From IMG/VR virus record IMGVR_UViG_3300022903_000002, positions 1 through 64,000 of that record: a stretch of 64,000 bases of DNA; one strand, given 5' to 3'. The notes below the pieces were generated by a model. That model made no database searches and had not been told where the DNA came from. It saw nothing but the letters and a program-made list of their open reading frames with translations. Source of the DNA: a virus. Positions 1-64,000 of this stretch are shown here, one piece after another. The position numbers and the translations under genes are program-made. How positions within the stretch are numbered: the first letter of the stretch is position 1; every line of letters begins with the position of its first letter.

Positions 1-2
1 AG

Positions 3-737
3 TACGGGCGAGCGTTCCAGTTCAAAACGCTGGACATGTCGCACTACGACCCGATGAACCTGGTCAGGGCGATCGCGAAAGCAGCAGAACGCCACATCGA
101 TGTCCTTATCATCGACAGCTTCTCCCACTTCTGGTCCGGGAAGGGCGGGATTCTCTCCAAGGTCGATGACGCCGCCCGCGGCATGAAGGGCAACACCTTC
201 GGCGGCTGGAAAGACGTCCGGCCGATCGAGTCGACAATGCTCGATGCGCTTCTCTCTTTCCCCGGCCACCTGATCGTGACGATGCGCGTGAAGACCGAAT
301 GGTCGATCGAGGAGAACGAGCGAGGCAAGAAGGTCCCCGTCAAGATCGGCCTGAAGCCTGAACAGCGGGACGGCCTCGACTACGAGTTCGACCTCGTCGG
401 CGAACTCGACCTGTCCCACAACCTGACCGTCACAAAGAGCCGCATCACCGACATCGCCGTCGGCCACGTTGAGCAGCTAGCCGGCGAGGAGTTCGGGAAA
501 CGCGTCGCGGATTGGCTCGGTACAGGCACGCAGATGCTGAACGCCACCGACTACCGCGACGCCGCGGTCGACCTGCACGCGACCGTCGAGGACCTCCGCA
601 ACCTGTACGGCGAGGTGCAGCAGCGCGGCTTGCTTGGTGCCGCTGTCATCGACGAGACCGGCGAGACCACCAACCTCGGCTCGTTGATCTCTCGCCGCGG
701 CCAGGAGGCCGGCAAGGTCGGACCGGTGGCGGCATGA
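3..737 (+). CDS. Sak4-like RecA-fold annealing ATPase, 5' truncated
   Basis: The reading frame is open back to base 3, so the gene begins before the window; the ATG at 36 is internal. The visible part reads as the C-terminal two thirds of a RecA/Sak4-type phage ATPase (AAA_24 family), which promotes single-strand annealing during phage recombination. The Walker B-like strand DVLIIDSFSHFW lies about 30 residues after the cut, and FPGHLIVTMRVKTEW follows as in this family. The Walker A loop must lie upstream of the window. It heads a chain of early genes joined by ATGA overlaps. Family assignment is by motif pattern only. Confidence 0.75.
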   Translation, partial: YGRAFQFKTLDMSHYDPMNLVRAIAKAAERHIDVLIIDSFSHFWSGKGGILSKVDDAARGMKGNTFGGWKDVRPIESTMLDALLSFPGHLIVTMRVKTEWSIEENERGKKVPVKIGLKPEQRDGLDYEFDLVGELDLSHNLTVTKSRITDIAVGHVEQLAGEEFGKRVADWLGTGTQMLNATDYRDAAVDLHATVEDLRNLYGEVQQRGLLGAAVIDETGETTNLGSLISRRGQEAGKVGPVAA

Positions 738-1261
738 ATGACCTCAGGGGAGGGACACTCGGCGCCGCAGTCCGCAAGCTCCTCGTTGAAAAGATCAACG
801 AAGCCGACAGCATCGACCGCGGCGACACGCTTCAGAAGTTCCTTGCCGCGCACGAGCTGATGGGCGTCAAGACGCTCGACATCATGCTCCCCGACGGCAC
901 GAAGGTCGCGCGGGCGACCTTGCCGCAGCCGAAACCCGGCGTTGTGGTGGACGACCAGGCGTTCCTGAAGTGGGTCAGCGCGGAACACTCGACCGAGATC
1001 GTTGAGGCGGTCCGGGAATCGTTCCGCCGCGCCGTCCTCAAGCGCCTCGAGATCGACGGTGACGAGGTCATTGACAAGCAGACCGGCCAGGTCGTGCCGT
1101 GGGCGTCCGTTCGTCCGGCAGCGGAGAAGCCCTCCAACTTCACGGTGACGTTCGTTGGTGACGGCCGGGCGGCTGTTGAGAAGGCATGGCTGGACGGGCA
1201 GATCAACCTGCTCGACTTCACCGCGCCGCCCACGCTCCCTACCGGGGGTGACGGCGAGTGA
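734..1261 (+). CDS. conserved phage protein next to Sak4
   Basis: This 175-residue protein starts at the ATG overlapping the recombinase stop (ATGA). It has a helical N-terminus (AAVRKLLVEKINEADSI) and a mixed middle with LPDGTKVA and DPFG-free, charged segments. There is no signal peptide, membrane segment or catalytic motif that I recognise. Its place between the Sak4-like ATPase and a coiled-coil protein suggests a recombination or replication accessory role, but that is inference. Confidence 0.75.
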   Translation: MNDLRGGTLGAAVRKLLVEKINEADSIDRGDTLQKFLAAHELMGVKTLDIMLPDGTKVARATLPQPKPGVVVDDQAFLKWVSAEHSTEIVEAVRESFRRAVLKRLEIDGDEVIDKQTGQVVPWASVRPAAEKPSNFTVTFVGDGRAAVEKAWLDGQINLLDFTAPPTLPTGGDGE

Positions 1262-1608
1262 ATGACGTCCTCAACCCCGTCGACATCGAGCAGCGCATCT
1301 CCGAGATTTCCACGCGCATCGCCAACGGCGTCCGTGTTGTCACTGACGCGGAGCGGGAGGCGAAGCGGCTCCGCCGGGAGTTCGACCTCGCGTTCGCCCA
1401 CGCCTTCAATAACGCCGAAGGGTCCGTCCCGGCGAAGAAGTACCAGGCGCAGATCGAGACGATGCCGCAGCGTGAGGCGGCGGAGAACGCCGAGATCGCG
1501 CTGAGCTACGCGGAACGCACGGCGTGGGCGTTGAAGGACGAACTGTCGGCCTTCCAGTCGATCGGCGCTTCGGTCCGCGCGATGTTCGACGTCGCGGGCA
1601 GGTCGTGA
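1258..1608 (+). CDS. small coiled-coil early protein
   Basis: This 116-residue protein starts at a GTG that overlaps the previous stop (GTGA). It is almost entirely predicted helix, with heptad-like spacing from IEQRISEISTRI to AERTAWALKDELSAFQSI. It contains no enzyme motif. It is co-transcribed with the Sak4-like gene and may be an accessory of that recombination module; no function can be named. Confidence 0.75.
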   Translation: MNDVLNPVDIEQRISEISTRIANGVRVVTDAEREAKRLRREFDLAFAHAFNNAEGSVPAKKYQAQIETMPQREAAENAEIALSYAERTAWALKDELSAFQSIGASVRAMFDVAGRS

Positions 1609-1982
1609 TGAAGCGCTCACCGATGCCTCGCCGAACCAAGCCAATGGCCCGTACCTCCGAGCTGAACAACGGGAGCCAGCTCGAGCGGACCAGTCGGATC
1701 AATCCACGCAGCAAGAAGACGTCAGCCAAGTACGTGCAGCGCCGAGCTCTAGTCGCGGAGATGTTCGCTGAGCCGACGGTCTGCGAAGTGCCGTGGTGCG
1801 CCAATACCGCAACTGACCCGCACGAGCCGAAGACCCGCACCCGCGGCGGCTCGATCCTCAACCGGGCGAACGTCCGGCTGATCTGCGCTCCCCACCACAG
1901 CGAGATTCACGACACCGAGCCGGCTTGGGCTTACGAGCTCGGTTTCCTCAAGCACTCCTGGGATGAGGAGGACGCGGCATGA
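1608..1982 (+). CDS. small HNH-type zinc endonuclease-like protein
   Basis: The protein has 124 residues, with its start overlapping the upstream stop. The basic N-terminus (KRSPMPRRTKPMARTSEL) is followed by an HNH-like core: C59-x4-C64, D70-P-H72, an Asn near 85, then LICAPHHSEIH supplying C93, H96/H97 and H101. This is the pattern of small phage HNH nucleases found in recombination and replication operons (NinG/DUF968-like neighbourhoods). It probably cleaves or resolves DNA intermediates, though it could be a structural zinc protein. Confidence 0.7.
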   Translation: MKRSPMPRRTKPMARTSELNNGSQLERTSRINPRSKKTSAKYVQRRALVAEMFAEPTVCEVPWCANTATDPHEPKTRTRGGSILNRANVRLICAPHHSEIHDTEPAWAYELGFLKHSWDEEDAA

Positions 1983-2110
1983 GCGCCGGGACCGTCATCG
2001 AGTTCACCACCCGCCGCGAATGGGTTCCGGTCGAGCACTGCGACCGCTGCGGCGAAGCCCGCCCAGCAGACCACGCCTGCCTGATCCGACTGGAGACTTC
2101 CCATGGCTGA
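1979..2110 (+). CDS. 43-residue zinc-ribbon peptide
   Basis: The ATG overlaps the previous stop and the stop overlaps the next start. The product contains CDRCGEARPADHAC, a C-x2-C/H-x-C zinc-ribbon signature. Several similar mini-proteins recur in this early region. The tight coupling on both sides argues that it is translated. Confidence 0.65.
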   Translation: MSAGTVIEFTTRREWVPVEHCDRCGEARPADHACLIRLETSHG

Positions 2111-2732
2111 CCGTTTCTTTTCGCCCCGCAACACCACCCGCGCCATGCAGGACCCGGCCGAGCAGATGCTCGCCCTCGGCGCCTCATGGGGACGCGGCCC
2201 GGCTAACTTCATTGAGGAGCAGGAAGCCGCCGGCCAGCGCGAGATCGTGCACTCCGACGTCATCCCCTCCCGACTGAACTACTGCACCGAAGACGACCTG
2301 ACCGCCCTGGGCTTCAAACTCGGCGATGCCGTCGACGGCGACCCCATGTTCCGACACGCGACCCTCCCGGACGGATGGGAGCGCGAGGGCAGCGCGCACG
2401 CCATGTGGTCCTATCTGCTCGACGGGCTGGGACGGAAGCGCGCCTCGATCTTCTACAAAGCCGCTTTCTACGACCGCGACGCGTTCGTCTCCGTCACGAC
2501 CGTGAGCGGCTACGTCTCGAGCCAGGCATACGACAAGCAGCCTGTCGTGCTCGACGACACGTGGGCCACGAAGGAAGCCGTATTCGCCGCCATCGGCGAG
2601 CTCCGGACCCGTGATGCCGAGCGGGTCGAGGAGTGGACCCAGTACGGCAACGATGAGTACGTCCGCGAGTACAGCGCGAAGGTCCGCGAGTGGGATGCCT
2701 TCAAGGCGCGGATCGAGGCCAGCGATGGCTGA
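2103..2732 (+). CDS. hypothetical early protein, 209 aa
   Basis: This is a soluble, mixed alpha/beta protein with no recognised motif. The C-terminal third is charged and helical (RTRDAERVEEWTQYGNDEYV). The ATG is placed 6 bases after a weak GGAG-like site and overlaps the zinc-ribbon gene by 8 bases. Its operon position implies early expression. Confidence 0.75.
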   Translation: MADRFFSPRNTTRAMQDPAEQMLALGASWGRGPANFIEEQEAAGQREIVHSDVIPSRLNYCTEDDLTALGFKLGDAVDGDPMFRHATLPDGWEREGSAHAMWSYLLDGLGRKRASIFYKAAFYDRDAFVSVTTVSGYVSSQAYDKQPVVLDDTWATKEAVFAAIGELRTRDAERVEEWTQYGNDEYVREYSAKVREWDAFKARIEASDG

Positions 2733-3060
2733 GCAACTCGACCTGCTGGCCGCTGCCCGAGCTGGCCGCGACGAGGGCATGGCCCGCACCACCGAAGCCG
2801 CTGGCGACGACGAGATCACCGTCCTCGACGCCGCAATCGCACGGATGGCCGCCACCGGCGACGTCTTCTCCGTGAACGACATCAGGTCCGAACTCGACGG
2901 TGTCCGCGGCCCGCTGGTCGGCGCGAGATTCAGTTTCGCCCGAAGGCGTGGCCTCATCGTCCCGGTGTCGTACACCCCATCGACGGAGCCACGAACGCAT
3001 GCCCACCCGGTCCGCACCTGGCAGGGCACGGCGAAGGCCCGTAGGGACGTGGCGGCGTGA
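2725..3060 (+). CDS. winged-helix-like small DNA-binding protein
   Basis: This 111-residue protein starts at the ATG overlapping the previous stop region by 8 bases. The segment from TVLDAAIARMAATGDVFSVN through GARFSFARRRGLIVPV reads like a winged-helix domain: helix, helix, recognition helix, then a beta hairpin ending RTHAHPVRTWQG. Phages use such domains in replication or regulation. The assignment is by pattern only. Confidence 0.6.
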   Translation: MAEQLDLLAAARAGRDEGMARTTEAAGDDEITVLDAAIARMAATGDVFSVNDIRSELDGVRGPLVGARFSFARRRGLIVPVSYTPSTEPRTHAHPVRTWQGTAKARRDVAA

Positions 3061-3308
3061 ACCCCCGAACCGTATCCCAACCCGCAGCCTGGGGTTCCGC
3101 CGCTATCGCCACCGTGACGATCCTCGCCGCCCTGTGCGTCGGCGGAGCCACCGGCACAGCCCTTTTCTGGGCCACCAACATCTACGACTACGGCGCCCTC
3201 ACCCACACGCTCACGATCGGCGTGCTCATCGCCGCGATCGTCGCCGACCTCTCCTGGATGACACGAACCGGCACCGTCTTGTACCGCTCGTACAGGAGGC
3301 CGTCGTGA
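3057..3308 (+). CDS. small two-TM membrane protein
   Basis: This 83-residue protein starts at a GTG in a GTGA overlap. Two hydrophobic segments are visible (WGSAAIATVTILAALCVGGA and HTLTIGVLIAAIVADL), followed by a basic tail (RSYRRPS). Neighbouring genes also encode membrane proteins, so this is an early membrane-protein cluster. Function unknown. Confidence 0.7.
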   Translation: MNPRTVSQPAAWGSAAIATVTILAALCVGGATGTALFWATNIYDYGALTHTLTIGVLIAAIVADLSWMTRTGTVLYRSYRRPS

Positions 3309-3676
3309 TCCGCCTCGCATGGGGGATGGCCCTCCTCGGCACAGCAGCGGCCATCGCCGCGGTCCTCATCACAGACCTCCTGGTTCAACGCCCCTCATCA
3401 CTGATCCAGCACGCCTGGGCGCGATGGTGTGAACGTCAGGACCAGCGACTTGGGCTCGGCTCCTACGAGCCACAACCCGAGGACGAGGCGGCTACGACCG
3501 CACTCGAGGCGTGGCTCGCCGGCGGTGACCCGCTCGCCGACGCTCCCGCCCGCGAGATGGGCGTGTGGCTCACCCCCGACCAGGCAGACGACCTGGATCT
3601 CCTCGCCGTCGAGACATGGCCGCGGAACGAGTACCTCGAGATCGCTGACCTGTACATGCGGGGTGAGGCGCCGTGA
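3305..3676 (+). CDS. membrane-anchored acidic protein
   Basis: The 123-residue product starts at a GTG overlapping the upstream stop. One N-terminal membrane segment (GMALLGTAAAIAAVLITDLL) is followed by an acidic cytoplasmic domain containing WLTPDQADDLDLLAVETW. No family is recognised. It follows another membrane protein without a gap. Confidence 0.65.
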   Translation: MIRLAWGMALLGTAAAIAAVLITDLLVQRPSSLIQHAWARWCERQDQRLGLGSYEPQPEDEAATTALEAWLAGGDPLADAPAREMGVWLTPDQADDLDLLAVETWPRNEYLEIADLYMRGEAP

Positions 3677-3831
3677 CCGCCTCCACGCGACGTAAGGCGA
3701 CCCGCATCGCCGCGGGTTGCTTCGTACTGGCCGCTGTCGGTGTCCGCTACGGCTACACGCATGCCGCAGTGTTCGGCCCCGGCTGGACCGCCAAGAAGCT
3801 CGTAGCCGCAGGCCGAGGCGGCACACCATGA
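3673..3831 (+). CDS. 52-residue membrane peptide
   Basis: A GTG start overlaps the upstream stop and the stop overlaps the next ATG. The basic N-terminus (STRRKATR) precedes one hydrophobic stretch (IAAGCFVLAAVGV) and a short C-terminal part. It is the third small membrane protein in a row. Coupling on both sides supports translation. Confidence 0.6.
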   Translation: MTASTRRKATRIAAGCFVLAAVGVRYGYTHAAVFGPGWTAKKLVAAGRGGTP

Positions 3832-4487
3832 CCGCAGCGAAACAAGAAGTCCGCCACGGCTACACCCTCGCCGACCTCGACCGCTACGCCCACATCAGTG
3901 TTGCCACCGCCTGGACCAACACCATGGACTACCGCGACCGATACGACGCGGCCTGGCACGCCATCGCCGAACGCCTCTACAACACCGAACACGAGCAGAC
4001 GCCGACGACCCGCGACCTAAAGATCGCTGGAACGCGCGCAGTGAATCGCCTCGCACAAGACGAAGGCCGCCACCACGGATTCGACCGGGCCAACCCCGAG
4101 GCCGGCCTGGAAGGCATGCCCGGCTTCCAGCGGTACTGGGCGTTGCACCATGCAACCCCCTCACCCGAGGACGCCATCGTCGACCGGATCGCCCTCACTC
4201 AGATCTGGCCGGAGCTGTCCGCCACCCACCGGCAGGTCCTCCTTGTACTGGCCGTCCACGCAGACCACCAACTCGCCGCCGACGCACTGGACCGCAGCCT
4301 GCCGACCTATCGCTCACACCTGAGGCATGCACGTCAGCGATACCGGGAGCTGTGGCACGCGCCTGAAACCGCGTCCGCGATGTGGGGTCAATCCCGCGGC
4401 CGGCCTGGACGCCGCACCGCCGCGCAGACCTTGGCGAACCGCATCCAGCAACGTGCACGCCGCGAGAGGAAGGGCCGGGCCGCGTGA
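3828..4487 (+). CDS. sigma-like helix-turn-helix regulator
   Basis: This 219-residue protein carries, in its C-terminal half, PSPEDAIVDRIALTQIWPEL, then ATHRQVLLVLAVHADHQLAADAL and a following recognition-like helix, SLPTYRSHLRHARQRYRELW. This layout resembles sigma-70 region 4 (or a related HTH). The basic tail (RIQQRARRERKGR) fits DNA binding. It may redirect host RNA polymerase to phage promoters, but no region 2 is seen, so a stand-alone HTH regulator is equally possible. Confidence 0.6.
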   Translation: MTAAKQEVRHGYTLADLDRYAHISVATAWTNTMDYRDRYDAAWHAIAERLYNTEHEQTPTTRDLKIAGTRAVNRLAQDEGRHHGFDRANPEAGLEGMPGFQRYWALHHATPSPEDAIVDRIALTQIWPELSATHRQVLLVLAVHADHQLAADALDRSLPTYRSHLRHARQRYRELWHAPETASAMWGQSRGRPGRRTAAQTLANRIQQRARRERKGRAA

Positions 4488-5017
4488 CCGCCATCGAGGG
4501 AATGAACGCCGACCAGCTCCGCGCAGAGTTGCGGCTCACCATCACCGAGTTCACCGCGTTGCGGGACCAGCAGCACCGGACCCTCACCGAGCACCAGGCC
4601 GACATGGAGAACGCACGCCAGGCCGAGCGGATCAACGCCATACAACGCGCCGACACCTACGCGCTGGCTGCCCTACGCGGACTCCTCGACCCGCTCCGCA
4701 GTCTCCTCGAGCAGGCCGGCGCGATCGACGGCAAGACCAGTCCGGACCGCTTGGAGCAGATCGCCGAACGAGCCCGCAGCCTGGCCTCCCGGATCGAACG
4801 CGACCCGGACCTGGCGATCGCTCAGCGTGTGACCGCTGACATGGACGCCGCCCAGCGCCGCCTCACCGCTGAAAAGGCGCGGCTGTGGGACGTCCTCGAG
4901 AGCGTCCGACAGGCCGTCCGGCCGCCGTCGTTGGGTGAGCTGCAGGAGCAGGAGTACCGGCAGAACCCGATGCCTCCAATCACTGGGCAGACCGACCTTC
5001 TTGAGGAGGTCGCATGA
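4484..5017 (+). CDS. coiled-coil protein, 177 aa
   Basis: The GTG start overlaps the upstream stop. The sequence is helical and rich in Gln, Glu and Ala throughout, with clear heptads (LRAELRLTITEFTALRDQQ; MDAAQRRLTAEKARLWDVL). There is no catalytic motif. It sits between the sigma-like gene and the RusA gene. Confidence 0.7.
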   Translation: MTAIEGMNADQLRAELRLTITEFTALRDQQHRTLTEHQADMENARQAERINAIQRADTYALAALRGLLDPLRSLLEQAGAIDGKTSPDRLEQIAERARSLASRIERDPDLAIAQRVTADMDAAQRRLTAEKARLWDVLESVRQAVRPPSLGELQEQEYRQNPMPPITGQTDLLEEVA

Positions 5018-5469
5018 CCGCCCCCCAGCCGCTCCCTCCCTCGGCGGACAAGACCGCTGCGTCGCCGGGGGAGGGAGCCACCACCCCAAGGTCGTGGCGC
5101 ATCGAGTTCCCGCCACGACAGAAGCTGCTGAACGCAAACCAGCGGCTGAACCATCACGCGAGGAACCGCATCACCCAACAGCTGCGCGGTGACGCCTTCA
5201 AGCTCGCCAAATACCACAAGGTCCCGCGCCTCATGCGGGCCCGAATCGACGCGATCTACGAGCCGCCTGACCGCCGCAAGCGCGACGCCGGGAACTACTA
5301 CCCGACCTACAAAGCCGCGATCGATGGCTTCGTGGACGCCGGCGTGCTCCCGGATGACGACTCGGAGCACTGCAAGGGCCCGTTCATGGACATCGGCGAA
5401 CGCCACGCCGGTGGCCGGATCGTCCTCCTGATCACCGAACTTCCCGAATCGGAGACTTCCCATGACTAG
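5014..5469 (+). CDS. rusA: RusA-like Holliday junction resolvase
   Basis: This 151-residue protein belongs to the RusA family, Mg-dependent dimeric nucleases that cut four-way junctions during recombination and before packaging. The family signature is visible as RDAGNYYPTYKAAIDGFVDA followed by GVLPDDD, giving the conserved acidic residues D91, D104 and D114-116. The N-terminal part contains PPRQKLLNANQRLNHHAR, also typical. It completes a recombination set with the upstream Sak4-like and HNH proteins. Confidence 0.88.
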   Translation: MTAPQPLPPSADKTAASPGEGATTPRSWRIEFPPRQKLLNANQRLNHHARNRITQQLRGDAFKLAKYHKVPRLMRARIDAIYEPPDRRKRDAGNYYPTYKAAIDGFVDAGVLPDDDSEHCKGPFMDIGERHAGGRIVLLITELPESETSHD

Positions 5470-5977
5470 CAACCAGAAGAAGCTCCGTGAGGACTTCAAG
5501 GAAGAGACCGGCTACGAATGGCACCCATGGCGCTGGGCGCTGGGCGTCGTCGCTGCTGGCCTCGTCGTCTGGATCGGCCTCGGCCTGCTGTCTGTGGTCA
5601 CGCTGCCGTTCCGCACCGGCCACGGCGTCGCCAAGAAAATCGCAAACCCCAACAACGTGATCTTCACCTACGAACACTTTCACGACCTGTGCGGCGGCAT
5701 CGTCGGCTTCGACCAGCAGTACGCCACCGCGGCGAAGGAAGCCGCAGCGTTCGACAAACGCACCAACGGCAAACCCGACCCGATCGGCCGCAACGCCGAA
5801 GAGTCCGCCCGCCTGCACCAAGACGCCGCCGGGATCAAACTCGCCCGCCAGCAGCAGGCGCAGACCTACAACGCGGACTCCCGCAAGTTCACGCAGAACC
5901 TCTTCAAGTCGCACCGGTTGCCGTACCGCATCGAGGACGGCGTCACCCCGGACTGCGACGGCTCCACCACTTCCTGA
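5462..5977 (+). CDS. single-pass membrane protein
   Basis: The ATG overlaps the rusA end by 8 bases; ACTTCCC precedes it rather than a strong ribosome site. One membrane segment (WALGVVAAGLVVWIGLGLLSV) lies near residues 25-46. A helical, Gln/Ala-rich domain with two conserved-looking Cys follows (HDLCGGIVGFDQQY; TPDCDG). It is followed by a lipoprotein gene, so the pair may act at the host envelope, for example in superinfection control. That role is inference. Confidence 0.7.
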   Translation: MTSNQKKLREDFKEETGYEWHPWRWALGVVAAGLVVWIGLGLLSVVTLPFRTGHGVAKKIANPNNVIFTYEHFHDLCGGIVGFDQQYATAAKEAAAFDKRTNGKPDPIGRNAEESARLHQDAAGIKLARQQQAQTYNADSRKFTQNLFKSHRLPYRIEDGVTPDCDGSTTS

Positions 5978-6002
5978 CCCCTCAACTTCCCTGGAGTAGC
6001 TC

Positions 6003-6548
6003 ATGCAGTTCACGATCAGCATCAACCACCGCACCGCCAGCATCATCGGCAGCTCCGCCCTGGCCCTCTCCCTGCTGGCCGCCTGTTCCGGCGGTGACAC
6101 CGCGGACCAGAAGCAGAAGCGCGCGAACTACAACGCCGCCGAGCAGAAGGTGCCCTTCCCCTCCGGAATGGTCGCGAAGAACCCACTCGAGCGGGAGAAC
6201 GTCGCCGAGAAGCTGAAGCGGGACTCCAACCCGAGCCGCCTGTCCTACATCTACCTGCTGTCCCTGGACGGGAAGGTGATCTCCCACTTCGTCGCCAAGG
6301 GCAAGGTCAGTTCGTCGGACTCCCAGCTCCTGCCGACGCAGGAAGTCCGCGACGTGTGCGGCTCCGGATGCACGGACCGGTTCGAGTTCGAAGCCGCCGG
6401 CGACGACGCCACCTACGGAAACCGCGAGCCGGGGATCTTCTTCTTCACCCCTGAGGGCCAGATGGTGACGTGGTCGGGGGACTACATCCAGTCGGACCGG
6501 CCCCTGTCGATCAAGACGCCGATCTCGCTCGTCGAGGACGCGAAGTAG
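6003..6548 (+). CDS. phage lipoprotein
   Basis: This 181-residue protein has a signal peptide ending in a clear lipobox (LALSLLAACSGGDTAD, lipid-attachment Cys near residue 28). The mature part contains a Cys pair (VRDVCGSGCTDRFEF) in a region of short beta strands. The start ATG follows CTGGAG at 7 bases. Exported phage lipoproteins often block superinfection; here it follows a single-pass membrane protein gene. Confidence 0.8.
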   Translation: MQFTISINHRTASIIGSSALALSLLAACSGGDTADQKQKRANYNAAEQKVPFPSGMVAKNPLERENVAEKLKRDSNPSRLSYIYLLSLDGKVISHFVAKGKVSSSDSQLLPTQEVRDVCGSGCTDRFEFEAAGDDATYGNREPGIFFFTPEGQMVTWSGDYIQSDRPLSIKTPISLVEDAK

Positions 6549-6553
6549 CCCCG

Positions 6554-6700
6554 ATGGATCGCCTCCTCGACCGTCTCGCAGCTCTGATCCCAGCCGTGGA
6601 CTGCTGCCCTCACCTCGACATCGGTGACGACCCGGACACCGCCTACCTGCCCGCAGACACCACCCGCCACGACTACCGGGGGAGCGCCACAAATGGCTGA
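6554..6700 (+). CDS. 48-residue small protein
   Basis: The ATG lies 5 bases after the lipoprotein stop and the end overlaps the next start by 8 bases. The product contains a CC pair (PAVDCCPHLDIGDD). No function is apparent; support comes from spacing within the operon. Confidence 0.5.
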   Translation: MDRLLDRLAALIPAVDCCPHLDIGDDPDTAYLPADTTRHDYRGSATNG

Positions 6701-7682
6701 CACCAGCATCGACTGGGCTGACCGCGTCTGGAACCCGACTGGCGGGTGTGACCGCGTCTCTCCTGGCTGCGACAACTGCTACGCGCTCACGATGGCGAAG
6801 CGGCTGAAAGGCATGGGGCAGGCCAAGTACCAGCGTGACGGCGACCCCCACACGAGCGGGCCCGGCTTCGGCCTCACCGTCCACGCGGACGTGCTCCGTG
6901 ACCCGCTGAAGTGGCGGAAGCCATCCAAAATCTTCGTGAATTCCATGAGTGACCTCTTCCACGCCGAGGTCCCAGACGAGTTCCTCGCAAAAGTCTTCGC
7001 GGTCATGGCCGCCGCTCCGCAGCACACGTTCCAGATCCTGACCAAGCGGCACGCCCGCATGCGTTCGCTGATGAACTCGGAGAAGTTCGCCGAGCAGGTG
7101 GCCGACGAGATGGCCGCCCTCTGGAACGTCGAAACCGTAGCGCCCTTGCGGGGACCGCTCCCCAACGTCTGGTTGGGCGTCTCAGTCGAGAACCAGCACT
7201 GGGCAGACATTCGCATCCCTGCGCTCCTCGAGACGCCCGCCGCAGTGCGGTTCCTGTCCTGCGAACCTCTTCTAGGTCCGCTCGATCTGGCCCCGTATAT
7301 CCAGGGACTCTCGTGGGCCATCGTCGGGGGAGAGTCCGGCCCGAAGGCCAGGCCGATGCACCCGTCATGGGCGAGGCAGATCCGCAACCAGTGCGTCGCC
7401 GCCGACGTCCCCTATTTCTTCAAACAATGGGGCACGTGGGTCCACGACCCGATCTATGACACGTCTGGCCGCTGGCGCTTGGTTGACCACGCTGGCCGTG
7501 TCGGACCGGTGCCGTGGGGCGGCTGGGGTCGAGGACGCCGGGAAGCAGGATGGCCGGGTTGGGTGCCGATGCATCGGGCATCGAAAGTGTTCCCGGACCA
7601 CAAGACCCTCGACGGCTTCGCCTGGCACGAGTTCCCGCCCACTCTCGCTGAGCTCCGGCAGCCTGTGGGGGTGTTGGCATGA
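6693..7682 (+). CDS. DUF5131 (phage Gp37/Gp68) radical-SAM-like protein
   Basis: This 329-residue protein matches the DUF5131 family, formerly Phage_Gp37/Gp68. The family hallmark is at the N-terminus: SIDWADRVWNPTGGCDRVSP followed by GCDNCYALTMAKR, with three Cys arranged like an iron-sulphur or metal site. Further family motifs are IFVNSMSDLFH, FQILTKRHARM, GVSVENQ, RFLSCEPLLGPLD and IVGGESGPKARPM. The reaction is unknown; the fold is thought to be radical-SAM related. In phages it is a stand-alone gene in the early operon. Confidence 0.85.
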   Translation: MADTSIDWADRVWNPTGGCDRVSPGCDNCYALTMAKRLKGMGQAKYQRDGDPHTSGPGFGLTVHADVLRDPLKWRKPSKIFVNSMSDLFHAEVPDEFLAKVFAVMAAAPQHTFQILTKRHARMRSLMNSEKFAEQVADEMAALWNVETVAPLRGPLPNVWLGVSVENQHWADIRIPALLETPAAVRFLSCEPLLGPLDLAPYIQGLSWAIVGGESGPKARPMHPSWARQIRNQCVAADVPYFFKQWGTWVHDPIYDTSGRWRLVDHAGRVGPVPWGGWGRGRREAGWPGWVPMHRASKVFPDHKTLDGFAWHEFPPTLAELRQPVGVLA

Positions 7683-8350
7683 CCGCGATGCTCGTCCCCG
7701 AACGCGAGAACCACGCCCTCAACATCCTCGACCTCACCGACGAGAACTTCCAGATCCTCATCGAGAACAACCTCGGCCAAGAAGCCAACCCCGGCCTATG
7801 GGACGTCCTCCTCCACCCCAACGTGGTACGCCGCACCCACACCTTCCTCAACACCCGCTTCCGCGACGTCGAAGACCAACTCGCCGAACGCCGCGCCGGC
7901 ATCGAAGCCATCCGACAGCAATGCCACGAGATCGGCCCGGACGGCAAAGAGCAGTACTTCGCGGCGAACGGCGACTACCAGACGTGGCGCCGCCGAGCGC
8001 TCGGCTACCGGCGCGTCCTTGGCGCCCGCCTCCGCCAAGCCAAAGAAGCGTTGAACCACGCACAGCCGTACAAGTCCCCAGGCGCTCGCCCGAACCCACC
8101 AAACCCGGTCCGTCGGATCCGGCAGATGGAGACCGTATTCAAACTCGCCTGGGCCATCCACGAACACCGGCAGCGAAGCCGCGACGAGGACATCAAACCC
8201 GAACCGCACGACATGAACCTTTGGCAGGCACTGCAGGAGATCAAGGTCGAGACCTCGGACGGGCAGATCACCGTCGCGGAGTTCCTCGCGGACATCTCAT
8301 CGAAGCCCGGCTTCAGACCGCCGTCTGAGCGTGACGGGGAGGTGTCCTAG
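7679..8350 (+). CDS. hypothetical early protein, 223 aa
   Basis: The start overlaps the DUF5131 stop (ATGA). The protein is largely helical, with a conserved-looking DEDIKPEPHDMNLWQALQEI segment near the C-terminus and an Arg-rich middle (YQTWRRRALGYRRVLGARLR). It may bind nucleic acid, but no domain is recognised. Confidence 0.7.
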   Translation: MTAMLVPERENHALNILDLTDENFQILIENNLGQEANPGLWDVLLHPNVVRRTHTFLNTRFRDVEDQLAERRAGIEAIRQQCHEIGPDGKEQYFAANGDYQTWRRRALGYRRVLGARLRQAKEALNHAQPYKSPGARPNPPNPVRRIRQMETVFKLAWAIHEHRQRSRDEDIKPEPHDMNLWQALQEIKVETSDGQITVAEFLADISSKPGFRPPSERDGEVS

Positions 8351-8743
8351 GTGGCTCTTCCCAGCCAGATCGCTTCTGCTGCCCGCGGTGACACGAAACC
8401 GGTCGTAGGCCGGACCTTCCCGAACTTCCTCGACACCGTCACCGACGCCAGCAAAGGCCAGTGGGCGACGTTCACCGTAGACGTCATCACCCACGCCCAC
8501 CGCCGCAATGTACCCCGCACGGATCTCCTCGAGGTCTTGTCCATGCTCGGCATCACCGACGGGGCATCGAAACCCCGCGGGTTCGACGGCAAAGCCCTCG
8601 CCGGCCGCGGACTCTGCTCCGGATGCGACACCCGCCAAGGGCTGATGCTGAACGGCCGTGTCGCCTCCCACAAACGGAACGGGGACTACTGCCCCGGACG
8701 ACACCAGCTCCCCGCCGGTGAGCCTAAGGCGGTGGCGTCATGA
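8351..8743 (+). CDS. zinc-binding small protein
   Basis: This 130-residue protein starts at a GTG directly after the previous stop. The C-terminal part has GLCSGCDTRQG and YCPGRHQLPAG, giving a C-x2-C / C-x3-H zinc site. The N-terminal half is helical. It precedes the WhiB gene with a 4-base overlap. Confidence 0.65.
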   Translation: MALPSQIASAARGDTKPVVGRTFPNFLDTVTDASKGQWATFTVDVITHAHRRNVPRTDLLEVLSMLGITDGASKPRGFDGKALAGRGLCSGCDTRQGLMLNGRVASHKRNGDYCPGRHQLPAGEPKAVAS

Positions 8744-8991
8744 GCGACTGGCAGCAGTACGCGGCGTGTGACGGTCAGGACGTCGACCTGTTCTTCCCGA
8801 TCTCCTCGCGCGGCCAGTCCACAGCCCAGATCAACGAGGCGAAGGGCTTCTGTAAACGCTGCCCGGCCCGGCAAGACTGCCTGGATGAGGCGCTCGAGAA
8901 CAACGTCAAGTACGGGATCTGGGGTGGATTGACGGAGGTCGAGCGGGAGCAGCTCCGCCGACGTCGGATGCGACAGGCGAACGCCGCATGA
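8740..8991 (+). CDS. whiB: WhiB-family iron-sulphur regulator
   Basis: This 83-residue protein is a compact WhiB-like protein. It has four cluster-binding Cys (C10, C38, C41, C47; the core reads CKRCPARQDC) and the G-[VI]-W-G-G turn (GIWGGLTEVERE), followed by a basic C-terminal tail (LRRRRMRQ). WhiB proteins are confined to actinobacteria and their phages and act with the primary sigma factor. Phage copies such as WhiBTM4 are known to interfere with host WhiB regulation and septation. A similar takeover role here is inferred. Confidence 0.92.
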   Translation: MSDWQQYAACDGQDVDLFFPISSRGQSTAQINEAKGFCKRCPARQDCLDEALENNVKYGIWGGLTEVEREQLRRRRMRQANAA

Positions 8992-9005
8992 CCGCGGGGG
9001 AGAGG

Positions 9006-9215
9006 TCAGCGAGGAGGGATCTTGCCGTCCTTGCGTGCGTCACGGATGAGCCGGCGCACGTAGTCCGGCGAGTAGACCTGCCGGATCGCCCGGGTGATCT
9101 GGTTGGCGTTCTCGCCATTCGCCGCGGCTTTGAGGATCACGGCCTGGAGTCGCTTCGGTGCAGCCTCGAACTCCTGGGCCGCCTGCGCCAGCTCGGTCTC
9201 CATCTCCCTGTCCAC
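9006..9215 (-). CDS. small HTH protein, minus strand
   Basis: A 69-residue protein starts at GTG 9215, preceded by AAAGG. The C-terminal half, NANQITRAIRQVYSPDYVRR followed by LIRDARKDG, looks like a two-helix DNA-binding motif. It is the only reverse gene in the first 25 kb. It diverges from the HNH/replication operon across a 133-base region, so it may regulate that operon. Confidence 0.65.
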   Translation of the reverse strand: MDREMETELAQAAQEFEAAPKRLQAVILKAAANGENANQITRAIRQVYSPDYVRRLIRDARKDGKIPPR

Positions 9216-9348
9216 GCCTTTCAGGGTCCCACGAGCGCGCCCTTAAACCTCGCTCGGACTGTACGCACATTGTACTCGCACTGATAGTGTGTACTCAGTG
9301 CATACTCAGAGACTCTGACCAGCACCAACCCGAGAGGCACCACGCGCG
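9216..9348. promoter_or_regulatory. divergent promoter region with repeated TGTAC/ACTC motifs
   Basis: No gene fits here. On the minus strand a good -10 (TACAAT, plus-strand positions 9269-9274) faces the small HTH gene. On the plus strand TTGTAC (9270) and TACTCA (9292) are spaced 16 bases apart, facing the replication operon. TGTAC/GCATACTC-type words repeat at about 9260, 9271, 9290 and 9300, suggesting a regulator site. The promoter assignments are by eye. Confidence 0.4.
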
Positions 9349-10662
9349 ATGGCCGTCAGCACAAGACTCCGCTGGGAGATCCTCCGCCGTGATCGATTCG
9401 CGTGCCGGTACTGCGGTGCCCGCGCACTAAAGGACGGTGTGGTGCTCGAGGTCGACCACGTGCTCCCCAGGGTCCTCGGCGGCAAGGACAGGGCCGACAA
9501 CCTCGTGGCGGCATGCGAAGCCTGCAATAGCGGTAAGGGATCTACACACCCGGACTCACCGCTCATCGAGGACGTCGAAGCAGATGCGCTGCGGTGGGCG
9601 CGCGTGGTCAAGCGCGCCGGGCAGAAGGTGATGGCCGATCAGGCGGCGCTTGAAGACCTGCTCAGCGAGTTCGAGGAAGCGTGGGACCGCTGGGGATACG
9701 GCGACGGCGACGAACGCCAGACGATTCCCAAGGCGCCCGACTGGGAGCGGCGCGTAACGCGCCTACTGGTCGGCGGCATTCCGATGCCTCTTCTCCTTGA
9801 GTGCATCCCGCCGGCCATGGCTGAGCAGAGACGATCACATGAGGCTCGATTCCAGGGCATGTGTGAGGCCGCGCAAGCGAAGCTCAACCAGTTGCGCCGC
9901 ACGGCTGACCGTGTGGTGCGTGACGGGCAACTTGAGCCGGACTTTGCGGCTCTCAGTGTGCCCGCGTTTGCCGAGTCGCTCCTTGAGTACCTGAGCGATG
10001 GCGAGCGGGAAGCCGCGCTCAACAGGATGCGCGAAAACTACGACGAGGACATTGAACTACTCGCAGTCGACACGGCGTTTAGTGAGCTCGTAACCGACCG
10101 GTTGAGCCTGCTCAATGCACTGGAGAGACTCCTCGGTTTCTATCCACAGGATGAGGTCGCCAAAGCGAAGCGCCAGGCGCGAGAAGACTTGATCGAGTTT
10201 GTAGGGACGGCGTCTGAAGCCGAGGCCGCAGCATCCGCAGCGCTGGCTGTAGCGACCTACCGTGATGCGCTTGCGTTCATCGGCGGGCTCCCCGAGATCG
10301 AACGAAACGCTTGGCTCGACTACGTCAGAGCATGGTCGCACGGGGAACTCGATGATCGGGCTATTGCTATCCAGGCCGCCGAGGTCGCACAGCGGGCATC
10401 TCAGGGGCTAGGCAGTTGCCTTCGGGGGATGTGTGAAGGCCCTTCCAAGGACAGCCCAATCAATCGTTGTCCAATGCCCGCAACGCATTCCGTGTTCATA
10501 GAGGCGTGCGTTGGCTGTGAGGGGGAGGGTCTCGCTGGCTGCGATGGCACGCACTCGGTTTGCGAGCGACACCTTACGGCTCTTATCGACGAGGAAATCG
10601 TTCGGCCGAATGGCGAAACAGTCAAGATCCGGGACTTCGCCGAGCTGGCGGTGTCCGCCTGA
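9349..10662 (+). CDS. HNH endonuclease-domain protein, 437 aa
   Basis: The N-terminal 70 residues form an McrA/HNH domain: FACRYCGAR (first Cys pair), LEVDHVLPRVLGG (catalytic DH), then NLVAACEACNSGKG (Asn and second Cys pair). A long helical middle region follows. The C-terminus has a second Cys/His cluster (CEGPSKDSPINRCPMPATHS; CVGCEGEGLAGCDG; CERH). The start ATG is 133 bases from the divergent gene. The HNH domain fused to a large unknown region at the head of the replication operon suggests a replication-linked nuclease, though it could be a former homing endonuclease. Confidence 0.75.
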   Translation: MAVSTRLRWEILRRDRFACRYCGARALKDGVVLEVDHVLPRVLGGKDRADNLVAACEACNSGKGSTHPDSPLIEDVEADALRWARVVKRAGQKVMADQAALEDLLSEFEEAWDRWGYGDGDERQTIPKAPDWERRVTRLLVGGIPMPLLLECIPPAMAEQRRSHEARFQGMCEAAQAKLNQLRRTADRVVRDGQLEPDFAALSVPAFAESLLEYLSDGEREAALNRMRENYDEDIELLAVDTAFSELVTDRLSLLNALERLLGFYPQDEVAKAKRQAREDLIEFVGTASEAEAAASAALAVATYRDALAFIGGLPEIERNAWLDYVRAWSHGELDDRAIAIQAAEVAQRASQGLGSCLRGMCEGPSKDSPINRCPMPATHSVFIEACVGCEGEGLAGCDGTHSVCERHLTALIDEEIVRPNGETVKIRDFAELAVSA

Positions 10663-11609
10663 TGGGACGCAGCTTCGGGCGAGTCCTCGCCAGCATCTGG
10701 GACGACGACGACTTCCAGGCCGTGCCGCGGACAGCGCAGTGCCAATACGTCTTCCTACTGTCCCAGTCCGACCTTGAGCACTCCGGGGTCATTCCGCTGC
10801 GGGAGCGGCGCTGGGCCAAGTCGTGTGACGAGCTGACGAAGGATCAGATCGCCGAGGACCTGAAGGCGCTCGCGGCCGGCCGCTTCATTGAGGTTGATGA
10901 GGACACCGAGGAGCTGCTTGTCCGGTCGCTGATTCGTCGGGACGAGGTGTGGAAGCAGCCGAACGTCTTCAAGTCGGCGGCGGCAAGCGTGATGGCCGTG
11001 AAGTCCGCGCGGATCAAAGCCGTGCTCTATGGCGAACTGAAGCGGCTCGATCTTTCCAATGCATCTGAAGAGGTGAGGAGGGTTCGCGATGGGTTGCTCG
11101 CTCATTTGGAACCCTTCGCTAAGGGTTCGGAAAGGGTAGGCGAAGGGTTCGCGGAGGGTACCCATCTTGAACAGGGGAAGGGGGAGAGTAACGGTGAGGA
11201 AGTAGAGGATTCCCCTTCCCCCTTTCCTTCGTCCCCGGAGCCTGCTTCGCAGCCCGACGAGCCTGAGCCGGCACGCGAAGACGTCGAACGGCTCTGCGCC
11301 CACCTCGCGGACCGTCTTGTCGAGAACGGCTGTAAACAGCCGACCATCACGAAGACGTGGCGCGATGCAGCCCGGCTGCTCCTGGACAAAGACGGTCGTA
11401 CCGAGGACCAGGTCCGGCGGGCCATCGACTGGTGCCAGAACGACAGCTTCTGGAAGTCGAACGTCATGAGCATGCCGAAGCTCCGCGAGAAGTACGACAC
11501 CTTGCGGCTTCGAGCTGAGGAAGAACGCAACACCCGTGCGTCACCCAACGGCAAGAAAGCCCCGCGCCCCGACATCAACCAACGTGACGAATGGAAACTC
11601 AGCCGATGA
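10662..11609 (+). CDS. replication initiator / replisome organiser
   Basis: This 315-residue protein starts at the ATG overlapping the HNH stop. The N-terminal 130 residues resemble the winged-helix DNA-binding part of phage replication initiators (QCQYVFLLSQSDLEHSGVIP; RRDEVWKQPNVFKSAAAS). An acidic, low-complexity linker follows (about residues 148-205). The C-terminal helical domain (TITKTWRDAARLLLDKDGRT; FWKSNVMSMPKLREKYDTLR) is the kind that loads helicase. The gene is directly followed by the helicase gene, and its linker-coding DNA carries a candidate origin. Confidence 0.75.
   Translation: MGRSFGRVLASIWDDDDFQAVPRTAQCQYVFLLSQSDLEHSGVIPLRERRWAKSCDELTKDQIAEDLKALAAGRFIEVDEDTEELLVRSLIRRDEVWKQPNVFKSAAASVMAVKSARIKAVLYGELKRLDLSNASEEVRRVRDGLLAHLEPFAKGSERVGEGFAEGTHLEQGKGESNGEEVEDSPSPFPSSPEPASQPDEPEPAREDVERLCAHLADRLVENGCKQPTITKTWRDAARLLLDKDGRTEDQVRRAIDWCQNDSFWKSNVMSMPKLREKYDTLRLRAEEERNTRASPNGKKAPRPDINQRDEWKLSR
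11109..11221. other. candidate replication origin (iterons) inside initiator gene
   Basis: Four tandem 11-base units start at 11121, 11132, 11143 and 11154, sharing the core [AG]AGGGT. The first unit is also the right arm of a perfect 8-bp inverted repeat, GAACCCTT (11109) / AAGGGTTC (11121). Downstream, GGGGAAGGGG (11174-11183) and CCCCTTCCCC (11212-11221) form a 10-bp inverted repeat around a 28-base purine-rich loop. The 11-base period is not a multiple of three, so it does not follow from protein repetition. The layout resembles the lambda origin inside gene O. Confidence 0.5.
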
Positions 11610-12916
11610 CCACAGCGGACATCCTCTCGCTGCCGCAGCCTCCCGCTGACGACTACGACCTCCCGCCCCACGACATGATCGCCGAGCAGTCCGTCCTCGG
11701 TGCGATGCTCTTGTCGGAGAACGCTCTGGAGAAGGCACAGTCGGCGCTGTCCGCAGGCGACTTCTTCCGGCCGGCCCACGGGACGATCTTCGATGCCTGC
11801 CGCGCCGTGAAGCGTGCGGGCGATGCCGTTGACGCGATCACGGTGAAGGCGCACCTCGAAGGCACTGGTGAGCTGCCCCGCGTTGGCGGCGCCCCGTACC
11901 TCTACCGGCTGATCGAGAGTGTCCCGTCCGTCGCGAACCTCGGCCACTACGCCGAGATCGTCCGGGAGCACGCGGTCCGCCGCCGCATCATCGACGCCGG
12001 ACACAGCGTGATCCGCCTGGCCCGCGAGCAGGGCGGCGTAGCGGCGCACGGTATCGCCGAGCGGGCCGTCCGCGAACTCGAAGCCGTCCGAGACTTCGGT
12101 GGCGATGACAACCTGACCACACAGACGATCCACGAGTTCCTGGCGGTGCCGGACGAGGACTACGACTGGGTGGTCCCGGGTCTGCTCGAGCGCGGAGACC
12201 GGCTGATCCTCACCGGCCAGGAGGGCGCAGGCAAGTCGACCCTGTTCCGCCAGTTGGCGGTGACGATCGCGGCGGGCGTGCACCCGTTCAGCGGGACGGA
12301 CATCGAGCCGAAGCGCTGCCTGATCGTGGACTGCGAGAACGGCCCGGCGCATACCCGACGGAAGATCCGGCCGCTGGTCACGCAGGCGAACGTGCAGGGC
12401 AAGCCGATCAAGGAGTCGAACCTGTGGGTAGAACTCCGGCCCGAGGGCTTGGACCTGGCGCTGGACCGGGATGTGTCGTGGTTGCTGCGGATGGTGTCGC
12501 AGATCGACCCGGACGTGGTCCTGCTGGGTCCTCTGTACCGGATGGTGCCGCGGGCGCTGAACACCGATGACGATGTAGCGCCGATCCTCGCGACGCTGAA
12601 CCTGATCCGAGCCCGCGGTGCTTGTGTGCTCGTTGAGGCGCACGCCGGCCACGCGCTCGGTGTCGGCGGCCGTCGCGACCTGCGTCCGCGCGGCTCGTCG
12701 GCACTGCTGGGCTGGCCGGAGTTCGGCTACGGCATCCGGTTCTCCGACTCGGAGCAGGCGAGGCAGAAGCGCACCGTGGACCTGGTGCCGTGGCGTGGCG
12801 ACCGCGACGAGCGGGACTGGCCGGAGTGCCTCACTGCTGGCGGCGTGTGGCCGTGGCGGGAGCACCTTGAGGGGTTCGACCCTGACGCGTGGAGTCCAAC
12901 GGCAGGCATGTCATGA
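11606..12916 (+). CDS. replicative DnaB/RepA-type helicase
   Basis: This 436-residue protein has an N-terminal DnaB-type helical domain (HDMIAEQSVLGAMLLSENAL; GDFFRPAHGTIFDACRAV) followed by a RecA-fold ATPase of the RepA/AAA_25 type. It shows Walker A GQEGAGKST, the strand CLIVDCENGP, and Walker B-like DVVLLGPLYRMV. It should unwind DNA at the phage fork as a hexamer. The start at 11606 overlaps the initiator stop (ATGA), the usual coupling here; an in-frame ATG at 11591 is the alternative. Confidence 0.85.
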   Translation: MTTADILSLPQPPADDYDLPPHDMIAEQSVLGAMLLSENALEKAQSALSAGDFFRPAHGTIFDACRAVKRAGDAVDAITVKAHLEGTGELPRVGGAPYLYRLIESVPSVANLGHYAEIVREHAVRRRIIDAGHSVIRLAREQGGVAAHGIAERAVRELEAVRDFGGDDNLTTQTIHEFLAVPDEDYDWVVPGLLERGDRLILTGQEGAGKSTLFRQLAVTIAAGVHPFSGTDIEPKRCLIVDCENGPAHTRRKIRPLVTQANVQGKPIKESNLWVELRPEGLDLALDRDVSWLLRMVSQIDPDVVLLGPLYRMVPRALNTDDDVAPILATLNLIRARGACVLVEAHAGHALGVGGRRDLRPRGSSALLGWPEFGYGIRFSDSEQARQKRTVDLVPWRGDRDERDWPECLTAGGVWPWREHLEGFDPDAWSPTAGMS

Positions 12917-13116
12917 CGCATCCCTTCGCTGACTGCTGCCCGGAGTGTGGGCCTGCGCTGAGGACGCCGCCTGTCGCGCCTCACACAGTCCAGGATCTTG
13001 AGGCTCCGAACGTTCGGGCTCTGTACCGCTGCCCGACGTGCGGCCACACGTGGTTCACGGGCTGGAACTCGGAGTTCGTTCTGGGTGAGCGGGAGTCCGC
13101 GGGCGGTGCCGCATGA
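12913..13116 (+). CDS. zinc-ribbon protein, 67 aa
   Basis: The ATG overlaps the helicase stop. Two Cys pairs are present, CCPEC near the N-terminus and YRCPTCGHTWFTGW in the middle, making a classic zinc ribbon. It may bind nucleic acid or a replication protein; its role is unknown. Confidence 0.65.
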   Translation: MTHPFADCCPECGPALRTPPVAPHTVQDLEAPNVRALYRCPTCGHTWFTGWNSEFVLGERESAGGAA

Positions 13117-13643
13117 GCGCGCTGTTCGAGGTCCCGAGCCTGCCCGAGGGCGGTGATGGTGGCGCGGTCATCAGCGCGGACCGCCGCTACCGCTACTACC
13201 TGCGACGCACCTTTGACGACACCCTGCCTATCTGCGGCGTTGTGATGCTCAACCCGTCCACCGCTGACGAGACGAAGCTCGATCCGACGCTGCGTCGCGT
13301 TCTTGGCTACTGCCGGCGTTGGGGCTTCGGCGGGTTCCGGATCGCGAACCTGTTCGCCCTCCGCGCCACGGACCCACGCGAGCTGCTCACCGCTGACGAT
13401 CCGGTCGGGCCGGACAACGACGCGTGGCTGCGGAGCCTGATCACTGAGGTTGACCGCGTCGTCGTCGGCTGGGGGACTGGTCGCTACCCGCGCATCGGGA
13501 ACCGGTGGGAGCGGGTCGCTGAGATCCTCGCGCCCGCGAAGCCGGTGTGCCTGGCCACCGCGAAAGATGGCCAGCCGTGCCACCCGCTCTACCAGCGGGC
13601 TGACCTGACGCCCGTCGCATGGTATCCGGGGGTGGCGGCATGA
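13113..13643 (+). CDS. DUF1643 protein
   Basis: This 176-residue protein matches DUF1643. The core motifs are YRYYLRRTF, VVMLNPSTADETKLDPTLRR, FRIANLFALRATDP and VVVGWGTGRY. The invariant LNPSTAD and NLFALRATDP elements are strongly preserved. The family is common in phages and bacteria but its activity is unknown. It overlaps both neighbours by 4 bases. Confidence 0.88.
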   Translation: MSALFEVPSLPEGGDGGAVISADRRYRYYLRRTFDDTLPICGVVMLNPSTADETKLDPTLRRVLGYCRRWGFGGFRIANLFALRATDPRELLTADDPVGPDNDAWLRSLITEVDRVVVGWGTGRYPRIGNRWERVAEILAPAKPVCLATAKDGQPCHPLYQRADLTPVAWYPGVAA

Positions 13644-13777
13644 GCGCGACGGACTGCGGCCTGTGCAGCCACCCGGCCCACAGCATCCGCGAGTGCCCGG
13701 CAACCAACGAGTTCGGCCAGTGTGTGTGCTGGTGGTACATGCCGGCTGCTGTGTACGCGGCGAGGTGCGCCGCATGA
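13640..13777 (+). CDS. 45-residue Cys-rich peptide
   Basis: The start and stop overlap the neighbouring genes in ATGA fashion. Six Cys are visible (DCGLCSHPAHSIREC; QCVCWW; RCAA), consistent with a small zinc-binding protein. The function is unknown. Confidence 0.55.
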   Translation: MSATDCGLCSHPAHSIRECPATNEFGQCVCWWYMPAAVYAARCAA

Positions 13778-13992
13778 CGACTCCCGTGCGGGTCACGGTT
13801 CCCCGCCCTGCTCAGCCCACCTACATCCCCGGCCGGTGCTACGCGCTGGCGACGCCGGACGACACGTCCGCGCATTGCATGGCTGAGGGTGCCCGCTTCT
13901 ACCCGTGCGGGTGGCGCTGTGACGCGCACTCGCCTGCGGCACTCAGAGCATCCCGCGAAACATCCCCAACCCGAATGGAGCAAGCAGCATGA
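13774..13992 (+). CDS. Cys-rich small protein, 72 aa
   Basis: The ATG overlaps the previous stop. The product contains RCYALATPDDTSAHC and FYPCGWRCDAHS, with His and Cys spaced for one zinc site. It belongs to the run of small metal-binding proteins downstream of the helicase. Confidence 0.6.
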   Translation: MTTPVRVTVPRPAQPTYIPGRCYALATPDDTSAHCMAEGARFYPCGWRCDAHSPAALRASRETSPTRMEQAA

Positions 13993-14327
13993 AGATCCGC
14001 ATCTATGGCGCCAGCGACGACCTGATCGAGGTCGAAGGCTGCACAGGTGCCGACGAGTTCAACAGCTACGAGAAGGGCTACGCGATGTGGCGCGGCGACC
14101 TCCGCGCGCCCGACGGCCAGGTCATGCGCGCGCACGCCGTGCTCAGCAACGACGGCTGCTGGAGCATCGCCCTCGGCCAGGCCGACGAGGACAGGCCGTT
14201 TCCTGCTTGGCCGGTCACGATCGCCCAGCACCGGAGCCTGCTGTACTCGACCGTGGCCGAGATCGAGGCGCCGGACGGCACCGAACTGGTCCACACGTGG
14301 CCGGCCCAGGGCAGCGACGATGACTGA
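13989..14327 (+). CDS. hypothetical protein, 112 aa
   Basis: The product is acidic and predicted mostly beta-stranded (MKIRIYGASDDLIEVEGCTG). No motif is recognised. The ATG overlaps the preceding stop, and GAGCAAGCAGC upstream is a poor ribosome site, so translational coupling is likely. Confidence 0.65.
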   Translation: MKIRIYGASDDLIEVEGCTGADEFNSYEKGYAMWRGDLRAPDGQVMRAHAVLSNDGCWSIALGQADEDRPFPAWPVTIAQHRSLLYSTVAEIEAPDGTELVHTWPAQGSDDD

Positions 14328-14619
14328 CCCGCGCACCGTCCTCGACACGCCGATGGGCGACAACGACGCCAACGCGGACACGATCCGCGACTACCTGGTC
14401 TGCCTACTGGCGGACGTGTGGAAGCACGGCGAGGGCTTCAACGGCAAGCGCCCATTCGGCAACTCCGGCTGGGAGTGGGAGCTGTACGCCGCTCTCGTCA
14501 AGGCGGGACACATCACTGGCCGGTTCGATGAGGACGGATTCATCGAGGACGCCGACCGGCAAGCCGGCGATGCTCTCGTTGCCGCTGCGATTGAGTCCTT
14601 GGGCGAGGTGACCGTCTGA
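14320..14619 (+). CDS. hypothetical protein, 99 aa
   Basis: The ATG overlaps the preceding gene by 8 bases. The product is helical, with NSGWEWELYAALVKAGHITG as its most distinctive segment, followed by an acidic C-terminus. No function can be assigned. Confidence 0.65.
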   Translation: MTDPRTVLDTPMGDNDANADTIRDYLVCLLADVWKHGEGFNGKRPFGNSGWEWELYAALVKAGHITGRFDEDGFIEDADRQAGDALVAAAIESLGEVTV

Positions 14620-14990
14620 TGGCCCCCACCGAGACCTTGAACCGGATGCACATCAACCGGCCGGCGACCATCGCGATCCGCCGCATCATGCCCTGCCCGA
14701 CCGAGGGTGTCCGCCGCCGCTTCGCCGCCCACGATGCGCTCTGGTACGGGCCGACGTGGACATGCCTCGGCTGCGGCGACTCCTTCGGTGATGGGGAGCG
14801 GTTGGAGCGCCCGTTCAAGCCCCGCTGGCGCGAAGAGGCGAAGGCGCACGCCCGCGAGCTGTGGGAGCGGGGCGTCCGCTGCGGCTCACCGGAGCATCAG
14901 GTCTGGCTCGACGAGCAGGTCGCTCCGTACCGCGAGACCGAAGACATCGAACTTCCCGACACCTCCACCATCCGAACGGAGACAGCATGA
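14619..14990 (+). CDS. zinc-ribbon protein, 123 aa
   Basis: The ATG shares a base with the upstream stop (TGATG). The middle has WTCLGCGDSFGDGE and a later RCGSPEH, giving a zinc site. The C-terminal third is helical and charged (RWREEAKAHARELWERG). The gene is coupled to both neighbours. Confidence 0.65.
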   Translation: MAPTETLNRMHINRPATIAIRRIMPCPTEGVRRRFAAHDALWYGPTWTCLGCGDSFGDGERLERPFKPRWREEAKAHARELWERGVRCGSPEHQVWLDEQVAPYRETEDIELPDTSTIRTETA

Positions 14991-15505
14991 CCACCACCAC
15001 AACCGACCCCGACCCGCGTATCGGAACCTTCGACGTCGACACCTGGCAGGCCATCCCTGCACCCAAACCAGGCGACTGTGACCCCGAGGAGCGTCTCGGC
15101 GGCCACTGCATCGTCGCGGGGGACTGCGATGAGGCGGACGTGTGGATCGAGGTGACCGCCGAATACCCCGAGAAGGTCGCCGAGTTCATCGTGCAGGCCG
15201 TCCAGAACGAATGGGCCGCCGTGAACAGCAGCGTGCCCGTCAAGGTTCCCGACTACGACCTGCGCGACGACCTCCAGAGCCTGACGTCGCCATGGCCCGG
15301 TGCGGTCTGGATCAAAGACGTGATCGCGCACGTCGAACCGGAGCTGGTGAAGCTCCGCGAGGAACGCGACCTGGCCATCGCCCACGACCGGCAGCCGTAC
15401 CCGACCGCTTGGGCGTACACGCAGGCATGCAAGGCGCTGGAATACCACCGCCAACGCGCTGACAAGGCGGAGGCCGAGTTGGCGCGGATCGGAGGCGGGC
15501 ACTGA
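14987..15505 (+). CDS. hypothetical protein, 172 aa
   Basis: The start overlaps the upstream stop. The N-terminus is Thr-rich ([10 protein letters not shown]), the middle is acidic, and the C-terminal 40 residues form a likely coiled coil ([20 protein letters not shown]). It lies directly before ssb. Function unknown. Confidence 0.65.
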
Positions 15506-16011
15506 TGGCCGCCGGGGACACCGCCATCACGATATGCGGGAACCTGGTCGACGACCCGAGCCTCCGTTTCACTCCGTCGGGCCAGGCTGTGGCGAACTTC
15601 CGTGTCGCCTCCACACCCCGCTACAAGGACCAGCAGAGCGGCGAGTGGAAAGACGGTGAAGGACTCTTCCTCACCTGCAACGTGTGGCGTCAAGCCGCCG
15701 AGCACGCCGCCGAAAGTCTTCAGCGCGGCATGCGCGTCATCGTCCAGGGACGCCTCAAGCAGCGCTCGTATGAGACCCGTGAGGGTGAGAAGCGGACGGT
15801 CTACGAGATCGAGGTCGATGACTTCGGCCCGTCGCTGAAGAACGCCACGGCGAAGGTCGAGAAAGCGCAGCGGCAGGGCGGTCAGTCTCAGGGCGGGTTC
15901 GGTCAGCAGGGCGGCCAGCAGCCTCCGCGGGGCGGTAGCCAGCCGGCCGACGACCCGTGGGCAACCGGCGGCGGTGGCGGTGGAGGGTTCGATGATAAGC
16001 CGCCCTTCTAG
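15505..16011 (+). CDS. ssb: single-stranded DNA-binding protein
   Basis: This 168-residue protein is a bacterial-type SSB. The OB fold spans residues 1-115 ([48 protein letters not shown]). A Gly/Gln-rich linker follows, ending in the acidic tip FDDKPPF, the form that binds replication and repair partners. It should coat single strands at the phage fork, working with the helicase 2.6 kb upstream. The last 20 bases overlap the next gene. Confidence 0.93.
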
Positions 16012-16486
16012 CCTGCGGATTCTCGTCACAGGGAGCCGTGACTGGTCCGACCCCGACCTGCTCGGTAAGGTCCTGTACGAGGTGATCAACGACAGCGGCG
16101 CGGACGAGTTCACGATCGTGCACGGCAAGTGCCCTCGCGGGGCCGATCAGATGACGACGGAGTTTTGTGAGTCCGAGGCCGCCTGGTTCGACAACATCGG
16201 CCAGGTCCTCGCCGAGGAGCCGCATCCGGCGATCTGGGATTCGTGCGGTCATGACTGCCCACAGAAACCCCACCGCATCACGAAGAAGCCGGGTGACGTC
16301 GACCATCCGGGGAACCTGCCGGACTACTGCCCGACGGCTGGCCCGCGGCGGAACCGGGCGATGGTCGGCCTGGGCGCGGACGTGTGTGTGGCGTTCTTCA
16401 AGAAGGGCGCCGCTAACTACGGCACCTCGGGCTGCGTGAAACTCGCCAAGGCCGCGGGCATCGTCGTGAAGCCGGTGAGCGGCTGA
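15992..16486 (+). CDS. SLOG-fold (DUF2493-like) nucleotide-binding protein
   Basis: This 164-residue protein begins at ATG 15992, five bases after GGAGG in the ssb tail; GTG 15974 in frame is less likely. It carries the SLOG/DUF2493 pattern: [17 protein letters not shown] at the N-terminus, [16 protein letters not shown], and a C-terminal [14 protein letters not shown]. Such proteins bind nucleotide ligands and often appear in phages and conflict systems. The actual ligand cannot be read from sequence. Confidence 0.8.
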
Positions 16487-17298
16487 TGTATGACCACGGC
16501 ACCTACGCGAAGTACAAGCTCGACAACTGCCGCTGCTACCCGTGCTGCGGCGCCGGGTCTGCGTATCGGATGAACCGGTCACGGGCGATCGCCTACGGCA
16601 CGTGGCAGCCCTTCGTCGACGCCGAACCGGTCCGCCAGCACATTCAGCACCTCCGCGGGTGCGGGCTTGGGATGCGGCGGATCGCAGAGCTGGCCGGAGT
16701 CGACCAATGCCAGATGCGTCGCATCGTCAACGGGATGCGCGGTAAGCCCCCGATCGCGCGCATGAGGCCGGCGAACGCTCAGGCGATCCTTGCCGTGGAG
16801 CCAACCCTCGACAACATCGCACCGAAAACCGTCATCGATGCGGCGGGCTCGCGCCGGCGCCTGCAGGCCTTGGTCTGCCTCGGCTGGTCGCAGTCGAAGC
16901 TCGCTGATCGGCTGGGGATGACGGTCCGGAACTTCTCCACTCTGATGCGGACGCCGCGGATCACGGCGGGGAAGGCCCGCCAGATCCGCGCACTGTACGA
17001 CGCCCTGTGGGATCAGGCGCCGCCGGAAGCGACGCATCACGAGAAGAGCGCTGCTTCGCGCGCCCGGAACTACGCGAACGCTCGCAGGTGGCTCCCACCG
17101 ATGGCATGGGACGACGACCTGATCGACTTGCCAGCAGCCGAGCTCGTCACCGAGTTGAAGCGGCGGATCGATCAGATGGACGACGCCGAGATGCGGAGTC
17201 ACCGCTATGCCCGCTACACGCTCGGGGAGCGCTCCCCGTTGATTGCTGCGGCGGCGCGCGAGTTCGAGCGCCGGCGCTTGTCGAAGGTGGCGTCATGA
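16486..17298 (+). CDS. helix-turn-helix regulator, 270 aa
   Basis: The start shares a base with the previous stop. The N-terminus has a Cys cluster (YKLDNCRCYPCCGAGSAY). Two HTH-like segments follow: GLGMRRIAELAGVDQCQMRR near residue 62, and GWSQSKLADRLGMTVRNFST near residue 137. Proteins of this layout are common in actinophage early regions and are probably transcription regulators. The C-terminal third is helical. Confidence 0.75.
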   Translation: MYDHGTYAKYKLDNCRCYPCCGAGSAYRMNRSRAIAYGTWQPFVDAEPVRQHIQHLRGCGLGMRRIAELAGVDQCQMRRIVNGMRGKPPIARMRPANAQAILAVEPTLDNIAPKTVIDAAGSRRRLQALVCLGWSQSKLADRLGMTVRNFSTLMRTPRITAGKARQIRALYDALWDQAPPEATHHEKSAASRARNYANARRWLPPMAWDDDLIDLPAAELVTELKRRIDQMDDAEMRSHRYARYTLGERSPLIAAAAREFERRRLSKVAS

Positions 17299-17531
17299 CT
17301 GCGGCTACGCCCACGATCGCCCCGTGTGAGCGCTGCCGTCTGACCCGCCCGGTGTGGCCGTACATCCCACGCCACGAGGGGCACGGCGCGGACGAGCCTG
17401 CGCTGTTGAACTGCCGCTGGTGCATGGCCACGGAGCAGGGGCGCCCTCAGCCGCTCCTGTGCGTGGGCTGCACGCAGGTTGAGGCCGCGGAAGAGTCCGG
17501 GCGTCCGGTGCCGGCGGAGCCTGCCGCATGA
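17295..17531 (+). CDS. zinc-finger protein, 78 aa
   Basis: The ATG overlaps the preceding stop. Three Cys pairs are present (CERCRLTRP, CRWCMATEQ, CVGCTQVE), consistent with one or two zinc sites. It is coupled to both neighbours. No function can be given. Confidence 0.6.
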   Translation: MTAATPTIAPCERCRLTRPVWPYIPRHEGHGADEPALLNCRWCMATEQGRPQPLLCVGCTQVEAAEESGRPVPAEPAA

Positions 17532-18052
17532 CTTCCCCCGCAGCGCCCGGACGGCGCCCTACACCTACCCGAAGGAGACCCGAGCAGGTGACTAGTGAGA
17601 CCACCAGTGCGGAGCCGAAGCCTCCCGTGATGGAGCATGTTCACACCTGGTTCAGCCTCTCGTACAGCAACTACGCGGTCCTGCCGCGGACGTTGCTGCA
17701 GTCGATGCCTGATGAATGGCAGGAACGCTTCGTCGCGCTGATCGGCGAGCTGTCGACGGCATACGCGCACATCGCGCATGCGCCGGGCTACAAGGTCGAC
17801 GCTGGCGACTGGGTGTACGTCCATGAGTGCGGCGCCGATGAGTTGAAGGCTGCGGGCGTGACCTGCTCGGACGATGACCCTGACTCGGCGGACAGCGACG
17901 AGATCGTCTACTACGACGCGGACGGCAATGAGATGGGGCCGGCGGGCCGGATTTTCATCGCCAGTGCCGATCCGGTTCCGCATTACAACCGGGGCCGGAC
18001 GTACATCGCTCCCCGCATCCGGGATGCCAAAGCGGACGCCAGCGATGACTGA
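17528..18052 (+). CDS. hypothetical protein, 174 aa
   Basis: The basic Pro/Arg-rich N-terminus (APGRRPTPTRRRPEQ) precedes a folded domain with HTWFSLSYSNYAVLPRTLL and an acidic C-terminal half. An internal GTG at 17587, after GGAGACCCGAGCAG, could be the true start, since the first 20 residues look non-conserved. No family is recognised. Confidence 0.6.
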   Translation: MTSPAAPGRRPTPTRRRPEQVTSETTSAEPKPPVMEHVHTWFSLSYSNYAVLPRTLLQSMPDEWQERFVALIGELSTAYAHIAHAPGYKVDAGDWVYVHECGADELKAAGVTCSDDDPDSADSDEIVYYDADGNEMGPAGRIFIASADPVPHYNRGRTYIAPRIRDAKADASDD

Positions 18053-18985
18053 GCACACCGAGCACAGCATGAGCCGCGACCTATACCGGCATTTCGTAGG
18101 GCAGAATTGGGCGCCGCTCATCCACATCCCTGCCGATATGAAGCACCAGGCGGATGCGGATCGCATCGCGGGCAGGTCGGCCCGGGTCATTGACATGCTC
18201 CTCATCCGTTCCGCCCGCAAGAAGGACATCGGCCCGTTCGATCTCCTTGCTATCGAGATCAAGGTGACCCGCGCTGACTTCTTCTCGGATGTACGGGAGC
18301 CCGCGAAGCAGGAGGCGTGGCGGAAGATCGCCCACCGGCACGCGTATGCGGTCCCCAAGGGGCTGGTGCGTAAGGAGGAAGTGCCGGCCGGGTCCGGTCT
18401 CCTTGAGGTCGGTCCTGGCTGGCCGGGCTCCACAGCCTCGGATGTGTCGTGGAAGGTTCGAGCGCCATATTCGGATAGCCCGGAGATGCCGCCGTCGCTG
18501 GTGATGACGATGGCGTACCGGGCAGCACATGCCGAAGCGAAGGTCCGCGGCTTCTCCTGGGATACCCGGAGCGACGCCGACCCGGAGGAGATGCGCGCCG
18601 AGCTAGTCCGGCTCCGACGGCAGGTTGAGGTGCTGAATAACCGGGTGGACCGCGCCGAAGCTGACCGGAACGCATGGCGGACAGCGTTTGCCGCGACGAG
18701 CGGCATCCCCTGCGGGACGTGCGGGCAGCCGATCCGACCGAAGAGCGTCCGCTCCGGCAACTACACGGACTGGCGGCATTGGACAAGGCGCACGATCCCG
18801 CGTGTCAGGAGATCCGCGAGAGCGCTGCGGAGGCTCGTGCTCGCGCCCGCTGGGACGACTTGGACGAGGAGCTCCGATTGCGCCACCTGGCGCGGCACGG
18901 CGACGAGGAGAAGCCGTGGCGGATCTACATGTGGGCTGTCGCCCCGATCCAACCGGCCGATATCGAGGACGAGGAGGCAGCATGA
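18045..18985 (+). CDS. PD-(D/E)XK-like (MmcB-type) nuclease, apparently frameshifted
   Basis: From ATG 18045 the first 246 codons encode a nuclease-like domain. KKDIGPFDLLAIEIKVTRAD holds a D66...E71-x-K73 motif, and a coiled coil and the zinc pair PCGTCGQPI follow. At about 18780 the good coding quality jumps to the -1 frame: DWRHW in one frame continues as DKAHDPACQEIRES in the other, ending at 18985. Left unshifted, the first frame runs on as Arg-rich nonsense to 19145, through the next gene. One missing G after CATTGG would restore a 313-residue protein. This is either a real mutation, a sequencing error or recoding. No classic slippery site is visible. Confidence 0.6.
18674..18985 (+). 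CDS. downstream open frame of the frameshifted nuclease
   Basis: An ATG at 18674 opens a 103-codon frame that could be called as a separate gene. Its first 35 codons overlap the real frame of the nuclease gene and look like shadow coding. From LDKAHDPACQEIRE onward it looks genuine (EEKPWRIYMWAVAPIQPADI). I read it as the C-terminal piece of the upstream nuclease, not as an independent gene. Confidence 0.35.
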   Translation: MADSVCRDERHPLRDVRAADPTEERPLRQLHGLAALDKAHDPACQEIRESAAEARARARWDDLDEELRLRHLARHGDEEKPWRIYMWAVAPIQPADIEDEEAA

Positions 18986-19233
18986 CCGCCGCGTTCCGCT
19001 CTCTGGTGATGCTTCCCGGCCACTGCTCAGCATGCCGGCAGCCCGCAGAGCGGCATGCAGGGTCGGGCCGCTGGTGGCACCTGGGACAGCTGTGCGAGTG
19101 GCGGAGCGCCAGCATCTTCCGCCCTGTCGAGACCTACCCGCTTGAGGGCGGCGGCTACGAGATCGGCCCGTTGAAGGTCGACCTGCCCGCGCGGTTCATT
19201 CCCGACAGCCCGAAGGAGGAAGGCGATGACTGA
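18982..19233 (+). CDS. zinc-binding small protein, 83 aa
   Basis: The ATG overlaps the stop of the downstream nuclease frame, which supports that frame being translated. The product has GHCSACRQPAERH and HLGQLCEW, a CxxC plus His/Cys zinc site. The C-terminus is acidic (DSPKEEGDD). Function unknown. Confidence 0.65.
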   Translation: MTAAFRSLVMLPGHCSACRQPAERHAGSGRWWHLGQLCEWRSASIFRPVETYPLEGGGYEIGPLKVDLPARFIPDSPKEEGDD

Positions 19234-19615
19234 CGGAGGCCAGCAACCGAGTTGGCGCGAACGAGCACGAGCCAAATACGGGGCCGAAGCCCGTGCGTAT
19301 CTGGAGTCGCTCGGACCGGACGATCCAGACATGCCCGCGCCGGACACCTATGAGGGGCCAGTCCCGGAATGGCGTGCAGGCAGGAGTGTAGGACGCACCA
19401 TCTACCGCATGGTTGGCGAGGAGGCGTCCAAGGCGGACGTACTGATCGGGATGATGGATACACCCGAGCTCGCCGCCCAGGTGGCCTCCGCGGTGAACGA
19501 GAAGCGGTCCCGGCTGAAGCATCGTGGCGGCAACGCCGAGGACTGTCCGATCTGCTGCTGGCGTAAAGGCTTCTGGCCGTTCATCTGCACTAGCGGGGAG
19601 GGCGACGGTGACTGA
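19226..19615 (+). CDS. hypothetical protein, 129 aa
   Basis: The ATG overlaps the upstream gene by 8 bases after GAAGGAGGAAGGCG, a strong ribosome site. The product is helical with a C-terminal Cys cluster (DCPICCWRKGFWPFIC). It overlaps the Thg1-like gene by 8 bases. Confidence 0.65.
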   Translation: MTDGGQQPSWRERARAKYGAEARAYLESLGPDDPDMPAPDTYEGPVPEWRAGRSVGRTIYRMVGEEASKADVLIGMMDTPELAAQVASAVNEKRSRLKHRGGNAEDCPICCWRKGFWPFICTSGEGDGD

Positions 19616-20408
19616 CCGCACATCGCTCGGCGACAGGATGAAGACCTATGAGGCGGTCACCAGGGCCGTCCTTCCTCGTAGGACATTCACCGTTTGCCGG
19701 GTTGACGGCCGCGCCTTTCATGGCCTCCTCCGTCACGCCGAGAAGCCCTTCGACCGCGACGTCATCGCTGCCATGGACTACACCGCTGAAGCGCTCTGCA
19801 AGGAGATGTCCGGTGTGGTGTTCGCGTACACCCAATCCGATGAGATCTCCGTCCTGCTGACTGACTTTGAGTCGCCCGGCACGGAACCGTGGTTCGGTGG
19901 GGTGATCCAAAAGATCGTGTCGATCGCCGCATCGACTGCGAGTGTCGCGTTCAACAACGTGTACCCCCGCCATGACCAAGACGCGACCGCGACGTTCGAC
20001 GCCCGCGTCTTCACCATCCCCGACTCGGTCGAGGTCGCAAATTATTTCCTGTGGCGGCAGCGTGATTGCGTCCGCAACTCGATCTCCATGGCCGCCCAAG
20101 CCCACTTCTCCCACAAGCGCCTCCACCGGGTGAACACCGACCAGATGCAGGAACTGCTGTGGCAGGAGAAGGGCGTCAACTGGAACGACTACCCGGACGG
20201 ATGCAAGCGGGGCCGCGTCACGGTCCGGAAGTCGGGGGAGCGGTCCGTCACCTATATGGATCACCGCAGCCAGCAGGAAGTGAGCACGGTCGCCTTGCGG
20301 TCGTGGTGGGAGACCGAAGCTGCACCGCACTTCAATGCGAACCCGGGCGGCTGGCTTGCCGACATGATCCCGGCGATTCCCGCTCTCGACGCCAGGAGGT
20401 CAGCGTGA
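19608..20408 (+). CDS. Thg1-like tRNA 3'-5' nucleotidyltransferase
   Basis: This 266-residue protein matches the tRNA-His guanylyltransferase (Thg1/TLP) family, which adds nucleotides in the 3'-to-5' direction to tRNA 5' ends. The catalytic elements are VCRVDGRAFHGLLRHAEKPF (metal-binding D33 and the DGR loop) and FAYTQSDEISVLL (D78-E79), plus a typical NARVFTIPDSVEVANYFLWR-like stretch near residue 145. GTG 19608 follows GGGGAGGG at good distance. Archaeal and bacterial TLPs repair truncated tRNAs, so a phage copy may counter tRNA damage; that part is inference. Confidence 0.88.
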   Translation: MTDRTSLGDRMKTYEAVTRAVLPRRTFTVCRVDGRAFHGLLRHAEKPFDRDVIAAMDYTAEALCKEMSGVVFAYTQSDEISVLLTDFESPGTEPWFGGVIQKIVSIAASTASVAFNNVYPRHDQDATATFDARVFTIPDSVEVANYFLWRQRDCVRNSISMAAQAHFSHKRLHRVNTDQMQELLWQEKGVNWNDYPDGCKRGRVTVRKSGERSVTYMDHRSQQEVSTVALRSWWETEAAPHFNANPGGWLADMIPAIPALDARRSA

Positions 20409-20662
20409 CTGACGGCATCCCGGCCTGCGGCACAGACCGCGCCTACCGTCGTCACCTCGCAAACGGGGAGGACTGCCCGACCTGCCGCACTGCGCACAAC
20501 GAGCGGGCACGCCGGGACAACAAGAAACGTGCCCGTGCCCGCGCTCAAAGCCGGGCACTTAAAGCCCTGGCGCGGTGTTTCCCGATCGAATACAACGCGC
20601 TGTACCTCCAGGAGCTCACCGAGGAATCCCGCGCCCCCAACGCCAACAGGGAGGTCGCGTGA
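20405..20662 (+). CDS. small Cys/His protein of actinobacterial type
   Basis: This 85-residue protein starts at a GTG overlapping the Thg1 stop. The N-terminal motif ACGTDRAYRRHLANGEDC followed by PTCRTAHNERARRD is a zinc module that recurs in actinobacteria and their phages, next to a very basic helix (KKRARARAQSRALKALAR). It may bind nucleic acid. The function is unknown. Confidence 0.7.
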   Translation: MTDGIPACGTDRAYRRHLANGEDCPTCRTAHNERARRDNKKRARARAQSRALKALARCFPIEYNALYLQELTEESRAPNANREVA

Positions 20663-20838
20663 GCGCAGAGCAGCGCTACACCCTCGCCGAGGCGCAACAG
20701 GAACTGAACCGCCGCCACTGCGCCACGCACGGCCACGACATCGCCGTCATCTGCGCTGGCCTCAGCGGTAATCCGGTGCGGGTTGTGTGCGGCTGCTGCG
20801 GTGATTCGTGGGCCGTCCAATCGAAGGAGACTGCGTGA
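20659..20838 (+). CDS. zinc-binding protein, 59 aa
   Basis: The GTG start overlaps the previous stop. HCATHGHDIAVIC and VVCGCCGDSW give the usual zinc ligands. The gene is coupled downstream by another GTGA overlap. Confidence 0.6.
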   Translation: MSAEQRYTLAEAQQELNRRHCATHGHDIAVICAGLSGNPVRVVCGCCGDSWAVQSKETA

Positions 20839-21008
20839 CTGTCGAAAAGGGCGCCAGGGTCTGGGCCAAGTCGAAGGACTCGAAACGAGGCATGACCCTC
20901 GACGAATTGGCTGCGTTCGTTCAGGAAGCGATGGGTGAGGAAATCCCCAGCACCACGGTCGTGAAGATGATGCCACATGGCGTAGCAGCATCAGGAAGAT
21001 CGAAGTGA
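20835..21008 (+). CDS. small HTH-like protein, 57 aa
   Basis: The GTG start overlaps the previous stop. The segment GMTLDELAAFVQEAMGEEIP followed by STTVVKMM resembles a short DNA-binding helical pair. Function unknown. Confidence 0.55.
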   Translation: MTVEKGARVWAKSKDSKRGMTLDELAAFVQEAMGEEIPSTTVVKMMPHGVAASGRSK

Positions 21009-21012
21009 AGAA

Positions 21013-21324
21013 GTGAGAGTCGGCCAGTTTCCTACCGGTGACGCGGAGATGGCGTTTTCGATCGTGACGCTCCCGACCCGCCGCAAGGCCGCCCGGCGGC
21101 TCGTACTAGAAGCGAAGCGGCGTCACCTCAAGGTCATCCACTCACACGATCGCGGTTGGCTGAGCCGATACCACCTCATCGAGGTCCACGGCGATGGCCG
21201 GGCCGTGGCCAGCTACAGCCGAGCGGTGAGTCGATGGGCGTACATGGCCCGGAACGGGGAGGCGCCGCCGGATCGTGCGGAGCTGGTGAAGCGGCTGCTG
21301 GGCTCGCAGTCGTCGTCTGATTGA
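21013..21324 (+). CDS. hypothetical basic protein, 103 aa
   Basis: The GTG start lies four bases after the previous stop. The product is basic in its first half (TRRKAARRLVLEAKRRHLKV) and helical at the end (PPDRAELVKRLLG). No domain is recognised. Confidence 0.6.
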   Translation: MRVGQFPTGDAEMAFSIVTLPTRRKAARRLVLEAKRRHLKVIHSHDRGWLSRYHLIEVHGDGRAVASYSRAVSRWAYMARNGEAPPDRAELVKRLLGSQSSSD

Positions 21325-21347
21325 TCACGAACAGGGGGAGCGGGGCT

Positions 21348-22196
21348 ATGGGGAAGTACAGGATCCACTCGACGGATGAGTACTACAGCGACGACGCTCA
21401 GCGGCCGTGCGCACGGGGGAGGCACTGCGCGAGCCGCAACGCGAACGGTGAGCCAGCGGAGGGGCCACGGGCTCTCTGCTCCGCCGACCGGGACTTCCTG
21501 GTCACGGCGATCGAGCGCCTCCCGGAGATGTACACGGAGTTGTACCTGCGTCTCGGCGAGAAAGGGGCCGGTGACGACAGCCTGCGCGTATCCGGAGGCG
21601 GACGAACCCCGCCCGTACCGATCAACCTCGGCACGGACGCGCTGATGCGCCGGATCGTCGATGTGTTGTCGTCGTGGGATGAGCGGGTCCGGTATGTCGC
21701 CCGCCTGTCCGGACCGGACACCGATGAGGCGCGGCGCCGGCGGGCTGGTGTGGCGATGACGACGATGTGCCGGACGTTGGCCGCACACGTCGATGCGCTG
21801 CTCGCGTTGGAGGCAGAGCCGATGATGCGGGCCATGGACATCTCCGGGCACCCGAAGCTCCCGGAGGATGCGGTGGGGGTGGTGCACACATCGGCGGGGT
21901 GGATCAGCTACCAGACGGAGTTGGATGGCGGGGACGCGGCAGAAGAGATCTTCGGCTTGCATGCGTTGTGCCGGTCCCGGCTCGGCCTCACCCGTAAGTC
22001 GGTGTTGCTGCGGTCCCGCTGCTGGGACTGTGACGCGTCGGGGAAGCTGGTGCGGGAGGACGGTGCCGCTGGCCTTGATGACCACATCACGTGTCGCGCT
22101 TGTGGGACCGAGTACATAGGGCTGCGCCTCAACGAGTTGATGGTGGACGAGCAGCGGATCATGCGAGAGATCGCCCAAGGGAAGAAGGCGTCGTGA
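21348..22196 (+). CDS. zinc-finger early protein, 282 aa
   Basis: ATG 21348 is chosen because GGGGGAG lies 8 bases upstream; TTG 21321 in frame is unlikely. The product has an N-terminal Cys pair (CARGRHCASR), a helical middle and a C-terminal zinc ribbon (SRCWDCDASGKLV...CRACGTEYIG). This architecture is found in phage and prophage regions of streptomycetes. The role is unknown, with DNA binding likely. Confidence 0.7.
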   Translation: MGKYRIHSTDEYYSDDAQRPCARGRHCASRNANGEPAEGPRALCSADRDFLVTAIERLPEMYTELYLRLGEKGAGDDSLRVSGGGRTPPVPINLGTDALMRRIVDVLSSWDERVRYVARLSGPDTDEARRRRAGVAMTTMCRTLAAHVDALLALEAEPMMRAMDISGHPKLPEDAVGVVHTSAGWISYQTELDGGDAAEEIFGLHALCRSRLGLTRKSVLLRSRCWDCDASGKLVREDGAAGLDDHITCRACGTEYIGLRLNELMVDEQRIMREIAQGKKAS

Positions 22197-22417
22197 CCAA
22201 CAGAACCGAACAGGGAAACACCGCAGCTGGGCCTACGAAGACCGTCGCAGTGGCCGATGTCCGGCACACGACACCGAGCCCGTTCGCGGGCATCGCCTGC
22301 ATGCTGGGGCACACCTATCGGGTTGTGCTGGAGAAGAACCAGCCGATCGCGCTGGAATGCGCCCATTGCGCCGCAACATGGAAGACCGAGCGAGTCAAGG
22401 CGGATCCCGCAAGCTGA
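22193..22417 (+). CDS. zinc-binding protein, 74 aa
   Basis: The GTG start overlaps the preceding stop. ALECAHCAATWKTER gives one CxxC pair, and GIACMLGHTY adds Cys and His. It is the last gene of the long early operon; a promoter follows. Confidence 0.6.
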   Translation: MTNRTEQGNTAAGPTKTVAVADVRHTTPSPFAGIACMLGHTYRVVLEKNQPIALECAHCAATWKTERVKADPAS

Positions 22418-22490
22418 AGCCATCCGTCGTGAATGGCGCGGAATACCGGCGTAGGACACGGGCCAGAAGGCGCAGAAACCGGCGGTGACG

Positions 22491-22499
22491 TGGGACAAT
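22491..22499 (+). promoter_or_regulatory. extended -10 promoter element
   Basis: TGGGACAAT (extended TGn plus -10 hexamer GACAAT) lies in the 120-base gap after the early operon. The same word recurs at 31670 and, with one change each, at 23631 (TGGGAAAAT) and on the minus strand at 31642 (TGGGACGAT). The flanking GACG(T)GGGA is shared with 23628. It probably drives the small genes starting at 22539. Confidence 0.45.
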
Positions 22500-22538
22500 G
22501 GGATATCTCTTCCCGCTCTCAACCTCCCACGGATACCC

Positions 22539-22670
22539 ATGTCTCGTCTTCGCCGCGTCCTTCCCCTCCTCCGCCGTCGTACCGTTCCGCAGCCGTGGGT
22601 GTGGGAGCGGCTCGCTACCCCTGAAGAGATCACCCAGCTACGAAAGACTGACCTGAAGAGAGCGGCATGA
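22539..22670 (+). CDS. 43-residue basic protein
   Basis: The ATG lies about 33 bases after the expected transcription start. The product is Arg-rich at its N-terminus (SRLRRVLPLLRRRTV) and ends TPEEITQLRKTDLKRAA. Its stop overlaps the next ATG, supporting translation. An in-frame GTG at 22485 would sit upstream of the promoter and is less likely. Confidence 0.5.
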   Translation: MSRLRRVLPLLRRRTVPQPWVWERLATPEEITQLRKTDLKRAA

Positions 22671-22849
22671 GCTCTGTCTTGCGCGTCTGGAATGGCATGA
22701 AGTCGATCCCCGGCTACGGAGTGACGTACCGGTGGACGAGCCGAATGGACGACAAACACCCCACGGCGGTAGGCGTCGCCCTCATCTGTTGTGCGGTGCT
22801 CGTTTCTGAGCTGGCACTGTTCGTTCGGTTCGCCATGCCGATTTCATGA
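22667..22849 (+). CDS. single-TM membrane protein, 60 aa
   Basis: The ATG overlaps the previous stop. One membrane segment (AVGVALICCAVLVSELALFV) near the C-terminus leaves a short tail ending PIS. It is coupled to a short open frame downstream. Confidence 0.55.
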   Translation: MSSVLRVWNGMKSIPGYGVTYRWTSRMDDKHPTAVGVALICCAVLVSELALFVRFAMPIS

Positions 22850-22914
22850 GCGGCTCGGAGGCTGAGCCCGTGACCGATTTGGTGGAGTTCCTGCGGGCCC
22901 GGCTACAAGGCTGA
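22846..22914 (+). pseudogene. N-terminal remnant resembling DUF6221
   Basis: A 22-codon frame reads VTDLVEFLRARLQG and then stops. The start resembles the opening of DUF6221 proteins of streptomycetes (TDLVxFLRARLDED). The family is much longer, so this looks like a truncated copy in a decaying stretch. The ATG overlaps the previous stop. Confidence 0.35.
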
Positions 22915-22926
22915 GGAGTGGGCGGT

Positions 22927-23145
22927 ATGACACCTGAGGAGATCCGGGAAATCGTGGGGCTCCTATGGGCCCGGCTCGGTCGCAGGGCTAGTGGAGGTCA
23001 TCTATCAGGTACGCAGCGGGGTCGCGCTCAAGCTGATCTGGTGCCTGCACTGCTGTCGCCCGGTCGGCATACGACTAGACGCCCAGGCGAGACGTGGACG
23101 GAAGCGACGAATCGGCTCACGGAAGCCGAGGGGCACCAGTCATGA
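22927..23145 (+). CDS. doubtful open frame with mixed coding signal
   Basis: The frame begins MTPEEIREIVGLLWARLG with good coding quality. It then loses G/C third-position bias for about 90 bases, where the next frame looks better (VEVIYQVRSGVALKLIW, CLHCCRPVG), and regains it at PGETWTEATNRLTEAEGHQS. The stop overlaps the next ATG. It may be a gene broken by two small indels, or a real but atypical gene. Confidence 0.3.
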   Translation: MTPEEIREIVGLLWARLGRRASGGHLSGTQRGRAQADLVPALLSPGRHTTRRPGETWTEATNRLTEAEGHQS

Positions 23146-23387
23146 GCGACCCACTGACCGAGGTCCGCTTCTGGATGCAGGTGATAGCCGACTCTGAGCG
23201 GACGATCGTCTGCTCACCGGAGAACGAGTCGCGGATCAAGTCCTGGATCGACGCCCGCAACTGCGGTGGCATCCTCAAGGTCCAGGTCGAGAGGTACGTG
23301 CCCGACAACCAGATCTTCGTCTTCGACCACAACGCGATCTCGGCGTCCACGGAGCAGATGTTCATGCGTCCACGGAAGCCCTTCTAG
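23142..23387 (+). CDS. hypothetical protein, 81 aa
   Basis: The ATG overlaps the previous stop. The product has an RFWMQVIADSERTIVCSPE start and a NQIFVFDHNAISAS end, with balanced composition and clear coding bias. No domain is recognised. Confidence 0.6.
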   Translation: MSDPLTEVRFWMQVIADSERTIVCSPENESRIKSWIDARNCGGILKVQVERYVPDNQIFVFDHNAISASTEQMFMRPRKPF

Positions 23388-23411
23388 TAACTGTCACTGC
23401 TGGGGAGGAGA

Positions 23412-23570
23412 ATGATCCCCGTGACTTCCTCCCAGACCGTGGTGATCGAGGACGGGCATGTCCGCCCGCCCCGCCGGGATGAGCACCTCGTGCGCCGTGA
23501 AGACGGCCGGTGGGTGTGCGTCTTGGTCGAGCACGCAGGCCGGGCGTGCCAGGTGGAGTTGGCCGCCTGA
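23412..23570 (+). CDS. 52-residue protein
   Basis: The ATG follows GGGGAGGAGA directly, a strong ribosome site. The product (VVIEDGHVRPPRRDEH; RWVCVLVEHAGRACQVEL) has two Cys and a compact beta-rich look. It is the last gene before the homing-endonuclease promoter. Confidence 0.55.
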   Translation: MIPVTSSQTVVIEDGHVRPPRRDEHLVRREDGRWVCVLVEHAGRACQVELAA

Positions 23571-23611
23571 GCCAGCCGAAGTCACTCTCTTACGAAACGC
23601 ATGTCGATACC

Positions 23612-23639
23612 CTGAAATGTCGGCTTGACGTGGGAAAAT
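23612..23639 (+). promoter_or_regulatory. promoter of GIY-YIG gene
   Basis: An extended -10 (TGGGAAAAT, 23631-23639) has CTGAAA 16 bases upstream as a weak -35. Transcription should begin near 23646, at ACGTTCGAAC, which is also the conserved 5' edge of the leader shared with the HNH gene at 35982. TTGACG at 23625 is too close to serve this -10. Confidence 0.45.
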
Positions 23640-23645
23640 GAACTC

Positions 23646-23715
23646 ACGTTCGAACGCAAAGACCCCCGCGATGCGGTGAGGCATCCGGGGGCGTGGCCGA
23701 CTACCAGGAGTCGAC
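23646..23715 (+). promoter_or_regulatory. structured leader, copy 1 (GIY-YIG gene)
   Basis: The leader reads ACGTTCGAAC, a short spacer, then a hairpin (23663-23691): CCCCCG, an unpaired C, GATGC, loop GGTGAG, GCATC, CGGGGG. GTGGCCGAC, an AGGAG ribosome site and the ATG follow. The second copy at 35902 has the same outer stem and the same unpaired C, but a different inner stem (GAGTG/CACTC). That is compensating change supporting RNA structure. Confidence 0.6.
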
Positions 23716-24543
23716 ATGGTCAAGGATAGATGGCAGGCGAACCGGAATCCGTTCACCCCCAAGGAGGTTAAGGGGAAAGGTTCTGGGCTCCGTCCCAGCG
23801 TGGCTCGTTTGGTCGAGAAGCTGGACCCGGAGAGTGAGTCCTTCGCGCGGAGCACGGCGATCCTCGCAGATATGGCCGCAGCCGGAGTTGAGATCAACGA
23901 GGCCGCCGTAGACATCGCCATCAAGCTCGCGGTCCAGAACCGGGCTCGCGACTCCGGAGTCATAGCGGCGAGTCGCGAACTGGAGTCACGCCCACTTCGC
24001 CTCTGGGGAGAGCAGGACGATCGAGAGTCGATCGTCTACTACATCCGGCGCGGCGACCTCATCAAGATCGGAACGACCACGAACCCCAAGCGGAGATTCG
24101 AGGCTCTGGTTCCCGATGAGATTCTGGCTTGGGAGCCGGGAGGGACAACCGAAGAGGCTTTGCGTCACCGCCAGTTCCGTAGGCTCAAGCAGGGCATAGG
24201 CGAGTACTTCCGAGGAGAACCAGATCTGCTCCGGCACTGCCGGAAGCTCCGAGCGCTTCATGGTGACCCGGATCCGCAGTGGGCCACGACGGCGACCGTA
24301 GGGCTGGGGACCCCTGGCCGAGCACCGCTTCCAAGCGAACTGCCCCTGCCGGAATCAACGATCCTTGTCACTGCTGCCGAAGCGGCGGACCGCCTCAACA
24401 TCAAGCCAGCGACCGTCCGGGGCTGGATAGCCCGAAAGAGACTGCTCCCTGTAGCAAGAGATGAGGAGAGGCGAATGCTCTTCTACCTCGACCATGTTCG
24501 TTTCCTGAAGGGTCATAGCAGGGCGTACCGCGACGTTGCGTGA
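23716..24543 (+). CDS. GIY-YIG/T5orf172-type endonuclease with C-terminal HTH
   Basis: This 275-residue protein has three parts: a basic N-terminal region, a GIY-YIG-like nuclease domain near residues 107-165 (IVYYIRRGDLIKIGTTTNPK, RRFEAL, RHRQFRRLKQGIGEYFRG), and a C-terminal MerR/excisionase-type HTH (LVTAAEAADRLNIKPATVRG, WIARKRLLPVA). The nuclease core resembles the MUG113/T5 Orf172 group. A stand-alone nuclease with its own promoter, leader and terminator fits a homing endonuclease. Alternatively it is a DNA-binding regulator. Confidence 0.75.
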   Translation: MVKDRWQANRNPFTPKEVKGKGSGLRPSVARLVEKLDPESESFARSTAILADMAAAGVEINEAAVDIAIKLAVQNRARDSGVIAASRELESRPLRLWGEQDDRESIVYYIRRGDLIKIGTTTNPKRRFEALVPDEILAWEPGGTTEEALRHRQFRRLKQGIGEYFRGEPDLLRHCRKLRALHGDPDPQWATTATVGLGTPGRAPLPSELPLPESTILVTAAEAADRLNIKPATVRGWIARKRLLPVARDEERRMLFYLDHVRFLKGHSRAYRDVA

Positions 24544-24615
24544 TAACGGGCGTGTCCGAGTTGCGGAATGTGCCCTTGACCTGCTCCAATAGCAGAAGTC
24601 CACGGACACAGGTAT

Positions 24616-24647
24616 GCCCCGACGAGGTCACCTCGTTCGGGGCTTTT
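24616..24647 (+). terminator. rho-independent terminator after GIY-YIG gene
   Basis: GCCCCGACGAGG and CCTCGTTCGGGGC pair around a TCA loop with one unpaired T, followed by TTTT. It closes the GIY-YIG transcription unit 73 bases after its stop. The interval 24544-24669 otherwise holds no gene. Confidence 0.75.
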
Positions 24648-24669
24648 CGCACGTCAGGGGGCCTTTTAG

Positions 24670-24948
24670 GTGTCACCCGAAGACCCTCCAGTCGAGCCCG
24701 TCACCGTCTACGCGGCAGCCGAACGGCTCGGCAAGGCACCCTCCACGATTCACTGGTGGGCTATCCACTACGGCGCCCGGAAGCTCGGCAAGGTCGACCG
24801 GAAGACGTACTTCGACTACCTCGACCTCATGGTGATCGAGCGGGAGCTGTTCCATGAGCACCCGATCCCGGCGACGTGGCAGGAGCGTGCGGAGATCCGC
24901 GAACGCTGCCCCCTGAAGACCACCCAGCCTTTTCCCGCCGCTGCCTGA
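24670..24948 (+). CDS. MerR-type HTH protein, 92 aa
   Basis: A GTG start follows the terminator by 22 bases. The N-terminal half, VTVYAAAERLGKAPSTIHWW followed by AIHYGARKLGKV, reads as a helix-turn-helix of the MerR/excisionase kind, related in style to the HTH at the end of the GIY-YIG protein. Its job is unknown; it could regulate or act in packaging or excision. Confidence 0.6.
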   Translation: MSPEDPPVEPVTVYAAAERLGKAPSTIHWWAIHYGARKLGKVDRKTYFDYLDLMVIERELFHEHPIPATWQERAEIRERCPLKTTQPFPAAA

Positions 24949-25045
24949 CCCCTGATCGCGCGCCCGTCCCACCTCGCGGAGGACGTGAGGCGCGCCCGCC
25001 GGCGACGTGCCCCCCAGAGTCCCGTCGCCTGGCGCCCCCTGTGGT

Positions 25046-25097
25046 TGACGGCCCGAGCCCACGTGAAGGGGAAGTCACGTCGTCGCTCGGGCCGTCA
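25046..25097. terminator. long two-part hairpin between convergent genes
   Basis: TGACGGCCCGAG (25046-25057) pairs perfectly with CTCGGGCCGTCA (25086-25097), and inside it ACGTGA (25061) pairs with TCACGT (25075). It overlaps the stop of the minus-strand gene and lies 98 bases after the plus-strand HTH gene. It is likely a bidirectional terminator, although no U-run follows. A GGCGACG/CGTCGCC repeat lies just upstream at about 25001. Confidence 0.55.
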
Positions 25098-25490
25098 GCC
25101 CAGCAGGAGAACATCCGTCTTCCCGCCGCTCTTCTGTAGGGCGGCTGCGTAGCCGAGGTCCCGTAGCCGGGTTTGGATGACCCGCTCCGGCCCCCACCGT
25201 GCAGGCACCTCGACAGCCGCGGACGCCGCAGGATGGTGGCGTCTCCGGATACTCACCCCGTCGTAGACGTACAGCCCCCAGAGGGCTTGTGACGCGTCGG
25301 GGTCACGCGGCTGGTGCTGCATCCACGCCATCCAGACCTCGCCGTGGACGAACCAGCAGTGGATCGACCCAGTCCGCCACGCACCCTCATACCGGATCCA
25401 GACGAGTACGTGGCGTGCTTCGACGCGCCGCATCCCTGGTGGGCGCGGGTCCACGAGCCGGGCATCATCCACCGGCCCATCATCGAACAT
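25095..25490 (-). CDS. hypothetical protein, 131 aa, minus strand
   Basis: The best start is ATG 25490. The product has a Trp-rich core (VLVWIRYEGAWRTGSIHCWF; VWMAWMQHQPRDP) and a VPARWGPERVIQTRLRDLGY end. It diverges from the gene at 25523 with only 32 bases between starts and converges on the HTH gene. No family is recognised; the coding bias supports it. Confidence 0.55.
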   Translation of the reverse strand: MFDDGPVDDARLVDPRPPGMRRVEARHVLVWIRYEGAWRTGSIHCWFVHGEVWMAWMQHQPRDPDASQALWGLYVYDGVSIRRRHHPAASAAVEVPARWGPERVIQTRLRDLGYAAALQKSGGKTDVLLLG

Positions 25491-25522
25491 GCTTTCGACT
25501 GATGGTAGGGCGGGGGTGTCGG

Positions 25523-25732
25523 ATGGCACGTGAGACCACGTACTACTGCGAAGCCCCGGACTGCAGCATCCACGTCCGCTCCACCGCACCTGCACCCGTC
25601 TGCGGCTGGCTCCTCGTCCAGGAACCCCAGGACGACGGCACGGTCCGCGACATCGACGTTTGCGGTTGGACCTGCCTCCTGCGTCTCGCGGCCGGCATCG
25701 ACCCGGAAGAGGTCATCGAAGCCGCCCTCTGA
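25523..25732 (+). CDS. Cys-rich small protein, 69 aa
   Basis: ATG 25523 follows GGGCGGGGGTG. The product has YYCEAPDCSIHV, PVCGWLLVQ and VCGWTCLLRLAAG, giving a likely zinc site. It directly precedes an interleaved inverted repeat. Confidence 0.6.
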   Translation: MARETTYYCEAPDCSIHVRSTAPAPVCGWLLVQEPQDDGTVRDIDVCGWTCLLRLAAGIDPEEVIEAAL

Positions 25733-25735
25733 TCG

Positions 25736-25784
25736 CCCGGCCTGTCCCCTGAGAGTGGGCGGCAGGCCGGGTCAGCCCACTCTC
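25736..25784 (+). promoter_or_regulatory. interleaved double inverted repeat, site A
   Basis: Helix 1: CCCGGCCTG (25736-25744) pairs with CAGGCCGGG (25763-25771). Helix 2: GAGAGTGGGC (25751-25760) pairs with GCCCACTCTC (25775-25784). Both are perfect and their order is 1-2-1'-2'. The connecting loops are short (6, 2 and 3 bases), so the two helices probably compete instead of forming a full pseudoknot. The site starts four bases after a stop codon and ends 18 bases before the next ATG. Confidence 0.65.
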
Positions 25785-25802
25785 AACCCGAAAGGCTCAG
25801 CG

Positions 25803-26150
25803 ATGAGCGAGTCACACGACGGCGCGGCGTTCACTCCTACCGATGCACTCGAGAAGCTTCACTACGTTGACGATGTCCGCACCACAGCGAAGCGCCTTGC
25901 CGCCTACCGGGACGAGTTGGTCGCTGCTGGATTCACCTCTGATCAGGCCAACGAGTTCGTCGCCACTGCCGCACCGGGGCTGATCGAGGATCTCGTTGTC
26001 GCTGCCGATGTAGAGGACGAGAACCCGCCGATCGGTGAGGTTCGCATCCACCTGCGACCCCAGATCAATGACGAGGACATCGCTCGCGTAGCGCAGGAGA
26101 TCCAGCGGCGCGCGGAGATCGGCCAGCGATTTCTCGGACGGTCACTCTGA
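25803..26150 (+). CDS. hypothetical protein, 115 aa
   Basis: ATG 25803 follows AAAGG by 8 bases. The product is helical and acidic, with a C-terminal segment INDEDIARVAQEIQRRAEIG. It is the first gene downstream of site A and so the candidate target of that structure. Function unknown. Confidence 0.65.
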   Translation: MSESHDGAAFTPTDALEKLHYVDDVRTTAKRLAAYRDELVAAGFTSDQANEFVATAAPGLIEDLVVAADVEDENPPIGEVRIHLRPQINDEDIARVAQEIQRRAEIGQRFLGRSL

Positions 26151-26518
26151 TGGCGCCCGCAGGCAACGCCGAGGTCGACTTCAAGATTGTCGTCGGCGGC
26201 GTGGACTTCGCAGGCGGACTAATCGACCTGCCGGTCACGGTCACCCAGCAGGAGAACACCGATGACGGCATGCGCCTGTCGGTTATCCCGGACTGGACAG
26301 CGTTCCGGGCGAATCTGGGTAACCAGCTTCGCCGTATTGCGTCGGAGTTGCCGTACTTCCCGGACCCGGAAGCGAAGTGTTCTGCGCACGGTGACCGGAT
26401 GTGCGGGCAGTGCGCCCAGAACCCATCAACCTGCGGAGAGCCCTACGGCCAGTGCGGGACGTGGATGTCGATCGGGATGCACTGGGACACCTGCCCGAAC
26501 CGCGTGAGGGGCTTCTGA
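26150..26518 (+). CDS. Cys-rich protein, 122 aa
   Basis: The ATG shares a base with the preceding stop (TGATG). The N-terminal half is beta-rich (FKIVVGGVDFAGG). The C-terminal half has eight Cys (KCSAHGDRMCGQCAQNP, TCGEPYGQCGTW, DTCPNR) suited to two zinc sites. It is coupled to the next gene by TGATG as well. Confidence 0.6.
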   Translation: MAPAGNAEVDFKIVVGGVDFAGGLIDLPVTVTQQENTDDGMRLSVIPDWTAFRANLGNQLRRIASELPYFPDPEAKCSAHGDRMCGQCAQNPSTCGEPYGQCGTWMSIGMHWDTCPNRVRGF

Positions 26519-26754
26519 TGGCTGACGGCACCCCCATTGATCTGGACAAGCTCCGCAGCATTGGCGTGATCTCCCGCCGCACCCGTAACCAGGTTCGTGA
26601 AGGCCGCGACGCCAGCTCAGGCGAGCGTTTCAAGGCGGTCACGGACGAGCTCGGGAACACCGTCACCCAGCGCGGCAACGACCGGCAGGACGTCACGATC
26701 CGCGCCCCACGCGTAGCACTGAAGACAACGTCCGCTGAGGAGCCACACCAATGA
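26518..26754 (+). CDS. hypothetical basic protein, 78 aa
   Basis: The ATG shares a base with the upstream stop. The product is charged and probably partly disordered (RRTRNQVREGRDASSGERFK). It sits just before a run of structural-looking genes. Confidence 0.55.
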   Translation: MADGTPIDLDKLRSIGVISRRTRNQVREGRDASSGERFKAVTDELGNTVTQRGNDRQDVTIRAPRVALKTTSAEEPHQ

Positions 26755-26972
26755 ACGCTGCCGAACAGGCCGCGAACCTCCGCGCCCAGGCGGACAGTCT
26801 CGAAGCTCTCGCTGATCTCGAGCAGAAGGCCGACGCTGCGACGAAGGCCTATCGCAAGACCCGGTCGGAGAAAAACAAGGTCGCGTACCGCTCGGCGGCA
26901 GAAGCGCTGCGTGCTGCCCGTGCTGATGCTCGGCCCGCCGAGACGACTGTTACGACCGGCGAGGGGGCGTAA
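26751..26972 (+). CDS. helical protein, 73 aa
   Basis: The ATG overlaps the previous stop. The sequence is an Ala/Glu/Lys-rich amphipathic helix (AANLRAQADSLEALADLEQK), like short coiled-coil proteins encoded near phage structural genes. Function unknown. Confidence 0.6.
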   Translation: MNAAEQAANLRAQADSLEALADLEQKADAATKAYRKTRSEKNKVAYRSAAEALRAARADARPAETTVTTGEGA

Positions 26973-26974
26973 CC

Positions 26975-27421
26975 GTGGCCGTATCTGCGAGCGGCATGTT
27001 CGTCGCCAACCTAGTCGACATCCTCGACGCCACCCAGCTGGCCGTCGACCTGTCGCTGACTACCAACAAAGTCGCCCTGTTCACGAACTCGATTACGCCC
27101 AACTTCGACAGCGACGTGGGCTACGGCGCCGCGCCTTACAACGCCAACGAAGTGAGCGGAACCGGGTACACGGCCGGTGGTGTAGCGGTCGCTTCGCCGA
27201 CCGTCACAGGTGCGAGCGGGAACGTCACCTACGACATTGCCGACACCTCATGGTCGAGCTCCACCATCACGAACGCCCGTGCTGCGCTGATCTACGCGAA
27301 CGCGCTGACGAACAAGAACGGCATCGTGCTCGTGAACCTAGGAGCCGACTACTCAACTGTGAACGGGACGTTCAGCATCGTCTGGTCGGCGAGTGGGGTC
27401 CTGGTCCTCGACGTCGCATAA
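26975..27421 (+). CDS. beta-rich structural-type protein, 148 aa
   Basis: A GTG start follows GAGGGGG. The product is Ser/Thr/Asn/Ala-rich and beta-stranded (NKVALFTNSITPNFDSDVGY; SGNVTYDIADTSWSSSTI), as in capsid decoration or minor tail proteins. It is followed by the large repeat protein, and the two probably belong to the virion. This is inference from composition and context. Confidence 0.6.
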   Translation: MAVSASGMFVANLVDILDATQLAVDLSLTTNKVALFTNSITPNFDSDVGYGAAPYNANEVSGTGYTAGGVAVASPTVTGASGNVTYDIADTSWSSSTITNARAALIYANALTNKNGIVLVNLGADYSTVNGTFSIVWSASGVLVLDVA

Positions 27422-27430
27422 GGGGTCGTC

Positions 27431-29611
27431 GTGGTCACTCTTGTCGGTGCTGATGCCGGCGGCGGCAACGTCGCCACCATCACCGACCTGACCTGGCCCG
27501 CCGTCCAAGCGAACGACGTCGCTGTCGTCGTCTGGGTCATGCAGAACACCCTCACCCCGACTATCCCGTCCGGATGGACCGTCCCCAGCGGCGGCGCCGT
27601 AGACGCGACGAACGGGGCGAGCCGCACCCGCGTCATGTGGAAGGCCTGCACCGGCTCCGAAACCGGCGCGCTTTCCCTGACGAACTCCACCAGTGCGATC
27701 AACCACCAGTCCGCGATCCTGCTCGTCTACCGCGGCGTCGACACGACAGCACCGATCGACGCACTGAACTCCCGGTCCGAGACGACCGCGGGTACGACGC
27801 ACGCGTCGCCGAGCATCACGACGGTCGCGGCGAACGCCCCGGTTCTGGCTGCGGTGATCGAACGGTCCACGTCCGGCACAAACAACTGGACTGCGCCCAG
27901 CGGCTACACCGAACGCGCTGACTCCACGACACTCGCGACTGGGTCGGGCGGCACGATCGTCGCTGGCGCTGATGACGGCCTCGCGGTTACACGTTCGGGC
28001 GGGACGACAGTCACGCCAAGCGTGTGGACGTCAGCGAACTCGTTCAGTACCGCGAACGTGGTGACGTGGACGCTGAGCTTGAAGCCGGGCGCGACGAACG
28101 CGGCCCCGACCCCGTCCGCGGTCTCAGCGGTCGCTGCGGTTCCGGCGCCGGGACCGGCCACGGGAGAGACAACCTCTCCTGCCGCTGCGGTGGCGGTTGC
28201 CGGGGTTCCGGCGCCTTCGGCGTCGACGGGTTCAGCAGCCTCGCCTTCCGCCGCCGCGGCGACAGCGGCTGTTCCCGCGCCATCTGTGCAGGCGGGCGAG
28301 ACGGCCTCCCCGCCTGTTGTGGTTACCGCCGCGGCGGTACCGGCACCATCGGCTCAGACCGGATCCGTTGCGGCACCCTCCGCTGCTACCGCTGCCACGT
28401 CGGTGCCCGCCCCGGCCTCCTCGGCAAGCGCTACCGCCGTAGCCGCTGCCGTCACAGCCGTGGCCGCTGTACCGGCCCCGGTCTCATCGGCCGGTGCCGC
28501 TGCGACTCCCGCGACGGTCTCTACGGTGGCGTCCGTCCCCGCGGCTGCCGAGGCGACGGGCAGCACCCTCACACCGACCACGGTCACCGCATCCGCAGCC
28601 GTACCATCTGCGGCATCCTCGGCGAGTTCTTCCGCGGCCCCGGCGGCAGTCTCAACAGCGGCAACGATTCCTACGGTCAGCGCGGCCACGGACGCGACAT
28701 CCGCAGCCGCCACGGTTACAGCATCGGCTACGGTTCCGCCTGTTGCGGTCGCCGCAGGAGAATCCGCGCAGCCCTCAACGGCGTCGGCTACGGCATCCGT
28801 CCCGGCGCCTGCCGCCACGACAGGGGCGACTGCAGCGGCAACCCCCGTTGTCGTCTCAACGACCATCTCCGCCCCGGCCATCTCAGCGGGGGCGACAGCC
28901 AACCCCGCACAGGTCGATGCGTCCACGACGGTTCCAGCACCGACCGTGGACACGAGCGGCAACACGACGGTCGCCCCGTCCACGGTTCGCGCCGCTATTG
29001 ATGTGCTTGTTCCGGCGACCTCGGCGAGCTCGTCTGCGACGCCGGCCACGGCCGCGGGTAGCGCCTCGACCGGTATGCCGACCGTCGCCGCGAGGACCGA
29101 AGCGGACCCGCCACCGGTCGTAACATCCACCGCTGTTCCAGGACCTTTGGCCAGCAGCGGCTCCGCGGCGCAACCGTCGGCTGTAGCCGCCACTGCCGCG
29201 ATCCCCGCGGTCGTGAGCAGCGTGGCCACTGTTGTAGCCGCAACGACAGCGACGGCAGGCTCGACGGTACCGGCGCCTACGACGCTCATCAGTGTCCGCA
29301 CCGATGCTGGTGTGGTCGCTGCACTCGCGACGGTCCCGACCGCGGCTACCTCCACGGACCACGGCACCGAGGCGACGCCGAGTGTCGTCCACGGACACGC
29401 GACCATCCCGCACCCGACAGTCAACGTCCCGGACATCCAGCCAGTCCCAGATCACCTCACCGGTACGGCTATCGTCACCGGTTACGCCGGGACCGTCCAC
29501 CTACGCCAGCTCAGCGGTTCGGCCTCCCGCCGGCCCCGCTCTGGAGCGGCTACGCCCTACGCCTACAGCGGCACGGCGACACCGGAGCTACTTGTTGGGA
29601 CAGCGAGGTGA
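27431..29611 (+). CDS. 726-aa surface protein with 22-residue Ala/Pro/Thr/Ser repeats
   Basis: Residues 1-220 form a beta-rich domain (PSGWTVPSGG; RTRVMWKACTGSETGALSLT; VYRGVDTTAPIDAL) that resembles the N-terminal domain of the tail-region protein at 58773. Residues 237 to about 650 are 17-18 tandem copies of a 22-residue unit with consensus VPAPxxxTGxxAxPxxVxxxA. Charged residues are very few. The C-terminus is different (GYAGTVHLRQLSGSASRRPR). A fibre stalk or mucin-like glycosylated region is likely, and glycosyltransferase genes follow within 1 kb. It starts at a GTG with no strong ribosome site. Confidence 0.7.
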   Translation: MVTLVGADAGGGNVATITDLTWPAVQANDVAVVVWVMQNTLTPTIPSGWTVPSGGAVDATNGASRTRVMWKACTGSETGALSLTNSTSAINHQSAILLVYRGVDTTAPIDALNSRSETTAGTTHASPSITTVAANAPVLAAVIERSTSGTNNWTAPSGYTERADSTTLATGSGGTIVAGADDGLAVTRSGGTTVTPSVWTSANSFSTANVVTWTLSLKPGATNAAPTPSAVSAVAAVPAPGPATGETTSPAAAVAVAGVPAPSASTGSAASPSAAAATAAVPAPSVQAGETASPPVVVTAAAVPAPSAQTGSVAAPSAATAATSVPAPASSASATAVAAAVTAVAAVPAPVSSAGAAATPATVSTVASVPAAAEATGSTLTPTTVTASAAVPSAASSASSSAAPAAVSTAATIPTVSAATDATSAAATVTASATVPPVAVAAGESAQPSTASATASVPAPAATTGATAAATPVVVSTTISAPAISAGATANPAQVDASTTVPAPTVDTSGNTTVAPSTVRAAIDVLVPATSASSSATPATAAGSASTGMPTVAARTEADPPPVVTSTAVPGPLASSGSAAQPSAVAATAAIPAVVSSVATVVAATTATAGSTVPAPTTLISVRTDAGVVAALATVPTAATSTDHGTEATPSVVHGHATIPHPTVNVPDIQPVPDHLTGTAIVTGYAGTVHLRQLSGSASRRPRSGAATPYAYSGTATPELLVGTAR
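28139..29300 (+). repeat. 66-bp coding repeat array (22-aa units)
   Basis: The DNA encodes about 17-18 tandem 22-codon units, most opening with codons for V-P-A-P. The period is exact for at least the first ten units. The DNA copies differ at many positions, so this is an old, diverged array kept in register at protein level. The right edge is approximate. Confidence 0.7.
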
Positions 29612-29614
29612 ACC

Positions 29615-29950
29615 GTGGCCCGCGTCACGCCCCTCACTCTCGATGAGAACAACGACGAAACCCTCGACCTGACCGTCACCGCAGACACGCTGATCGATCC
29701 GGATCAGGCCAGTTTCGAGTTGGTGATCAAGGCGTCCGCATCTGCGGATGATGCTGACGGTACGACGCTCACTGACGCGGACGGCATCACGGTCACCTCA
29801 ACGGAGCCGGCCAAGACCATCGCCCTAACCGCGGACATACCGGCGAGCGTGCTCGAGACTCCAGGCACCCGGTTCTGGCGCCTGGACGTGATTGTTTCCG
29901 GGAAGCGCGGCACCGCGATGTACGGGCCTCTCCGGATCCGGGACCTGTGA
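29615..29950 (+). CDS. beta-sandwich structural-type protein, 111 aa
   Basis: The GTG start lies four bases after the repeat protein. The product is beta-rich (LTLDENNDETLDLTVTADTL; RFWRLDVIVSGKRGTAMYGP), like baseplate or fibre-associated beta domains. The order suggests it acts with the repeat protein. No family is certain. Confidence 0.6.
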   Translation: MARVTPLTLDENNDETLDLTVTADTLIDPDQASFELVIKASASADDADGTTLTDADGITVTSTEPAKTIALTADIPASVLETPGTRFWRLDVIVSGKRGTAMYGPLRIRDL

Positions 29951-29959
29951 GGGGACTCG

Positions 29960-30643
29960 GTGACCGCTGACCTCCTGATGATCGTCCCGTCCCGTGGACG
30001 CCCACAGAACATCGCCGCCCTGTGGGAAGCGTGGGAGGCCACATCTGGTGGCGTCGCGGAACTCCTCGTCGCCGTCGATGACGACGACCCGGCCCTGACC
30101 GAGTATGAGCAGGTCTGCCGGGAGCGGCACATCGACCTCACTGTCGGCCCTCGCTTGCGGATGGTGCCGACCCTTAACCAGGTCGCGGCCCGGTGGGCGC
30201 CGCATTTCTTCGCGCTCGGATTCCTCGGGGATGATCATCGACCCCGGTCTACCGGGTTCGATCAGCGGTATCTCGAGACCCTCATCGAGCTCCGCACGGG
30301 CTTCGTCTACGGCAACGACCTGCTCGCCGGCGAACGCCTCCCAACTCAATTCGCACTTACTTCGGACATCGTCCAGGCCCTCGGCGCAATGATCGCCGCG
30401 CCGGTCCGGCATATGTTCGCCGACAATACGATCTGGGACCTCGGACACGCGATCGACCGAATCCGTTACCTGCCCGACGTGATTGTGGAGCACCTGCATC
30501 CGATCGCGCAGAAGGCGGACATGGATGCGGGCTACGAAGAGGTGAACGACCCGGACGCGTTCGAAGCCGACCGCCTCATCTACGCGGACTGGTACGCGAA
30601 CCAGATGCCCGCGGACGTCGCCAAGCTGAAGACGCTCCTGTGA
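29960..30643 (+). CDS. glycosyltransferase-like protein (GT-A fold)
   Basis: This 227-residue protein opens with a nucleotide-sugar-binding GT-A pattern: LLMIVPSRGRPQNIAALWEA, then ELLVAVDDDDPAL and the acidic FLGDDHRPRS, which could be the metal-binding DxD-like motif. The C-terminal part holds HMFADNTIWDLGHA. It overlaps the epimerase gene by 4 bases, so the two form a sugar-modification unit. The acceptor is unknown; the upstream repeat protein is a candidate. Confidence 0.7.
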   Translation: MTADLLMIVPSRGRPQNIAALWEAWEATSGGVAELLVAVDDDDPALTEYEQVCRERHIDLTVGPRLRMVPTLNQVAARWAPHFFALGFLGDDHRPRSTGFDQRYLETLIELRTGFVYGNDLLAGERLPTQFALTSDIVQALGAMIAAPVRHMFADNTIWDLGHAIDRIRYLPDVIVEHLHPIAQKADMDAGYEEVNDPDAFEADRLIYADWYANQMPADVAKLKTLL

Positions 30644-31542
30644 GCCGCGCACTCGTATCCGGCGGCGCGGGATTCATCGGCCGACACCTCGTCCGCGCGC
30701 TCACCGACGCAGGCTGGGACGTCACAGCGTTCGACATCTACCCGCGCAAGATCCCGAAGGTTCGTTTCAGGGACGCACGGGCGTTCTTCTCCTCGGACGC
30801 CACGACCTACGATCTCGTGGTGCATGCTGCGGCGGTGGAGCCTCACCGGTCCGCGATCGACAATTCGCCGCTGACGGTCGGTGCCGGGAACCTCGAACTC
30901 GACGCTGGCCTGTTCCAGTGGGCGGCCCGAACCAAGCCCGGCCGCGTGGTGTACCTGTCGAGCTCCGCCGCATATCCGATCTGGCTGCAGGATGGCATCC
31001 ATCCCTACCGGCTTGTCGAGAAAGACGCGAGGAAAGCGCATCAGCCGGACGCGATGTATGGCGAACTCAAGGCGATGGGGGAGCGGCTCGCATCCGCGTA
31101 CCGGCAGCAGGGCGGCATGGTGACGGTCGTAAGGCCGTTCTCTGGCTACGGCGAGGACCAGTCTGAGGACTTCCCGTTCGGCGCGTTCACCGCCCGCGCT
31201 CGCCGCCGTGACGACCCGTTCGAGGTATGGGGCGACGGAACACAGGTCCGCGACTGGATCCACGTCTCGGATGTGGTGGGTGCGATCCTCGCGGCCTACG
31301 AGCACGGCGTTGACGGCCCCGTGAACTTGGCGACCGGACGGCCCACGTCCTTCAACGAGTTGGCTCTCATGTTCGCCGCGGAGGCGGGCTACGCGCCGCA
31401 GATCAAGCACGTCCTGGACGCTCCGCGCGGTGTCGCGTACAGGGTCGGAGACCCGACACTCCTGCGGACGTTCTACGAGTGCAAGGTGACGATTGAAGAG
31501 GGCATCAGGCGGGCGCTGCCTAGCGGCGCTTGTTGTTCCTGA
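30640..31542 (+). CDS. NAD(P)-dependent nucleotide-sugar epimerase/dehydratase
   Basis: This 300-residue extended SDR enzyme has the cofactor motif SGGAGFIGRHLVRAL at residues 6-20. It also has the catalytic YGELK (Y-x3-K), a Ser-rich YLSSSAAYP just before it, and VRDWIHVSDVVGAILAAYEH, a family hallmark. It should convert an NDP-sugar for the adjacent glycosyltransferases. It is translationally coupled to the upstream transferase (ATGA-type overlap). Confidence 0.88.
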   Translation: MSRALVSGGAGFIGRHLVRALTDAGWDVTAFDIYPRKIPKVRFRDARAFFSSDATTYDLVVHAAAVEPHRSAIDNSPLTVGAGNLELDAGLFQWAARTKPGRVVYLSSSAAYPIWLQDGIHPYRLVEKDARKAHQPDAMYGELKAMGERLASAYRQQGGMVTVVRPFSGYGEDQSEDFPFGAFTARARRRDDPFEVWGDGTQVRDWIHVSDVVGAILAAYEHGVDGPVNLATGRPTSFNELALMFAAEAGYAPQIKHVLDAPRGVAYRVGDPTLLRTFYECKVTIEEGIRRALPSGACCS

Positions 31543-31627
31543 TCACCACGAACAAACTCCCCGCAGTGCTGCCGATAGTCGCAAGGATGAGCAACTCGGC
31601 TAGGTAGAGGAGCAGGTGTACGTTCAC
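31520..31627 (-). CDS. 35-residue membrane peptide, leaderless, minus strand
   Basis: Read from GTG 31627, the frame gives NVHLLLYLAELLILATIGST followed by AGSLFVVIRNNKRR: one membrane segment with a positive tail. TGGGACGAT (an extended -10) lies exactly six bases before the GTG, matching the plus-strand gene at 31685. It overlaps the end of the epimerase gene by 23 bases. It is short, so it remains a candidate. Confidence 0.45.
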   Translation of the reverse strand: MNVHLLLYLAELLILATIGSTAGSLFVVIRNNKRR

Positions 31628-31633
31628 CTGGCC

Positions 31634-31678
31634 ATCGTCCCACGGAGCAGGGCATTCGCCGGTCGCTCATGGGACAAT
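31634..31678. promoter_or_regulatory. divergent pair of extended -10 promoters for leaderless genes
   Basis: Plus strand: TGGGACAAT (31670-31678), six bases, GTG 31685. Minus strand: TGGGACGAT (31642 down to 31634), six bases, GTG 31627. Identical motif, spacing and start codon on both strands, only 27 bases apart, argue for a shared control region. No -35 is visible, as expected for extended -10 promoters. Confidence 0.6.
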
Positions 31679-31684
31679 AGAAAC

Positions 31685-31882
31685 GTGACCAGAGAGCCGA
31701 ATATGGATTGGGCCGCCCGAGTAGACGGTGAGATCATCCTCCAGATCACAGGGCCCGACGCCGAGGCAATGGTCCGCGCGGTCGCCGCCGAGCGCGGCGG
31801 TGTTGTGGCCTATCGGATAGACGAGCCGCCGAACGAGGACATCCCGTACACCCACTTTGGCCCCTGGATAGACGTCGAATGA
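31685..31882 (+). CDS. leaderless small protein, 65 aa
   Basis: GTG 31685 sits six bases after the extended -10, so the transcript should start at the codon itself. The product is acidic and compact (DWAARVDGEIILQITGPDAE; AERGGVVAYRIDEPP) and ends HFGPWIDVE. The upstream in-frame start at 31616 would precede the promoter. The function is unknown. Confidence 0.65.
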   Translation: MTREPNMDWAARVDGEIILQITGPDAEAMVRAVAAERGGVVAYRIDEPPNEDIPYTHFGPWIDVE

Positions 31883-31903
31883 CCTGACGGATCGGAGCGT
31901 GTC

Positions 31904-32140
31904 GTGTCCGCACCGAACGAACAGCCCATCTACCGGCGCCTCCGACCCCCGTCCGGAACGGCAGTGTGCGTGTCCACCCGAGACGACCGCATCACCATCG
32001 CCGTCGGCGCACGACAACGCGTCAACTGCGACCGCGAAGACGCATACGCCGTGTGGCGGGCACTGACGACGACCCTGTTCGCTGACGGCGGCACGGCCCC
32101 GAAGTGGGCGATGCGTCTACCAGAAGCCAGCAGCCGGTGA
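31904..32140 (+). CDS. hypothetical protein, 78 aa
   Basis: The GTG start follows GGAG by 7 bases. The product is beta-rich then helical (VCVSTRDDRITIAVGARQRV; AVWRALTTTLFADGG). It overlaps the glycosyltransferase start by 4 bases. Confidence 0.6.
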   Translation: MSAPNEQPIYRRLRPPSGTAVCVSTRDDRITIAVGARQRVNCDREDAYAVWRALTTTLFADGGTAPKWAMRLPEASSR

Positions 32141-32811
32141 CCATCCCGCTGATCGTGTTGACGAACGGCCGCCGCGACTGCATCTCCCAGACGATCCCCA
32201 GCATCACCAAGCACCTGACCGGCTACGGCGACATGGTCATCGTGGACGACTCCGGGGACAAGGACTATCGGGCGTGGCTTGCCGTCGAGTTCCCGGACGC
32301 TCTCGTCACTGCCGTAGCCTCGGAGGCCGCCGGGTACTGGCGGGCGATGCGGACCGTCTGGGCGATCGCCCGAGGCTCCGGAGCCGACACGGTAGTGATG
32401 TGGGAAGACGACTTCGTTCTCCTCGACGACATCGACGTAGCGTGCCTCGACCGCGTCCTCGACGAGCACCCATACCTGACACAGATCGCTCTGCGCCGGC
32501 AGCCGTGGTTCGCCAACGAGATCGCGCACGGCGGGACGCTGGAAGCCCTGGAAGTGCAGGGCCAGACGTTCGCCGAGACCAGCGACGGCAGACACCATTG
32601 GATCGAGCACCGCGCCTGCTTCACCGGCAACCCGTGCTTCATCCGGCGCAGGACATTCGAGCGCGACTGGCCCGAGGGCGCATGGTCGGAGTCCCGCTTC
32701 GGCCGGCTCCTCTTCGCCGACCCTGACGCCCGTGGCGCGTACTGGGGACGTCGCAGCGACCCGCCCCACGTGGAGCACATCGGACACGAGCGGGTCGGGA
32801 CGGAGTATTAG
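32137..32811 (+). CDS. GT-A fold glycosyltransferase (GT2-like)
   Basis: This 224-residue protein begins at the GTG overlapping the upstream stop; in-frame GTG 32104 is the alternative. The GT-A elements are PLIVLTNGRRDCISQTIPSI, MVIVDDSGD and VVMWEDDFVLLDDID, whose EDD is the likely metal site. HRACFTGNPCFIRRRTFE follows, as in small transferases. It is the second of three transferases in this region. Confidence 0.75.
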   Translation: MTIPLIVLTNGRRDCISQTIPSITKHLTGYGDMVIVDDSGDKDYRAWLAVEFPDALVTAVASEAAGYWRAMRTVWAIARGSGADTVVMWEDDFVLLDDIDVACLDRVLDEHPYLTQIALRRQPWFANEIAHGGTLEALEVQGQTFAETSDGRHHWIEHRACFTGNPCFIRRRTFERDWPEGAWSESRFGRLLFADPDARGAYWGRRSDPPHVEHIGHERVGTEY

Positions 32812-32813
32812 TA

Positions 32814-33041
32814 ATGGACAGCCTCGAAGCTCTTCAGCGGGCAGTGCTCGACGCGGAGCGCATCTACGGCATAATCCGCGACGATCTCCAGCGTCAGCTT
32901 GACGCGGATGGCCATCAGCACCTGACGCCAGAACAGATGCGCGATCCGAACGGCCGATTCATCCTCCTGGACGCGCTCACCGCGATCGTCAATGCGCGGG
33001 CCACTCAGCTATGGGCCACACAGTCACTCGACCGCTCTTAA
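32814..33041 (+). CDS. hypothetical helical protein, 75 aa
   Basis: The ATG is three bases after the glycosyltransferase stop. The product is amphipathic helix throughout (LEALQRAVLDAERIYGIIRD). No function is apparent. Confidence 0.6.
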   Translation: MDSLEALQRAVLDAERIYGIIRDDLQRQLDADGHQHLTPEQMRDPNGRFILLDALTAIVNARATQLWATQSLDRS

Positions 33042-33066
33042 AACATCTTCTGAGGTGGCTGCCGCC

Positions 33067-33630
33067 ATGGCTTTGAACGACCACGCCTCCACACTCCGCC
33101 AGGCAGCACTCGACGCCTCACAGCGCCTCCACGCCCAGATCGAAGGCGAGTTCGCTCTCCGCCCCGGCGTCGACCGCAACGAGACCACCCTCGACGCCGA
33201 ATTCGACATCCGCTCCACCGCCGAGACCTTCTACGCCTGGCTGAACGGCACCACCCACCTCAGCCTCGAACGCGGCCCAGTCACGAAGCAGACCCCCGGC
33301 AGCCCCGCCGGTACAACCCTGAACGAGGAGAGCACTGTGCAGATCCATGACGACGAGCAGTTCACCCTGTCCGTCCACACCACCGACGCCAAGGGCTTCG
33401 AAACCAGCGACCAGATCGACTGGGCCGTCGACAACACCGACGCCGTCACCCTCCAGGTCTCCGACGACGGCCGCTCCTGCACCGTCGTAGCTGGCCAGCC
33501 CGGCTCGGCCGTGATCACGGTGACGGACTCCGCCACCGACCCGGTCCTGTCCGCGACCGAAGCCGTCGACGTGGTCGCGGGCGGTACGGCGACGATCACC
33601 CTGACCGAGGGCGACGTCACCAAGCAGTAG
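33067..33630 (+). CDS. structural-type protein with Ig-like domain
   Basis: ATG 33067 follows GAGGTGG by 8 bases. Residues 1-75 are helical and may multimerise. Residues 100-180 form a Big2-like immunoglobulin domain (IDWAVDNTDAVTLQVSDDGR; CTVVAGQPGSAVITVTDSAT). Ig-like domains decorate phage capsids and tails. Being separate from the head operon, it may be an accessory surface protein. Confidence 0.65.
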   Translation: MALNDHASTLRQAALDASQRLHAQIEGEFALRPGVDRNETTLDAEFDIRSTAETFYAWLNGTTHLSLERGPVTKQTPGSPAGTTLNEESTVQIHDDEQFTLSVHTTDAKGFETSDQIDWAVDNTDAVTLQVSDDGRSCTVVAGQPGSAVITVTDSATDPVLSATEAVDVVAGGTATITLTEGDVTKQ

Positions 33631-33640
33631 GTCTCAAGCT

Positions 33641-33707
33641 CCCGGCCTGCCTCGTACTTTCTGGAAGTGGGGCGTGCGTGCGCAGGTCGGGTCAAAGCCC
33701 CACTTCC
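33641..33707 (+). promoter_or_regulatory. interleaved double inverted repeat, site B
   Basis: Helix 1: CCCGGCCTGC (33641-33650) with GCAGGTCGGG (33682-33691), 10 pairs including one G-U. Helix 2: GGAAGTGGGGC (33663-33673) with GCCCCACTTCC (33697-33707), 11 perfect pairs. The order 1-2-1'-2' matches sites A and C, and helix 1 resembles that of site A. It starts 11 bases after a stop and ends 16 bases before the next ATG. Confidence 0.65.
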
Positions 33708-33723
33708 AACTCAAGGATCGCTC

Positions 33724-34005
33724 ATGCAGAGCAAGCTTCCTGATCGCGACACTCGCGAATACGAGTGGTGGCTCGCAGGCGCTACCGCCGAGGTTGAGGC
33801 ACGCAAGGAAGGCCGCAGCAAACCCGGACTTCAGGTGCGCAGCTTCGTTGATGGGCTCGCCGAACACTATGGCGAGCTTGACGAGGCGCAGATCGCCGCA
33901 TTTGTGTTCAAGGTCTACACGGCTGGCCTGCCGCTGCGGATTCGGATCCGTCTTGCCCTGAAGGGCCCCACGTTCTCACCGCGCGGTAAGGGCAGTAATG
34001 GGTGA
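33724..34005 (+). CDS. hypothetical protein, 93 aa
   Basis: ATG 33724 follows AAGGA by 7 bases. The product is helical and charged (REYEWWLAGATAEVEARKEG; YGELDEAQIAAFVFKVYTAG). It is the first gene after site B. Function unknown. Confidence 0.6.
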   Translation: MQSKLPDRDTREYEWWLAGATAEVEARKEGRSKPGLQVRSFVDGLAEHYGELDEAQIAAFVFKVYTAGLPLRIRIRLALKGPTFSPRGKGSNG

Positions 34006-34216
34006 GCCCCGCCGCTTCTACCTCCAGCGCGATACCGACGTAACCGGCGCGAGCGGTGTCGGCCGTGTCGCTGACGGCATTCTCTGGCCCGACGGCACCG
34101 CAACCGTCCACTGGCGAGGTGAGGACAACAGCGAAGTGTCCTGGCCGACCGGAATCGCAGGCATCGAACGCCGCTCCGGCCACGGCGGTGCGACCCGCAT
34201 CGTCTGGATCGACTGA
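33998..34216 (+). CDS. hypothetical protein, 72 aa
   Basis: The product is beta-rich and reads GRVADGILWPDGTATVHWRG and TRIVWID, a compact form I associate with small actinobacterial phage proteins. It overlaps the previous gene by 8 bases. Confidence 0.6.
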   Translation: MGEPRRFYLQRDTDVTGASGVGRVADGILWPDGTATVHWRGEDNSEVSWPTGIAGIERRSGHGGATRIVWID

Positions 34217-34233
34217 CAGGGGAAGGCCAGGTC

Positions 34234-34458
34234 ATGCCAGCCCACCAGAAGGCATACCGCCGCATCTTCGACATGGTCGCCCAGGCGAAATCCAGTAGAG
34301 ACCAAGACCGCTGGCTGGATGAGGCTCTGGACCTCCGGCAGCGGGCAACAGACTGGGACGCCGACCAATGGGGTTTCAACCCCGACCTGTGGATGGAAGC
34401 CGAGCGCGCCGAACTCGCGAGCCGCGGCGGCAACGACTGGCCCCAGGAACGCGCGTGA
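34234..34458 (+). CDS. hypothetical helical protein, 74 aa
   Basis: The ATG follows GGGGAAGG. The product is helical (AYRRIFDMVAQAKSSRDQDR) with a Trp-rich end (DADQWGFNPDLWMEAERAEL). It is coupled to the next glycosyltransferase by a GTGA overlap. Confidence 0.6.
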   Translation: MPAHQKAYRRIFDMVAQAKSSRDQDRWLDEALDLRQRATDWDADQWGFNPDLWMEAERAELASRGGNDWPQERA

Positions 34459-35171
34459 GGGTCCTTGTAGCCATTCCGTGGAGACCGCAGCCTGACCGCA
34501 TCTACGCCCACGATCTGACCGTCCAGCGCTACAGGGAGCTTCTCCCCGACGCCGACATCGTGGACGTCGACACTGACCATGACCCGTTCAGCCTCGCCGC
34601 CTGCCGCAACAAGGGCGTCCGCCTCGCCGAAGGGGACGGCCACGACGTGGTCGTACTCGGCGACGCAGACACACTCGCGGAGCAGGAGCCTCTCCTCGCC
34701 GCCATCGACAGCGCGCGCAGCAGCGGCAAGGTACACCTGCCGTACACCTTCTACAGGTCCCTCGGCTTCTACGGCACCAACCAACTACTCAACGGCTTCC
34801 CGATCGAGACCTGCGACAACGTGACCATCCCCACGGCCACGAGCGGCGTCTATGTCGCCACCCCCGCGATCTGGTGGGCATGCGGCGGCCAGGACGAACG
34901 CATGCTCGGCTGGGGCATGGAAGATGTCGCGTGGCTCGTCGCCCACCGGGCGCTACTCGGCGGTGAACCTGTCCGGCATGACGGCAGCGTCTACGCACTT
35001 CACCACGAGTCCGCAGCCAAGCAAGGCGACCAGTACGAGCGGAACGTCGCGCTCTACCACCGCTACATCGAAGCTGGCGACTCCGGAAACCCCGACGCTG
35101 TACGCGCGGTCGTCGCCGAACATGCCGACGCTGTGACCTGCGGCAAGTCAACATCGTCCACCGGCGGGTAA
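34455..35171 (+). CDS. galactosyltransferase-like GT-A enzyme
   Basis: This 238-residue protein starts at a GTG overlapping the upstream stop. The GT-A features are MRVLVAIPWRPQPDRI, NKGVRLAEGDGHDVVVLGDA with a D-A-D metal motif, and MLGWGMEDVAWLVAHRAL, a G-x-G-x-E-D-x-x-x acceptor/catalytic element of GT7/GT27-like enzymes. It is the third transferase in this region. It most likely modifies a phage or host surface molecule. Confidence 0.75.
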   Translation: MRVLVAIPWRPQPDRIYAHDLTVQRYRELLPDADIVDVDTDHDPFSLAACRNKGVRLAEGDGHDVVVLGDADTLAEQEPLLAAIDSARSSGKVHLPYTFYRSLGFYGTNQLLNGFPIETCDNVTIPTATSGVYVATPAIWWACGGQDERMLGWGMEDVAWLVAHRALLGGEPVRHDGSVYALHHESAAKQGDQYERNVALYHRYIEAGDSGNPDAVRAVVAEHADAVTCGKSTSSTGG

Positions 35172-35178
35172 GCAGCTC

Positions 35179-35808
35179 CTACTGCCCGACCGCACTGATG
35201 CGCACCTGGGAACTCTTAGGCCCGTAGTCGACCCGGTACAACGGACTCCCTGCACTGTCGGTCACCTCAAGCGCACCCGGCCCGCCAGGGATGTTGTACA
35301 TCCACACGCCGGACACATACCTACCAGGCGACGGAGCCGGCTGTTCGATACCCGCCCACTCCTGACCCAGGCCATGACACGTACCTATCGTCCCCGGAGT
35401 CGTATCCGCCTGCCGCCCATCAAGCCCGAACCACTGCGACCCCGTCTGCGCATCAGTATCGTCACTGGAGTATTTGACCGTCCCGACGTTCCGCAACTTG
35501 AAGCTGACACACAGCGTCACAGTGCCCTTCGGATCCGAAGATGCCCGCGGCCGGGTCTTGAGCCCCGTCACGGTGATCTCCAAGTTCGCTGCACCTTCCG
35601 CTGTCGGCATCTGGTACTTGAACGGCCGCCCTACCTGGACCGCCGGCACGGGGATGTCGCTGGTCTTCGCGGTCGGCATGCACTCAGGGACCGCCTCATC
35701 GCACGGCTTGCCCGACTGAGCCCGCTTACCTGAAGCCTTGTGTTCCGCTCCGCCGCAGCCCGCAAGTGACAGGGCAAGCGCAGCGGTTACGAGGAGTGTC
35801 GTTTTCAT
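35179..35808 (-). CDS. exported lipoprotein, minus strand
   Basis: Read from ATG 35808, this 209-residue protein has a lipoprotein signal (KTTLLVTAALALSLAGCGGA, lipid Cys near residue 19). The mature beta-rich domain (NLEITVTGLKTRPRASSDPK; TLCVSFKLRNVGTVKYSSDD) resembles DUF4352-type secreted domains. It is reversed relative to late genes and has its own start region, so it may be expressed from a prophage, for example in superinfection exclusion. ATG 35865 in frame would add 19 residues. Confidence 0.7.
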   Translation of the reverse strand: MKTTLLVTAALALSLAGCGGAEHKASGKRAQSGKPCDEAVPECMPTAKTSDIPVPAVQVGRPFKYQMPTAEGAANLEITVTGLKTRPRASSDPKGTVTLCVSFKLRNVGTVKYSSDDTDAQTGSQWFGLDGRQADTTPGTIGTCHGLGQEWAGIEQPAPSPGRYVSGVWMYNIPGGPGALEVTDSAGSPLYRVDYGPKSSQVRISAVGQ

Positions 35809-35885
35809 GACAGAGGGGACGGGCGAACTGCCCAGGTGGTTCGCACCGCCGCCGGATCCGGCCATGCGGGACTGTCGTAGATGCG

Positions 35886-35981
35886 TGAGACACTAGATCA
35901 GACGTTCGAACTTAATAAGAGACCCCCGCGAGTGCTACCAACACTCCGGGGGCATGGCCGACCTGATGAGAGCAGATCGAC
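35886..35981 (+). promoter_or_regulatory. promoter and structured leader, copy 2 (HNH gene)
   Basis: A possible extended -10 (TGAGACACT, 35886-35894) precedes ACGTTCGAAC (35902), the same 5' edge as copy 1. The hairpin (35923-35952) is CCCCCG, an unpaired C, GAGTG, loop CTACCAA, CACTC, CGGGGG, followed by ATGGCCGAC and a GAGAG ribosome site. The inner stem differs from copy 1 but pairs fully. The gene downstream is an HNH nuclease, not a GIY-YIG one. Confidence 0.6.
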
Positions 35982-36800
35982 ATGACAGAGGCTACCCCCA
36001 AGTACTGTGCCGCCTGCGGAACGCCGTTTGCAGATGAGTCGCCGACAGGTAACAGGCGGTTCTGTTGTCGCAGGTGCTGGCGTCGGGCCAAGGAGCGGAG
36101 ATCGCGGGGCGTCTCAGAGCGAGATGTAGCTACGGTTTCGGATTGCGTGGCATGCGGAGCATCCCTCGCCGGGCGTCCGCACGGGACCAGACACTGCTCG
36201 AACGCCTGTTACCAGCGGGCGAGGAGACGCGAGAGGCTTGGCCAGCCGATAGCTGACCGAGCTGAGGAGATCGCCTGTCGGCGCTGCGGAGACCTGGTAT
36301 ATCGCCAGCACTGGTCCTTCACGCTGTACTGCTCCAAACGGTGTCGCGAGGCATACAACGCGTACCGCTACTTCAAGATGAGACGCCCCGAGATCGAACG
36401 AGCGTGCTTGGCGTGCGGTGCACCGATCTCCCCAGACGACACGCTCAGCAAGAAGTACTGCGATAGGCGATGCGCGGGACGCAATCGGTCGCCAGACGTC
36501 ATCTTCAGGTACGTGAATGCACGTCGCGCCTTGCTCTCCGGAGCCACAGCGCGTCGCGTCCCAAAGCGGGTACTGAGGCGTCTACGGTCAGCGATCTGCT
36601 TCTACTGCGGGAGCAAAGCCAACACTGTGGATCATGTGGTGCCTCTATCTCGTGGAGGCCAGCACGCAGAGGGCAACCTCGTACCTGCGTGCCGATCGTG
36701 CAACAGCAGCAAGGCCGACAAACTGTTGATCGAGTGGAGGTTGTGGCGCCGTGGTCGAGAACTCGCCGAACGACGTTCAGAAAGTTCAGCGGCTGCGTGA
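35982..36800 (+). CDS. HNH homing endonuclease with four zinc fingers
   Basis: This 272-residue protein has four treble-clef-like zinc fingers: YCAACGTPF..FCCRRC, CVACGAS..HCSNAC, CRRCGDL..YCSKRC and CLACGAP..YCDRRC. A C-terminal HNH nuclease follows (ICFYCGSKANTVDHVVPLSR then GNLVPACRSCNSSKADKLL). Such finger arrays plus HNH fit free-standing homing endonucleases that recognise long targets. Its 3' end overlaps the next gene by 50 bases. It lies between the reversed lipoprotein gene and the packaging genes, a usual insertion place. Confidence 0.85.
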   Translation: MTEATPKYCAACGTPFADESPTGNRRFCCRRCWRRAKERRSRGVSERDVATVSDCVACGASLAGRPHGTRHCSNACYQRARRRERLGQPIADRAEEIACRRCGDLVYRQHWSFTLYCSKRCREAYNAYRYFKMRRPEIERACLACGAPISPDDTLSKKYCDRRCAGRNRSPDVIFRYVNARRALLSGATARRVPKRVLRRLRSAICFYCGSKANTVDHVVPLSRGGQHAEGNLVPACRSCNSSKADKLLIEWRLWRRGRELAERRSESSAAA

Positions 36801-37002
36801 CTGGGCAGTAAGCGGCCCGGGCCGAGCCCTCTTCAACTGGGGCACAGCTGGCGACTTCGCTAGGTGCGAGGCGTTCTATAAGGGCAAGATGCCCGAGCGG
36901 ATGATCCCTGGCTGGTGCGCCACGCTCCACAAGCTCGCTACTGGCGCAACACCCGGCCACGCTCCCGGAGAAGAAGTGGCACGCAAGACCACAGGCCACT
37001 AG
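36751..37002 (+). CDS. small pre-terminase protein, 83 aa
   Basis: GTG 36751 follows GGAGG by 10 bases, inside the end of the HNH gene. The product (QRLRDWAVSGPGRALFNWGT; CEAFYKGKMPERMIPGWCAT; LHKLATGATPG) is of a type found just upstream of phage terminase genes. The function is unknown. Confidence 0.65.
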   Translation: MVENSPNDVQKVQRLRDWAVSGPGRALFNWGTAGDFARCEAFYKGKMPERMIPGWCATLHKLATGATPGHAPGEEVARKTTGH

Positions 37003-37004
37003 CA

Positions 37005-37340
37005 ATGGCAAGACGCATCCAAGAGAACCCACGTGACCGGGTCGAGTCCGCAGGGCAGTGGCGCTCAGCACCTCGACCCGTCGACTGGCCGGCCCGGGTC
37101 GAAGCTGTACTAGCTAGGGACAGGGCCTGTCGATGGGATGGCCTCGGCGTCATGTGCGGCAGCATCGAGAGGCTTGAGGTCGACCACATCGGTGACCCTC
37201 GAGACCACAGGCTCGAGAACCTTCGAGTGTTGTGTCATCGCCATCATGCGAAGCGCACCGCGCTCCAATCGGCAGCAGCGCGACAGGCAAAGCGCATCCC
37301 GCGGACCAGGCCGAAGGAGCAGCATCCCGGCCTTCTCTGA
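37005..37340 (+). CDS. packaging-associated HNH endonuclease
   Basis: This 111-residue HNH protein is encoded just upstream of the terminase genes. The core reads RACRWDGLGVMCGSIERLEV, VDHIGDPRDH, then NLRVLCHRHHAKRTALQ, giving the DH, Asn and CxxHH pattern. Small HNH proteins next to terminase are widespread in HK97-like phages and are needed for specific cos cleavage in studied cases. ATG 37005 lies two bases after the previous stop. Confidence 0.8.
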   Translation: MARRIQENPRDRVESAGQWRSAPRPVDWPARVEAVLARDRACRWDGLGVMCGSIERLEVDHIGDPRDHRLENLRVLCHRHHAKRTALQSAAARQAKRIPRTRPKEQHPGLL

Positions 37341-37359
37341 TCGCTGTAGTCACGCCCCG

Positions 37360-37470
37360 TGAGGGTGGGGGGAGCCCCCAAGGCCATCCATGAGCGAGCC
37401 CGCTAGCGTATTGCGCCTGCCAGTCAGTACGGGTTCAGAAGCCGTGAACAGCGATTCAAATCTTGGATGA
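37360..37470 (+). other. pre-terminase intergenic segment: hairpin and possible 26-codon frame
   Basis: The 146-base gap 37341-37486 holds a tight hairpin (TGGGGG, loop GAG, CCCCCA; 37366-37380). An ATG at 37390, six bases after AAGG, opens 26 codons (ending 37470, SEPASVLRLPVSTGSEAVNS). The position between packaging HNH and terminase makes it a candidate place for a cos or packaging site. None of this is proven by sequence alone. Confidence 0.25.
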
Positions 37471-37486
37471 CTGCGGGAGGTGGCCG

Positions 37487-37912
37487 ATGCCTGGTCCCGT
37501 TCCGAATCGTTCCGACCAGCGGCGACGCCGGAACAAGGAGCCTGGCGGGGGAGTCACCCGCTCGGCTGGCGCCGAGAAGGTCGTCGCTCCTCCTGCTGAG
37601 CCTCATTGGCATTCGCTCGCGGTCGACTGGTATGAGAGTCTCGCGAAGTCGGGTCAGAGCGCCTTCTATGAGCCCAGCGATTGGGCCACGGCACGCTATG
37701 TAGCTGAGGCGATGTCTCGGAATCTTGAGAACAGCCGGTTCTCGGCGCAGCTCTTCGCGGCCGTGATGGCTGCCTCTACGACGCTCCTGGTTACCGAGGG
37801 AGATCGCCGGCGTTTGCGGGTCGAGTTGGAGCGGGCTGCCGCTGCGGTCGATGCCGATGAGGAGGCGGCGGTCGCTGAGCTCGATGAGTGGCGTGACCGA
37901 CTCTCCGGCTAA
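37487..37912 (+). CDS. terminase small subunit
   Basis: ATG 37487 follows GGGAGG by 8 bases. The 141-residue product has a basic N-terminus (NRSDQRRRRNKEPGG) and a helical body (FYEPSDWATARYVAEAMSRN; TLLVTEGDRRRLRVELERAA) typical of actinophage small terminases. It directly overlaps the large subunit. It should recognise phage DNA and start packaging. Confidence 0.8.
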   Translation: MPGPVPNRSDQRRRRNKEPGGGVTRSAGAEKVVAPPAEPHWHSLAVDWYESLAKSGQSAFYEPSDWATARYVAEAMSRNLENSRFSAQLFAAVMAASTTLLVTEGDRRRLRVELERAAAAVDADEEAAVAELDEWRDRLSG

Positions 37913-39539
37913 CCGGCTCGTTACGCTCCCTTCGGGTGTTCCGGAGTTCACGCTCGGCTGGGAGGTCGTGCGTTGGGCCGGGATGTATTTGAAGCATCCG
38001 AATGGGCCGCGGGCTGGTCAGCGGTGGAAGTTCGTGGAGAGCCAGATCCGTTTCCTCCTTTGGTGGTATGCGGTTGATGAGGACGCGAACTGGCTGTTCC
38101 ATCACGGTGTCCGCCGGCTGAGTAAGGGGTCTGGGAAGTCGCCGTTCGCTGCGTTGATGGCGTTGGCGGAGTTGTGCGCGCCGGTTCGGGTGGACTATTT
38201 CGACCCGAAGGCGCCGGGCGGGCTGGTCGGTAAGCCGGTTGATATGCCGCTGGTGCAGATCGCTGCTACGGCGGAGTCGCAGACTGCGAACACTATGCGG
38301 ATGGTGCGGGCGTTCGCTCCGAAGGGTTCCCGCCTGGTCCAGGAGTACAAGCTCGATCCGGGGAAGACGAAGTATTACAAGGCCCCGGAGGGCACGCTCG
38401 AGGTCATCACGTCGTCAACGACCGCGGCGGAGGGCGCTGAGGCGAGCTTCATCGTCGGCGATGAGACGGAGCATTGGAAGCCGTCGAATGGTGGCCCGGA
38501 GCTCGCGGCGACGCTCGAGGACAACCTCACGAAGAGCGGCTCGCGGATGCTGGAGACCTGCAACGCGTGGGTTCCCGGTTTGGGGACGGTTGCGGAGACG
38601 TCGTATGACGGCTGGCTCGCGCAGGAGGAAGGCCGGACCCGCGGCGAGTCGAAGGTGTTGTACGACGCGCGGATCGCCCCTCCGGAGACGGATCTGACGG
38701 ACGAGGCGTCGCTGATGGTGGCGCTGGAGTTCGTCTACGAGGACTGTTTCTGGCAGAAGCTTCGGCCGATCATGGAGCGGATCTGGGATCCGCGGTCGAA
38801 GCCGGATGATTCCAAGCGTAAGTATTTGAACTGGCCGACGGCGGCGCAGGATGCGTGGACGACGAAGGAATCCTGGGCGGCGTGTACTGACGTGACGCAG
38901 GTTGTCGCTGACGGTGAAGAGATCGTTGCTTTCTTCGACGGGTCGAAGTCCCGGGATGCGACTGCGTTGATCGGTTGCCGCGTGTCGGACGGTTTCGTCT
39001 TTACGGTCGGCGTGTGGGAGCCGGACACGACGCACACCACCGAGTCGGTTGTGCCTGTCGGGCAGGTCGACGCGGCTGTGGAGCAGATGTTCTCGCGCTG
39101 GGATGTGCTGGCGTTCTTCGCGGACGTCAAGGAGTGGGAAGGGTTCACGAAGGTCACCTGGCCGGAGCGGTACACCGAGGACCTTCTGCTTCATTCCGTT
39201 CCGTCCGGTAATGACCCGCAGGTGATCGCGTGGGACATGCGGTCTCACACCTATGACTTCACGCTCGCTTGTGAGTTGACCGAGGCGGAGATCCGGGACC
39301 GTGGGTTTGCTCACGATGGCGACTCGCGTGTGTTGCGGCATGTGACGAACGCTCGCCGCCGGCCGAACCGCTATGGGGTCTCGATCGGTAAGGAATCGCC
39401 GGACAGCCCCAACAAGATCGATGCCGCGGTTTGTGTTGTCGGTGCACGGATGGTGCGCCGGAAACTGCTGGCTTCACCGGAGTGGAAGAAACGCTCGGCG
39501 AAGAAGACCCGAACTGGCCGTGTGTACGGATTCTCCTAA
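37893..39539 (+). CDS. terminase large subunit
   Basis: This 548-residue protein is the packaging motor. The ATPase motifs are RRLSKGSGKSPFAAL (Walker A near residue 78), SFIVGDETEHWKPSNGG (Walker B) and LETCNAWVPG (coupling motif). The RNase H-fold nuclease is marked by EEIVAFFDGSKSRDATALIG and VLAFFADVKEWEG acidic residues. GTG 37893 gives a 20-base overlap with the small subunit; the upstream in-frame codons look non-conserved. Confidence 0.93.
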   Translation: MTDSPANRLVTLPSGVPEFTLGWEVVRWAGMYLKHPNGPRAGQRWKFVESQIRFLLWWYAVDEDANWLFHHGVRRLSKGSGKSPFAALMALAELCAPVRVDYFDPKAPGGLVGKPVDMPLVQIAATAESQTANTMRMVRAFAPKGSRLVQEYKLDPGKTKYYKAPEGTLEVITSSTTAAEGAEASFIVGDETEHWKPSNGGPELAATLEDNLTKSGSRMLETCNAWVPGLGTVAETSYDGWLAQEEGRTRGESKVLYDARIAPPETDLTDEASLMVALEFVYEDCFWQKLRPIMERIWDPRSKPDDSKRKYLNWPTAAQDAWTTKESWAACTDVTQVVADGEEIVAFFDGSKSRDATALIGCRVSDGFVFTVGVWEPDTTHTTESVVPVGQVDAAVEQMFSRWDVLAFFADVKEWEGFTKVTWPERYTEDLLLHSVPSGNDPQVIAWDMRSHTYDFTLACELTEAEIRDRGFAHDGDSRVLRHVTNARRRPNRYGVSIGKESPDSPNKIDAAVCVVGARMVRRKLLASPEWKKRSAKKTRTGRVYGFS

Positions 39540-39551
39540 GGGGGGTTGCTC

Positions 39552-41000
39552 GTGGCCCCGCTGGCGGAAGGTAATGCGATCAGCATCGCGACAAAGCTAC
39601 TGGCGAAGCGTGAGGACGAGCAGCCCCGTTTGCAGAAGATCGCCGCGTACATGCGTGGTGACCAGGCGTCGGTGTATGTCCCGAAGGGCGCCCGCCAGGA
39701 GTATCGGTGGCTGATTCGCCGGGCCAAGGTCAACATGCTGCCGCTGGTTGTCACGGCTGTGGCGCAGGCGCTGTTCGTGGATGGGTATCGGCCGGAGAAG
39801 TCCTCGGATAACGCCCGAGCGTGGGGTTACTGGCAGGCGAACCGGATGGACGGCCGTCAGCATGGCCTGCACCGGTCGGCGCTGAAGTACGGGGTGGCGT
39901 ACAACGTCGTCCTCCCGGGTGAGCTCGCCGGCCAGAAGATGCCCGTGATCACCCCGAAGTCGCCGCGACGGATGACGGCGTTCTACGCGGATCCGATCGA
40001 TGATGAGTGGCCGCTGTTCGCGATCGAGGAGATGGTCGTGAACCTCGCGCCCGGTAAGGCGCAGCGGCAGGTTCTTCTCTACGACGACAATTTTCGGTAT
40101 CCGCTTGTCGGGGATGTGAAGCGCGGTGCGAAGCTCGAGCTTGACGCCGCTGGTGTCGCGGAGCATGGCCTCGGGGTGTGCCCGGTCGTCCGGTACCGCG
40201 ACGGCGATGACCTCGACGGCGATGAGTGTGTCCGCGGTGAGGTCGAGCCCCTGTTTGATGTTCAGGACCAGCTGAATTCGACGACGTTCGGCCGGATGAT
40301 GGCTGAGACCTACGCGGCTTTCAGGCAGCGTTGGGCGACGGGCATGGTCGCTGAGGATGAGAACGGTAATCCGCAGGCACCGTTCCAGGCGATGGTCGAC
40401 AAGCTGTGGGTTGCGACGGACTCGGACACGAAGTTCGGTGAGTTCTCCCAGACGGATTTGGCGGGGTATTTGGAGAGTGCTGAGGCGTCGATCAAGAACA
40501 TGGCGACGATGTCGCAGACGCCCCCGCACAACCTGCTGGGCGCCATGGTCAATCTCAGCGCAGAAGCTCTCAACGCTGCCAGAGACGGCCTGAACTCGAA
40601 GATCGCGGAACGCAAGAGCGTGTTCGGTGAGGCGCACGAGCAGACCCTCCGTCTGGCAGCGCATGCCGCCGATGATGACTCCGGGTGGAACGACATGTCC
40701 GCTCAGGTCGTGTGGCGTGACACGGAGGCGAGGAGCCTTGCGCAGACGGTCGATGCGCTCGGGAAACTCGTTCAGATGCTGGGTGTGCCGCCCGAGGTGC
40801 TGTGGGAGAAGATCCCCGGCGTCACACAAACCGACGTGAAGCGCTGGCAGGACGCCGCGGAGAAGGGCGATGCGATCGCCCAGTTGGACGGAATGATCGA
40901 CCGGCAGATGAGTCCCGCTGTGCCGGCACCGAACGGTTCGCGTGTGACGGCATCACCGACTGCCGAGCCGCCCGCACTGACGTCAGGGAGAGCCGGTTAA
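39552..41000 (+). CDS. portal protein (SPP1 Gp6-like)
   Basis: GTG 39552 lies 8 bases after a run of six G; TTG 39546 is the alternative. The 482-residue protein has the SPP1_Gp6/portal layout: EYRWLIRRAKVNMLPLVVTA near residue 47, EPLFDVQDQLNSTTFGRMMA (stem helices), then SQTPPHNLLGAMVNLSAEAL and a C-terminal crown region. It forms the dodecameric DNA gate between head and tail. Confidence 0.92.
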   Translation: MAPLAEGNAISIATKLLAKREDEQPRLQKIAAYMRGDQASVYVPKGARQEYRWLIRRAKVNMLPLVVTAVAQALFVDGYRPEKSSDNARAWGYWQANRMDGRQHGLHRSALKYGVAYNVVLPGELAGQKMPVITPKSPRRMTAFYADPIDDEWPLFAIEEMVVNLAPGKAQRQVLLYDDNFRYPLVGDVKRGAKLELDAAGVAEHGLGVCPVVRYRDGDDLDGDECVRGEVEPLFDVQDQLNSTTFGRMMAETYAAFRQRWATGMVAEDENGNPQAPFQAMVDKLWVATDSDTKFGEFSQTDLAGYLESAEASIKNMATMSQTPPHNLLGAMVNLSAEALNAARDGLNSKIAERKSVFGEAHEQTLRLAAHAADDDSGWNDMSAQVVWRDTEARSLAQTVDALGKLVQMLGVPPEVLWEKIPGVTQTDVKRWQDAAEKGDAIAQLDGMIDRQMSPAVPAPNGSRVTASPTAEPPALTSGRAG

Positions 41001-41428
41001 TGTTCGATTCGTCGCAGCATCCGAGAGCGGCAGCGGGCGCTGCATCTGGCGGGCAGTTCATCTCCTACGACTCGGAGAAGAAACACGGCACTGGATACGG
41101 GCACAAGGACGGCGATCCGCGTGTGAAGCGTCTCCAGGAGGCGTTGAACAGGCTCGGGTTCACGGACTCCAAGAGCCGCCACCTCGAGGTGGATGGGCAG
41201 CTGGGGCCGTTGACGACGCAGGCTGTTAAGGCCGCGCAGAAGAAGCTCGGGGTGAAGGAAGACGGGCGTGTCGATGCGGCGCTGCTGAAGCGGCTGGCGA
41301 GCCTGTCGAAACACAACGTCGCGAGTATCGGCATGGACTCGCTGCTTCGTAGCGCGGCGAAGAAGACCGCTGCGAAGCGCGTCAAGAAGGCTACGACGGT
41401 CGCTACTGTCCGCAAGCCCGCGAAGTGA
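41000..41428 (+). CDS. head-region protein with peptidoglycan-binding domain
   Basis: The ATG shares a base with the portal stop (TAATG). The N-terminus FDSSQHPRAAAGAASGGQFI resembles the W-x4-H-P-R-x3-G motif found at the front of some phage head proteins. Residues 40-100 form a PG_binding_1 domain (RVKRLQEALNRLGFTDSKSR; VDGQLGPLTTQAVKAAQKKL). The C-terminus is very basic. A cell-wall-binding domain between portal and MuF genes suggests a virion protein delivered with DNA. Confidence 0.7.
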   Translation: MFDSSQHPRAAAGAASGGQFISYDSEKKHGTGYGHKDGDPRVKRLQEALNRLGFTDSKSRHLEVDGQLGPLTTQAVKAAQKKLGVKEDGRVDAALLKRLASLSKHNVASIGMDSLLRSAAKKTAAKRVKKATTVATVRKPAK

Positions 41429-42201
41429 CAAGTCGGCATGCCGCTGACCAGTATCGCCGACAGCAGGTGTTGATCTCAGCGACTCTGAGCCGCGACGTCG
41501 TCCGCCTGTTGAAGAACCTGTTCAACCCTGCGAACCCTGGCCCGTCTTGGGCTGCAGCACGTTCGGTTGTCGCGGCGCTGGTTCGCGATCAGCGGCGCAG
41601 GTCAGCGGATCTCGCGGCACGGTTCTATCGAGATGCTCGGCTCTCAGCGGGTGTATCCGGCGGGTTCACACCGGCGGCACCGCTTGAGCTTGACGAGGAG
41701 CGGCTGGTCAAGTCGCTCGACGCGACCGGGATCGGGGCGTTCCAGAAGTCGCTGCGGGCTGGTGCCTCGCCGGATCGGGCGGTGGACAGATCCGCGGTGA
41801 CGTTGTCCGGTAGCGCGTCGAATCTCGCTCTCGAGGGGGGCCGGTCGGTTGTCGACCTGAGTGTCCAGGCTGACGACGAGGCGATCGGGTGGGCGCGCGT
41901 CACGGACGCTGATCCGTGCCCGTGGTGCCTGATGATGGCTTCCCGCGGCGCCATCTACCGTTCGGCGGGATCCGCTGGCGGGGCGAAGAGCTCCCGCTTC
42001 ATCGGCGATGGTGACTTCAAGTGGCACAACCATTGCGGGTGCGTCGCTGTCGCCGTGTGGCACGACGATGATCCGGTGTTGAAGACCGCCGACGACCTGT
42101 ACGACCAGTGGCTGCAGGTCACTGCCGGGCATTCCGGGCGGGACGCGGTCAACATCTGGCGTCGCTACTGGGAGAACCGCGACGACCAGCCGGCCCCATA
42201 G
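41425..42201 (+). CDS. MuF-like minor head protein (VG15-type)
   Basis: This 258-residue protein starts at a GTG overlapping the previous stop. The MuF/VG15 signature is clear: WARVTDADPCPWCLMMASRG then KWHNHCGCVAVAVWHDDDP, with CPWC and HNHCGC as probable zinc ligands. These proteins sit inside the head near the portal and help assembly. It ends the packaging transcription unit before a terminator. Confidence 0.85.
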   Translation: MTSRHAADQYRRQQVLISATLSRDVVRLLKNLFNPANPGPSWAAARSVVAALVRDQRRRSADLAARFYRDARLSAGVSGGFTPAAPLELDEERLVKSLDATGIGAFQKSLRAGASPDRAVDRSAVTLSGSASNLALEGGRSVVDLSVQADDEAIGWARVTDADPCPWCLMMASRGAIYRSAGSAGGAKSSRFIGDGDFKWHNHCGCVAVAVWHDDDPVLKTADDLYDQWLQVTAGHSGRDAVNIWRRYWENRDDQPAP

Positions 42202-42218
42202 CCGTCGCTCCTTAGACC

Positions 42219-42243
42219 AGGCGCCTTCACGGGCGCCTTTTTC
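42219..42243 (+). terminator. rho-independent terminator after packaging genes
   Basis: AGGCGCC (42219-42225) and GGCGCCT (42232-42238) pair perfectly around TTCACG, followed by TTTTTC. It lies 17 bases after the MuF stop. It should separate packaging from head-structure transcription. Confidence 0.8.
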
Positions 42244-42322
42244 ATGCCCGCAGCCAATGAGGTGACGGGCTGACCTGCCACGCCTACGCGATGTGGGTGT
42301 GGCTGACCGGAAGAAGAAAACG

Positions 42323-42955
42323 ATGAGCCAGGACGCGACGTCCGACGCATCTGAAAACACCACCACTGCCTCGGCGACCGAGGCCGATGACACCACCCAG
42401 ACCGAGCAGGTAGCCGGAAGCGCCGTCCAGAACGATCAGCAGAGCGATGGCAAGGGCGAGCAGCCCGCCAAGAGCAAGTCCGGCACGGATGAGGACAAGC
42501 TCGGCGATGGCGGGAAGCGGGCTCTACAGGAAGAGCGGAAGGCTCGGCGCGACGCCGAGAAGAACCTCACCGCACTTCAGGCACGTCTGCAGGAGTTCGA
42601 GGACCGCGACAAGACCGAACTGCAGAAGGCCATCGAACGTGCTGAGGCGGCCGAGAAGGGCGCTTCGAGCATGCGGGTGACGAACACCCGCCTGATGGCC
42701 GCAGCTACGCACAACATCCCGGCGAACCTGATCGAGTTGCTTGGCGACGGCACCGACGAGGAGATCGACGCGAAGGCGGCGTCCCTTGCTGCGGCTCTCG
42801 CGTCTGCCGCACCGCCTCCCACTCCGGCCGAGCCGGAGAAGAAGGCACCCGCACAGACGCGCCCTGTCGAGTCCCTCACTGCCGGTGCACAGCCCGCGGG
42901 CGAGACGCCCACTGACATGAACACGATTCTGCGGCAGATGGCTGGCCGCGGCTAA
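42323..42955 (+). CDS. scaffolding protein
   Basis: This 210-residue protein sits directly before the capsid gene. It is acidic, Thr/Gln-rich at the start and has a long coiled coil (RALQEERKARRDAEKNLTAL; QARLQEFEDRDKTELQKAIE), as is typical for siphovirus scaffolds. The C-terminus ends MNTILRQMAGRG, a likely capsid contact. ATG 42323 follows GGAAGAAG; GTG 42293 and 42299 are upstream alternatives. It guides procapsid assembly. Confidence 0.85.
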   Translation: MSQDATSDASENTTTASATEADDTTQTEQVAGSAVQNDQQSDGKGEQPAKSKSGTDEDKLGDGGKRALQEERKARRDAEKNLTALQARLQEFEDRDKTELQKAIERAEAAEKGASSMRVTNTRLMAAATHNIPANLIELLGDGTDEEIDAKAASLAAALASAAPPPTPAEPEKKAPAQTRPVESLTAGAQPAGETPTDMNTILRQMAGRG

Positions 42956-42969
42956 CCCCCTGATTGATC

Positions 42970-43036
42970 GCAGCAACCGGACCGTTGGCACGGGCCGGGG
43001 CCGCTGCATGCCTGAAAGGAAGTCCCCCCGTGCCGA
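42970..43036 (+). promoter_or_regulatory. structured leader of capsid gene
   Basis: GCAGC (42970) pairs with GCTGC (43003) and CCGG (42977) with CCGG (42995). The loop word TTGGCACGGG (42985-42994) can pair with CCCGTGCCGA (43027-43036), which contains the GTG start of the capsid gene. The order resembles the interleaved sites A-C, but here the second helix covers the start codon and is less perfect. Confidence 0.4.
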
Positions 43037-43998
43037 CCTACAACTCTGGTATCACTCGGGATGGCAGCGACGACCCGCTGATCCCCGTCCCGGTCTCCAA
43101 CCAGATCATCCAGGAGATGCCGACGAGCAGCTTCATGCTGCAGCGCGCCGGCCGCGTCCAGATGTCCACGAAGTCCCAGCGTCAGCCGGTCCTGGACGTT
43201 CTGCCGATGGCCTACTGGGTCTCCGGTGACACCGGGATGAAGCAGACCTCGGCCGTGGACTGGAAAAACGTGTCGCTGGTCGCTGAGGAGCTCGCGGTCA
43301 TCGTCCCGATCCCCGAGTCGTACCTCGACGACGCGCAGGTCCCCCTGTGGGACGAGGTCCGGCCGCGGATCGTAGAGGCGTTCGGCGCGAAGATCGACGG
43401 AGCCGCGATGTTCGGTCTCGATAAGCCGTCCTCGTGGCCCGCCGCGATCTACCAGTCGGCGGTCGCCGCCGGCAACACCGTCCGGACCGGAGCGGCAGCG
43501 GACTTCGGCGTGGACGTCGCCGCGATCGGTGAGGTCGTCGCCCGCGACGGTTTCGCTGTCAACGGCTTCGCGGCCCGCCCGGGTCTGACGTGGAAGCTCG
43601 TGGCGATGCGGTCGTCGCAGGGCGTGCCGCTGTACCAGCCGAACCTGCAGGACGGCACCGGCCCCGGCCAGCTGTACGGCTACCCGGTCAGCGAGGTCAA
43701 CAACGGGTCCTGGGACTCCGACGAAGCCGAACTCATCGCCGGTGACTGGACGAAGGCGATCATCGGGATGCGGCAGGACATCACCTGGAAGATGTTCGAC
43801 CAGGGTGTCATCTCCGACGGTTCCGGTGCTGTGGTCCTGAACCTCATGCAGCAGGACTCGGTGGCGCTGCGCGTCACGATGCGCGTCGCCTACGCCACGT
43901 CGAACCCGGTCACCACCCTCAACACCACCGAGAACACCAGATTTCCCTTTGGGGTCGTACAGGCCTCGACGGCGGACAGTGTCGCGGGTTCTGCCTGA
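43030..43998 (+). CDS. major capsid protein (HK97 fold)
   Basis: This 322-residue protein follows the scaffold gene; GTG 43030 is 6 bases after AAGGAAG plus a C-run. HK97-fold features include the N-arm and E-loop region (RVQMSTKSQRQPVLDVLPMA; YWVSGDTGMKQTSAVDWKNV) and the spine/P-domain (ELAVIVPIPESYLDDAQVPL; WDEVRPRIVEAFGAKIDGAA). The C-terminal A-domain ends with DSVALRVTMRVAYATSNPVT. It forms the icosahedral shell. Confidence 0.93.
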   Translation: MPTYNSGITRDGSDDPLIPVPVSNQIIQEMPTSSFMLQRAGRVQMSTKSQRQPVLDVLPMAYWVSGDTGMKQTSAVDWKNVSLVAEELAVIVPIPESYLDDAQVPLWDEVRPRIVEAFGAKIDGAAMFGLDKPSSWPAAIYQSAVAAGNTVRTGAAADFGVDVAAIGEVVARDGFAVNGFAARPGLTWKLVAMRSSQGVPLYQPNLQDGTGPGQLYGYPVSEVNNGSWDSDEAELIAGDWTKAIIGMRQDITWKMFDQGVISDGSGAVVLNLMQQDSVALRVTMRVAYATSNPVTTLNTTENTRFPFGVVQASTADSVAGSA

Positions 43999-44006
43999 TC
44001 CGTGTT

Positions 44007-44050
44007 GGTCGGGCGTCGTGGCTGCTGCGCGCTGGCTGCGGCGCCTGACC
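44007..44050 (+). other. hairpin after capsid gene
   Basis: GGTCGGGCG (44007-44015) pairs with CGCCTGACC (44042-44050), nine pairs including one G-U, around a GC-rich 26-base loop. It fills the gap before the GT4 gene. It may stabilise or attenuate the capsid mRNA; there is no U-run. Confidence 0.45.
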
Positions 44051-44065
44051 TTTCGGAGGTGACTG

Positions 44066-45052
44066 ATGCGGATCCTGGCGATGGTCGCGGCGTATCCACC
44101 TGACCGCTGTGTGGGCTCGTGGATCATGACGCATGCGCTGCTGCGGGCACTCGTCGCCCGCGGCCATCAGGCGGATGTGGTGCTCACGGCGGCGTCAGGG
44201 GCTCCGTATGCCCTCGACGGTGTGAACGTGTGGCCGCACGTCGACAAGGGCGACCCGTTCCGGTTCATTCAGGACGCCGATGTGCTGGTCGCACATGCGG
44301 AGTCCGCAGGCCGGGCGGTGGCGCTGGGGGAGATGTGGGGTGTACCGGTCGTGAGGCTGGCACACAACACGAGCCCGACCACGGAGTCGTCGATGCGTCG
44401 CCGTGCGGCGGCGCTGACGGTCTTCAACTCCCAGCACATGGCGGACCTGTTCGCCGCGGAGGCGGGACCGTCGATCGTTGTGCGTCCACCGGTCGACCCA
44501 GCGGAGTACGCGACGACACCGGGTGATCACGTCACACTCATCAACGTCACACACGACAAGGGCGCCGAGACGTTCTACTCGCTCGCCGAACGGTTCCCCG
44601 ATGTGCCGTTCCTCGGTGTTGAGGGCGGCTACGGCGTACAGGTCACCGACGACCTGCCCAACGTCGAGATCGTCCCGCACACGCCCGCGGATCGGATGCG
44701 GAACGTCGTGTATGCCCGCACCCGGGTCCTGTTGATGCCGTCCGCTTACGAGTCGTGGGGTCGTACCGGTGTTGAAGCGATGACGAGCGGCATCCCGGTT
44801 CTCGCACATCCCGCGGCCGGCCTAAAAGAGTCACTCGGCGACGCGGGCGTGTTCGTGGACCGAGACGACATCAATGGGTGGGAGCGGGAGCTCCGGCGCC
44901 TGTTGGATGGCCGCCGGTGGCGTCATGCGTCGAAACGCGCGAAGGCGCGGGCTGTCGAGCTCGACCCGTCCCCTGACCTTGCTGTGTGGTGTGCGGAGCT
45001 CGAGACGCTGGGTGCGCAACGTGCCCGGTTCCGTCCTCTCACCCGTGCCTGA
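44066..45052 (+). CDS. GT4-family glycosyltransferase in the head operon
   Basis: This 328-residue protein is a GT-B fold transferase. It has the N-terminal MRILAMVAAYPPDRCVGSWI, then VVRLAHNTSP, FNSQHMADLF and the C-terminal domain with TLINVTHDKGAETFYSLAER. The family donor-binding element is MPSAYESWGRTGVEAMTSGI followed by PVLAHPAAGLKE, including the E-x7-E-like acidic pair. ATG 44066 follows GGAGG. It lies between capsid and connector genes, so a virion target is likely. Confidence 0.85.
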   Translation: MRILAMVAAYPPDRCVGSWIMTHALLRALVARGHQADVVLTAASGAPYALDGVNVWPHVDKGDPFRFIQDADVLVAHAESAGRAVALGEMWGVPVVRLAHNTSPTTESSMRRRAAALTVFNSQHMADLFAAEAGPSIVVRPPVDPAEYATTPGDHVTLINVTHDKGAETFYSLAERFPDVPFLGVEGGYGVQVTDDLPNVEIVPHTPADRMRNVVYARTRVLLMPSAYESWGRTGVEAMTSGIPVLAHPAAGLKESLGDAGVFVDRDDINGWERELRRLLDGRRWRHASKRAKARAVELDPSPDLAVWCAELETLGAQRARFRPLTRA

Positions 45053-45064
45053 GTGGAGGTGAGC

Positions 45065-45679
45065 GTGGACGCTCTCGCAACCGTCGAGGACCTCGAGGCG
45101 CGGCTCGGACGCGACCTCACCACCGAAGAAGCCGTGCGTGCCAGCGCGATGCTCGCGGACATGTCCGCGATGATCCGTTCGTACACGGGCCAGGACTTCA
45201 CGGTCACCGACGATGACCAGGTGACCTTGCGGGGGGTCGGCGGGGAGATTCGCCTGCCGCAGCGACCGGTAACAGAGGTGTCCACGGTCGTCGCGATTGG
45301 CGGCGACGGACTCCCCGATGTTCCACTGGTCGACTGGGTATGGGACGGCATCGACACCATCCGCGTCGGTGACGGCAGCTTCGTCATCAACCTGCCCGAA
45401 GTGTGGTGGGACGATGACGGATACCCGGGCACCTACCGGGTCACATACAGCCACGGATACGAGGAGACACCCGGGGACGTCCTCGCGGTCATCTGCGGGG
45501 CGATCCTGCGGGTCTTCATCAACCCGAACGGCTACCGCTCCGAGACTGTCGGGTCCTACTCGGTGACCTACGCGTCCCCTGGTGCGGGCGAAACCGTTGG
45601 TACATCCCTGACGCGGGCCGACCGGTTGGTTCTCGACCGCTACCGGCGTAAGGCCGGGACGATCAAGGTCAGGCGTTGA
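45065..45679 (+). CDS. head-tail connector / adaptor protein
   Basis: This 204-residue protein matches the gp6-like adaptor position and pattern: a helical start (ALATVEDLEARLGRDLTTEE; VRASAMLADMSAMIRSYTGQ), then a beta region with LPQRPVTEVSTVVAIGGDGL and a C-terminal helix (LTRADRLVLDRYRRK). GTG 45065 is five bases after GGAGG; two earlier in-frame GTG codons overlap that site. It docks on the portal. Confidence 0.82.
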   Translation: MDALATVEDLEARLGRDLTTEEAVRASAMLADMSAMIRSYTGQDFTVTDDDQVTLRGVGGEIRLPQRPVTEVSTVVAIGGDGLPDVPLVDWVWDGIDTIRVGDGSFVINLPEVWWDDDGYPGTYRVTYSHGYEETPGDVLAVICGAILRVFINPNGYRSETVGSYSVTYASPGAGETVGTSLTRADRLVLDRYRRKAGTIKVRR

Positions 45680-45993
45680 TGCTCGGCCCACACACCGTCA
45701 CCGTCATCCAGCCCGCGAGCCGGGACAACTGGGGTGACACCCAGACTGGCGACACCGAGACCAACGTGCCGGGGTGTTTCTGGCAGCCGCGCTCCACCTC
45801 GGAACGGACGACCGGCCAGGACACCGTGATGATCAACCCGTGGGTGTCGATGCCACCGTCAGCACCAATCGCAGCGACGAGCCGCGTCCGGTTCGACGGC
45901 GTCACCTACGAGGTCGTCGGCGAACCCGCCCTGCACCACACACCCAGAGGACCGCACCACTTCGAGGTGGAGCTGAACGAGGTCAAGGGGTGA
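45679..45993 (+). CDS. head closure (stopper) protein
   Basis: The ATG shares a base with the connector stop. The 104-residue beta-rich product (HTVTVIQPASRDNWGDTQTG; GVTYEVVGEPALHHTPRG) has the size, order and end of siphovirus stopper proteins of the gp16/HK97 gp7-type. It would close the filled head. Confidence 0.75.
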   Translation: MLGPHTVTVIQPASRDNWGDTQTGDTETNVPGCFWQPRSTSERTTGQDTVMINPWVSMPPSAPIAATSRVRFDGVTYEVVGEPALHHTPRGPHHFEVELNEVKG

Positions 45994-45996
45994 GCT

Positions 45997-46293
45997 ATGG
46001 CCCGGGAAATCTCCTACACGCCTGATTACAAGGGCACGGGCAAGCTGATGCGCGGTAAGGAGATGGAGGCCTTCATGCGCCTCAAAGCGCAGGAAGGCAA
46101 GCAGTACGCCGAGGTGATCGCACCGCGCGAAACAGGCGAGTACGCGTCGGCTTTCCGTGTCGCCTCGACCCGCTCCGGCGACCGCGCTACCGCCTACCTG
46201 TACAACGACTCTGATCACGCGTACCTCGTCGAGTACGTCGATGACTACCGAACCCTCGGCGTCGTCGCGGACATCATCGAGAACGGTCTGTGA
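45997..46293 (+). CDS. HK97 gp10-like tail completion protein
   Basis: This 98-residue protein starts 3 bases after the stopper gene, with AAGGGG upstream. The gp10-family hallmark appears as EVIAPRETGEYASAFRVAST and SDHAYLVEYVDDYRTLGVVA. It is in the expected position between the stopper and the tail terminator. Confidence 0.8.
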   Translation: MAREISYTPDYKGTGKLMRGKEMEAFMRLKAQEGKQYAEVIAPRETGEYASAFRVASTRSGDRATAYLYNDSDHAYLVEYVDDYRTLGVVADIIENGL

Positions 46294-46673
46294 TGACCGT
46301 CCTCGCACCGTTCCCGGACGTGGAACGCGCGGTTGGCGACCTCGTAACCGGCCTCGGAACGGCAGGGTCGGAAACGAACATCACCCTGCAGTCCACGCTT
46401 CCGTACATCCGGATCCGCCGCCTTGGCGGTTCCGATGACCGCGTCACCGACGCCGCCCGCGTGGACGTGCACGTGTACGACACGAATGCCACGTCGGCGA
46501 AAGAGATCTCCGAGCAGATCCGGCAGCGGCTGATCTCAGGGCCATCTATGACCGCCCATGGCGTCATCGACCGGGCCTGGACCGAGATCGGCCCGCAGAC
46601 GATCCCAGCCGATGACACCGCGGATATCCGTCAGGTCGTCGCCACTTACCGCATTTCGATGCGCCGCCGCTGA
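46293..46673 (+). CDS. tail terminator protein
   Basis: This 126-residue protein has the beta-alpha layout of tail terminators: FPDVERAVGDLVTGLGTAGS, IRIRRLGGSDDRVTDAARVD, HVYDTN, and a final strand VVATYRISMRRR. ATG 46293 shares a base with the upstream stop; GTG 46290 is nearly equivalent. It caps the tail tube. A terminator overlaps its stop. Confidence 0.8.
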   Translation: MTVLAPFPDVERAVGDLVTGLGTAGSETNITLQSTLPYIRIRRLGGSDDRVTDAARVDVHVYDTNATSAKEISEQIRQRLISGPSMTAHGVIDRAWTEIGPQTIPADDTADIRQVVATYRISMRRR

Positions 46674-46690
46674 CCAGCGGCTCCTTTTTC
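46666..46690 (+). terminator. terminator overlapping the tail terminator gene stop
   Basis: GCCGCT (46666-46671) pairs with AGCGGC (46676-46681) around GACC, followed by TCCTTTTTC. It includes the stop codon. It is short, so partial termination is likely, raising or lowering tail versus head expression. Confidence 0.6.
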
Positions 46691-46752
46691 AGGCCCGCCA
46701 GCCTGTCCCAGCCCCGCCCGCGGGGCCACCTATCCCGCAGAGGGGAACATCC

Positions 46753-47421
46753 ATGGCTGGCGTCAGCTATGACGATCTTCAACAGCGCAATGCCGCGCTG
46801 ATCTTCAAGGCCCTGCAGGGGTCCGTGTTCGTCGCCCCGTCGAGCGTCGCAGCGATCACCGCACTGACCGACACCGACAAGCTCCTCAAGGAACTCCCCG
46901 AAGGGTACGAGGACGTCGGCTGGATCAGCGACGACGGAGCCCAGTTCTCCCGCGACACCGACACTAGCGACATCACCGGCTGGGGAAGTGTGGAGCCGCT
47001 CCGCTCGGACGTCACACAGGACACCACCACGCTGCAGATGGAAGCCCTGGAGACCAAGAAGTCGACGATCGGTCTCTACACAGGCGCCGACATGGACGCG
47101 GTGACCCCGGACCCGGTCTCCGGTGAGGTCAGCATCCAGAAGCCCGCCCGGCCCGGGTTCCGCTACTACCGGGTCCTCGCTGTTGCCGTGGACCTCACCG
47201 ATGACGGCGAGTACTACGTCGCCCGGTTCCTGCCGCGGGCCCGCGTCACGGACTACGACGACCAGAACATGCAGTCCAGCGACGACTCGCCGATCACCTG
47301 GCCTGTCACGATGACGGGCTACGAGGACCCCCTTCTCGGCTACTCGGAGAACTACCTGTTCGGAGGCCCCGGCTGGGCGACGAGGCTCGCCGCGATGGGC
47401 TTCGAGCCCATCGGCTCCTGA
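46753..47421 (+). CDS. major tail tube protein
   Basis: This 222-residue protein precedes the chaperone and tape measure genes. ATG 46753 follows AGAGGGG. Beta-rich tube features are DVGWISDDGAQFSRDTDTSD, LQMEALETKKSTIGLYTGAD, YRVLAVAVDLTDDGEYYVAR and ITWPVTMTGYEDPLLGYSEN. It polymerises into the tail tube. In the 79-base gap upstream, CGCCAGCC can pair with GGCTGGCG over the start codon. Confidence 0.88.
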   Translation: MAGVSYDDLQQRNAALIFKALQGSVFVAPSSVAAITALTDTDKLLKELPEGYEDVGWISDDGAQFSRDTDTSDITGWGSVEPLRSDVTQDTTTLQMEALETKKSTIGLYTGADMDAVTPDPVSGEVSIQKPARPGFRYYRVLAVAVDLTDDGEYYVARFLPRARVTDYDDQNMQSSDDSPITWPVTMTGYEDPLLGYSENYLFGGPGWATRLAAMGFEPIGS

Positions 47422-47424
47422 TAC

Positions 47425-47483
47425 GTCGCGGCGGCCGGTCTAGCTGGCGGGCCCCGGCCGCCGCGACTCCAAGGCCCGCCAGC
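47425..47483 (+). promoter_or_regulatory. interleaved double inverted repeat, site C
   Basis: Helix 1: GTCGCGGCGGCCGG (47425-47438) with CCGGCCGCCGCGAC (47454-47467), 14 perfect pairs. Helix 2: GCTGGCGGGCC (47443-47453) with GGCCCGCCAGC (47473-47483), 11 perfect pairs. The order is again 1-2-1'-2', starting four bases after a stop. The 5-base link between 1' and 2' is too short to span 14 pairs, so the helices should exclude each other. Confidence 0.7.
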
Positions 47484-47502
47484 ACAAGAGAAGGGTCCGG
47501 CC

Positions 47503-47688
47503 GTGGCCGCAGCAAGCTCCCAATACCCCGTCTACGTGTCACCGGACGGCGAGAAGGAACAGTTCGCGACGTCGCCAGCCCGTGAGGTGCAACTCAGGCA
47601 TGCGGGCTGGCGGCTCAAATCCGAACCTCGCAAGAAGAAGACGCCGAGCGGTGACCTGAGCCGCTGGCAGCAACCCACCACCAACTGA
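47503..47688 (+). CDS. small basic protein between tail tube and chaperone genes
   Basis: The GTG start follows AGAAGGG at 9 bases. The 61-residue product (YPVYVSPDGEKEQFATSPAR; EVQLRHAGWRLKSEPRKKKT) is basic at its end. The gene after site C, it may be a head- or tail-joining accessory. No function is known. Confidence 0.65.
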   Translation: MAAASSQYPVYVSPDGEKEQFATSPAREVQLRHAGWRLKSEPRKKKTPSGDLSRWQQPTTN

Positions 47689-47703
47689 CAGAGAGGCCCG
47701 CCA

Positions 47704-47985
47704 ATGGCCGCCAAGAAGAACCAGTTCCAGCTCGCCGTCTACCGGGCGGAGGCCGTCAAGGCGCCGTTCGAGCTGATCATCGACGAGAAGACCAGCGTCA
47801 TGATCCCGCCGCCGAGTACCGATGATGTTCTCGCCGTCGCCGAGGCGGCCACTCCGCGCGAGCAGTTGCGGCTCCTCGCCGGCGACCAGTTCGGGACACT
47901 GATGGAGCACATCAGTGATGAGCCCGGCGGGATCTTGAAGCCTCTGCTGAACGATATGACCAGTCACTTCAAGCTGGGGGAATAG
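47704..47985 (+). CDS. tail assembly chaperone, short form (G-like)
   Basis: ATG 47704 follows GAGAGG. The 93-residue product (QLAVYRAEAVKAPFELIIDE; DDVLAVAEAATPREQLRLLA; LLNDMTSHFKLGE) is the short chaperone encoded upstream of tape measure genes. It ends in a -1 frameshift site, LKLGGGAA-like DNA at 47976-47982, so a longer form is also made. Confidence 0.85.
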   Translation: MAAKKNQFQLAVYRAEAVKAPFELIIDEKTSVMIPPPSTDDVLAVAEAATPREQLRLLAGDQFGTLMEHISDEPGGILKPLLNDMTSHFKLGE

Positions 47986-48440
47986 CGCGCGCTGCTGGCC
48001 TGATCGACAGGTACGGCAGCGCGATCCGCGCTGACCTGCGCCGATTCTACGGCGTGGACATGCTTGATTTCTTCCGGGACAGATTGTCGGCACAAGAGAT
48101 CCTCGACTATCTCGAGCACATGCCGCGCACGTCCGCGTATCACACGGCCATTGCGGAGGACGAGGACCTTGCCGAGCAACTGGCGGGAATGCCAGATCAG
48201 AAGCCGGGACCGCCGCGGCTAGCGGAGTTTTCACCAGAGGTGCAGGTCCTTGCTGAGGTGCGGGATCTGGTGGCGACGCTCATCAACGTGCAGATCGCCC
48301 GGGCCGGCAAGAAACCATCGAAGGTGAAGCCTTACCCGCGGCCCGTATCGGCGGTTGAGCAGGTCCGCCGGCGGGAGCGGTACCGGAAGCACACGTCGCT
48401 GGTCGCACAACTCATTCCCGGGTCGGATCGACAGCGGTAG
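47704..48440 (+). CDS. tail assembly chaperone, -1 frameshift fusion (GT-like)
   Basis: The short form ends CTG GGG GAA TAG. In the -1 frame the DNA stays open across this point and continues AARAAGLIDRYGSAIRADLRR-type coding (AAGLIDRYGSAIRADLRRFY) to 48440. Slippage at GGGGGAA (47976-47982) would re-pair GGG perfectly in the P site and give a fusion of about 245 residues. A G/GT frameshift pair before the tape measure gene is a conserved feature of long-tailed phages. Confidence 0.85.
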
Positions 48441-48473
48441 CCCACGGCACGAGTCCCAGACGGGGGTGGTGTC

Positions 48474-51400
48474 GTGGCCGCTCAAGTCGGTGCTGCTTAC
48501 ATCAAGGTCGCTCCGAACCTCGCCGGTTTCCACCGCACGATCACCAAAGAGCTAAAAAGCCTCAGCCCGCAGGTCAAGAAGATCGGGTTGGGGCTCGGCC
48601 GGAACCTTGGCGACGGCATCAAGGTCGGCCTCGGCGACCCGCTTTCCGGACCGCTGGATGAGTCCACCAAGAAGCAACGGCAGAAAGGCCCCAAGCAGGG
48701 CGAAGAGGTCGCTGGGGCGTTCGCGAAGGGTTTCGAGAAGCGCCTGAAGGCAGCGTTTCAGGCCCTGCCGAAAGCCGAAATCGACGCTGATTCCTCACCC
48801 GCCGACAAGAAGATCGCGGAGCTTCGGCGACAGCTTGAGGCACTCTCCGGCAAGACCGTCGGTGTCGACATTGACGCGGGTGCGGCTCTCTCAGAGGTCG
48901 CCGCGATCCGGTCCGAGTTGGAGGCACTGGACGGCCACGAGTCGATCCAGGTCGATGTCGACGCCGCTGCGGCCCTGGCGGAGCTCACCGCGGTACAGGT
49001 CGAGGTCGATCGGGTAGATGGGCGCACAGCCCGTGTGAACGTCAACGCGGACGTGTTGCCGGCGTTGGCTGGTATCGGGCTTGTCAGCACGGCGTTGCTT
49101 GGTCTGACGGCGATTCCGATTGCGGCGACGGTCGGTGTGGGGATCCTGTCGCTGGTCGGTCCGCTTGGTGCGGCGGGAGCTGGGTTCGCTGGTCTTGCTG
49201 CGGTCGCGACTCCGTCGATCAACCGTATCGGCGAGGCGCTGAAGGTCCAGAAGCAGGCGCAGGACGCGTCGACGGGTAGTGCCGCGCAGGCCGCGGCGGC
49301 GAACAAGAAGCTCGCCGCGACGATGGCGGCTCTGTCGCCTGCTGAGCGCGACGTGCTCAAGTCGTGGAACGGGCTGCGGACGGCGTTCACGGGCTGGGCG
49401 AAGGAACTGCAGCCTGCCGTGCTCCCGCTGTTCACGCGCGGCATCAACCTGGTGAAGCAGGCTCTGCCCGGGTTGACGCCGATCGTGAAAGGCGCGGCCG
49501 GCGCGGTCAACGGTCTCCTCGGGGACGTTACCCGCGCGGCTCAGTCGCCGTTCTGGCGGCAACTACGGACGAATATCACAGGTCTGGTGCCGACGTCGAT
49601 CACGGGTTTCGGGAAGATCGCCGGGAACATCGCGACGGGTCTGGCTGGGATCGTGTCCGCGTTCTTGCCGTATGCGCCCACGATCTTGTCGTTCATCACC
49701 CGGATCACCGCGGGTTTCGCCCGTTGGGGCCAGGGGCTGGGGACCTCGAACGGCTTCGCGAAGTTTATGGCCTACGTCAAGCAGAACGCGCCGCTGATCC
49801 TCGAGACGGTCAAGCAGCTCGGCTTGTCGATCGCGCACATTGTGTCGTCGCTGGCACCACTCGGCCCGGCCGTCCTCGGCGGCTTCGGGCTGCTGCTGCG
49901 GTTTATCGGCATGCTGACGCCCGGCGAGATCCAGGCCATCGCGATCGCGTTCACGCTCCTGTCGGTGTCGATCTGGGCCGTGAATTTCGCGCTTGAAGCC
50001 AATCCGGTGGTGCTTGTCATAACGCTGATCGTCGCTCTTGTGGCGGCGGTCGTCTTGGCGTTCAACCACGTGACGTGGTTCCACAATGCGGTGGTCGCGG
50101 CGTTCAACGGCATCAAGGCCGCGGTCCTGTTCGTCTGGAATTCGGTCTTGAAGCCGACGTTCTCGGCTCTCGTGGTCGCTTTCCAAGCGATCAGCACGGT
50201 CGTGATGTGGCTGTGGCGGAACGTGATCTCCCCGGCATTCAGCGCCATCTCGCTGGCCGCACGGATCCTGTTCGCGATCGTCGCCGTTGCCGTCCTGGCG
50301 CCGCTGGTCATCGCGTTCAACATCCTCAAGGCCGTGATTCTGGCTTGGTGGCACATCGTTGTGGTGCCAGCGTTCGCGGCGGTGCAGGCGGTCATCGCGG
50401 CAGCATGGGTGGTGATCCACCCGATCCTGGCCGCGCTCGGCGTCGCGGTCCGCGCTGTTGGCGCTGCGGCGATGTGGCTGTGGCACAACGCGATCGTGCC
50501 GGCCTGGAACGGCATCAGCCTTGCAATTGCCACCGTGTACAACACGGTGATTCACCCGATCTTGAACGCGCTGAACGCGGTGCTACGGAACGTGATCGCC
50601 CCGGTTTTCCGGTGGATCTACACATCGGTGATCAAGCCGATGTTCCAGGCGGCGGGCGCTGTGATCCGTAACGTCTGGAACACCGCTATAAGTCCGGCGT
50701 TCAACGCTCTTAAGTCGGGTGTGAACGCGGTCAAGAACGCGTTCTCCACCGCTGTCTCGGCAATCGGGCGAATCTGGAAGGGCCTGGAGTCCGCCACCAA
50801 GAAACCCGTCCAATTTGTTGTCAACACGGTCTACAACAACGGCATCCGTTCCGTGTGGAACAAGGTCGCCGGCCTAGTTCACCTGCCTCAGCTGCCTGCG
50901 GCGAAGTTCGCTCAGGGCGGTATCTTCCCGGGCTACACGCCCGGCAAGGACCCGTACTCCATGCCGATGGCCGCCTTCTCTGGCGGCGAGGCCGTCATGC
51001 GGCCCGAGTTCACCCGAGCGGTCGGCCCCGGGTTCGTGTACGCGGCGAACAAGGTAGCTCGCAAGCGTGGGCCTGGCGGTGTCCGGGATTTCCTCGCGAA
51101 CGGTGAGATGAAGTTCGCGACGGGCGGGATCCTGCCCGGACGGCATGTGGCGGCATTCGCGAATGGCGGCATCATCGGAGGGATCCTCGGGGCCGTCAAG
51201 CGTGCCAGCAGTCTCGTGGTTCGCGGCGCGTCATCGGTCCTCGGCGGGGGTGCGAGCGCGTTCGCGAAGACCGTCCTCAACCCGATCCTGTCTCGGATCC
51301 CGGGGGCGGATTCGCCGTGGGCGCAGGGCATCCTGTCCCTGCCGAAACGGATGATCGATGGGTTCATCTCCTGGCTGCACACAGCCATCGATCCGAAGCT

Positions 51401-53216
51401 CGGCGGTGACGCGCATGGTGTTGTCGCCGCAGCGAAGAAATACATCGGTATCGGCGACGATAGAGGACCTAACAACAACATCTTCAGCCGCTGGTGGGGA
51501 ATGCCGGGCGGGCCTTGGTGCTTCGCGGCCGGAACACTTGTGGACACCCCACAAGGCTTGGTCCCGATCGAGAACCTCAAGGTCGGCGACCCGGTCTACA
51601 CCGGAACCGGCAATGTCCAGCGGGTGTCGTGTCTGTACAGGAGGCAGAAAGAGCTGTGGCGCGTCGTCGCCATGGGAATGCCCGAGACCTTCACGACCGA
51701 AGACCATCCGTATCTTGTGCGTAAGCGCCTCGCTGGGCGGAAGCGGGCGTTTGCGGAGCCGCAGCGCACATCGGTCAAGGACCTCCGGAAGGGGGACCTG
51801 ATCGGCCTTCCGCTCGGGCCGGAAGGAACGACGAAGTACGACCCGGACCTGAGTTACGTCCTCGGCATGTATGTCGCCGACGGATGCCGGAGCAAGGGCA
51901 CCGTGATCTTCTCGGATGCCCCTGGTGAGACCGAACGGATCCTAACCGCCCTCAAGCGCGCCGGCTTCGATCGAGCATGGACCACACGTAACGGCGGTGG
52001 GACGAACACGGGCATCACCGACAGCGGCCTCTACGAACTGTGCGGGAAGTTCGGGGACCTGGCACACAACAAGGAGATCCCCGATGAAGTCCACGCTTGG
52101 GATGCCGCCGCCAGGACCGCTTTCGTAGAGGGGTTCCTCGCCGGGGACGGGCACCTGAACGATGCGATCTCGTGCGGTGGTTCGCCGCGCTGGGAGGTCA
52201 CGACCGTTTCACCGAAGTTGGCCGTCGGGCTGGCCAAACTACTGCGGTCCCTGGGGTTCCTCCCGTCGGTGAATGACGGTCGCCCTGAACAATCGCTGAC
52301 GATCTGCGGACGGGATACACACTGCCGGAAGCAGTTCAAGCTGAGCTGGCGGAACGCCCATCGCGATGAACTTACCTATCACCATTACGTCGAAGAGGAC
52401 GGTGTCATCTGGGTTCCGGTTCGTGAGGCGGAGCCGACGGGGCGAGTCGAGTGCGTGTATGACATCACCGTTCCTGGCGAGCACACATTCATCGCTAACG
52501 GAGCGTATTCGTTCAACTGCGCCATGTTCGTTTCTCGTGTCATCAAGGACGCCCACGCCGAGAAGTACTACTCCGGATATCCGACGGCGCTGGCCGCCGG
52601 GTACAACTCGATGCGGCATGTCAGTAGCGGGCAAGCTGGTGACCTCGCCACATACAACGGCGGCGGTCACATCAACATCATCGAGAAACCCGCTGGCGGG
52701 GCGTACATGACGATCGGCGGGAACCAGAACGCGCTCGTACAGCGCGGTATCCGGTCTCCCGGCCTGATTTTGCGCCCGGCGTTCGCGAACGGCGGGATCA
52801 TCGGCCGAGAAGCGCAGCGCCTGTTCAAGCACGACGCACCGCGGCAGATCGACAAGCACGAACTGCAGACGCCGATGGTGCAACTCATGCGTTCGCTGCC
52901 GTCCGGGCAGATGAGCAACGTTGTCCGCGCGATCACGAAGAAGCACCTCACCGTCGCGAACGCCGGCGTCTACGACGACGGAGGTGTTATTGCCCCTGGG
53001 TTGAACCTTGTCGCGAACGCGTCACGAAAACCGGAAGCGCTGCTGAGCAACGCGCAGTGGCGTGGCATCACCGAGGCCGCCGCTGGTGGCGACACGCACT
53101 ATCACGCGCACCTGGACGAGATGACGCAGGCGGCCTACGGCACGCAGATCCGCTCGACATTCCACGCGATGGAAACCCAGCGGGCCATGAAAGAGCGCAT
53201 CGGACGGAGGCGCTGA
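48474..53216 (+). CDS. tape measure protein with CHAP-like peptidase domain, split by intein
   Basis: The open frame is 1580 codons; removing the intein leaves 1247 residues. Features in order: an N-terminal coiled coil; repeated Val-Asp-Ile/Ala-Ala segments (GVDIDAGAALSEVAAIRSEL); several membrane-type helices (LSVSIWAVNFALEANPVVLV; LVITLIVALVAAVVLAF); and Trp-rich repeats (VMWLWRNVISPAFSAI; AMWLWHNAIVPAWNGI). A CHAP/NlpC-like domain with RWWGMPGGPW / CAMFVSRVIKD and GHINIIEKPAGG (catalytic Cys and His) follows. It sets tail length and probably helps the tail cross the cell wall. It starts at GTG 48474. Confidence 0.9.
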   Translation: MAAQVGAAYIKVAPNLAGFHRTITKELKSLSPQVKKIGLGLGRNLGDGIKVGLGDPLSGPLDESTKKQRQKGPKQGEEVAGAFAKGFEKRLKAAFQALPKAEIDADSSPADKKIAELRRQLEALSGKTVGVDIDAGAALSEVAAIRSELEALDGHESIQVDVDAAAALAELTAVQVEVDRVDGRTARVNVNADVLPALAGIGLVSTALLGLTAIPIAATVGVGILSLVGPLGAAGAGFAGLAAVATPSINRIGEALKVQKQAQDASTGSAAQAAAANKKLAATMAALSPAERDVLKSWNGLRTAFTGWAKELQPAVLPLFTRGINLVKQALPGLTPIVKGAAGAVNGLLGDVTRAAQSPFWRQLRTNITGLVPTSITGFGKIAGNIATGLAGIVSAFLPYAPTILSFITRITAGFARWGQGLGTSNGFAKFMAYVKQNAPLILETVKQLGLSIAHIVSSLAPLGPAVLGGFGLLLRFIGMLTPGEIQAIAIAFTLLSVSIWAVNFALEANPVVLVITLIVALVAAVVLAFNHVTWFHNAVVAAFNGIKAAVLFVWNSVLKPTFSALVVAFQAISTVVMWLWRNVISPAFSAISLAARILFAIVAVAVLAPLVIAFNILKAVILAWWHIVVVPAFAAVQAVIAAAWVVIHPILAALGVAVRAVGAAAMWLWHNAIVPAWNGISLAIATVYNTVIHPILNALNAVLRNVIAPVFRWIYTSVIKPMFQAAGAVIRNVWNTAISPAFNALKSGVNAVKNAFSTAVSAIGRIWKGLESATKKPVQFVVNTVYNNGIRSVWNKVAGLVHLPQLPAAKFAQGGIFPGYTPGKDPYSMPMAAFSGGEAVMRPEFTRAVGPGFVYAANKVARKRGPGGVRDFLANGEMKFATGGILPGRHVAAFANGGIIGGILGAVKRASSLVVRGASSVLGGGASAFAKTVLNPILSRIPGADSPWAQGILSLPKRMIDGFISWLHTAIDPKLGGDAHGVVAAAKKYIGIGDDRGPNNNIFSRWWGMPGGPWCFAAGTLVDTPQGLVPIENLKVGDPVYTGTGNVQRVSCLYRRQKELWRVVAMGMPETFTTEDHPYLVRKRLAGRKRAFAEPQRTSVKDLRKGDLIGLPLGPEGTTKYDPDLSYVLGMYVADGCRSKGTVIFSDAPGETERILTALKRAGFDRAWTTRNGGGTNTGITDSGLYELCGKFGDLAHNKEIPDEVHAWDAAARTAFVEGFLAGDGHLNDAISCGGSPRWEVTTVSPKLAVGLAKLLRSLGFLPSVNDGRPEQSLTICGRDTHCRKQFKLSWRNAHRDELTYHHYVEEDGVIWVPVREAEPTGRVECVYDITVPGEHTFIANGAYSFNCAMFVSRVIKDAHAEKYYSGYPTALAAGYNSMRHVSSGQAGDLATYNGGGHINIIEKPAGGAYMTIGGNQNALVQRGIRSPGLILRPAFANGGIIGREAQRLFKHDAPRQIDKHELQTPMVQLMRSLPSGQMSNVVRAITKKHLTVANAGVYDDGGVIAPGLNLVANASRKPEALLSNAQWRGITEAAAGGDTHYHAHLDEMTQAAYGTQIRSTFHAMETQRAMKERIGRRR
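51519..52517 (+). mobile_element. 333-residue intein with LAGLIDADG homing endonuclease
   Basis: Splicing motifs are complete at the N side: C1-FAAGTLVDTPQGLVPIENL (block A), then TFTTEDHPYLVRKR (block B, with T-x-x-H). Two LAGLIDADG blocks are present, YVLGMYVADGC and FVEGFLAGDGHL. At the C side, VYDITVPGEHTFIANGAYSF ends in Asn (codon 52515-52517) followed by +1 Cys. The residue before Asn is Phe, not the usual His. The insertion lies directly before the catalytic Cys of the CHAP-like domain, so the spliced Cys+1 is the peptidase nucleophile. Confidence 0.92.
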
Positions 53217-54161
53217 ATGCCGCTGCTCGTCAAACGGCCGTCCGCGCCGGCGGCTCCGCAGTCACCGGGGTTCAACCCGGATCGGCTCGGTGTGACGTAC
53301 ATCGATCCGGACGGGCATGCGTGGGCGTGGGGTGATCTGACGGCGAAGGTGTTCGCGACGGCGGTGGCCGGTCTCGGTTCACCACCTGTCGCGTTCACCC
53401 AGCTCGGTTTGCCGTCCGGGGGTGCCTTCGCGCAGTCACATCTGGCCGCGGCTCGTACCATCACGGTCGGCCTGTATGCCTACGACGATGAGGACCAGGG
53501 CGCGTTCCTTGCGCTGGTGGACCGTCTCGCTCGAGCTCTATGGTCGCAGCGGGATGGGAAGCCCGCGCCGGGGATCCTGGTGATCGCACGCCCGGACGGG
53601 ACAGCCCGGCAGATCCAGGTGTACTGCACTGACGGCATGGACCTGTCCGACGACGACCGGACGAAGTCAGGCCTGATGTGGGCGACGTATCCGGTCACGC
53701 TCGCGGCCCCAGACCCGTTCTTCGAGGACGCTGACGCGACCTCACGGGAGTTCGGCTCCTCGACTACTGCTGGCATTCCACCGATGCCACCGATCGTGTT
53801 GTCGCCGTCGTCGCTGCTCGGGGATACGACGGTCGACAATTCCGGTGACGCTGACGCGTACCCGATCTGGACGATCCACGGGCCCGGCACACCCACCTTG
53901 TCGAACGTCACGACGGGCCGATCGTTCGGGCTGGATGTGAGCCTCGGCGATGACGAGGTCGTTGTGGTCGACACTCGGCCCGGTATGCAGTCCGCGGTCG
54001 ACCAGGACGGCGTTAACCGTTGGGCGGATCTGGTCCGGTCGAGTCCGCGTGACTTGTGGCAGCTCGTCCCGGGCGTGAACGAGCTAAGCCTGACGATCGG
54101 CGATTCCGATGCCGGGTCGAAGATCAGCCTGTCGTTCACGCGCCGCTGGTTGAGGGCCTGA
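53217..54161 (+). CDS. distal tail protein (Dit-like)
   Basis: This 314-residue protein directly follows the tape measure stop. It has the siphovirus tail-component pattern: an N-terminal beta domain, RQIQVYCTDGMDLSDDDRTK and LMWATYPVTLAAPDPFFEDA, then a galectin-like part ending LTIGDSDAGSKISLSFTRRW. It opens MPLLVKRPSAPAAP and contains IPPMPPIVLSPSS, both echoed in the 39-residue protein at 56267. It forms the ring at the tail tip. Confidence 0.85.
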   Translation: MPLLVKRPSAPAAPQSPGFNPDRLGVTYIDPDGHAWAWGDLTAKVFATAVAGLGSPPVAFTQLGLPSGGAFAQSHLAAARTITVGLYAYDDEDQGAFLALVDRLARALWSQRDGKPAPGILVIARPDGTARQIQVYCTDGMDLSDDDRTKSGLMWATYPVTLAAPDPFFEDADATSREFGSSTTAGIPPMPPIVLSPSSLLGDTTVDNSGDADAYPIWTIHGPGTPTLSNVTTGRSFGLDVSLGDDEVVVVDTRPGMQSAVDQDGVNRWADLVRSSPRDLWQLVPGVNELSLTIGDSDAGSKISLSFTRRWLRA

Positions 54162-54162
54162 C

Positions 54163-55335
54163 ATGGCCGTGATGGTCGAAGTCCGTGACGGTGACCTGAA
54201 CAGTATCGGCCCGCTGACGTGGACGAAGGTTGACCTTACGGCCCGCTACAACGCGGTCGGGGCGTGGTCGATCACCGTCCCGGCTACCGATAAGAACATC
54301 GAGTTGACGAACATCCCGAGCCTGGGTGTGGTCGTGGACTGGAACGGCGTCTATCGGTTCACGGGCCCTATGGAGACGTGGGCACCGTCGAAGTCCCTTG
54401 ACGATGCCGGGCAGGTCACGGACACGATCACCCTTTCCGGTGCCGATGACCTGGCGCTGATCGCGAACCGGACCGCGTACCCGGACCCGGCGTCGTCCTG
54501 GGCGTCACAAACGGTGTCGGGTGAGGACGCCCAGACGGCGGTGCCATGCGAAACCGCCATCAAACACTACGTGAACGTCAACGCAGGCCCGGGCGCTCTC
54601 GCAGCCCGCAGGGCACCGCATCTGACGGTCGCGTCGAGTCTCGGCATGGGCGGCACCGTGTCCTACAGCGCCCGCTTCGCTGACGGCGTCGACCTTGAGC
54701 TGATGGACATCATCCGGCTGCTCATCGCCTCCGGTGGGCCGCTCGGTGTGACGGTCACTCAGCAGGGCGGGTCGCTGGTGTTCGACACCTACGAACCCCG
54801 CGACCTGTCCGAAACCGCCTGGTTTTCGTTCGCGCTCGGGAACCTTCGTGGCGTCGACCTGTCCGATGCGGCGCCGACGATCACCAATGCGCTTGTCCGC
54901 GGCTCGACGACGTTCGTTGAGGTCGCCGGCGCCGGCGCGGGTGATCCGTGGCGGCGTATCGAGACGATCGTCGACCAGTCCAGTTCCACCGACTCAACGG
55001 AGATGACGCAGGCCGGCCAGGACGCCCTCAGCCAGGGCGCGGGCGCGGCACAAATGTCGATCTCGACGGTTGACCTGCCGTTGCTGTCGTTCGGGACTGA
55101 CTACGGGCTGGGGGACACGGTCACGGTCGAGGTCCGAGATGGCGTCACGTACCAGGACATCGTGTCCGCAGTGCAGCTCACCGCGGATGACAGCGGCCAG
55201 AACTACGTGGAGACCGCGACGCCGACGGTTGGCGCGTCGGAGTCCGACATCGGCGATGACCAGACCGCCTCAGCGCAACTCGCAGCGCGAGTCAGGGCGC
55301 TTGAGAAGCAGATCCGACGACTTCAGGCAGGATGA
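54163..55335 (+). CDS. ReqiPepy6 Gp37-like tail tip protein
   Basis: This 390-residue protein matches the Siphovirus ReqiPepy6 Gp37-like family of actinophage tail tips (TWTKVDLTARYNAVGAWSIT; SGADDLALIANRTAYPDPAS; RRAPHLTVASSLGMGGTVSY; LGDTVTVEVRDGVTYQDIVS). The C-terminus is a coiled coil (LAARVRALEKQIRRLQAG). It probably forms the central hub below Dit. Confidence 0.88.
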   Translation: MAVMVEVRDGDLNSIGPLTWTKVDLTARYNAVGAWSITVPATDKNIELTNIPSLGVVVDWNGVYRFTGPMETWAPSKSLDDAGQVTDTITLSGADDLALIANRTAYPDPASSWASQTVSGEDAQTAVPCETAIKHYVNVNAGPGALAARRAPHLTVASSLGMGGTVSYSARFADGVDLELMDIIRLLIASGGPLGVTVTQQGGSLVFDTYEPRDLSETAWFSFALGNLRGVDLSDAAPTITNALVRGSTTFVEVAGAGAGDPWRRIETIVDQSSSTDSTEMTQAGQDALSQGAGAAQMSISTVDLPLLSFGTDYGLGDTVTVEVRDGVTYQDIVSAVQLTADDSGQNYVETATPTVGASESDIGDDQTASAQLAARVRALEKQIRRLQAG

Positions 55336-56267
55336 GCATGGCCTACGACGAACCGATGCCGACCCCGGACGGCAACACCGTTTCGACGATGACTGACTGG
55401 GAGGCGTACTGGGTCGGTGGTCTCGGCGGAGCGTCTGGTGTCGTCGCGGGGAAGCTCGGGGAGTTGGCCCCGTCGATCAACTCCGGTTCCCGGACGGTGT
55501 CGACCGCGACCGGCGCCGCGTTCGTCAGAGGGTTCTACGTGCAGAACCCGACTACCACCCACACGGCGAGTGTGCCGGCGCAGTCGGTCGGGGATCGCGT
55601 GGACCGTCTGGTTTTGCGGCTCGATCGGACTGCGAGCGTCGCAGCGAATTGGTTGAAGCCCGTGATTTTGCAGGGCTCTTCGGGGTCGTCGACGCCACCG
55701 ACGATGCAGGTGTCCACTGACGGGTCCTACGACGAACCGATCGCACGGTGGACCACGAAAGCGGACGGATCCCTGACGGGCCTCGTTGATGAGCGGCGCA
55801 GGTCCGGCGGCCAGTTCCTCGTGTTCAACTCCGCGGCGAGACCGCCGGCGTCGCCGCCCCGGCAGGGCTACGAACTCGACACCGGCCGTCCCGTATACGC
55901 GGACGGCAGCAACTGGAACTACTACGAAACCGATACCGGCTTCCAGAATGTGGCGATCACCGGGTTCTGGGCGGTCGGCGGGTTCACACCACAGATCCGT
56001 CTGCGGAACGGCTGGGTGTACCTGCGCGGATCTATCGCGCGGACTACGAACACGCTGCAGTCCACGGACACGAATTCACCGATCGGCACGATCCCGACCC
56101 AGTTCCGGCCGGCGGGTACACACAACTGGGCGGCTGTGACGTCGTCGATGGGCCATGTGCGGCTCCAGGTGGACTACAGCACGGGCGCGTTGGCAGTTGT
56201 TGATCTGTCCGCTGACATCACGGTCGGCCGCACGGTGTACCTCGACACGGCATGGATCGCTGGCTGA
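55332..56267 (+). CDS. minor tail / fibre protein
   Basis: This 311-residue protein overlaps the Gp37-like stop by 4 bases. The N-terminal part attaches to the baseplate (SGVVAGKLGELAPSINSGSR; FVRGFYVQNPTTTHTASVPA). The C-terminal half has tail-tip beta repeats (GFWAVGGFTPQIRLRNGWVY; LRGSIARTTNT; IPTQFRPAGTHNWAAVTSSM), a form common to receptor-binding proteins of actinophages. It likely contacts the host surface. Confidence 0.75.
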   Translation: MSMAYDEPMPTPDGNTVSTMTDWEAYWVGGLGGASGVVAGKLGELAPSINSGSRTVSTATGAAFVRGFYVQNPTTTHTASVPAQSVGDRVDRLVLRLDRTASVAANWLKPVILQGSSGSSTPPTMQVSTDGSYDEPIARWTTKADGSLTGLVDERRRSGGQFLVFNSAARPPASPPRQGYELDTGRPVYADGSNWNYYETDTGFQNVAITGFWAVGGFTPQIRLRNGWVYLRGSIARTTNTLQSTDTNSPIGTIPTQFRPAGTHNWAAVTSSMGHVRLQVDYSTGALAVVDLSADITVGRTVYLDTAWIAG

Positions 56268-56386
56268 TGCCGCTCCTCGTCAAGCGTCCAGTGCGGCCAG
56301 AGTCCCAGTGGGTGCTGCCACCGATGCCTCCGATCGGCTCGGCCAGCGAAGAATCCGATGACGACCCAGAGCAGGAGACGGTGTGA
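56267..56386 (+). CDS. 39-residue protein echoing the Dit protein
   Basis: The ATG shares a base with the upstream stop (TGATG) and the stop overlaps the next GTG. The product starts MPLLVKRPVRPES, like the Dit-like protein start MPLLVKRPSAPAA, and contains PPMPPIGSASEE, like the Dit segment IPPMPPIVLSPSS. It may be a tail-tip accessory that mimics or competes with Dit contacts. Confidence 0.55.
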   Translation: MPLLVKRPVRPESQWVLPPMPPIGSASEESDDDPEQETV

Positions 56387-56940
56387 GGCACATGTTCGGC
56401 GGCGACTTGGCCGCTTGGTCCACTGATCTGGGTGACGAAGCAACGAGTATCAACGGTCAGGATGGGCGCGTCGCCCTGTTCATCCCCGACGCACCCATCG
56501 AGTTCTGGTCGGCGATCACAGGCGGTACACCGTACACGGATCTCCTCGACAACCTCGGTACGCCGACGACATCGGTTACGACCGACACGAACGGCGAGTT
56601 TCCGCAATTCCAGGGGCCCGATGATGTCTGGTACATGTGGGCGGACGGCTCCGGTGACGGCTCCGGCCCGCGCCGGCTGATCGTCGCCACGGACCTCGCT
56701 GACACGGTCGCGGCGAACAAGGACTCCCTCACGGACCTGATCGGCACTGTCACTGACCTGCAGTCTCTCGTCGCCTCGTCGCTGGGGATCATCGAGTACG
56801 ACAGCGTCGGTGCGGCGTGGCCGGACCGACCTGAGGATTCGCGGATCTACATGTGGGTGGGGCCGACGGCACCGACGGTGGGCGGCACGGGAATGCAGGA
56901 TGGCCGGGACTTCTGGCTCAACCCGGTGCCGGTGAGCTGA
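56383..56940 (+). CDS. tail protein, 185 aa
   Basis: A GTG start overlaps the upstream stop. The protein is beta-rich with a likely trimeric coiled-coil segment (LADTVAANKDSLTDLIGTVT; DLQSLVASSLGIIEYDSVGA) and a C-terminal beta part (SRIYMWVGPTAPTVGG). It belongs to the fibre/receptor-binding set. Confidence 0.7.
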   Translation: MRHMFGGDLAAWSTDLGDEATSINGQDGRVALFIPDAPIEFWSAITGGTPYTDLLDNLGTPTTSVTTDTNGEFPQFQGPDDVWYMWADGSGDGSGPRRLIVATDLADTVAANKDSLTDLIGTVTDLQSLVASSLGIIEYDSVGAAWPDRPEDSRIYMWVGPTAPTVGGTGMQDGRDFWLNPVPVS

Positions 56941-56941
56941 G

Positions 56942-57880
56942 GTGCCTTACGCACGCCTGTATGCAGCGTCGGGTCTGCGGCTACTGCCGTTGGATGGCGG
57001 CCCGGCAGTCGTTCCGGGCGGGGGAGGTGGGGAAGGGCCGCCGGACAACCCTCCGCCGACTGGGAACCGAAATTCGATGCTGGTCGGTGCTGCCGGGGTC
57101 AACTTGTCCGGCTCGGATTTCCCTGCGCTGGATGCGGCGGCCGGGCCGTTCACGGTCCGCAGGAGCTACGACACGAGCCTCCCTGCGACGTTCGCTGCGA
57201 GTGTCGCTGGGATTGATGTGGGTGTCCGCGCGTCGGTGTGGTCATGTAAGCCCGATCTGGCCCAACTCGCTAGTGGTGCTCTCGACTCAGCGATCCACGC
57301 TTTCGTGACGTCGATCCCGGACACACATGTGGCCTGGCTGACGGTGTGGCACGAACCCGACGGCAAGATCCGCAAAGGCCAGTTCACATTGGCCGCGTAC
57401 CTCCCAGCGTTCAAGCGGTTCTGCGAGGTCGTCAAGAGCGTCGGCAAGGCTCACGTGTATACGACGCAGATCCTCGAAGCGTGGTCAGGGCAGCATCCGG
57501 CGGTCGGGACGACGTATGCGGATCTGTGGCCGGGTGATGGGCTTGTGGACTGCTACGGCGTGGACGGCTACTCCAACACCGGTAGCGGGTCGGCTCTGTG
57601 GGGTCCTGCGGTGACGTTCGCGACGGGCAAGGGGATCCCGTGGGGGATCGCTGAGGTCGGGTGTGCGGGGGCGATGGACACGTCGTGGATGCAGGCGCAG
57701 GCGGACTATGCCGGGACGCATAAGGCTGGTGGGTTGCACACGAAGTGCGCGTACTTCTGCTGGTTCAGCAACACAACCGGTGGTGTCCTCGCGACGCCCG
57801 GCACCGACTCGGCCGCGGTAGCGAAGGCGAAGAGTATCTCGCAGGCCTACTTTACGGACGTAAACAGCTACCTGCTCTGA
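56942..57880 (+). CDS. glycoside-hydrolase-like tail protein
   Basis: This 312-residue protein has a short N-terminal tail-attachment part, a Gly/Pro-rich linker (PAVVPGGGGGEGPPDNPPPT), then a TIM-barrel-type hydrolase domain. HVAWLTVWHEPDGKI supplies the likely acid/base Glu, and IPWGIAEVGCAGAM the likely nucleophile Glu, as in GH26- or GH5-like enzymes. It probably degrades host surface polysaccharide during attachment. The substrate is unknown. Confidence 0.75.
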   Translation: MPYARLYAASGLRLLPLDGGPAVVPGGGGGEGPPDNPPPTGNRNSMLVGAAGVNLSGSDFPALDAAAGPFTVRRSYDTSLPATFAASVAGIDVGVRASVWSCKPDLAQLASGALDSAIHAFVTSIPDTHVAWLTVWHEPDGKIRKGQFTLAAYLPAFKRFCEVVKSVGKAHVYTTQILEAWSGQHPAVGTTYADLWPGDGLVDCYGVDGYSNTGSGSALWGPAVTFATGKGIPWGIAEVGCAGAMDTSWMQAQADYAGTHKAGGLHTKCAYFCWFSNTTGGVLATPGTDSAAVAKAKSISQAYFTDVNSYLL

Positions 57881-57956
57881 GCAGCGCCAACGAACAATGC
57901 GGCTAGCGCAAGGTTTGGATCCACGGTTGCCTCCTGGGTGGGGTCGTCCAGGTGGG

Positions 57957-58316
57957 TCAGTTGCGCCCAGTCCGGCGCCGCTCACGCCACGCGGCGCGCT
58001 CGGCAATATTGATTTTTGCGATCCGGTCGGCCTCGACCAGTTGCGGTTGGAACTGGGCCACGATCTGATCGTCGAAACCCAGGCCGTATGCGAGTGTCCT
58101 CATAGTGACGATCGTGCTTATCGATTCCTCGACAGCGACCGGCATGTCGTCAGAGTTCGCCTGCGTGCTCCGGCCGATCTCCACGAGGCGGTTGTATCCC
58201 CCGCACTCCAAGCAAGAGGGCGCGTGGTGCCCAGCGAAGTGCCAAGAGGTCTCGCGGGCCAACGCTTGCCACTGCCGGCTGGTCAGCGTGATTCGGTAGG
58301 ACTCGATCAGTTCCAC
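57957..58316 (-). CDS. second gene of reverse operon, 119 aa
   Basis: The gene starts 15 bases after the Phd-like gene and is read in the same minus-strand unit. The product has a HAPSCLECGGYNRL Cys pair near the middle-front and a helical C-terminus (RIAKINIAERAAWRERRRTG). It does not look like a known toxin (no RelE or PIN motif). It could be a toxin partner, an effector or an accessory. Confidence 0.6.
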   Translation of the reverse strand: MELIESYRITLTSRQWQALARETSWHFAGHHAPSCLECGGYNRLVEIGRSTQANSDDMPVAVEESISTIVTMRTLAYGLGFDDQIVAQFQPQLVEADRIAKINIAERAAWRERRRTGRN

Positions 58317-58331
58317 AGCGTCTCCATTCGG

Positions 58332-58685
58332 TCAGGCGGCGGTGTAGCCGTCGCCGCGCAGTTCAGTCTCGCGCCCGCGCAGATAGCTGTCAGCATCATC
58401 GCTGCATACGACCGAGTCGTCGCAAACATCACCATCGACCGTGTAGATCTCGCGGACCTCTTCGCCGTTCCGGATGACCTTGACGGCCTCGGTTCCTTCG
58501 TCGGTGGTGCGGGTGTAGGTGGTCTCGGTCACGGCGGTCTCCTTGATGCGGTCGAGGGGGACTATTGCGGCGTATCGCCTGCCGCGTCGGGTCAGGTAGG
58601 TAACGGCCCCTTCGAGGGCGGCATCGTCAACGAGGCTCCCGAGGGTTTTCCGGGCTTCCTCGACTCCGATCTCTTTCTCACTCAC
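58332..58685 (-). CDS. Phd/YefM-like antitoxin-type regulator
   Basis: Read from GTG 58685, this 117-residue protein has the Phd/YefM start: IGVEEARKTLGSLVDDAALE followed by GAVTYLTRRGRRYAAIVPLD. A Thr/Asp-rich C-terminal extension follows. Phd-family proteins bind palindromic operators and usually neutralise a toxin. The promoter has a 14-bp palindrome between -35 and -10, fitting self-repression. It is a reversed unit among late genes, so it may be expressed in lysogeny. Confidence 0.75.
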   Translation of the reverse strand: MSEKEIGVEEARKTLGSLVDDAALEGAVTYLTRRGRRYAAIVPLDRIKETAVTETTYTRTTDEGTEAVKVIRNGEEVREIYTVDGDVCDDSVVCSDDADSYLRGRETELRGDGYTAA

Positions 58686-58692
58686 AGGCTCA

Positions 58693-58721
58693 ACCTTACC
58701 GAACCTTAAGGTTCCTGTCTA
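58693..58721 (-). promoter_or_regulatory. leaderless promoter with palindromic operator
   Basis: On the minus strand: -35 TAGACA (58721-58716), 17-base spacer, -10 TAAGGT (58698-58693), seven bases, then GTG 58685. The spacer contains the perfect 14-bp palindrome GAACCTTAAGGTTC (58701-58714), ideally placed for repression by the Phd-like product. No ribosome site precedes the GTG, so translation is probably leaderless. Confidence 0.7.
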
Positions 58722-58772
58722 TCGCTATCGCGCCGCCGTGCGCATTCCTCCGTATCTACCTGAAGGAGCCGC

Positions 58773-59828
58773 ATGGCTATCGCGTTTCGTGCGTCCGCTG
58801 AGGCGCACGTCACCTCCGGGTCACTCACCCTCACGATCCCCGGCGCTGTCCAGGCCGGTGACCTCCTCGTCCTCGTCGGCGGTATGAACAACGCAGGCAA
58901 CGCCGCCTACGACTGGAGTACGCCGTCCGGGTGGACGAAGAAGGATGATCGCAGCGTCGGCTCCAACCTGTACGGCGTCGTCTACGTCAAAACCGCCACC
59001 AGCGGCGACTCCGGCGCCAGCCTCACCCTCGCCTCCAGCAACACCGGCAAGAGCTGCGCGATCATCGCCGCATACTCCGGACTCGACCAATCCGCGCCCG
59101 TCGACGTCATCGCAGGCCTCTCCGAGACGACCTCCACCGTCTCCCACGCCACCCCAACCGTCGCGTCGACACTGGACCAGGACTGGGTGATCATCGCCGC
59201 GGTCCAGTCCAACTCGGTAGCCGAGTCGTGGGGCACCGCATCCGGCTACACGAAACGGCAGGACTCCCTCGACAACACGCTCCCGTCCGGGCACGTCACC
59301 GCGACACTCCAGGACAAAGGACCGGAGTCGGTCGGCACGTATGGGGGAGAGGTCCTCACCGCCGCGTCCGCGTCGTCGAAGGCGGCGATGTGGACGATCG
59401 GGATCTCCCCGCAGCAGTCCACGCAGACCGCGCGCCCCACCTCCGACATCGATATCACCAGCGCAGTCGGCGTCCCAAGCCCTGGGGTCGGCAGCGGCGT
59501 GTACGCGCGCCTCGCCGAGAACACCGACTCCAGCTACGCCGAGATCAGCAACGGCGGCGACGTCGAGGTCGGGTTCGCCTCGCTGATCGATCCGCAGGCC
59601 AGTACCGGGCACACCCTCACCTACCGCGCTTGGTACGCCGGCGGGGCATCGAGCGGCACCCAGACGGTCACGCTGAAACGTGGGTCGACGACGATCGCGT
59701 CGTGGACGGACACTCTCACCGCGAGCCCGCAGACGTTCACCCACACCCTGAACGGGACGCAGGCTGACAGCATCCCGACGGGGGACTACTCCAACCTTCG
59801 GGTCCGGTTCGCGCCGAGCGTGAGCTGA
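58773..59828 (+). CDS. surface/fibre protein, 351 aa
   Basis: ATG 58773 follows AAGGAG. Residues 1-205 form a beta-rich module (AGDLLVLVGGMNNAGNAAYD; PSGWTKKDDRSVG; AIIAAYSGLDQSAPVDVIAG; TVSHATPTVAS) that resembles the N-terminal domain of the repeat protein at 27431. Residues 230-350 form a second beta domain (DVEVGFASLIDPQASTGHTL; FTHTLNGTQADSIPTGDYSN). A virion surface role is likely. Confidence 0.7.
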   Translation: MAIAFRASAEAHVTSGSLTLTIPGAVQAGDLLVLVGGMNNAGNAAYDWSTPSGWTKKDDRSVGSNLYGVVYVKTATSGDSGASLTLASSNTGKSCAIIAAYSGLDQSAPVDVIAGLSETTSTVSHATPTVASTLDQDWVIIAAVQSNSVAESWGTASGYTKRQDSLDNTLPSGHVTATLQDKGPESVGTYGGEVLTAASASSKAAMWTIGISPQQSTQTARPTSDIDITSAVGVPSPGVGSGVYARLAENTDSSYAEISNGGDVEVGFASLIDPQASTGHTLTYRAWYAGGASSGTQTVTLKRGSTTIASWTDTLTASPQTFTHTLNGTQADSIPTGDYSNLRVRFAPSVS

Positions 59829-60733
59829 TGGCCCACATCTCCAGCATCACCAAAGTCCAGAACTCCTCCGCGACCGTCGTCACGATCACGCTCACCGCGG
59901 CCGTCTCCGCCGGCCACACGCTGATCGGCGGGATCTGCTGGGAAGCCGCCGCCGGGACGGTCCCGACGATCTCGAGCATCGTCGACTCCCGCAGCAACAC
60001 GTGGACGACCACACCCGATGACAGCGTGGTCGCGGCGACGACACTCGCGGTCGCGGTCATCCGGGCGAGGGTGACGACGGCGCTGCAGGTCGGCGACACG
60101 ATCACCATCACGATCAGCGCCGCCCGTTCCAAATGGGCGATCCAGATCGACGAGTTCGATGATGTCAACGCCTCAAGCCCGAAAGACGTCGTCGCACACA
60201 ACGCGCCAGGGTCCTCTACCTCCCTGGCGTCGGGTACGACAGCGACGACCGCGCAGGCCTACGAACTCCTGTACGCGGTGTTCGGTCTCGGCACGGGCCG
60301 CACGATCACGATCCCGTCAGGCTGGTCCGGCGGCGCGTCTGTTGAGACGACCGGCGGCACCGACCGTGCCCTGCAGGCCGCCTGGAAATACCAGGCCACG
60401 ACCGGCGCGCAGTCGGTGACGTTGACGCTCAACACGGCATCGACCTACGGCGGGGTCATCGCCGCCTACAAAGCGACAAGCCTCGCCCCACCGCTCGGCC
60501 GCGTATCGCAGGTGAAACTGCAGGTGCCGCAGGCGACAGCACCCGCTGTGGGTCGTGTCTCCCAGGTCCGGCTCGCTGTCCCGGTAGGCGCTACCGGCGT
60601 GGTCCGCGTCGCACAGGTCAAACTCCGGGTCCCGACCCTCACCGGCCAGACGCCGTATTCGGGCATCAAAGGCGCGGTCGACGGAGTACTCACCGACTCC
60701 GCGATCTCGACCGCGCAGAACGGAGCGGTGTGA
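59828..60733 (+). CDS. surface/fibre protein, 301 aa, with short repeats
   Basis: The ATG shares a base with the upstream stop. The N-terminal 205 residues are a related beta module (VSAGHTLIGGICWEAAAGTV; WAIQIDEFDDVNASSPKDVV; TIPSGWSGGASVETTGG). The C-terminal part has three 17-18-residue repeats with the core GRVSQVKLQVP, GRVSQVRLAVP and VRVAQVKLRVP. It probably forms a stalk or attachment region. Confidence 0.7.
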   Translation: MAHISSITKVQNSSATVVTITLTAAVSAGHTLIGGICWEAAAGTVPTISSIVDSRSNTWTTTPDDSVVAATTLAVAVIRARVTTALQVGDTITITISAARSKWAIQIDEFDDVNASSPKDVVAHNAPGSSTSLASGTTATTAQAYELLYAVFGLGTGRTITIPSGWSGGASVETTGGTDRALQAAWKYQATTGAQSVTLTLNTASTYGGVIAAYKATSLAPPLGRVSQVKLQVPQATAPAVGRVSQVRLAVPVGATGVVRVAQVKLRVPTLTGQTPYSGIKGAVDGVLTDSAISTAQNGAV

Positions 60734-61173
60734 TGCGCCACCCCGGCTGGCGGCTCCGTTTCGAAACCAACCCGTTCGGCACCATGGCCGCGTTCGCCGC
60801 AGTCGTCCTCGGCTCCCTCGGCGTGATCCTCGGTGACGGCGTGAGCCAGGGTATGACGCTCAGCTTGCATGCCACCGCGAACGTCACCGCGCACCTGTGG
60901 GGTGCGGCGTTCGCCGTCGGCGGGATCTTGAAGCTGGTCGGCCTCTACGCGGGCCGCACGACCATCGAAACGCCAGGCCTGTGGGCGATGACCGGAGGCT
61001 ATGCCTTCTATTCGATCACCGTCACTCTCGGCCTGGGCATGCACGGCCTGGCCGCAGGGATCATCTCCGGCGCGATGACGATCGGATGCCTGATCAAAAC
61101 CCACATCATCATGGCTCGAGCGAGGCAGGTGACACGCCGCGTCGAGGCGACCGGAGGCGATGAGGAGGCGTGA
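60733..61173 (+). CDS. holin-like multi-TM membrane protein
   Basis: This 146-residue protein has three or four membrane segments (FGTMAAFAAVVLGSLGVILG; TAHLWGAAFAVGGILKLVGL; GYAFYSITVTLGLGMHGLAA; GIISGAMTIGCLIKT) with a basic C-terminus. Size and position before a coiled-coil membrane protein and the endolysin fit a holin. GTG 60730 and ATG 60733 are nearly equal starts. Confidence 0.7.
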   Translation: MRHPGWRLRFETNPFGTMAAFAAVVLGSLGVILGDGVSQGMTLSLHATANVTAHLWGAAFAVGGILKLVGLYAGRTTIETPGLWAMTGGYAFYSITVTLGLGMHGLAAGIISGAMTIGCLIKTHIIMARARQVTRRVEATGGDEEA

Positions 61174-61514
61174 GCGTGCACACATCAGATGTGATCGTCT
61201 CAATCGCTCAGGTCGCCGCAGGAGGCACGATCGTCCAAGGCGTACTGGCGTTCTTCCGCCGCCGTACAGAACTACGGCAGCTCGACACTCAGTCCGACAG
61301 CGTCATCGTCGGGACCGCCGAACACGTCGTGGTTTTGCTGCGGACCGAACTCGACGCCGCGAAGGACGAGATCAAAAAGCTCAAAGCGGATCACGCCAGT
61401 GAACGCGCGGATATGCAGCGTCAACTCACGCGCCTCGGAGACCAGATCTCAACGGTCCGCGCGGAGAACGTGGTGATGAAAGCGGAGATAGAGCGCCTGC
61501 AAAAAGAAGCATGA
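61170..61514 (+). CDS. membrane-anchored coiled-coil protein (holin/spanin-like)
   Basis: The GTG overlaps the upstream stop. The 114-residue protein has one N-terminal membrane segment (SIAQVAAGGTIVQGVLAFF) followed by an uninterrupted coiled coil (KDEIKKLKADHASERADMQR; QISTVRAENVVMKAEIERLQ). This layout occurs in second holins or accessory lysis proteins of actinophages. Confidence 0.65.
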   Translation: MSVHTSDVIVSIAQVAAGGTIVQGVLAFFRRRTELRQLDTQSDSVIVGTAEHVVVLLRTELDAAKDEIKKLKADHASERADMQRQLTRLGDQISTVRAENVVMKAEIERLQKEA

Positions 61515-61542
61515 CATGCCATTGCTCGGTTAGGGGCTGCTC

Positions 61543-62034
61543 GTGGCTGATCATGTCTGCTCGCTGAAGTACGACCCGGCCGTAGATGGGTCGCAGTCGA
61601 TCCCGGGCGACGGCGCATACCACCTCGTCAGGTTCCCCTACGGGGGTCACGAGTCGTATGACCCGGACAACATGCACGCCCAATCCCGCGGCGGCAGCGA
61701 CCACCCGTTCAGCAGCCAACAGGCCGGGCTGATCTGGCCGGCGCTCCCATCTGGCAGATCAGCGTGGGCCGAGATCAAAGCGATGATCCAGTGGAAGCCA
61801 GGGAACGCGACCGAGTACCGAGACCGGTTCACCCGCGACCCGCTGAACCTGTCGACCGGAGCGGACTCCACCTGCACTGAACACCGTCCACCATCGCCGG
61901 GCATGCAGTGCTTCGCGAAGGCCTGGGCGATGTGGATGTCCCCAGAGACCCCCCTCGGGCTGATGGTCGCCCACAACTCCTCCTCGCCGATCCGGCTTGA
62001 CGTGTGCGAGTTCAAGATCTCCTACCGCACGTAA
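61543..62034 (+). CDS. hypothetical protein in lysis region, 163 aa
   Basis: The GTG start lies 28 bases after the previous stop. The product has WPALPSGRSAWAEIKAMIQW, MQCFAKAWAMWMSPETPLGL and several His/Cys, with a beta-rich look. It ends 20 bases before a terminator. No function can be named; a virion-surface role is possible. Confidence 0.6.
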   Translation: MADHVCSLKYDPAVDGSQSIPGDGAYHLVRFPYGGHESYDPDNMHAQSRGGSDHPFSSQQAGLIWPALPSGRSAWAEIKAMIQWKPGNATEYRDRFTRDPLNLSTGADSTCTEHRPPSPGMQCFAKAWAMWMSPETPLGLMVAHNSSSPIRLDVCEFKISYRT

Positions 62035-62054
62035 ACCCCCGAACCATCCCACCG

Positions 62055-62083
62055 AAGCCTCAGGCACCCGCCTGGGGCTTTTC
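62055..62083 (+). terminator. rho-independent terminator before endolysin gene
   Basis: AAGCCTCAGGC (62055-62065) pairs with GCCTGGGGCTT (62070-62080), 11 pairs with one G-U, around ACCC, followed by TTC. It lies in the 67-base gap before the endolysin gene, so endolysin expression may depend on readthrough or on another promoter. Confidence 0.7.
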
Positions 62084-62101
62084 GCATTGAGAGGGGCGAC
62101 C

Positions 62102-62986
62102 ATGCCCGATCAGGACGTCGAAGAGTTCGTTCCGCCGCCGGCAGGGGAGACGGTCCCGCCGCCCGGCCCGTCTGACCGCGGCGCACCCGACCTCCCGGAC
62201 CCGCCCGATGACGGCGTCGAGTACGTCGACCCGCTCGCACACGAGGAGGGGGACCGCCGGAAGCTGACCGCTGCGGCGACAGCACCGACGGGTTCGCAGG
62301 TGCTGGCGTATGCCCGCACATTCAAGGGCGTCGCGGACGGCCGACGGCGGGAGAACGAGAACGACTTCACCCACTGGTACTACGGCAACTCCACCGCCGC
62401 ATCGTTCTGCCTGATCTTCATCTGTTACGTCTTCAACCACTTCGACGTGCTCGTGACGTTCCTGGGCGGGAAGATCGCGTACTGCCCGGACGTGAAGAAG
62501 CGCGTCGGCTCCAAGTTCCACACCACCAGATCCGACATCCGGCCGGGCGACCCGGTCCTGTTCGACTTCAACAACACGAACGAGCCCGAGCATGTCGGCC
62601 TGTTCGTGAAGTGGCTGAACGACTCCCACACCATGTTCGAGTCGTTCGAGGCGAACACGACCGGCGGTGGCAGCAGCGACTGGATTGGCGCCAAGACCCG
62701 CTACTGGTCGGACGTGTTCGGCTACGTCAAGCCTGGTCTCGCCCCGGAGAACCCCAATGCGTACCCCGGCAAGATCTACCGGTATGTCAAGGGTGACCTG
62801 ATGCACGATGACCACATCGAGTGGGCGCAGGGCCGCCTCAACGCGAAGGGCGCATCGCCGAAGCTTGTCGCGGACGGCGTGTACGGCACGAAGACCCGCG
62901 ACGAGGTTAGCGATTTCCAGTCCGCGAACGGACTCACGAAGGACGGGGAAATCGGCCCGAAGACCTGGGCGAAGCTCGGGGCCTAA
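62102..62986 (+). CDS. endolysin: CHAP-like domain plus peptidoglycan-binding domain
   Basis: This 294-residue protein has an acidic, Pro-rich N-terminus, a CHAP-type catalytic domain and a C-terminal PG_binding_1 domain. The catalytic domain shows HWYYGNSTAASFCLIF (nucleophile C103), IRPGDPVLFDF and EPEHVGLFVK (His 164). The binding domain reads LNAKGASPKLVADGVYGTKT then GLTKDGEIGPKTWAKLGA. It cleaves host peptidoglycan at lysis. ATG 62102 follows GAGAGGGG. It shares the catalytic fold with the tape measure domain. Confidence 0.88.
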   Translation: MPDQDVEEFVPPPAGETVPPPGPSDRGAPDLPDPPDDGVEYVDPLAHEEGDRRKLTAAATAPTGSQVLAYARTFKGVADGRRRENENDFTHWYYGNSTAASFCLIFICYVFNHFDVLVTFLGGKIAYCPDVKKRVGSKFHTTRSDIRPGDPVLFDFNNTNEPEHVGLFVKWLNDSHTMFESFEANTTGGGSSDWIGAKTRYWSDVFGYVKPGLAPENPNAYPGKIYRYVKGDLMHDDHIEWAQGRLNAKGASPKLVADGVYGTKTRDEVSDFQSANGLTKDGEIGPKTWAKLGA

Positions 62987-62987
62987 C

Positions 62988-63045
62988 CCCCCGTTTCCTG
63001 CCCTCGCTGATTCCTGCCGGGGGCTTTCGTCGTGTCTGGAGGGCA
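62988..63045 (+). promoter_or_regulatory. possible interleaved inverted repeat covering a ribosome site (site D)
   Basis: CCCCCG (62988-62993) pairs with CGGGGG (63018-63023). TGCCCTC (62999-63005) in its loop pairs with GAGGGCA (63039-63045), which includes the GGAGG ribosome site of the next gene. The order matches sites A-C but the stems are only 6 and 7 pairs, so chance is more likely. Confidence 0.35.
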
Positions 63046-63047
63046 AT

Positions 63048-63899
63048 TTGACGATCAAGTTCCAGGGCGGCCGGCTCGCACCGGACCGCAGCAAGCCGCG
63101 GCTGTTGCTGCGCCCGTTCATGGGCACTGTCACTGCGGCTCCCTCTTCGGTGGATTGGCACAGCAACGTCGCTGACTGGCCCATGTACCTCAACGATCAG
63201 GTGGGGTCCTGCACGGAAGCGATGGTCGGCCACAACCTGCAGAACACCTCCACCTACGGCGACGGTGCGACCGTCACCATCGGCGACGATGACGTCCTAG
63301 CCGCCTACGTGCGGGTGTCCGGCTACCGCCCAGGCGACCCGTCGACCGACAACGGTGCCGTCCTGCAGAACGTGTACAACGACTGGCGGAAGAACGGCGT
63401 CGGCGGACACCGGACCCTGGCGTTCGCTGAGGTCGATGTCTCGGATCTGAACGAGGTCAAGACCGCCGTTGCAACGTTCGGGGCCGCAGGCTTCGGCATC
63501 ACTGTGACGCAGCAGATGATGACGGATTTCAACGCCGGGAAGGGCTGGACCCGTGCCGGCGACAGGAAGCTCGGCGGGCATGCGGTCGTCGCGGTCGGCT
63601 ACGACGTCGACGGCGTAGACATCGTCACGTGGGCGACTGCGATCCGGATGACGTGGACGGTGTTCCAGAAGGTCTGCGAGGAAGCCTGGATAGCTGTCCT
63701 GCCCGAATGGCTCAATGATCAGTCCGGCAGGGACCCGCTGGGCGTGGACCTGCTCGGGCTCGGTGAGGCCTTCTCGGCACTCACCGGTGAGGTGAACCCT
63801 TTCCTCCCGTCCCCAGCCGCAAGCCCGGCCCAGGCCCTTCCGCAGCGCCTGTTGACGTGGCTGATCAGACTCTTGCAGCGGCTGCTCGGGCGTGGCTGA
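63048..63899 (+). CDS. papain-fold cysteine peptidase-like protein
   Basis: This 283-residue protein starts at TTG 63048, six bases after GGAGG. It has a papain/C1-type layout: LNDQVGSCTEAMVGHN (Gln 51, Cys 55), and KLGGHAVVAVGYDVDGVDIV (His 178) near the end of the domain. The C-terminus has a possible membrane-affine helix (LPQRLLTWLIRLLQRLLGRG). Such proteins occur near lysis genes in actinophages; the target is unknown. Confidence 0.75.
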   Translation: MTIKFQGGRLAPDRSKPRLLLRPFMGTVTAAPSSVDWHSNVADWPMYLNDQVGSCTEAMVGHNLQNTSTYGDGATVTIGDDDVLAAYVRVSGYRPGDPSTDNGAVLQNVYNDWRKNGVGGHRTLAFAEVDVSDLNEVKTAVATFGAAGFGITVTQQMMTDFNAGKGWTRAGDRKLGGHAVVAVGYDVDGVDIVTWATAIRMTWTVFQKVCEEAWIAVLPEWLNDQSGRDPLGVDLLGLGEAFSALTGEVNPFLPSPAASPAQALPQRLLTWLIRLLQRLLGRG

Positions 63900-63973
63900 G
63901 GCTGCGCCACCTCGGCGCTAACGAATCGATGGCCAAGGAACTCATCGCGTGGATAGCGGCGAAGAATCTATGA
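63857..63973 (+). CDS. possible 38-residue protein overlapping the peptidase gene
   Basis: GTG 63857 opens a frame reading ADQTLAAAARAWLRLRHLGA then NESMAKELIAWIAAKNL. The stop overlaps the next ATG in ATGA fashion, the standard coupling here. An internal ATG at 63929 would give only 14 residues. No ribosome site is seen before the GTG, so support is moderate. Confidence 0.4.
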   Translation: MADQTLAAAARAWLRLRHLGANESMAKELIAWIAAKNL

Positions 63974-64000
63974 GTGAAGTGCGTCGCGTCGAGCGCGACG
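63970..64000 (+). CDS. start of a gene running off the window
   Basis: ATG 63970 overlaps the preceding stop and begins SEVRRVERD before the window ends. Nothing more can be said about the product. Confidence 0.4.
   Translation, partial: MSEVRRVERD

Follow-up and report, generated by a model that had tools for sequence, protein, structure and literature searches.

Two interleaved inverted repeats in a gap between a stop and a start codon (site A) raise the question of which structure they form and what that structure might control. The gap lies in a viral DNA stretch of 64,000 nucleotides, positions 1 to 64,000 of IMG/VR record IMGVR_UViG_3300022903_000002 (the window), which is part of a 105-kb virus record and, judging by relatives, belongs to an actinophage. 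We analyzed site A together with two similar sites of the window (sites B and C) and with related loci of other phages.

Interleaved repeats at sites A, B, and C

A first-pass annotation had placed two perfect repeats of 9 and 10 bp in a 70-base gap at site A. Our measurement of the gap gave the same 70 nt, and helix 1 (S1; CCCGGCCTG and CAGGCCGGG) has the expected 9 bp, but helix 2 (S2; TGAGAGTGGGC and GCCCACTCTCA) is 11 bp long and ends at 25785. The same helix order with full pairing had also been claimed for sites B and C; the order held, and the pairing of helix 1 in site B (CCCGGCCTGC and GCAGGTCGGG) includes one G-U pair. The distance from the S2 end to the start codon is 17 nt (ATG), 15 nt (ATG), and 19 nt (GTG) at sites A, B, and C, respectively (Table 1). 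A candidate fourth site at genome position 75,917 was rejected because it lies within a coding frame.

Table 1 Positions of the three sites and the neighboring genes in the window.
Feature	Position	Strand	Description
Site A	25736..25785	+	S1 25736-25744/25763-25771; S2 25750-25760/25775-25785; linkers 5, 2, 3 nt
Gene led by site A	25803..26150	+	115 aa; no family found
Site B	33641..33708	+	S1 33641-33650/33682-33691; S2 33662-33673/33697-33708 (12 bp); linkers 11, 8, 5
Gene led by site B	33724..34005	+	93 aa; no family found
Major tail protein (MTP) gene upstream of site C	46558..47421	+	phrog_476, PF25681
Site C	47425..47483	+	S1 47425-47438/47454-47467 (14 bp); S2 47443-47453/47473-47483 (11 bp); linkers 4, 0, 5 (L1 47439-47442; L2 none; L3 47468-47472)
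Shine-Dalgarno-like GAAGGG of the small gene	47490..47495	+	Read from sequence
Small gene led by site C	47503..47688	+	61 aa; motif LVSPDG...L..GW; opens the tail-assembly module
Tape measure gene	48474..53216	+	Same downstream module as the small gene

Among perfect interleaved pairs of at least 8 bp in the 64 kb, only those of A and C had all linkers shorter than 10 nt. When whole-window dinucleotide shuffles (n = 6, best score 57) were scanned, the score of site C (73) exceeded every shuffle and that of site B (58.5) was at their edge, while site A was not above them in the same scan. Therefore, A and B rest on the small intergenic search space and on their homologues.

The upstream neighbor of site A is an unknown gene, and no relatives of the downstream gene were found in IMG/VR. 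Elements nearly identical to site A were present in two other phages (L070 and L062). The neighbors of these A-type elements in L070 and L062 are unrelated (near portal; upstream of HNH/terminase), indicating that the sequence has moved between contexts, and despite the unrelated genes the spacing to the start codon was 15–22 nt in A, B, L062, and L070. With a relaxed A-type pattern, the only true copies retrieved were L062 and L070, and DNA searches with the A-type sequence in named phages gave short chance matches only. The gene 5′ of site B has relatives in Satis and Frankenweenie that adjoin the major capsid gene, and in some relatives the position of site B is occupied by a plain hairpin that resembles a terminator. 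Site C, located between the MTP gene and the small first gene of the tail-assembly module, is the most informative of the three.

Occurrence at the tail-assembly junction and the gene that follows

The same interleaved helices with other sequences were found at the MTP/tail-assembly junction of Arthrobacter, Gordonia, Nocardia, Rhodococcus, and Mycobacterium phages, in 19 of the 26 named phages inspected and in the majority of IMG/VR relatives. An MTP alignment search yielded 85 further loci (95 distinct loci in total), and in 54 of the 95 a strict scan detected the element no more than 130 nt from the MTP stop codon. The remainder of the 554 kb gave 13 matches, about seven of which were the same element displaced or differently parsed. 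The layout followed MTP in Nocardia phage P69, Gordonia phages Emianna, Yndexa, Flapper, GMA4, and Mollymur, and Arthrobacter phages BrayBeast, Shoya, Zaheer, JanetJ, and Maja; for each of these phages, none of 200 shuffles scored as high. In the MTP relatives L008, L009, L010, and L042, both helices were kept and the bases were changed. In an independent genome match (L198), the element begins 3 nt after MTP and ends 21 nt before the next gene. Cafasso and Lumos carry a plain long hairpin at the MTP junction instead, and Kimchi1738 has no room for the element after MTP. Long plain hairpins were also seen after the major capsid gene of Arthrobacter phages (L087 140-214, L105 2069-2149, and L106 2080-2149).

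In mycobacteriophages D29, TiroTheta9, Hookmount, and Power and in Gordonia phage Waits, the element precedes the chaperone gene; in TiroTheta9 it lies between genes 22 and 23, numbered as in Kampy. In all, 668 phage records match the D29 element region at least in part. Two further repeat arrangements were observed in related genomes: tandem GC-rich repeats TGGTCGCGTCCACC(GGTCGCGGGG) in L002 (17301-17406; genome of about 81.2 kb) and clustered AAGGGTT inverted repeats in L003 (3898-3954; genome of about 87.7 kb).

The gene after the element nearly always encodes a small protein with an LVSPDG...L..GW motif and a low-complexity tail. A profile search recognized this gene in 80 loci, in 57 of which the element was directly upstream, at a distance of at most 115 nt; none of 100 shuffles gave as high a count. 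The distance from the S2 end to the start codon had a median of 21 nt (interquartile range, 17–25 nt), which agrees with the leader placement originally suggested for site A. In 12 loci the small gene is displaced from MTP, and the element still precedes it in eight of these (one weak). In ChewyVIII the element follows an inserted hydrolase gene and none lies directly after MTP; in MacGully it precedes gp45 and none follows MTP; in Muddy it precedes the tail assembly chaperone gene and no small-gene element follows MTP. L114 differs in that a hairpin stays with MTP though the small gene is displaced. Where slack was available on the upstream side (ten cases), the distance upstream varied from 32 to 118 nt and that from the S2 end to the start codon from 11 to 23 nt. 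About 40 other gaps of the named phages were inspected and the element was not found in them. Since the element accompanies the downstream module, we rejected an MTP-linked 3′ element as the sole link.

Among the loci that lack the element, the small gene is immediately preceded by a T-run hairpin and a −10-like promoter sequence in L122 and L127 and by the promoter-like sequence alone in L124. By its sequence, this junction looks like a transcript boundary.

The product of the site C gene and its relatives (alignment A8) form a fast-evolving family with a P/A/K-rich tail and no Pfam match. The predicted fold has a beta-beta-alpha core, for which a fold search gave no PDB match and only weak viral matches; a 95-aa Muddy protein and a 48-aa Shoya protein were weakly similar in fold. 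The Gordonia version corresponds to phrog_14117, a virion structural protein.

In other phages, pseudoknots that follow major tail or capsid genes are known to act as recoding signals, and the element resembles them in its position right after the major tail gene. A knot that promotes readthrough or a frameshift where the MTP gene ends would suit sites B and C, where the downstream gene shares the frame of the upstream stop codon and this frame is open from there on. However, neither the frame relation nor the openness is kept in L008, L009, and L010, and frame differences across the stop codon of 0, 1, and 2 occur among close relatives. The element, unlike the recoding pseudoknots, has no conserved frame, is not known to give an extended product, does not stay beside the MTP gene where other genes come between, and also occurs away from MTP. 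With frame and openness not conserved, we rejected recoding and consider it highly improbable.

Covariation and geometry of the two helices

Paired base changes were frequent in S1. Double changes occurred at 9 of 15 pairs in the Gordonia/Nocardia set (0 of 500 shuffles) and at 5 of 12 pairs in the Arthrobacter set, with slid controls near zero for both, and at 2 of 11 pairs in the C-type set; three pairs were compensated between D29 and TiroTheta9. The outer S1 pairs covaried as well. For S2, double changes were absent from both of the larger families (Gordonia/Nocardia and Arthrobacter), and 2 of its 10 pairs covaried among the four A-type copies (the A/B set). S2 is conserved inside families and replaced between them. 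When S2 was not chosen beforehand, complementarity between the S1 loop and the 3′ tail reached p ≤ 0.01 in 18 and p ≤ 0.05 in 31 of 58 loci, which is more than chance would give. S2 is supported by this complementarity, by its conservation, by the two double changes of the A/B set, and by its turnover from family to family. MAFFT mis-registers some rows (L085 in alignment A2 and S2 in A5), which makes the affected counts conservative. The earlier proposal of a selected structure whose topology is kept through paired changes is supported by the S1 covariation in several families; it would have fallen had no homologous sites with paired substitutions turned up, and such sites were found in numbers.

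The same data bear on whether the repeats act in DNA, as a site of protein binding or recombination. Inverted repeats can be protein sites, and the D29 gap holds a match, in reverse complement, to the published stoperator consensus (CTTGACAGCCACC). The G-U pairs and the compensatory changes with free sequence turnover fit RNA instead, as do the fixed orientation and the start-codon spacing, and we regard a DNA-level site as very unlikely. This stoperator match lies in the gene 23-24 gap of D29 (L216 3580-3698; AF022214, about 15,580-15,700) directly upstream of the pseudoknot, which places a repressor site and an RNA element in one gap.

The helix order S1–S2–S1′–S2′ was found in every element, with median lengths of 14 (S1), 4 (L1), 9 (S2), 0 (L2), and 8 (L3). 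Linkers of this kind, with L1 short, L2 absent, and L3 longer, are required by an H-type pseudoknot whose helices stack; independent, mutually exclusive helices would not need them. By an A-form chord estimate, which is rough and allows one step of slack, both helices can be held in full in 21 of 51 elements and with at most 2 bp frayed in 42 of 51 (A, 2 bp; B, 1 bp; C, 2 bp); in some elements, 3–4 bp would have to fray. In helix order and linker length, the modeled geometry fits an H-type pseudoknot leader, and we infer that the two helices form together. The first-pass annotation had held the linkers too short for a full pseudoknot and the helices therefore mutually exclusive. This claim is unsupported, given that the loss of no more than 2 bp suffices at each of the three sites. 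A conditional alternation between frayed helices is possible.

That annotation had also suggested a bistable leader that controls the next gene. In such a switch, only one of S1 and S2 would form at a time, and which of them does, decided for instance by a ribosome stopped at the upstream stop codon whose footprint would reach the base of S1, would set expression of the next gene. Such a switch is consistent with the median distance of 6 nt between the stop codon and S1 in the compact genomes, with the elements that need 3–4 bp of fraying, and with the covariation of the outer S1 pairs. However, most elements hold both helices with 2 bp or fewer lost, the linker asymmetry is that of pseudoknots, and displaced copies lie 38–118 nt from the upstream stop codon. 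The effect on the ribosome site was likewise not consistent: the predicted accessibility of the Shine-Dalgarno site was essentially the same when helix 1 or helix 2 was forced (medians of 0.38 and 0.42 in the two helix states), which goes against a switch that hides this site. We therefore judge a bistable switch unlikely.

An intrinsic terminator was likewise tried and rejected: at least four T in the 8 nt that follow were present after S1 in 6 of 48 elements, after S2 in 2 of 48, and at none of the sites A, B, and C. With U-tracts rare and accessibility the same in both states, neither an intrinsic terminator nor a Shine-Dalgarno-masking switch fits the element.

Candidate function and relation to known RNA devices

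What does not vary among the elements is that a bulky knot ends where the ribosome landing site begins on its upstream side, and this favors control of translation initiation. From it we infer translation as the target, and we tentatively propose, at slightly less than even confidence, that the element is a cis-acting, ribosome-site-proximal H-type pseudoknot that controls translation of the first gene of the tail-assembly module. Within a long late transcript, the element would lie directly 5′ of the ribosome-binding site of that gene, which would be the gene for the small SPDG/GW protein or, where this is missing, for the tail assembly chaperone. Helix 1 (about 14 bp) would form, and its loop would pair with the stretch just 3′ of it to give helix 2 (about 9 bp), stacked on helix 1 with no spacer. 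The pseudoknot would most likely lower or gate translation initiation of the first gene, which would thereby be uncoupled from the heavily translated structural genes upstream, and would so help to set the ratio of tail-tube protein to assembly protein. Sites A and B may play the same role for two other genes of this phage.

The main rival to translational control acts on the RNA itself, as an exonuclease double barrier or by partial pausing or termination, so that the upstream structural mRNA outlasts or outnumbers the tail-assembly mRNA. Two interleaved helices would be a barrier from either end, plain hairpins occupy the same place in other phages, and in L122 and L127 a T-run hairpin is followed by promoter-like sequence. 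The plain hairpins of Cafasso and Lumos suggest that any stable structure may do at the MTP junction. RNA-seq of Kampy showed the highest transcript level over genes 14 to 22, ending at the MTP gene (PMC4626039), upstream of the position that the element takes in TiroTheta9; this points to an RNA-level step and counts against translational control. On the other hand, late transcription of L5 and D29 starts close to the left end and extends as far as the gene 32-33 region (PMC5712189), which puts the element inside the message, U-tracts are scarce, and the spacing is fixed to the start codon and not to the upstream gene. We consider an RNA-level effect of this kind possible, though doubtful. 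The two readings of the RNA-seq data can both be true.

A search of the window against Rfam 15 gave no matches, in line with the initial impression that no named RNA family has this layout, and at the gathering score 20 related loci gave only an unrelated tRNA-Sec call in L098. No description of the element was found in the literature searched on pseudoknots in mycobacteriophages and actinobacteriophages and at major tail genes. The element is a new and widespread example of a known device, the ribosome-binding-site-proximal phage pseudoknot, in an unexpected place.

In its mode of action, the closest counterpart of the element would be the T4 and RB69 gene 32 operator, an H-type pseudoknot of phage mRNA that lies 5′ of the Shine-Dalgarno site and keeps its topology as the sequence diverges (PMC535899). 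The T4 knot spans about 28 nt, and gp32 binds to more than 40 nt of less structured sequence with UUAAA that comes after it. In contrast, S1 and S2 of the actinophage element are much longer and GC-rich, and the spacer between knot and start codon is about 20 nt; no UUAAA-bearing tract of more than 40 nt, and no such repeats, were found there. The element also resembles the rpsO (S15) leader, a pseudoknot at a translation start that controls the next gene. The rpsO gene encodes a ribosomal protein and its knot includes the ribosome-binding site, whereas the actinophage element ends before that site. A mycobacterial case of the rpsO leader pseudoknot is described in PMC8470358. Mycobacteriophage start-associated sequences (SAS/ESAS) are a further kind of element 5′ of many start codons, defined by a fixed, asymmetric motif. 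With intrinsic terminators and REP-like stabilizing hairpins, the element shares a stable GC-rich hairpin at a gene boundary but differs in its second interleaved helix and in mostly lacking a U-tract. The Giles record annotates an ncRNA, 'pseudoknot RNA' (Giles_80, EU203571 10907-10974; L215), which is likewise an RNA pseudoknot near actinophage tail genes. Unlike the element, Giles_80 overlaps the gene 16/17 junction and coding sequence, lying across the overlap of these genes, and an interleaved pair of the type described here was not found in its region.

A bolder reading, which we think rather unlikely, is that the elements form a widespread RNA family of actinophages, so far undescribed, whose role is to sense virion assembly. 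The element would then be a translational operator bound by a structural protein, either the small SPDG/GW protein or MTP, matching chaperone and tape-measure synthesis to the supply of tail tube, and the device would be reused at sites A and B.

The element occurs in intensively used laboratory and therapeutic phages (D29 and Muddy), at a junction that is highly sensitive to expression. The dozens of covarying pseudoknots form a natural series for RNA structure work. For siphophages, the element offers a directly testable answer to how one late transcript may yield tail-tube protein in amounts very different from those of the chaperone and the tape-measure protein.

What the first reader, a model, noticed from the sequence alone, without database searches (positions are those of the whole stretch)
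27431..29611. Mucin-like 22-residue repeat protein next to glycosyltransferases
Over 400 residues are made of 22-residue units (VPAPxxxTGxxAxPxxVxxxA) rich in Ala, Pro, Thr and Ser and nearly free of charge. Actinobacteria O-mannosylate Pro/Thr/Ala-rich stretches, and two transferases and an epimerase follow within 5 kb. I infer a glycosylated stalk or coat protein that could mask the virion or bind host surface.
Basis: partly seen in the sequence, partly recalled or inferred. Interest (0 to 1): 0.7.

Follow-up and report, generated by a model that had tools for sequence, protein, structure and literature searches.

The report
Phage fibre with 22-residue repeats
A phage gene that looked like a sugar-coated mucin more likely encodes one flavour of a widespread, barely described phage fibre built from repeating strand-like units, and the sugar-transfer genes beside it look like a separate cassette.

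Summary
The repeat protein is real: a 726-residue ORF with a ~220-residue beta-rich domain, 444 residues of degenerate 22-residue units and a short tail. Silent sites are saturated while the period persists, so selection holds it. Relatives in 28 viral loci keep the period and sit beside, or fused to, terminase, head-tail adaptor, head protease or Dit-like tail proteins. The constant partner is the small upstream gene phrog_644: 23 of 26 relative records against 3 of 26 controls. Starting from phrog_644 alone, 27 of 74 loci had an 18-26-residue periodic protein just downstream, against 2 of 74 at control lags. Ala/Pro content follows genome GC, so the mucin look is largely composition. Glycosyltransferases are not the constant partner: those tested occur in few relatives, none within 5 kb of the repeat gene, and homologues often lie near capsid genes. 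Best reading: a virion adhesion fibre with a beta-repeat shaft. Its glycosylation is possible but untested and not specifically supported.

The parts
26975..27421 (+). phrog_644-family small protein (148 aa), the conserved partner gene directly upstream
   Evidence: phrog_644 E 2.7e-12; family found in 23 of 26 repeat-bearing relative records vs 3 of 26 controls
27431..28105 (+). N-terminal beta-rich domain of the repeat protein
   Evidence: 37% identical paralogue in the tail block, 9e-17; aligned with relatives; low-to-moderate confidence beta model
28103..29434 (+). 22-residue repeat array (residues 225-668)
   Evidence: autocorrelation, HMM of repeats 1.2e-21 (the window's own units are among the seeds), saturated silent sites
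29435..29611 (+). C-terminal tail with short LxGxA-like motifs, similar in look to the C-termini of L131, L142 and L088
   Evidence: read from translations; not tested statistically
29615..29950 (+). small predicted beta-sandwich protein (111 aa), phrog_1084-like
   Evidence: phrog_1084 5.8e-4; one search did not find phrog_1084 in G000 but did in 6 of 26 relatives; Pfam LtfC 0.087, below cut-off
29960..30643 (+). glycosyltransferase (phrog_14945)
   Evidence: 1.7e-45
30640..31542 (+). NAD-dependent nucleotide-sugar epimerase
   Evidence: PF01370 8.2e-40
32104..32811 (+). galactosyltransferase-like protein (phrog_3047)
   Evidence: 3.6e-24
34368..35171 (+). galactosyltransferase-like protein (phrog_1721)
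   Evidence: 3.9e-20
42964..43998 (+). major capsid protein
   Evidence: PF05065 5.8e-27
44066..45052 (+). GT4-type glycosyltransferase directly after the capsid gene
   Evidence: PF13692 1.4e-12, over cut-off; similar slot in TurkishDelight gp20
58773..59828 (+). second protein with the N-terminal domain, no 22-residue repeats seen, among tail genes
28354..29436 (-). antisense ORF of 360 aa, judged a shadow of the repeat ORF
   Evidence: repeat frame supported by homology and synteny

Best explanation
The protein is a virion appendage (adhesion fibre). A beta-rich N-terminal domain is carried on a shaft of about 20 copies of a 22-residue unit, each unit probably two short beta-strands with turns at the conserved prolines, and a short C-terminal tail probably anchors it to the neck or tail. 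It is made and assembled with the phrog_644 protein encoded just upstream and perhaps with the small beta-sandwich protein just downstream. The adjacent sugar-transfer cassette is a separate, mobile module whose likelier targets are capsid or tail-tube proteins. Shown here: the repeat, its selection, the paralogue in the tail block, the structural-gene neighbourhood in relatives, the phrog_644 linkage, and the lack of a constant link to transferases. Inferred: strand structure, location on the virion, binding role, and the role of phrog_644.
For: Structural neighbours or fusions in relatives: Dit-like fusion in L084 1.7e-37, L147 7e-34 and L025 9.4e-21; head-tail adaptor next door in L131, L157, L145 and head protease in L138; large terminase in L140 and G006 and small terminase in L018. 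phrog_644 on the same strand upstream in 19 of 28 repeat loci; 5 of the 9 without it have at most 1 base of upstream sequence. phrog_644-first test: 27 of 74 vs 2 of 74 at control lags and 5 of 89 upstream. Named phages: in Gordonia phage GMA1 the phrog_644 homologue is followed by a protein of PHROG 'minor tail protein' family phrog_7114, 5.3e-180; satellite MiniFlayer gp6 is a phrog_644 homologue near a LamG protein whose P..G[SD]G motifs are mostly 22-26 residues apart within runs, in what PMC10690885 (passages read) calls a possible adsorption module. Framework positions not used to pick seeds stay hydrophobic in relatives (V/I/L/M/F at 6: 76%, at 20: 65%; Ala at 21: 77%).
Against: No structure supports the strands firmly: both AlphaFold models are poor (mean pLDDT 43.9 and 47.6) and no PDB match reached E 0.001. 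No virion data. In the window the module is ~8 kb upstream of terminase, not inside the tail block. Relatives place it at different structural sites (neck, head, tail tip), so location is uncertain. The repeat-unit conservation is partly circular because seeds were chosen by Pro/Val positions. 47 of 74 phrog_644 loci showed no 18-26 period at z>=6.
Confidence: 0.68

Rival explanations
1. Mucin-like stalk: the Ser/Thr/Pro/Ala repeat is an extended chain densely O-glycosylated by the phage's own neighbouring transferases, masking the virion or binding surfaces.
For: Ser+Thr 30%, second highest of the 28 repeat regions compared besides its duplicate entry (range 0.14-0.31); three transferases and an epimerase within ~6 kb; actinophage virion glycosylation by phage enzymes is reported in print (passages in PMC11256854 and PMC13313380; the primary paper is not held). 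The closest relative G006 also carries the transferase and epimerase.
Against: The transferase families tested are rare in relatives and not adjacent; homologous transferases lie near the capsid gene in G006, phiAsp2 and TurkishDelight, though by DNA-metabolism genes in Annadreamy; Ser/Thr gained in the window are not at family-conserved positions; Ala+Pro tracks GC.
Confidence: 0.17
2. Tail- or head-linked protein in which the repeat is only a flexible, unglycosylated Ala/Pro spacer, with no regular fold.
For: Low-confidence models; composition typical of linkers.
Against: A 22-residue register kept over ~20 units and across phages with very different composition, including ctEqG8 (z 10.0 at lag 22), with saturated silent sites.
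Confidence: 0.12
3. Not a virion protein: a surface or accessory protein made in the host during infection.
For: No proteomics; the module lies outside the main tail block.
Against: Fusions to Dit-like tail proteins and adjacency to adaptor genes; no signal peptide seen by eye.
Confidence: 0.03

Closest known systems
PHROG phrog_7114 'minor tail protein' (Gordonia phage GMA1 gp28)
   Same: Directly after a phrog_644 homologue; weak 22-residue period (z 3.7) and an N-domain-like segment by eye
   Different: The window protein does not match phrog_7114; domain order appears reversed; composition differs
MiniFlayer satellite-phage adsorption module (gp6-gp9)
   Same: phrog_644 homologue, large protein with LamG domains and motifs often 22-24 residues apart, small 111-aa protein, then head-to-tail adaptor
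   Different: No sequence match of gp9 to window 29615-29950; gp8 was not tested with the repeat HMM; the module's role in the paper is putative
Actinophage virion glycosylation (mycobacteriophage Che8 type)
   Same: Phage-encoded transferases; GT4 gene beside the capsid gene in the window
   Different: Reported targets are capsid (passages) and tail-tube C-termini (recalled), not a repeat fibre
T5-family lateral tail fibre protein LtfC (Pfam PF23926)
   Same: Faint similarity of the downstream 111-aa protein (0.087)
   Different: Below cut-off; only a lead; the DT57C paper was seen in a search listing only

Membership tests
Phage tail/neck fibre or minor tail protein | Encoded with, or fused to, virion structural proteins in relatives | tested here: met
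   (Dit-like fusions; adaptor, protease, terminase neighbours)
Phage tail/neck fibre or minor tail protein | Match of this protein itself to a named tail family | tested here: not met
   No PHROG match at E<=1 and only a sub-cut-off Pfam match
Phage tail/neck fibre or minor tail protein | Present in purified virions | not testable with these tools
   IMG/VR record only; no proteomics
Mucin-like O-glycoprotein | Ser/Thr/Pro-rich tandem repeat | tested here: met
Mucin-like O-glycoprotein | Hydroxyl acceptor positions conserved while the rest drifts | tested here: not met
   the most conserved positions are hydrophobic or Pro; Ser/Thr at 5, 13 and 16 are 57-64% in relatives but 26-53% in the window, whose Ser/Thr gains are at 6, 8, 10, 15, 18
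Mucin-like O-glycoprotein | Glycans attached | not testable with these tools
   needs mass spectrometry
Actinobacterial membrane O-mannosylation substrate | Export signal at the N-terminus | tested here: inconclusive
   none seen by reading the N-terminus; no predictor available
22/24-residue repeat proteins linked to phrog_644 | phrog_644 gene directly upstream on the same strand | tested here: met
   26975-27421, 9 bases from the repeat ORF
22/24-residue repeat proteins linked to phrog_644 | Period of 22 or 24 residues | tested here: met
LtfC-like beta-sandwich (downstream gene) | PF23926 match above curated cut-off | tested here: not met
   13.8 bits against 27
Beta-solenoid or trimeric beta-fibre | Resolved strand architecture | tested here: inconclusive
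   low-confidence models; no solved-fold match at E<=0.001, best Z 7.5

The most novel reading that the evidence does not exclude
phrog_644 is the general adaptor or assembly partner of a pan-phage class of adhesion fibres whose shafts are made of 22- or 24-residue double-strand repeats of freely varying composition, with interchangeable jelly-roll or LamG-like heads; the class spans siphoviruses, podoviruses and a satellite phage that uses such fibres to ride on its helper's neck. The window protein is its Ala/Pro-rich high-GC flavour.
Probability: 0.35. Interest if true: 0.72.

Novelty: new variant of a known kind. Interest (0 to 1): 0.5.

Why it matters
The repeat has no model in the Pfam and PHROG libraries searched, so such proteins are easily left as 'hypothetical' although they may hold the phages' binding parts. 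A reliable neighbour (phrog_644) would let annotators find these fibres across very different phages, and the MiniFlayer link makes satellite-to-helper attachment a testable case. It also warns that Ala/Pro/Thr-rich repeats in GC-rich genomes can imitate mucins.

Tried and rejected
Direct homology: tblastn of the whole protein in 50,697 phage records found nothing at 1e-5, the N-domain only hits with E>=0.03; the search for related loci with the protein and with A5 found no relatives, and A4 was unusable. A stringent DNA pattern gave 0 viral loci and 0 in genome contigs; looser patterns gave the relatives and, among 118 genome-contig stretches, two true members by my reading, L233 (Nonomuraea cypriaca) and L260.

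Recent tandem duplication: rejected (no DNA array there; silent sites saturated). Antisense ORF: taken as a shadow. LtfC membership: rejected at cut-off. Structure: models too poor; the match to a phage receptor-binding head (5e7f, Z 6.7) is within the common background and not used; 27 viral-library matches at E<=0.001, mostly unnamed proteins.

Rows dropped or not independent: repeat HMM seeds were chosen by Pro/Val positions, so conservation at positions 1-4, 14 and 17 is circular. The 26 records are the 28 repeat loci without the near-duplicates L156 and L160; L127/L149 and L131/L143 are near-duplicates too (dropping one of each: 21 of 24 vs 3 of 26, p 8e-8). The 26 control records were picked by me; all three controls with phrog_644 proved to have a repeat or N-domain-like protein just downstream, so they may be distant members. 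Of 92 phrog_644 loci, 18 were set aside for lack of downstream sequence; L293-L295 and L300/L301 look alike, L291, L292, L302, L318 come from contigs already in the repeat set, and L356 (lag 26) is another repeat type. That set of 51 includes loci chosen by a GC-rich pattern, hence the separate 23-row check (Ala+Pro rho 0.69, p 3e-4; Ser+Thr no trend). Ser+Thr fell with GC in the full 51 (rho -0.44), yet the window is Ser/Thr-rich for its GC: a point for the glycan reading.

Paper searches that found no description of this repeat or of phrog_644: (open-licence library only).

Full report
What the window is. The window is bases 1-64000 of a 105,082-base IMG/VR virus record. It carries an ordinary tailed-phage gene order: large terminase 37851, portal 39546, head protease 41425, scaffold 42293, capsid 42964, major tail protein 46558, tape measure 48474, Dit-like 53217, minor tail 54163, endolysin 61997. 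G+C is about 65%. The transferase at 29960 has homologues in Streptomyces, Arthrobacter and Actinoplanes phages (69 records), so an actinobacterial host is plausible but unproven.

The observation. The ORF at 27431-29611 is as described. The 22-residue period is far above shuffles, with 44 slightly stronger than 22. The repeats are old: at identical four-fold degenerate residues one, two or three units apart the third base agrees 31%, 29% and 18% of the time against 28% for random pairs, and no DNA-level tandem array is found there. The protein period is therefore held by selection. Third-position G+C in the repeats (0.71) is lower than in three other genes (0.80-0.81) and second-position G+C is very high (0.77), as expected from Ala/Pro/Thr/Ser codons. 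Residues 1-220 are a separate domain, 37% identical to part of a 351-residue protein at 58773-59828 in the tail block.

Relatives. DNA patterns for VPAP units fetched 120 and 39 viral stretches, some in both. A 44-position HMM from 43 seed pairs recognised 29 ORFs at E<=0.001, two of them the window's own protein; with L034, found by regex and eye, I worked with 28 viral loci besides the window. Their repeats keep the period (z at lag 22 from 3.1 to 15.8; L034 not computed) with Ser+Thr from 14 to 31%. N-terminal parts are the window-type beta domain or a LamG-like domain (by eye; a LamG model reached only E 4e-4, below cut-off, in L151). Neither Pfam nor PHROGs has a model for the repeats in the relatives scanned (9 and 6 proteins).

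Neighbourhood. In L084, L025 and L147 the repeats are followed in the same ORF by a Dit-like minor tail domain. In L131, L157 and L145 a head-tail adaptor follows; in L138 a head protease; in L140 and G006 the large terminase; in L018 a small terminase. phrog_1084 was found in 6 of 26 relatives. The strongest link is phrog_644, the gene ending 9 bases upstream in the window: 23 of 26 relative records, 3 of 26 controls, Fisher p 2.8e-8; on the same strand upstream in 19 of 28 loci by tblastn.

A test that does not start from the repeat. I fetched 92 loci by phrog_644 alone (12 and 80). Of 74 with at least 1.2 kb downstream, 27 hold an ORF within 3.5 kb with an 18-26-residue period at z>=6; at z>=5 there are 29, with lags 22 (17), 24 (9), 26 (2) and 21 (1). 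Lags 27-35 gave 2 of 74 and upstream ORFs 5 of 89 at z>=6 (Fisher 1.3e-7 and 7.4e-7). The repeat sequences differ greatly. Ala+Pro content rises with locus G+C in 51 repeat regions (rho 0.64) and in 23 chosen through phrog_644 (rho 0.69). In Podoviridae sp. ctEqG8 the protein after the phrog_644 homologue has a 22-residue period (z 10.0) with 8% Ala and 6% Pro. So the constant is period and gene context, not a mucin-like composition.

Sugar-transfer genes. The window has transferases at 29960, 32104 and 34368, an epimerase at 30640, and a GT4 enzyme at 44066 between capsid and a Gp19-like protein (the latter below cut-off). Among 26 relatives, PF00535 matched 4, phrog_14945 1 and PF13692 1, none within 5 kb of the repeat gene; many records are short, so this is a weak negative. 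tblastn of the window's transferases and epimerase over 156 loci found only G006's copies and an epimerase in L148. In G006 the repeat gene (L161 6824-8737) is followed by terminase, portal, protease and capsid, then two other transferases and the transferase and epimerase homologous to the window's (44% and 57-62% identical), then the adaptor (the protease is placed by its ORF only). TurkishDelight's GT4 homologue lies between capsid and major tail genes, and phiAsp2's homologue of the 29960 enzyme is the fourth gene after the head protein; Annadreamy's lies among DNA genes. The cassette therefore travels independently of the repeat gene and often sits by head genes, which fits reports of glycans on the capsid protein of some actinophages (passage in PMC11256854). 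I recall, but could not read, that the primary paper places glycans on capsid and tail-tube C-termini.

Mechanism. The family's most constant positions are Val 1, Pro 2, Pro 4, Val 6, Pro 14, Val 17, Ala 19, Val/Ile 20 and Ala 21 (1-4, 14 and 17 were partly imposed by seed choice). Alternating hydrophobic residues between prolines suggest two short strands per unit. Two AlphaFold models put short strands at regular steps but with confidence too low to count, and repeats are known to mislead such models (recalled). I infer a beta-repeat shaft carrying a beta-rich head, anchored by its C-terminal tail, and assembled with phrog_644. MiniFlayer offers a possible precedent: its phrog_644 homologue gp6 lies with a LamG protein, a 'tail fiber' gene and an adaptor; its authors say a tail fibre gene and three hypothetical genes could be an adsorption module and saw its tail fibres bind the helper's neck (passages). 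Which MiniFlayer gene makes those fibres is not shown.

Verdict. The repeat is real and the appendage idea is sound; the mucin and glycosylation idea is possible but not specifically supported. The more interesting result is the phrog_644-linked class of 22/24-residue repeat proteins.

Noticed in passing
window 44066-45052: A GT4 glycosyltransferase sits directly after the capsid gene; TurkishDelight's homologue, and other transferases in G006, also lie just after the capsid gene. It makes capsid or tail glycosylation a better bet than glycosylation of the repeat protein.
   Followed up: partly
window 58773-59828: The repeat protein's N-terminal domain recurs without repeats in a 351-aa protein among the tail genes.
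   Followed up: partly
L280 5186-10334 (MiniFlayer): The satellite phage's putative adsorption module contains a phrog_644 homologue and a large LamG protein with P..G[SD]G motifs often 22-24 residues apart.
   Followed up: partly
L287 and L288 (control records G029, G041): phrog_644 genes here are followed by 20- and 22-residue repeat proteins of wholly different composition (z 12.1 at lag 20; 7.7 at lag 22).
   Followed up: partly
window 19524-20408: tRNA-His guanylyltransferase family protein (phrog_4717, 3.2e-78) in a phage with no tRNA gene found in the window.
   Followed up: no
window 48474-53216: The tape measure protein also matches a PHROG labelled endolysin (phrog_971, 9.2e-83) over its first 990 residues.
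   Followed up: no
window 32992-33630: A 212-aa protein with a weak bacterial Ig-like match (Big_2, 0.0087, below cut-off) lies inside the transferase cassette.
   Followed up: no

Follow-up and report, generated by a model that had tools for sequence, protein, structure and literature searches.

Site B and its surroundings

The window, a 64,000-nt stretch of viral DNA, is part of a 105,082-bp virus record that carries structural genes of the actinophage type, namely those for terminase, portal, major tail protein (MTP) and tail assembly chaperone (TAC). Site B occupies the gap from the stop codon of one gene to the ribosome-binding site of the next, where two inverted repeats are perfectly interleaved in the order A-B-A'-B' (window 33641-33708, helices of 10 and 12 bp). 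Its arms and flanking genes are given below.

32992-33630, plus strand: upstream neighbour of site B, with a weak Ig-like match (Big_2)
33641-33650, plus strand: helix 1, 5' arm (a), CCCGGCCTGC, 10 nt past the stop codon TAG at 33628-33630
33662-33673, plus strand: helix 2, 5' arm (b), TGGAAGTGGGGC
33682-33691, plus strand: helix 1, 3' arm (a'), GCAGGTCGGG
33697-33708, plus strand: helix 2, 3' arm (b'), GCCCCACTTCCA; the next start codon lies 15 nt beyond the arm end
33724-34005, plus strand: gene downstream of site B, 93 aa, without a family match

One of the 10 pairs in helix 1 is a G:U, and the loops measure 11, 8 and 5 nt. The original prediction put the helices at 10 and 11 bp; the first length is confirmed, and helix 2 carries one pair beyond the 11, so the element ends at 33708 and not at 33707. 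Its label of an Ig-domain gene for the upstream neighbour is weak, the Pfam family Big_2 matching at E=0.0087, short of the cutoff, and the small protein of 93 aa on the other side gave no match in the family search. A DNA similarity search with site B and its 4.5-kb surroundings against annotated phages returned nothing useful. Epimerase and galactosyltransferase-like genes are found near site B (window 30640-35171).

Interleaved repeats with S1 and S2 (helices 1 and 2) together at least 20 bp long and with short loops occur at exactly three places in the window, namely sites A (25735-25785), B and C (47425-47483). The three share an identical arm order, and each has a stop codon before it and the ribosome-binding site of the following co-oriented gene after it. 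At matched thresholds, 20 dinucleotide shuffles of the window produced 3 matches in total, or 0.15 per window. Sites A and C, which had been proposed as companions of site B, are also real. Site A is of the same element type as site B:

25735-25785, plus strand: site A (S1 11-12 bp, S2 11 bp, loops of 3, 0 and 2 nt), reaching from a TGA to the next ribosome-binding site

As had been claimed, the helix 2 changes between sites A and B (GAGAGTGGGC/GCCCACTCTC versus GGAAGTGGGGC/GCCCCACTTCC) are compensated on the opposite arm. A cluster of short repeats (GGTGGTCGCG, CCGCGTCCGG) is present in the right arm of the phage record (G000 81053-81404; L122:19053-19404).

Relatives of sites A and B

Relatives of sites A and B, referred to here as the CCCGG type, were retrieved with the pattern CCCGGYCTG..AGTGGG..CAGRYCGGG, which fixes helix 1 on both sides and, in helix 2, the core of the 5' arm, and leaves b' free. 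Ten viral contigs matched, and the complete element including b' was present in nine of them; among seven matches in bacterial contigs, it was complete in three (two Actinomadura, one Microbispora). The search pattern itself accounts in part for the conservation of the cores CCCGG-CTG and AGTGGG, yet they are common to sites A and B, which were not selected by it. In a helix-registered alignment of 12 copies, both sides had changed at 5/15 positions of helix 1 and 6/14 positions of helix 2. The counting was done on helix-registered arms because the MAFFT alignment of this type moved the 3' arm by one column. The covariation supports both helices of the CCCGG type, and unpaired drift in relatives, which the original prediction had named as the observation that would speak against the element, was looked for and not seen. 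A loose hairpin pattern was also tried and rejected, the matches listed being mostly unrelated hairpins. Further interleaved repeats were noticed in relatives at L211:13101-13183 and L216:3687-3764, the one in L211 following a gene whose product has a head decoration protein-like C-terminus.

The context of the element is strand-specific, with a start codon 13-24 nt past the element in nearly all members. The proteins encoded downstream of the copies in G000-B, G002, G003, G004, L071, L215 and L233 have no mutual BLAST similarity; those downstream of G000-A (site A), G005 and G006 are homologous. Since the downstream genes differ between copies, the CCCGG-type element is not tied to one gene family. 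The earlier statement to this effect is correct insofar as this type precedes several unrelated genes, but the class as a whole is commonest at one fixed place, the junction between the MTP and TAC genes.

A wider class after the major tail protein gene

Site C is of the kind tied to the MTP/TAC junction, and sites A and B are the dispersed, pseudoknot-only variety. On its 5' side site C has the MTP gene and on its 3' side a small gene that precedes TAC.

46753-47421, plus strand: major tail protein gene (PHROG 476)
47425-47438, plus strand: site C helix 1, 5' arm (a), GTCGCGGCGGCCGG, 3 nt past the MTP stop codon
47443-47453, plus strand: site C helix 2, 5' arm (b), GCTGGCGGGCC
47454-47467, plus strand: site C helix 1, 3' arm (a')
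47473-47483, plus strand: site C helix 2, 3' arm (b'), GGCCCGCCAGC
47704-47985, plus strand: tail assembly chaperone gene (PHROG 2624)

MTP profiles retrieved 67 non-identical IMG/VR loci, and in 42 of them the A-B-A'-B' architecture follows MTP, without sequence similarity, against 1.56 in shuffles; the thresholds were set after the first examples had been seen, and the controls were run at the same thresholds. With a strict score, 36 MTP junctions qualified versus 0.05 in shuffles and 3/1,226 windows after other open-reading-frame ends, a control that includes spurious frames. These counts include related phages, which are not independent of one another, and go back to about ten S2 families. 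The post-MTP element is likewise present in the Gordonia phages GTE5, GRU1, Float294, Tracker, WhoseManz and KatherineG, in NC1 (Nocardia), EvenBluerMoon and Popper (Arthrobacter) and Brahms (Microbacterium), and in D29, Kampy, Phaded and PGHhamlin (Mycobacterium), Takoda (Rhodococcus) and Zemlya (Streptomyces).

Typical members have an S1 of 12-16 bp, an S2 of 7-13 bp and zero nt between b and a', which is the classical H-type layout. In a coaxial A-form model, both helices could form at once if 0-2 bp were frayed in most members and 3 in site A. In nine Gordonia-type members, 7/15 S1 pairs had changed on both sides with every cell paired, against 0-1 in slid controls; S2 is invariant in this alignment, and S2 covariation at MTP junctions therefore rests on the comparison between lineages.

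The other gaps of annotated phages (capsid, MuF, tape measure) held no convincing element except in REQ2, where the gap in question turned out to precede the TAC-side gene. No gap exists at the MTP of phiC31, and the one after its capsid gene holds a hairpin only. One extra gene separates MTP from the pseudoknot in ChewyVIII (L286:8699-10344) and two in REQ2 (L293:8721-10968); where genes intervene in this way, the element stays with the TAC side. A glycosyltransferase gene (PF13692) lies within the head-tail gene region of the window (44066-45052).

Helix 1 is a strong GC hairpin, and Cafasso and LeBron, which have no pseudoknot, carry plain hairpins at the same junction, as would be expected if these were ordinary intrinsic terminators in which helix 1 alone matters and helix 2 is incidental. 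Nevertheless, with S1 held fixed, an S2 of the observed length would arise by chance in only 0.88 of the 42 loci, and helix 2 covaries in the CCCGG type and has a partner at TAC (see below). In the members inspected, no U-run follows a' or b', so that the GC hairpin is not joined by the U-tract of such terminators. This reading is already disfavoured, and we regard it as very improbable.

Tail proteins with C-terminal extensions are known from other phages, and in many members the MTP stop codon lies 2-5 nt 5' of the pseudoknot, a position from which it could drive frameshifting or readthrough into a longer tail protein. Yet the lengths and frames of the possible extensions are random between members, which have no common slippery site, and in ChewyVIII and REQ2 at least one gene separates the pseudoknot from the MTP stop codon. 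A recoding stimulator is accordingly the least credible of the explanations that we considered.

A third partner at the TAC ribosome-binding site

Besides b', arm b has a second complement of 7-13 bp, b'', which lies 60-490 nt downstream at the TAC ribosome-binding site. Hence, in site C and most MTP-junction members, one arm is complementary to two mutually exclusive partners, one of them at a ribosome-binding site. The original prediction read the element as not tied to one gene family and had not seen this third partner of the MTP/TAC members. The MTP leader of the window contains a further copy of b'.

47695-47703, plus strand: b'', GGCCCGCCA, between the Shine-Dalgarno sequence and the ATG at 47704 of TAC, complementary to site C arm b over 9 bp
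46692-46702, plus strand: b''', third copy of GGCCCGCCAGC, in the MTP leader

The idea of b'' was drawn from phages in which TAC comes directly next (D29, Kampy, Takoda, Zemlya and L368-L375); the subsequent test used phages in which other genes intervene, with annotated TAC starts at a distance of 250-490 nt. The corresponding p-values were 0.001 for GTE5 (13 bp), Popper (13 bp) and Tracker, 0.002 for NC1, EvenBluerMoon and ChewyVIII, 0.005 for WhoseManz and 0.007 for Daredevil; GRU1 and Float294 also have b'' (p within 0.001-0.008), and Zarbodnamra (10 bp) and REQ2 (12 bp) carry it as well. In the window itself, p was 0.008, and TAC came first among the 73 gene starts compared. The TAC start ranked first among all gene starts in 8/8 annotated loci. 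Furthermore, the b:b'' score averaged 9.24 for own pairs versus 5.38 for mismatched phage pairs; the D29-type b pairs fairly well also with TAC starts of the site-C family, since their S2 cores are alike. The IMG/VR cases are weaker because the start was chosen there by search; 5/7 of the proteins scanned behind b'' in these contigs match TAC families. The pseudoknot-less phages Cafasso, LeBron, LittleLaf and Juicebox have no b'' at the TAC start (p 0.78-0.90), and in Brahms, where the pseudoknot is present, b'' is weak (p=0.098). A second partner of b was also sought near sites A and B and not found, and for site B there is none at any plausible start in the 105-kb record.

S2 varies widely by lineage (TGGCGGGCC, TGGTGGGCC, GGGGTGGGC, CTCCCCGGT, TCCGGGTGTGG, GGCGGACC, GATGCGGAC and GCGCGGA), and b' and b'' track its changes. 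Where b' and b'' differ from each other, at 11 positions, the pairing with b is kept at 11/11. The sequences thus establish the pairing potential and its covariation, the strand-specific position and the tie to the TAC start.

Repeated copies of this kind also raise the question of a DNA operator, in which the arms would be copies of the binding site of a phage regulator, b as an inverted copy and b', b'' and b''' as direct ones. In the site-C family, direct copies do occur near the MTP leader, downstream of MTP and where TAC starts, and stoperators, the repressor sites of Cluster A, are known from positions of this kind. However, b, b' and b'' change together between lineages with complementarity kept, and the differences between b' and b'' are all of the G:C to G:U or A:U to G:U type (11/11), which counts against an operator because such changes are relevant to RNA pairing and not to duplex DNA. 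We therefore consider an operator improbable.

Several other repeats were noticed around these sites. In the site-C family (L301, L303, L305, L307), the MTP leader contains b''' at positions -723 to -738, counted from the first base beyond the MTP stop; L327 has it there too with a changed sequence. The GCCAGCC of the window b''' could also pair with the MTP start (ATGGCTGGCG). The second-best match of the GTE5 arm b is a complementary stretch of 10 bp where the gene preceding the decoration protein gene begins (L282:3590), a possible second target. In L361, the b'' sequence GGCCCACCA stands at two successive ribosome-binding sites, +232 and +474 after the MTP stop. Just upstream of the D29 pseudoknot (L381:5582-5696) there is a CTTGACAGCCACC sequence, with a similar one after the D29 capsid gene; we take it to be a match to the Cluster A stoperator read in reverse.

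A proposed translational switch between tail tube and chaperone

From a single late transcript, phages produce tail-tube proteins by the hundred and only a few chaperone and tape-measure proteins. For the setting of this ratio in actinobacteriophages, we found no described cis element beyond the known chaperone frameshift, and the present element adjoins the tail-tube/chaperone boundary in the model phages D29 and Kampy and in most lineages tested. The best explanation, to which we give a probability of about one half on the basis of these comparisons, is an H-type RNA pseudoknot that acts as a translational switch at the MTP/TAC junction. The pseudoknot would form in the untranslated gap between two co-oriented phage genes, where a strong hairpin S1 (10-16 bp) would hold arm b in its loop and b would pair with b' just 3' of the hairpin. 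With b captured by b', the TAC start would be open; with b paired to b'', it would be closed, and the chaperone (and tape-measure-side) proteins would be kept low relative to the very abundant tail-tube protein. The balance may be shifted by ribosomes that complete the MTP gene 2-5 nt ahead of S1. Three parts of this model are inferred, namely the existence of both states in the RNA, the block to initiation by b:b'' and the cause of a shift from one state to the other. The pairing energies are of similar size (-16 to -26 kcal/mol for b:b' and -14 to -27 kcal/mol for b:b''). The OFF state (b:b'') may be rare, as proximity should usually favour b' over b''.

In its broadest form, the proposal is that of a near-universal RNA switch in long-tailed actinobacteriophages, in which the post-MTP hairpin loop would choose either its own 3' partner or the TAC ribosome-binding site and thereby fix the ratio of tail tube to chaperone and tape measure, sites A and B being the same fold re-used without a second partner. 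We offer this generalization tentatively, at slightly less than even odds. Since no b'' lies near sites A and B, the switch does not explain these two sites. Site B would act locally on the 93-aa gene, either as a barrier between the translation of two genes or as a regulatory leader, a role that we infer from class membership because no second partner was found.

RNA-seq of Kampy, which has the pseudoknot, shows the highest late expression over genes 14-22, the last of which is MTP, and a lower rise for the TAC genes 23-24 between 30 and 60 min (5.1- and 7.1-fold vs 14.4-fold) (PMC4626039). The late expression peak thus ends at MTP, as it would also do if the element were an mRNA boundary, i.e., a partial transcription stop or exonuclease block that forms the 3' end of a high-copy block from scaffold to MTP and lowers the TAC and tape-measure mRNA. 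The GTE5 record labels the place 'terminator', and the genes inserted after MTP in ChewyVIII and REQ2 are upstream of the pseudoknot, as a boundary would have it. On the other hand, neither helix has a U-tract after it, a simple hairpin would suffice for this purpose, and b'' at the TAC ribosome-binding site is not predicted. We consider a boundary unlikely, at perhaps half the weight of an even bet; it remains the main rival, since the Kampy data fit either translational control with mRNA decay or a boundary.

Alternatively, a stable pseudoknot fragment released from the late mRNA might serve as a small RNA in trans and pair through b with the mRNA of TAC or with further targets. A hairpin loop of this kind would be capable of this, and a 'pseudoknot RNA' is annotated near the start of Giles gp17; but the Giles feature is without the A-B-A'-B' pattern, and the target is on the same transcript in the phages studied here, making a trans-acting RNA very unlikely.

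Relation to known systems

A search of Rfam 15 with the window and eight member loci gave no match at the gathering score, the matches below it being at chance level, and a literature search, which mostly covered papers outside subscription, found no description of the element. The GTE5 annotation (AY846870) contains the same element after the main tail gene, entered as two overlapping stem-loops and a 'terminator'; that record does not identify a pseudoknot and notes neither conservation nor a link to the TAC start. The Giles_80 'pseudoknot RNA' (EU203571) resembles our element in being a pseudoknot RNA annotated in a mycobacteriophage tail gene region. It was rejected as a member, as our scan of the feature (L380:5908-5975, inside the start of gp17) showed no A-B-A'-B' pattern.

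The Start Associated Sequences (SAS) and extended SAS of Cluster K mycobacteriophages are repeats at start codons, some with upstream inverted repeats, for which a role in translation initiation has been proposed (PMC3203893). It is in these respects that they resemble our element. Unlike our element, in which the sequence is free to vary, the repeats are interleaved and the target is the TAC start, the SAS has a constant sequence of 13 bp and occurs in the non-structural half of the genome. This 13-bp sequence (GGGATAGGAGCCC) is absent from the start-site sequences compared for b''.

Both pseudoknot control and control by alternative pairing are known kinds of regulation. Translation is controlled by a pseudoknot in, for example, IncIalpha/IncB repZ, T4 gene 32 and rpsO. 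The structure predicted for our element is like these systems and the alternative-pairing riboregulators in having a local pseudoknot beside or upstream of a start site and one arm whose pairings are mutually exclusive; we found no sequence relation to them. In contrast to those riboregulators, the present element sits at a phage late-operon junction, and what competes for the arm is the start site of another gene, as much as about 490 nt further downstream.
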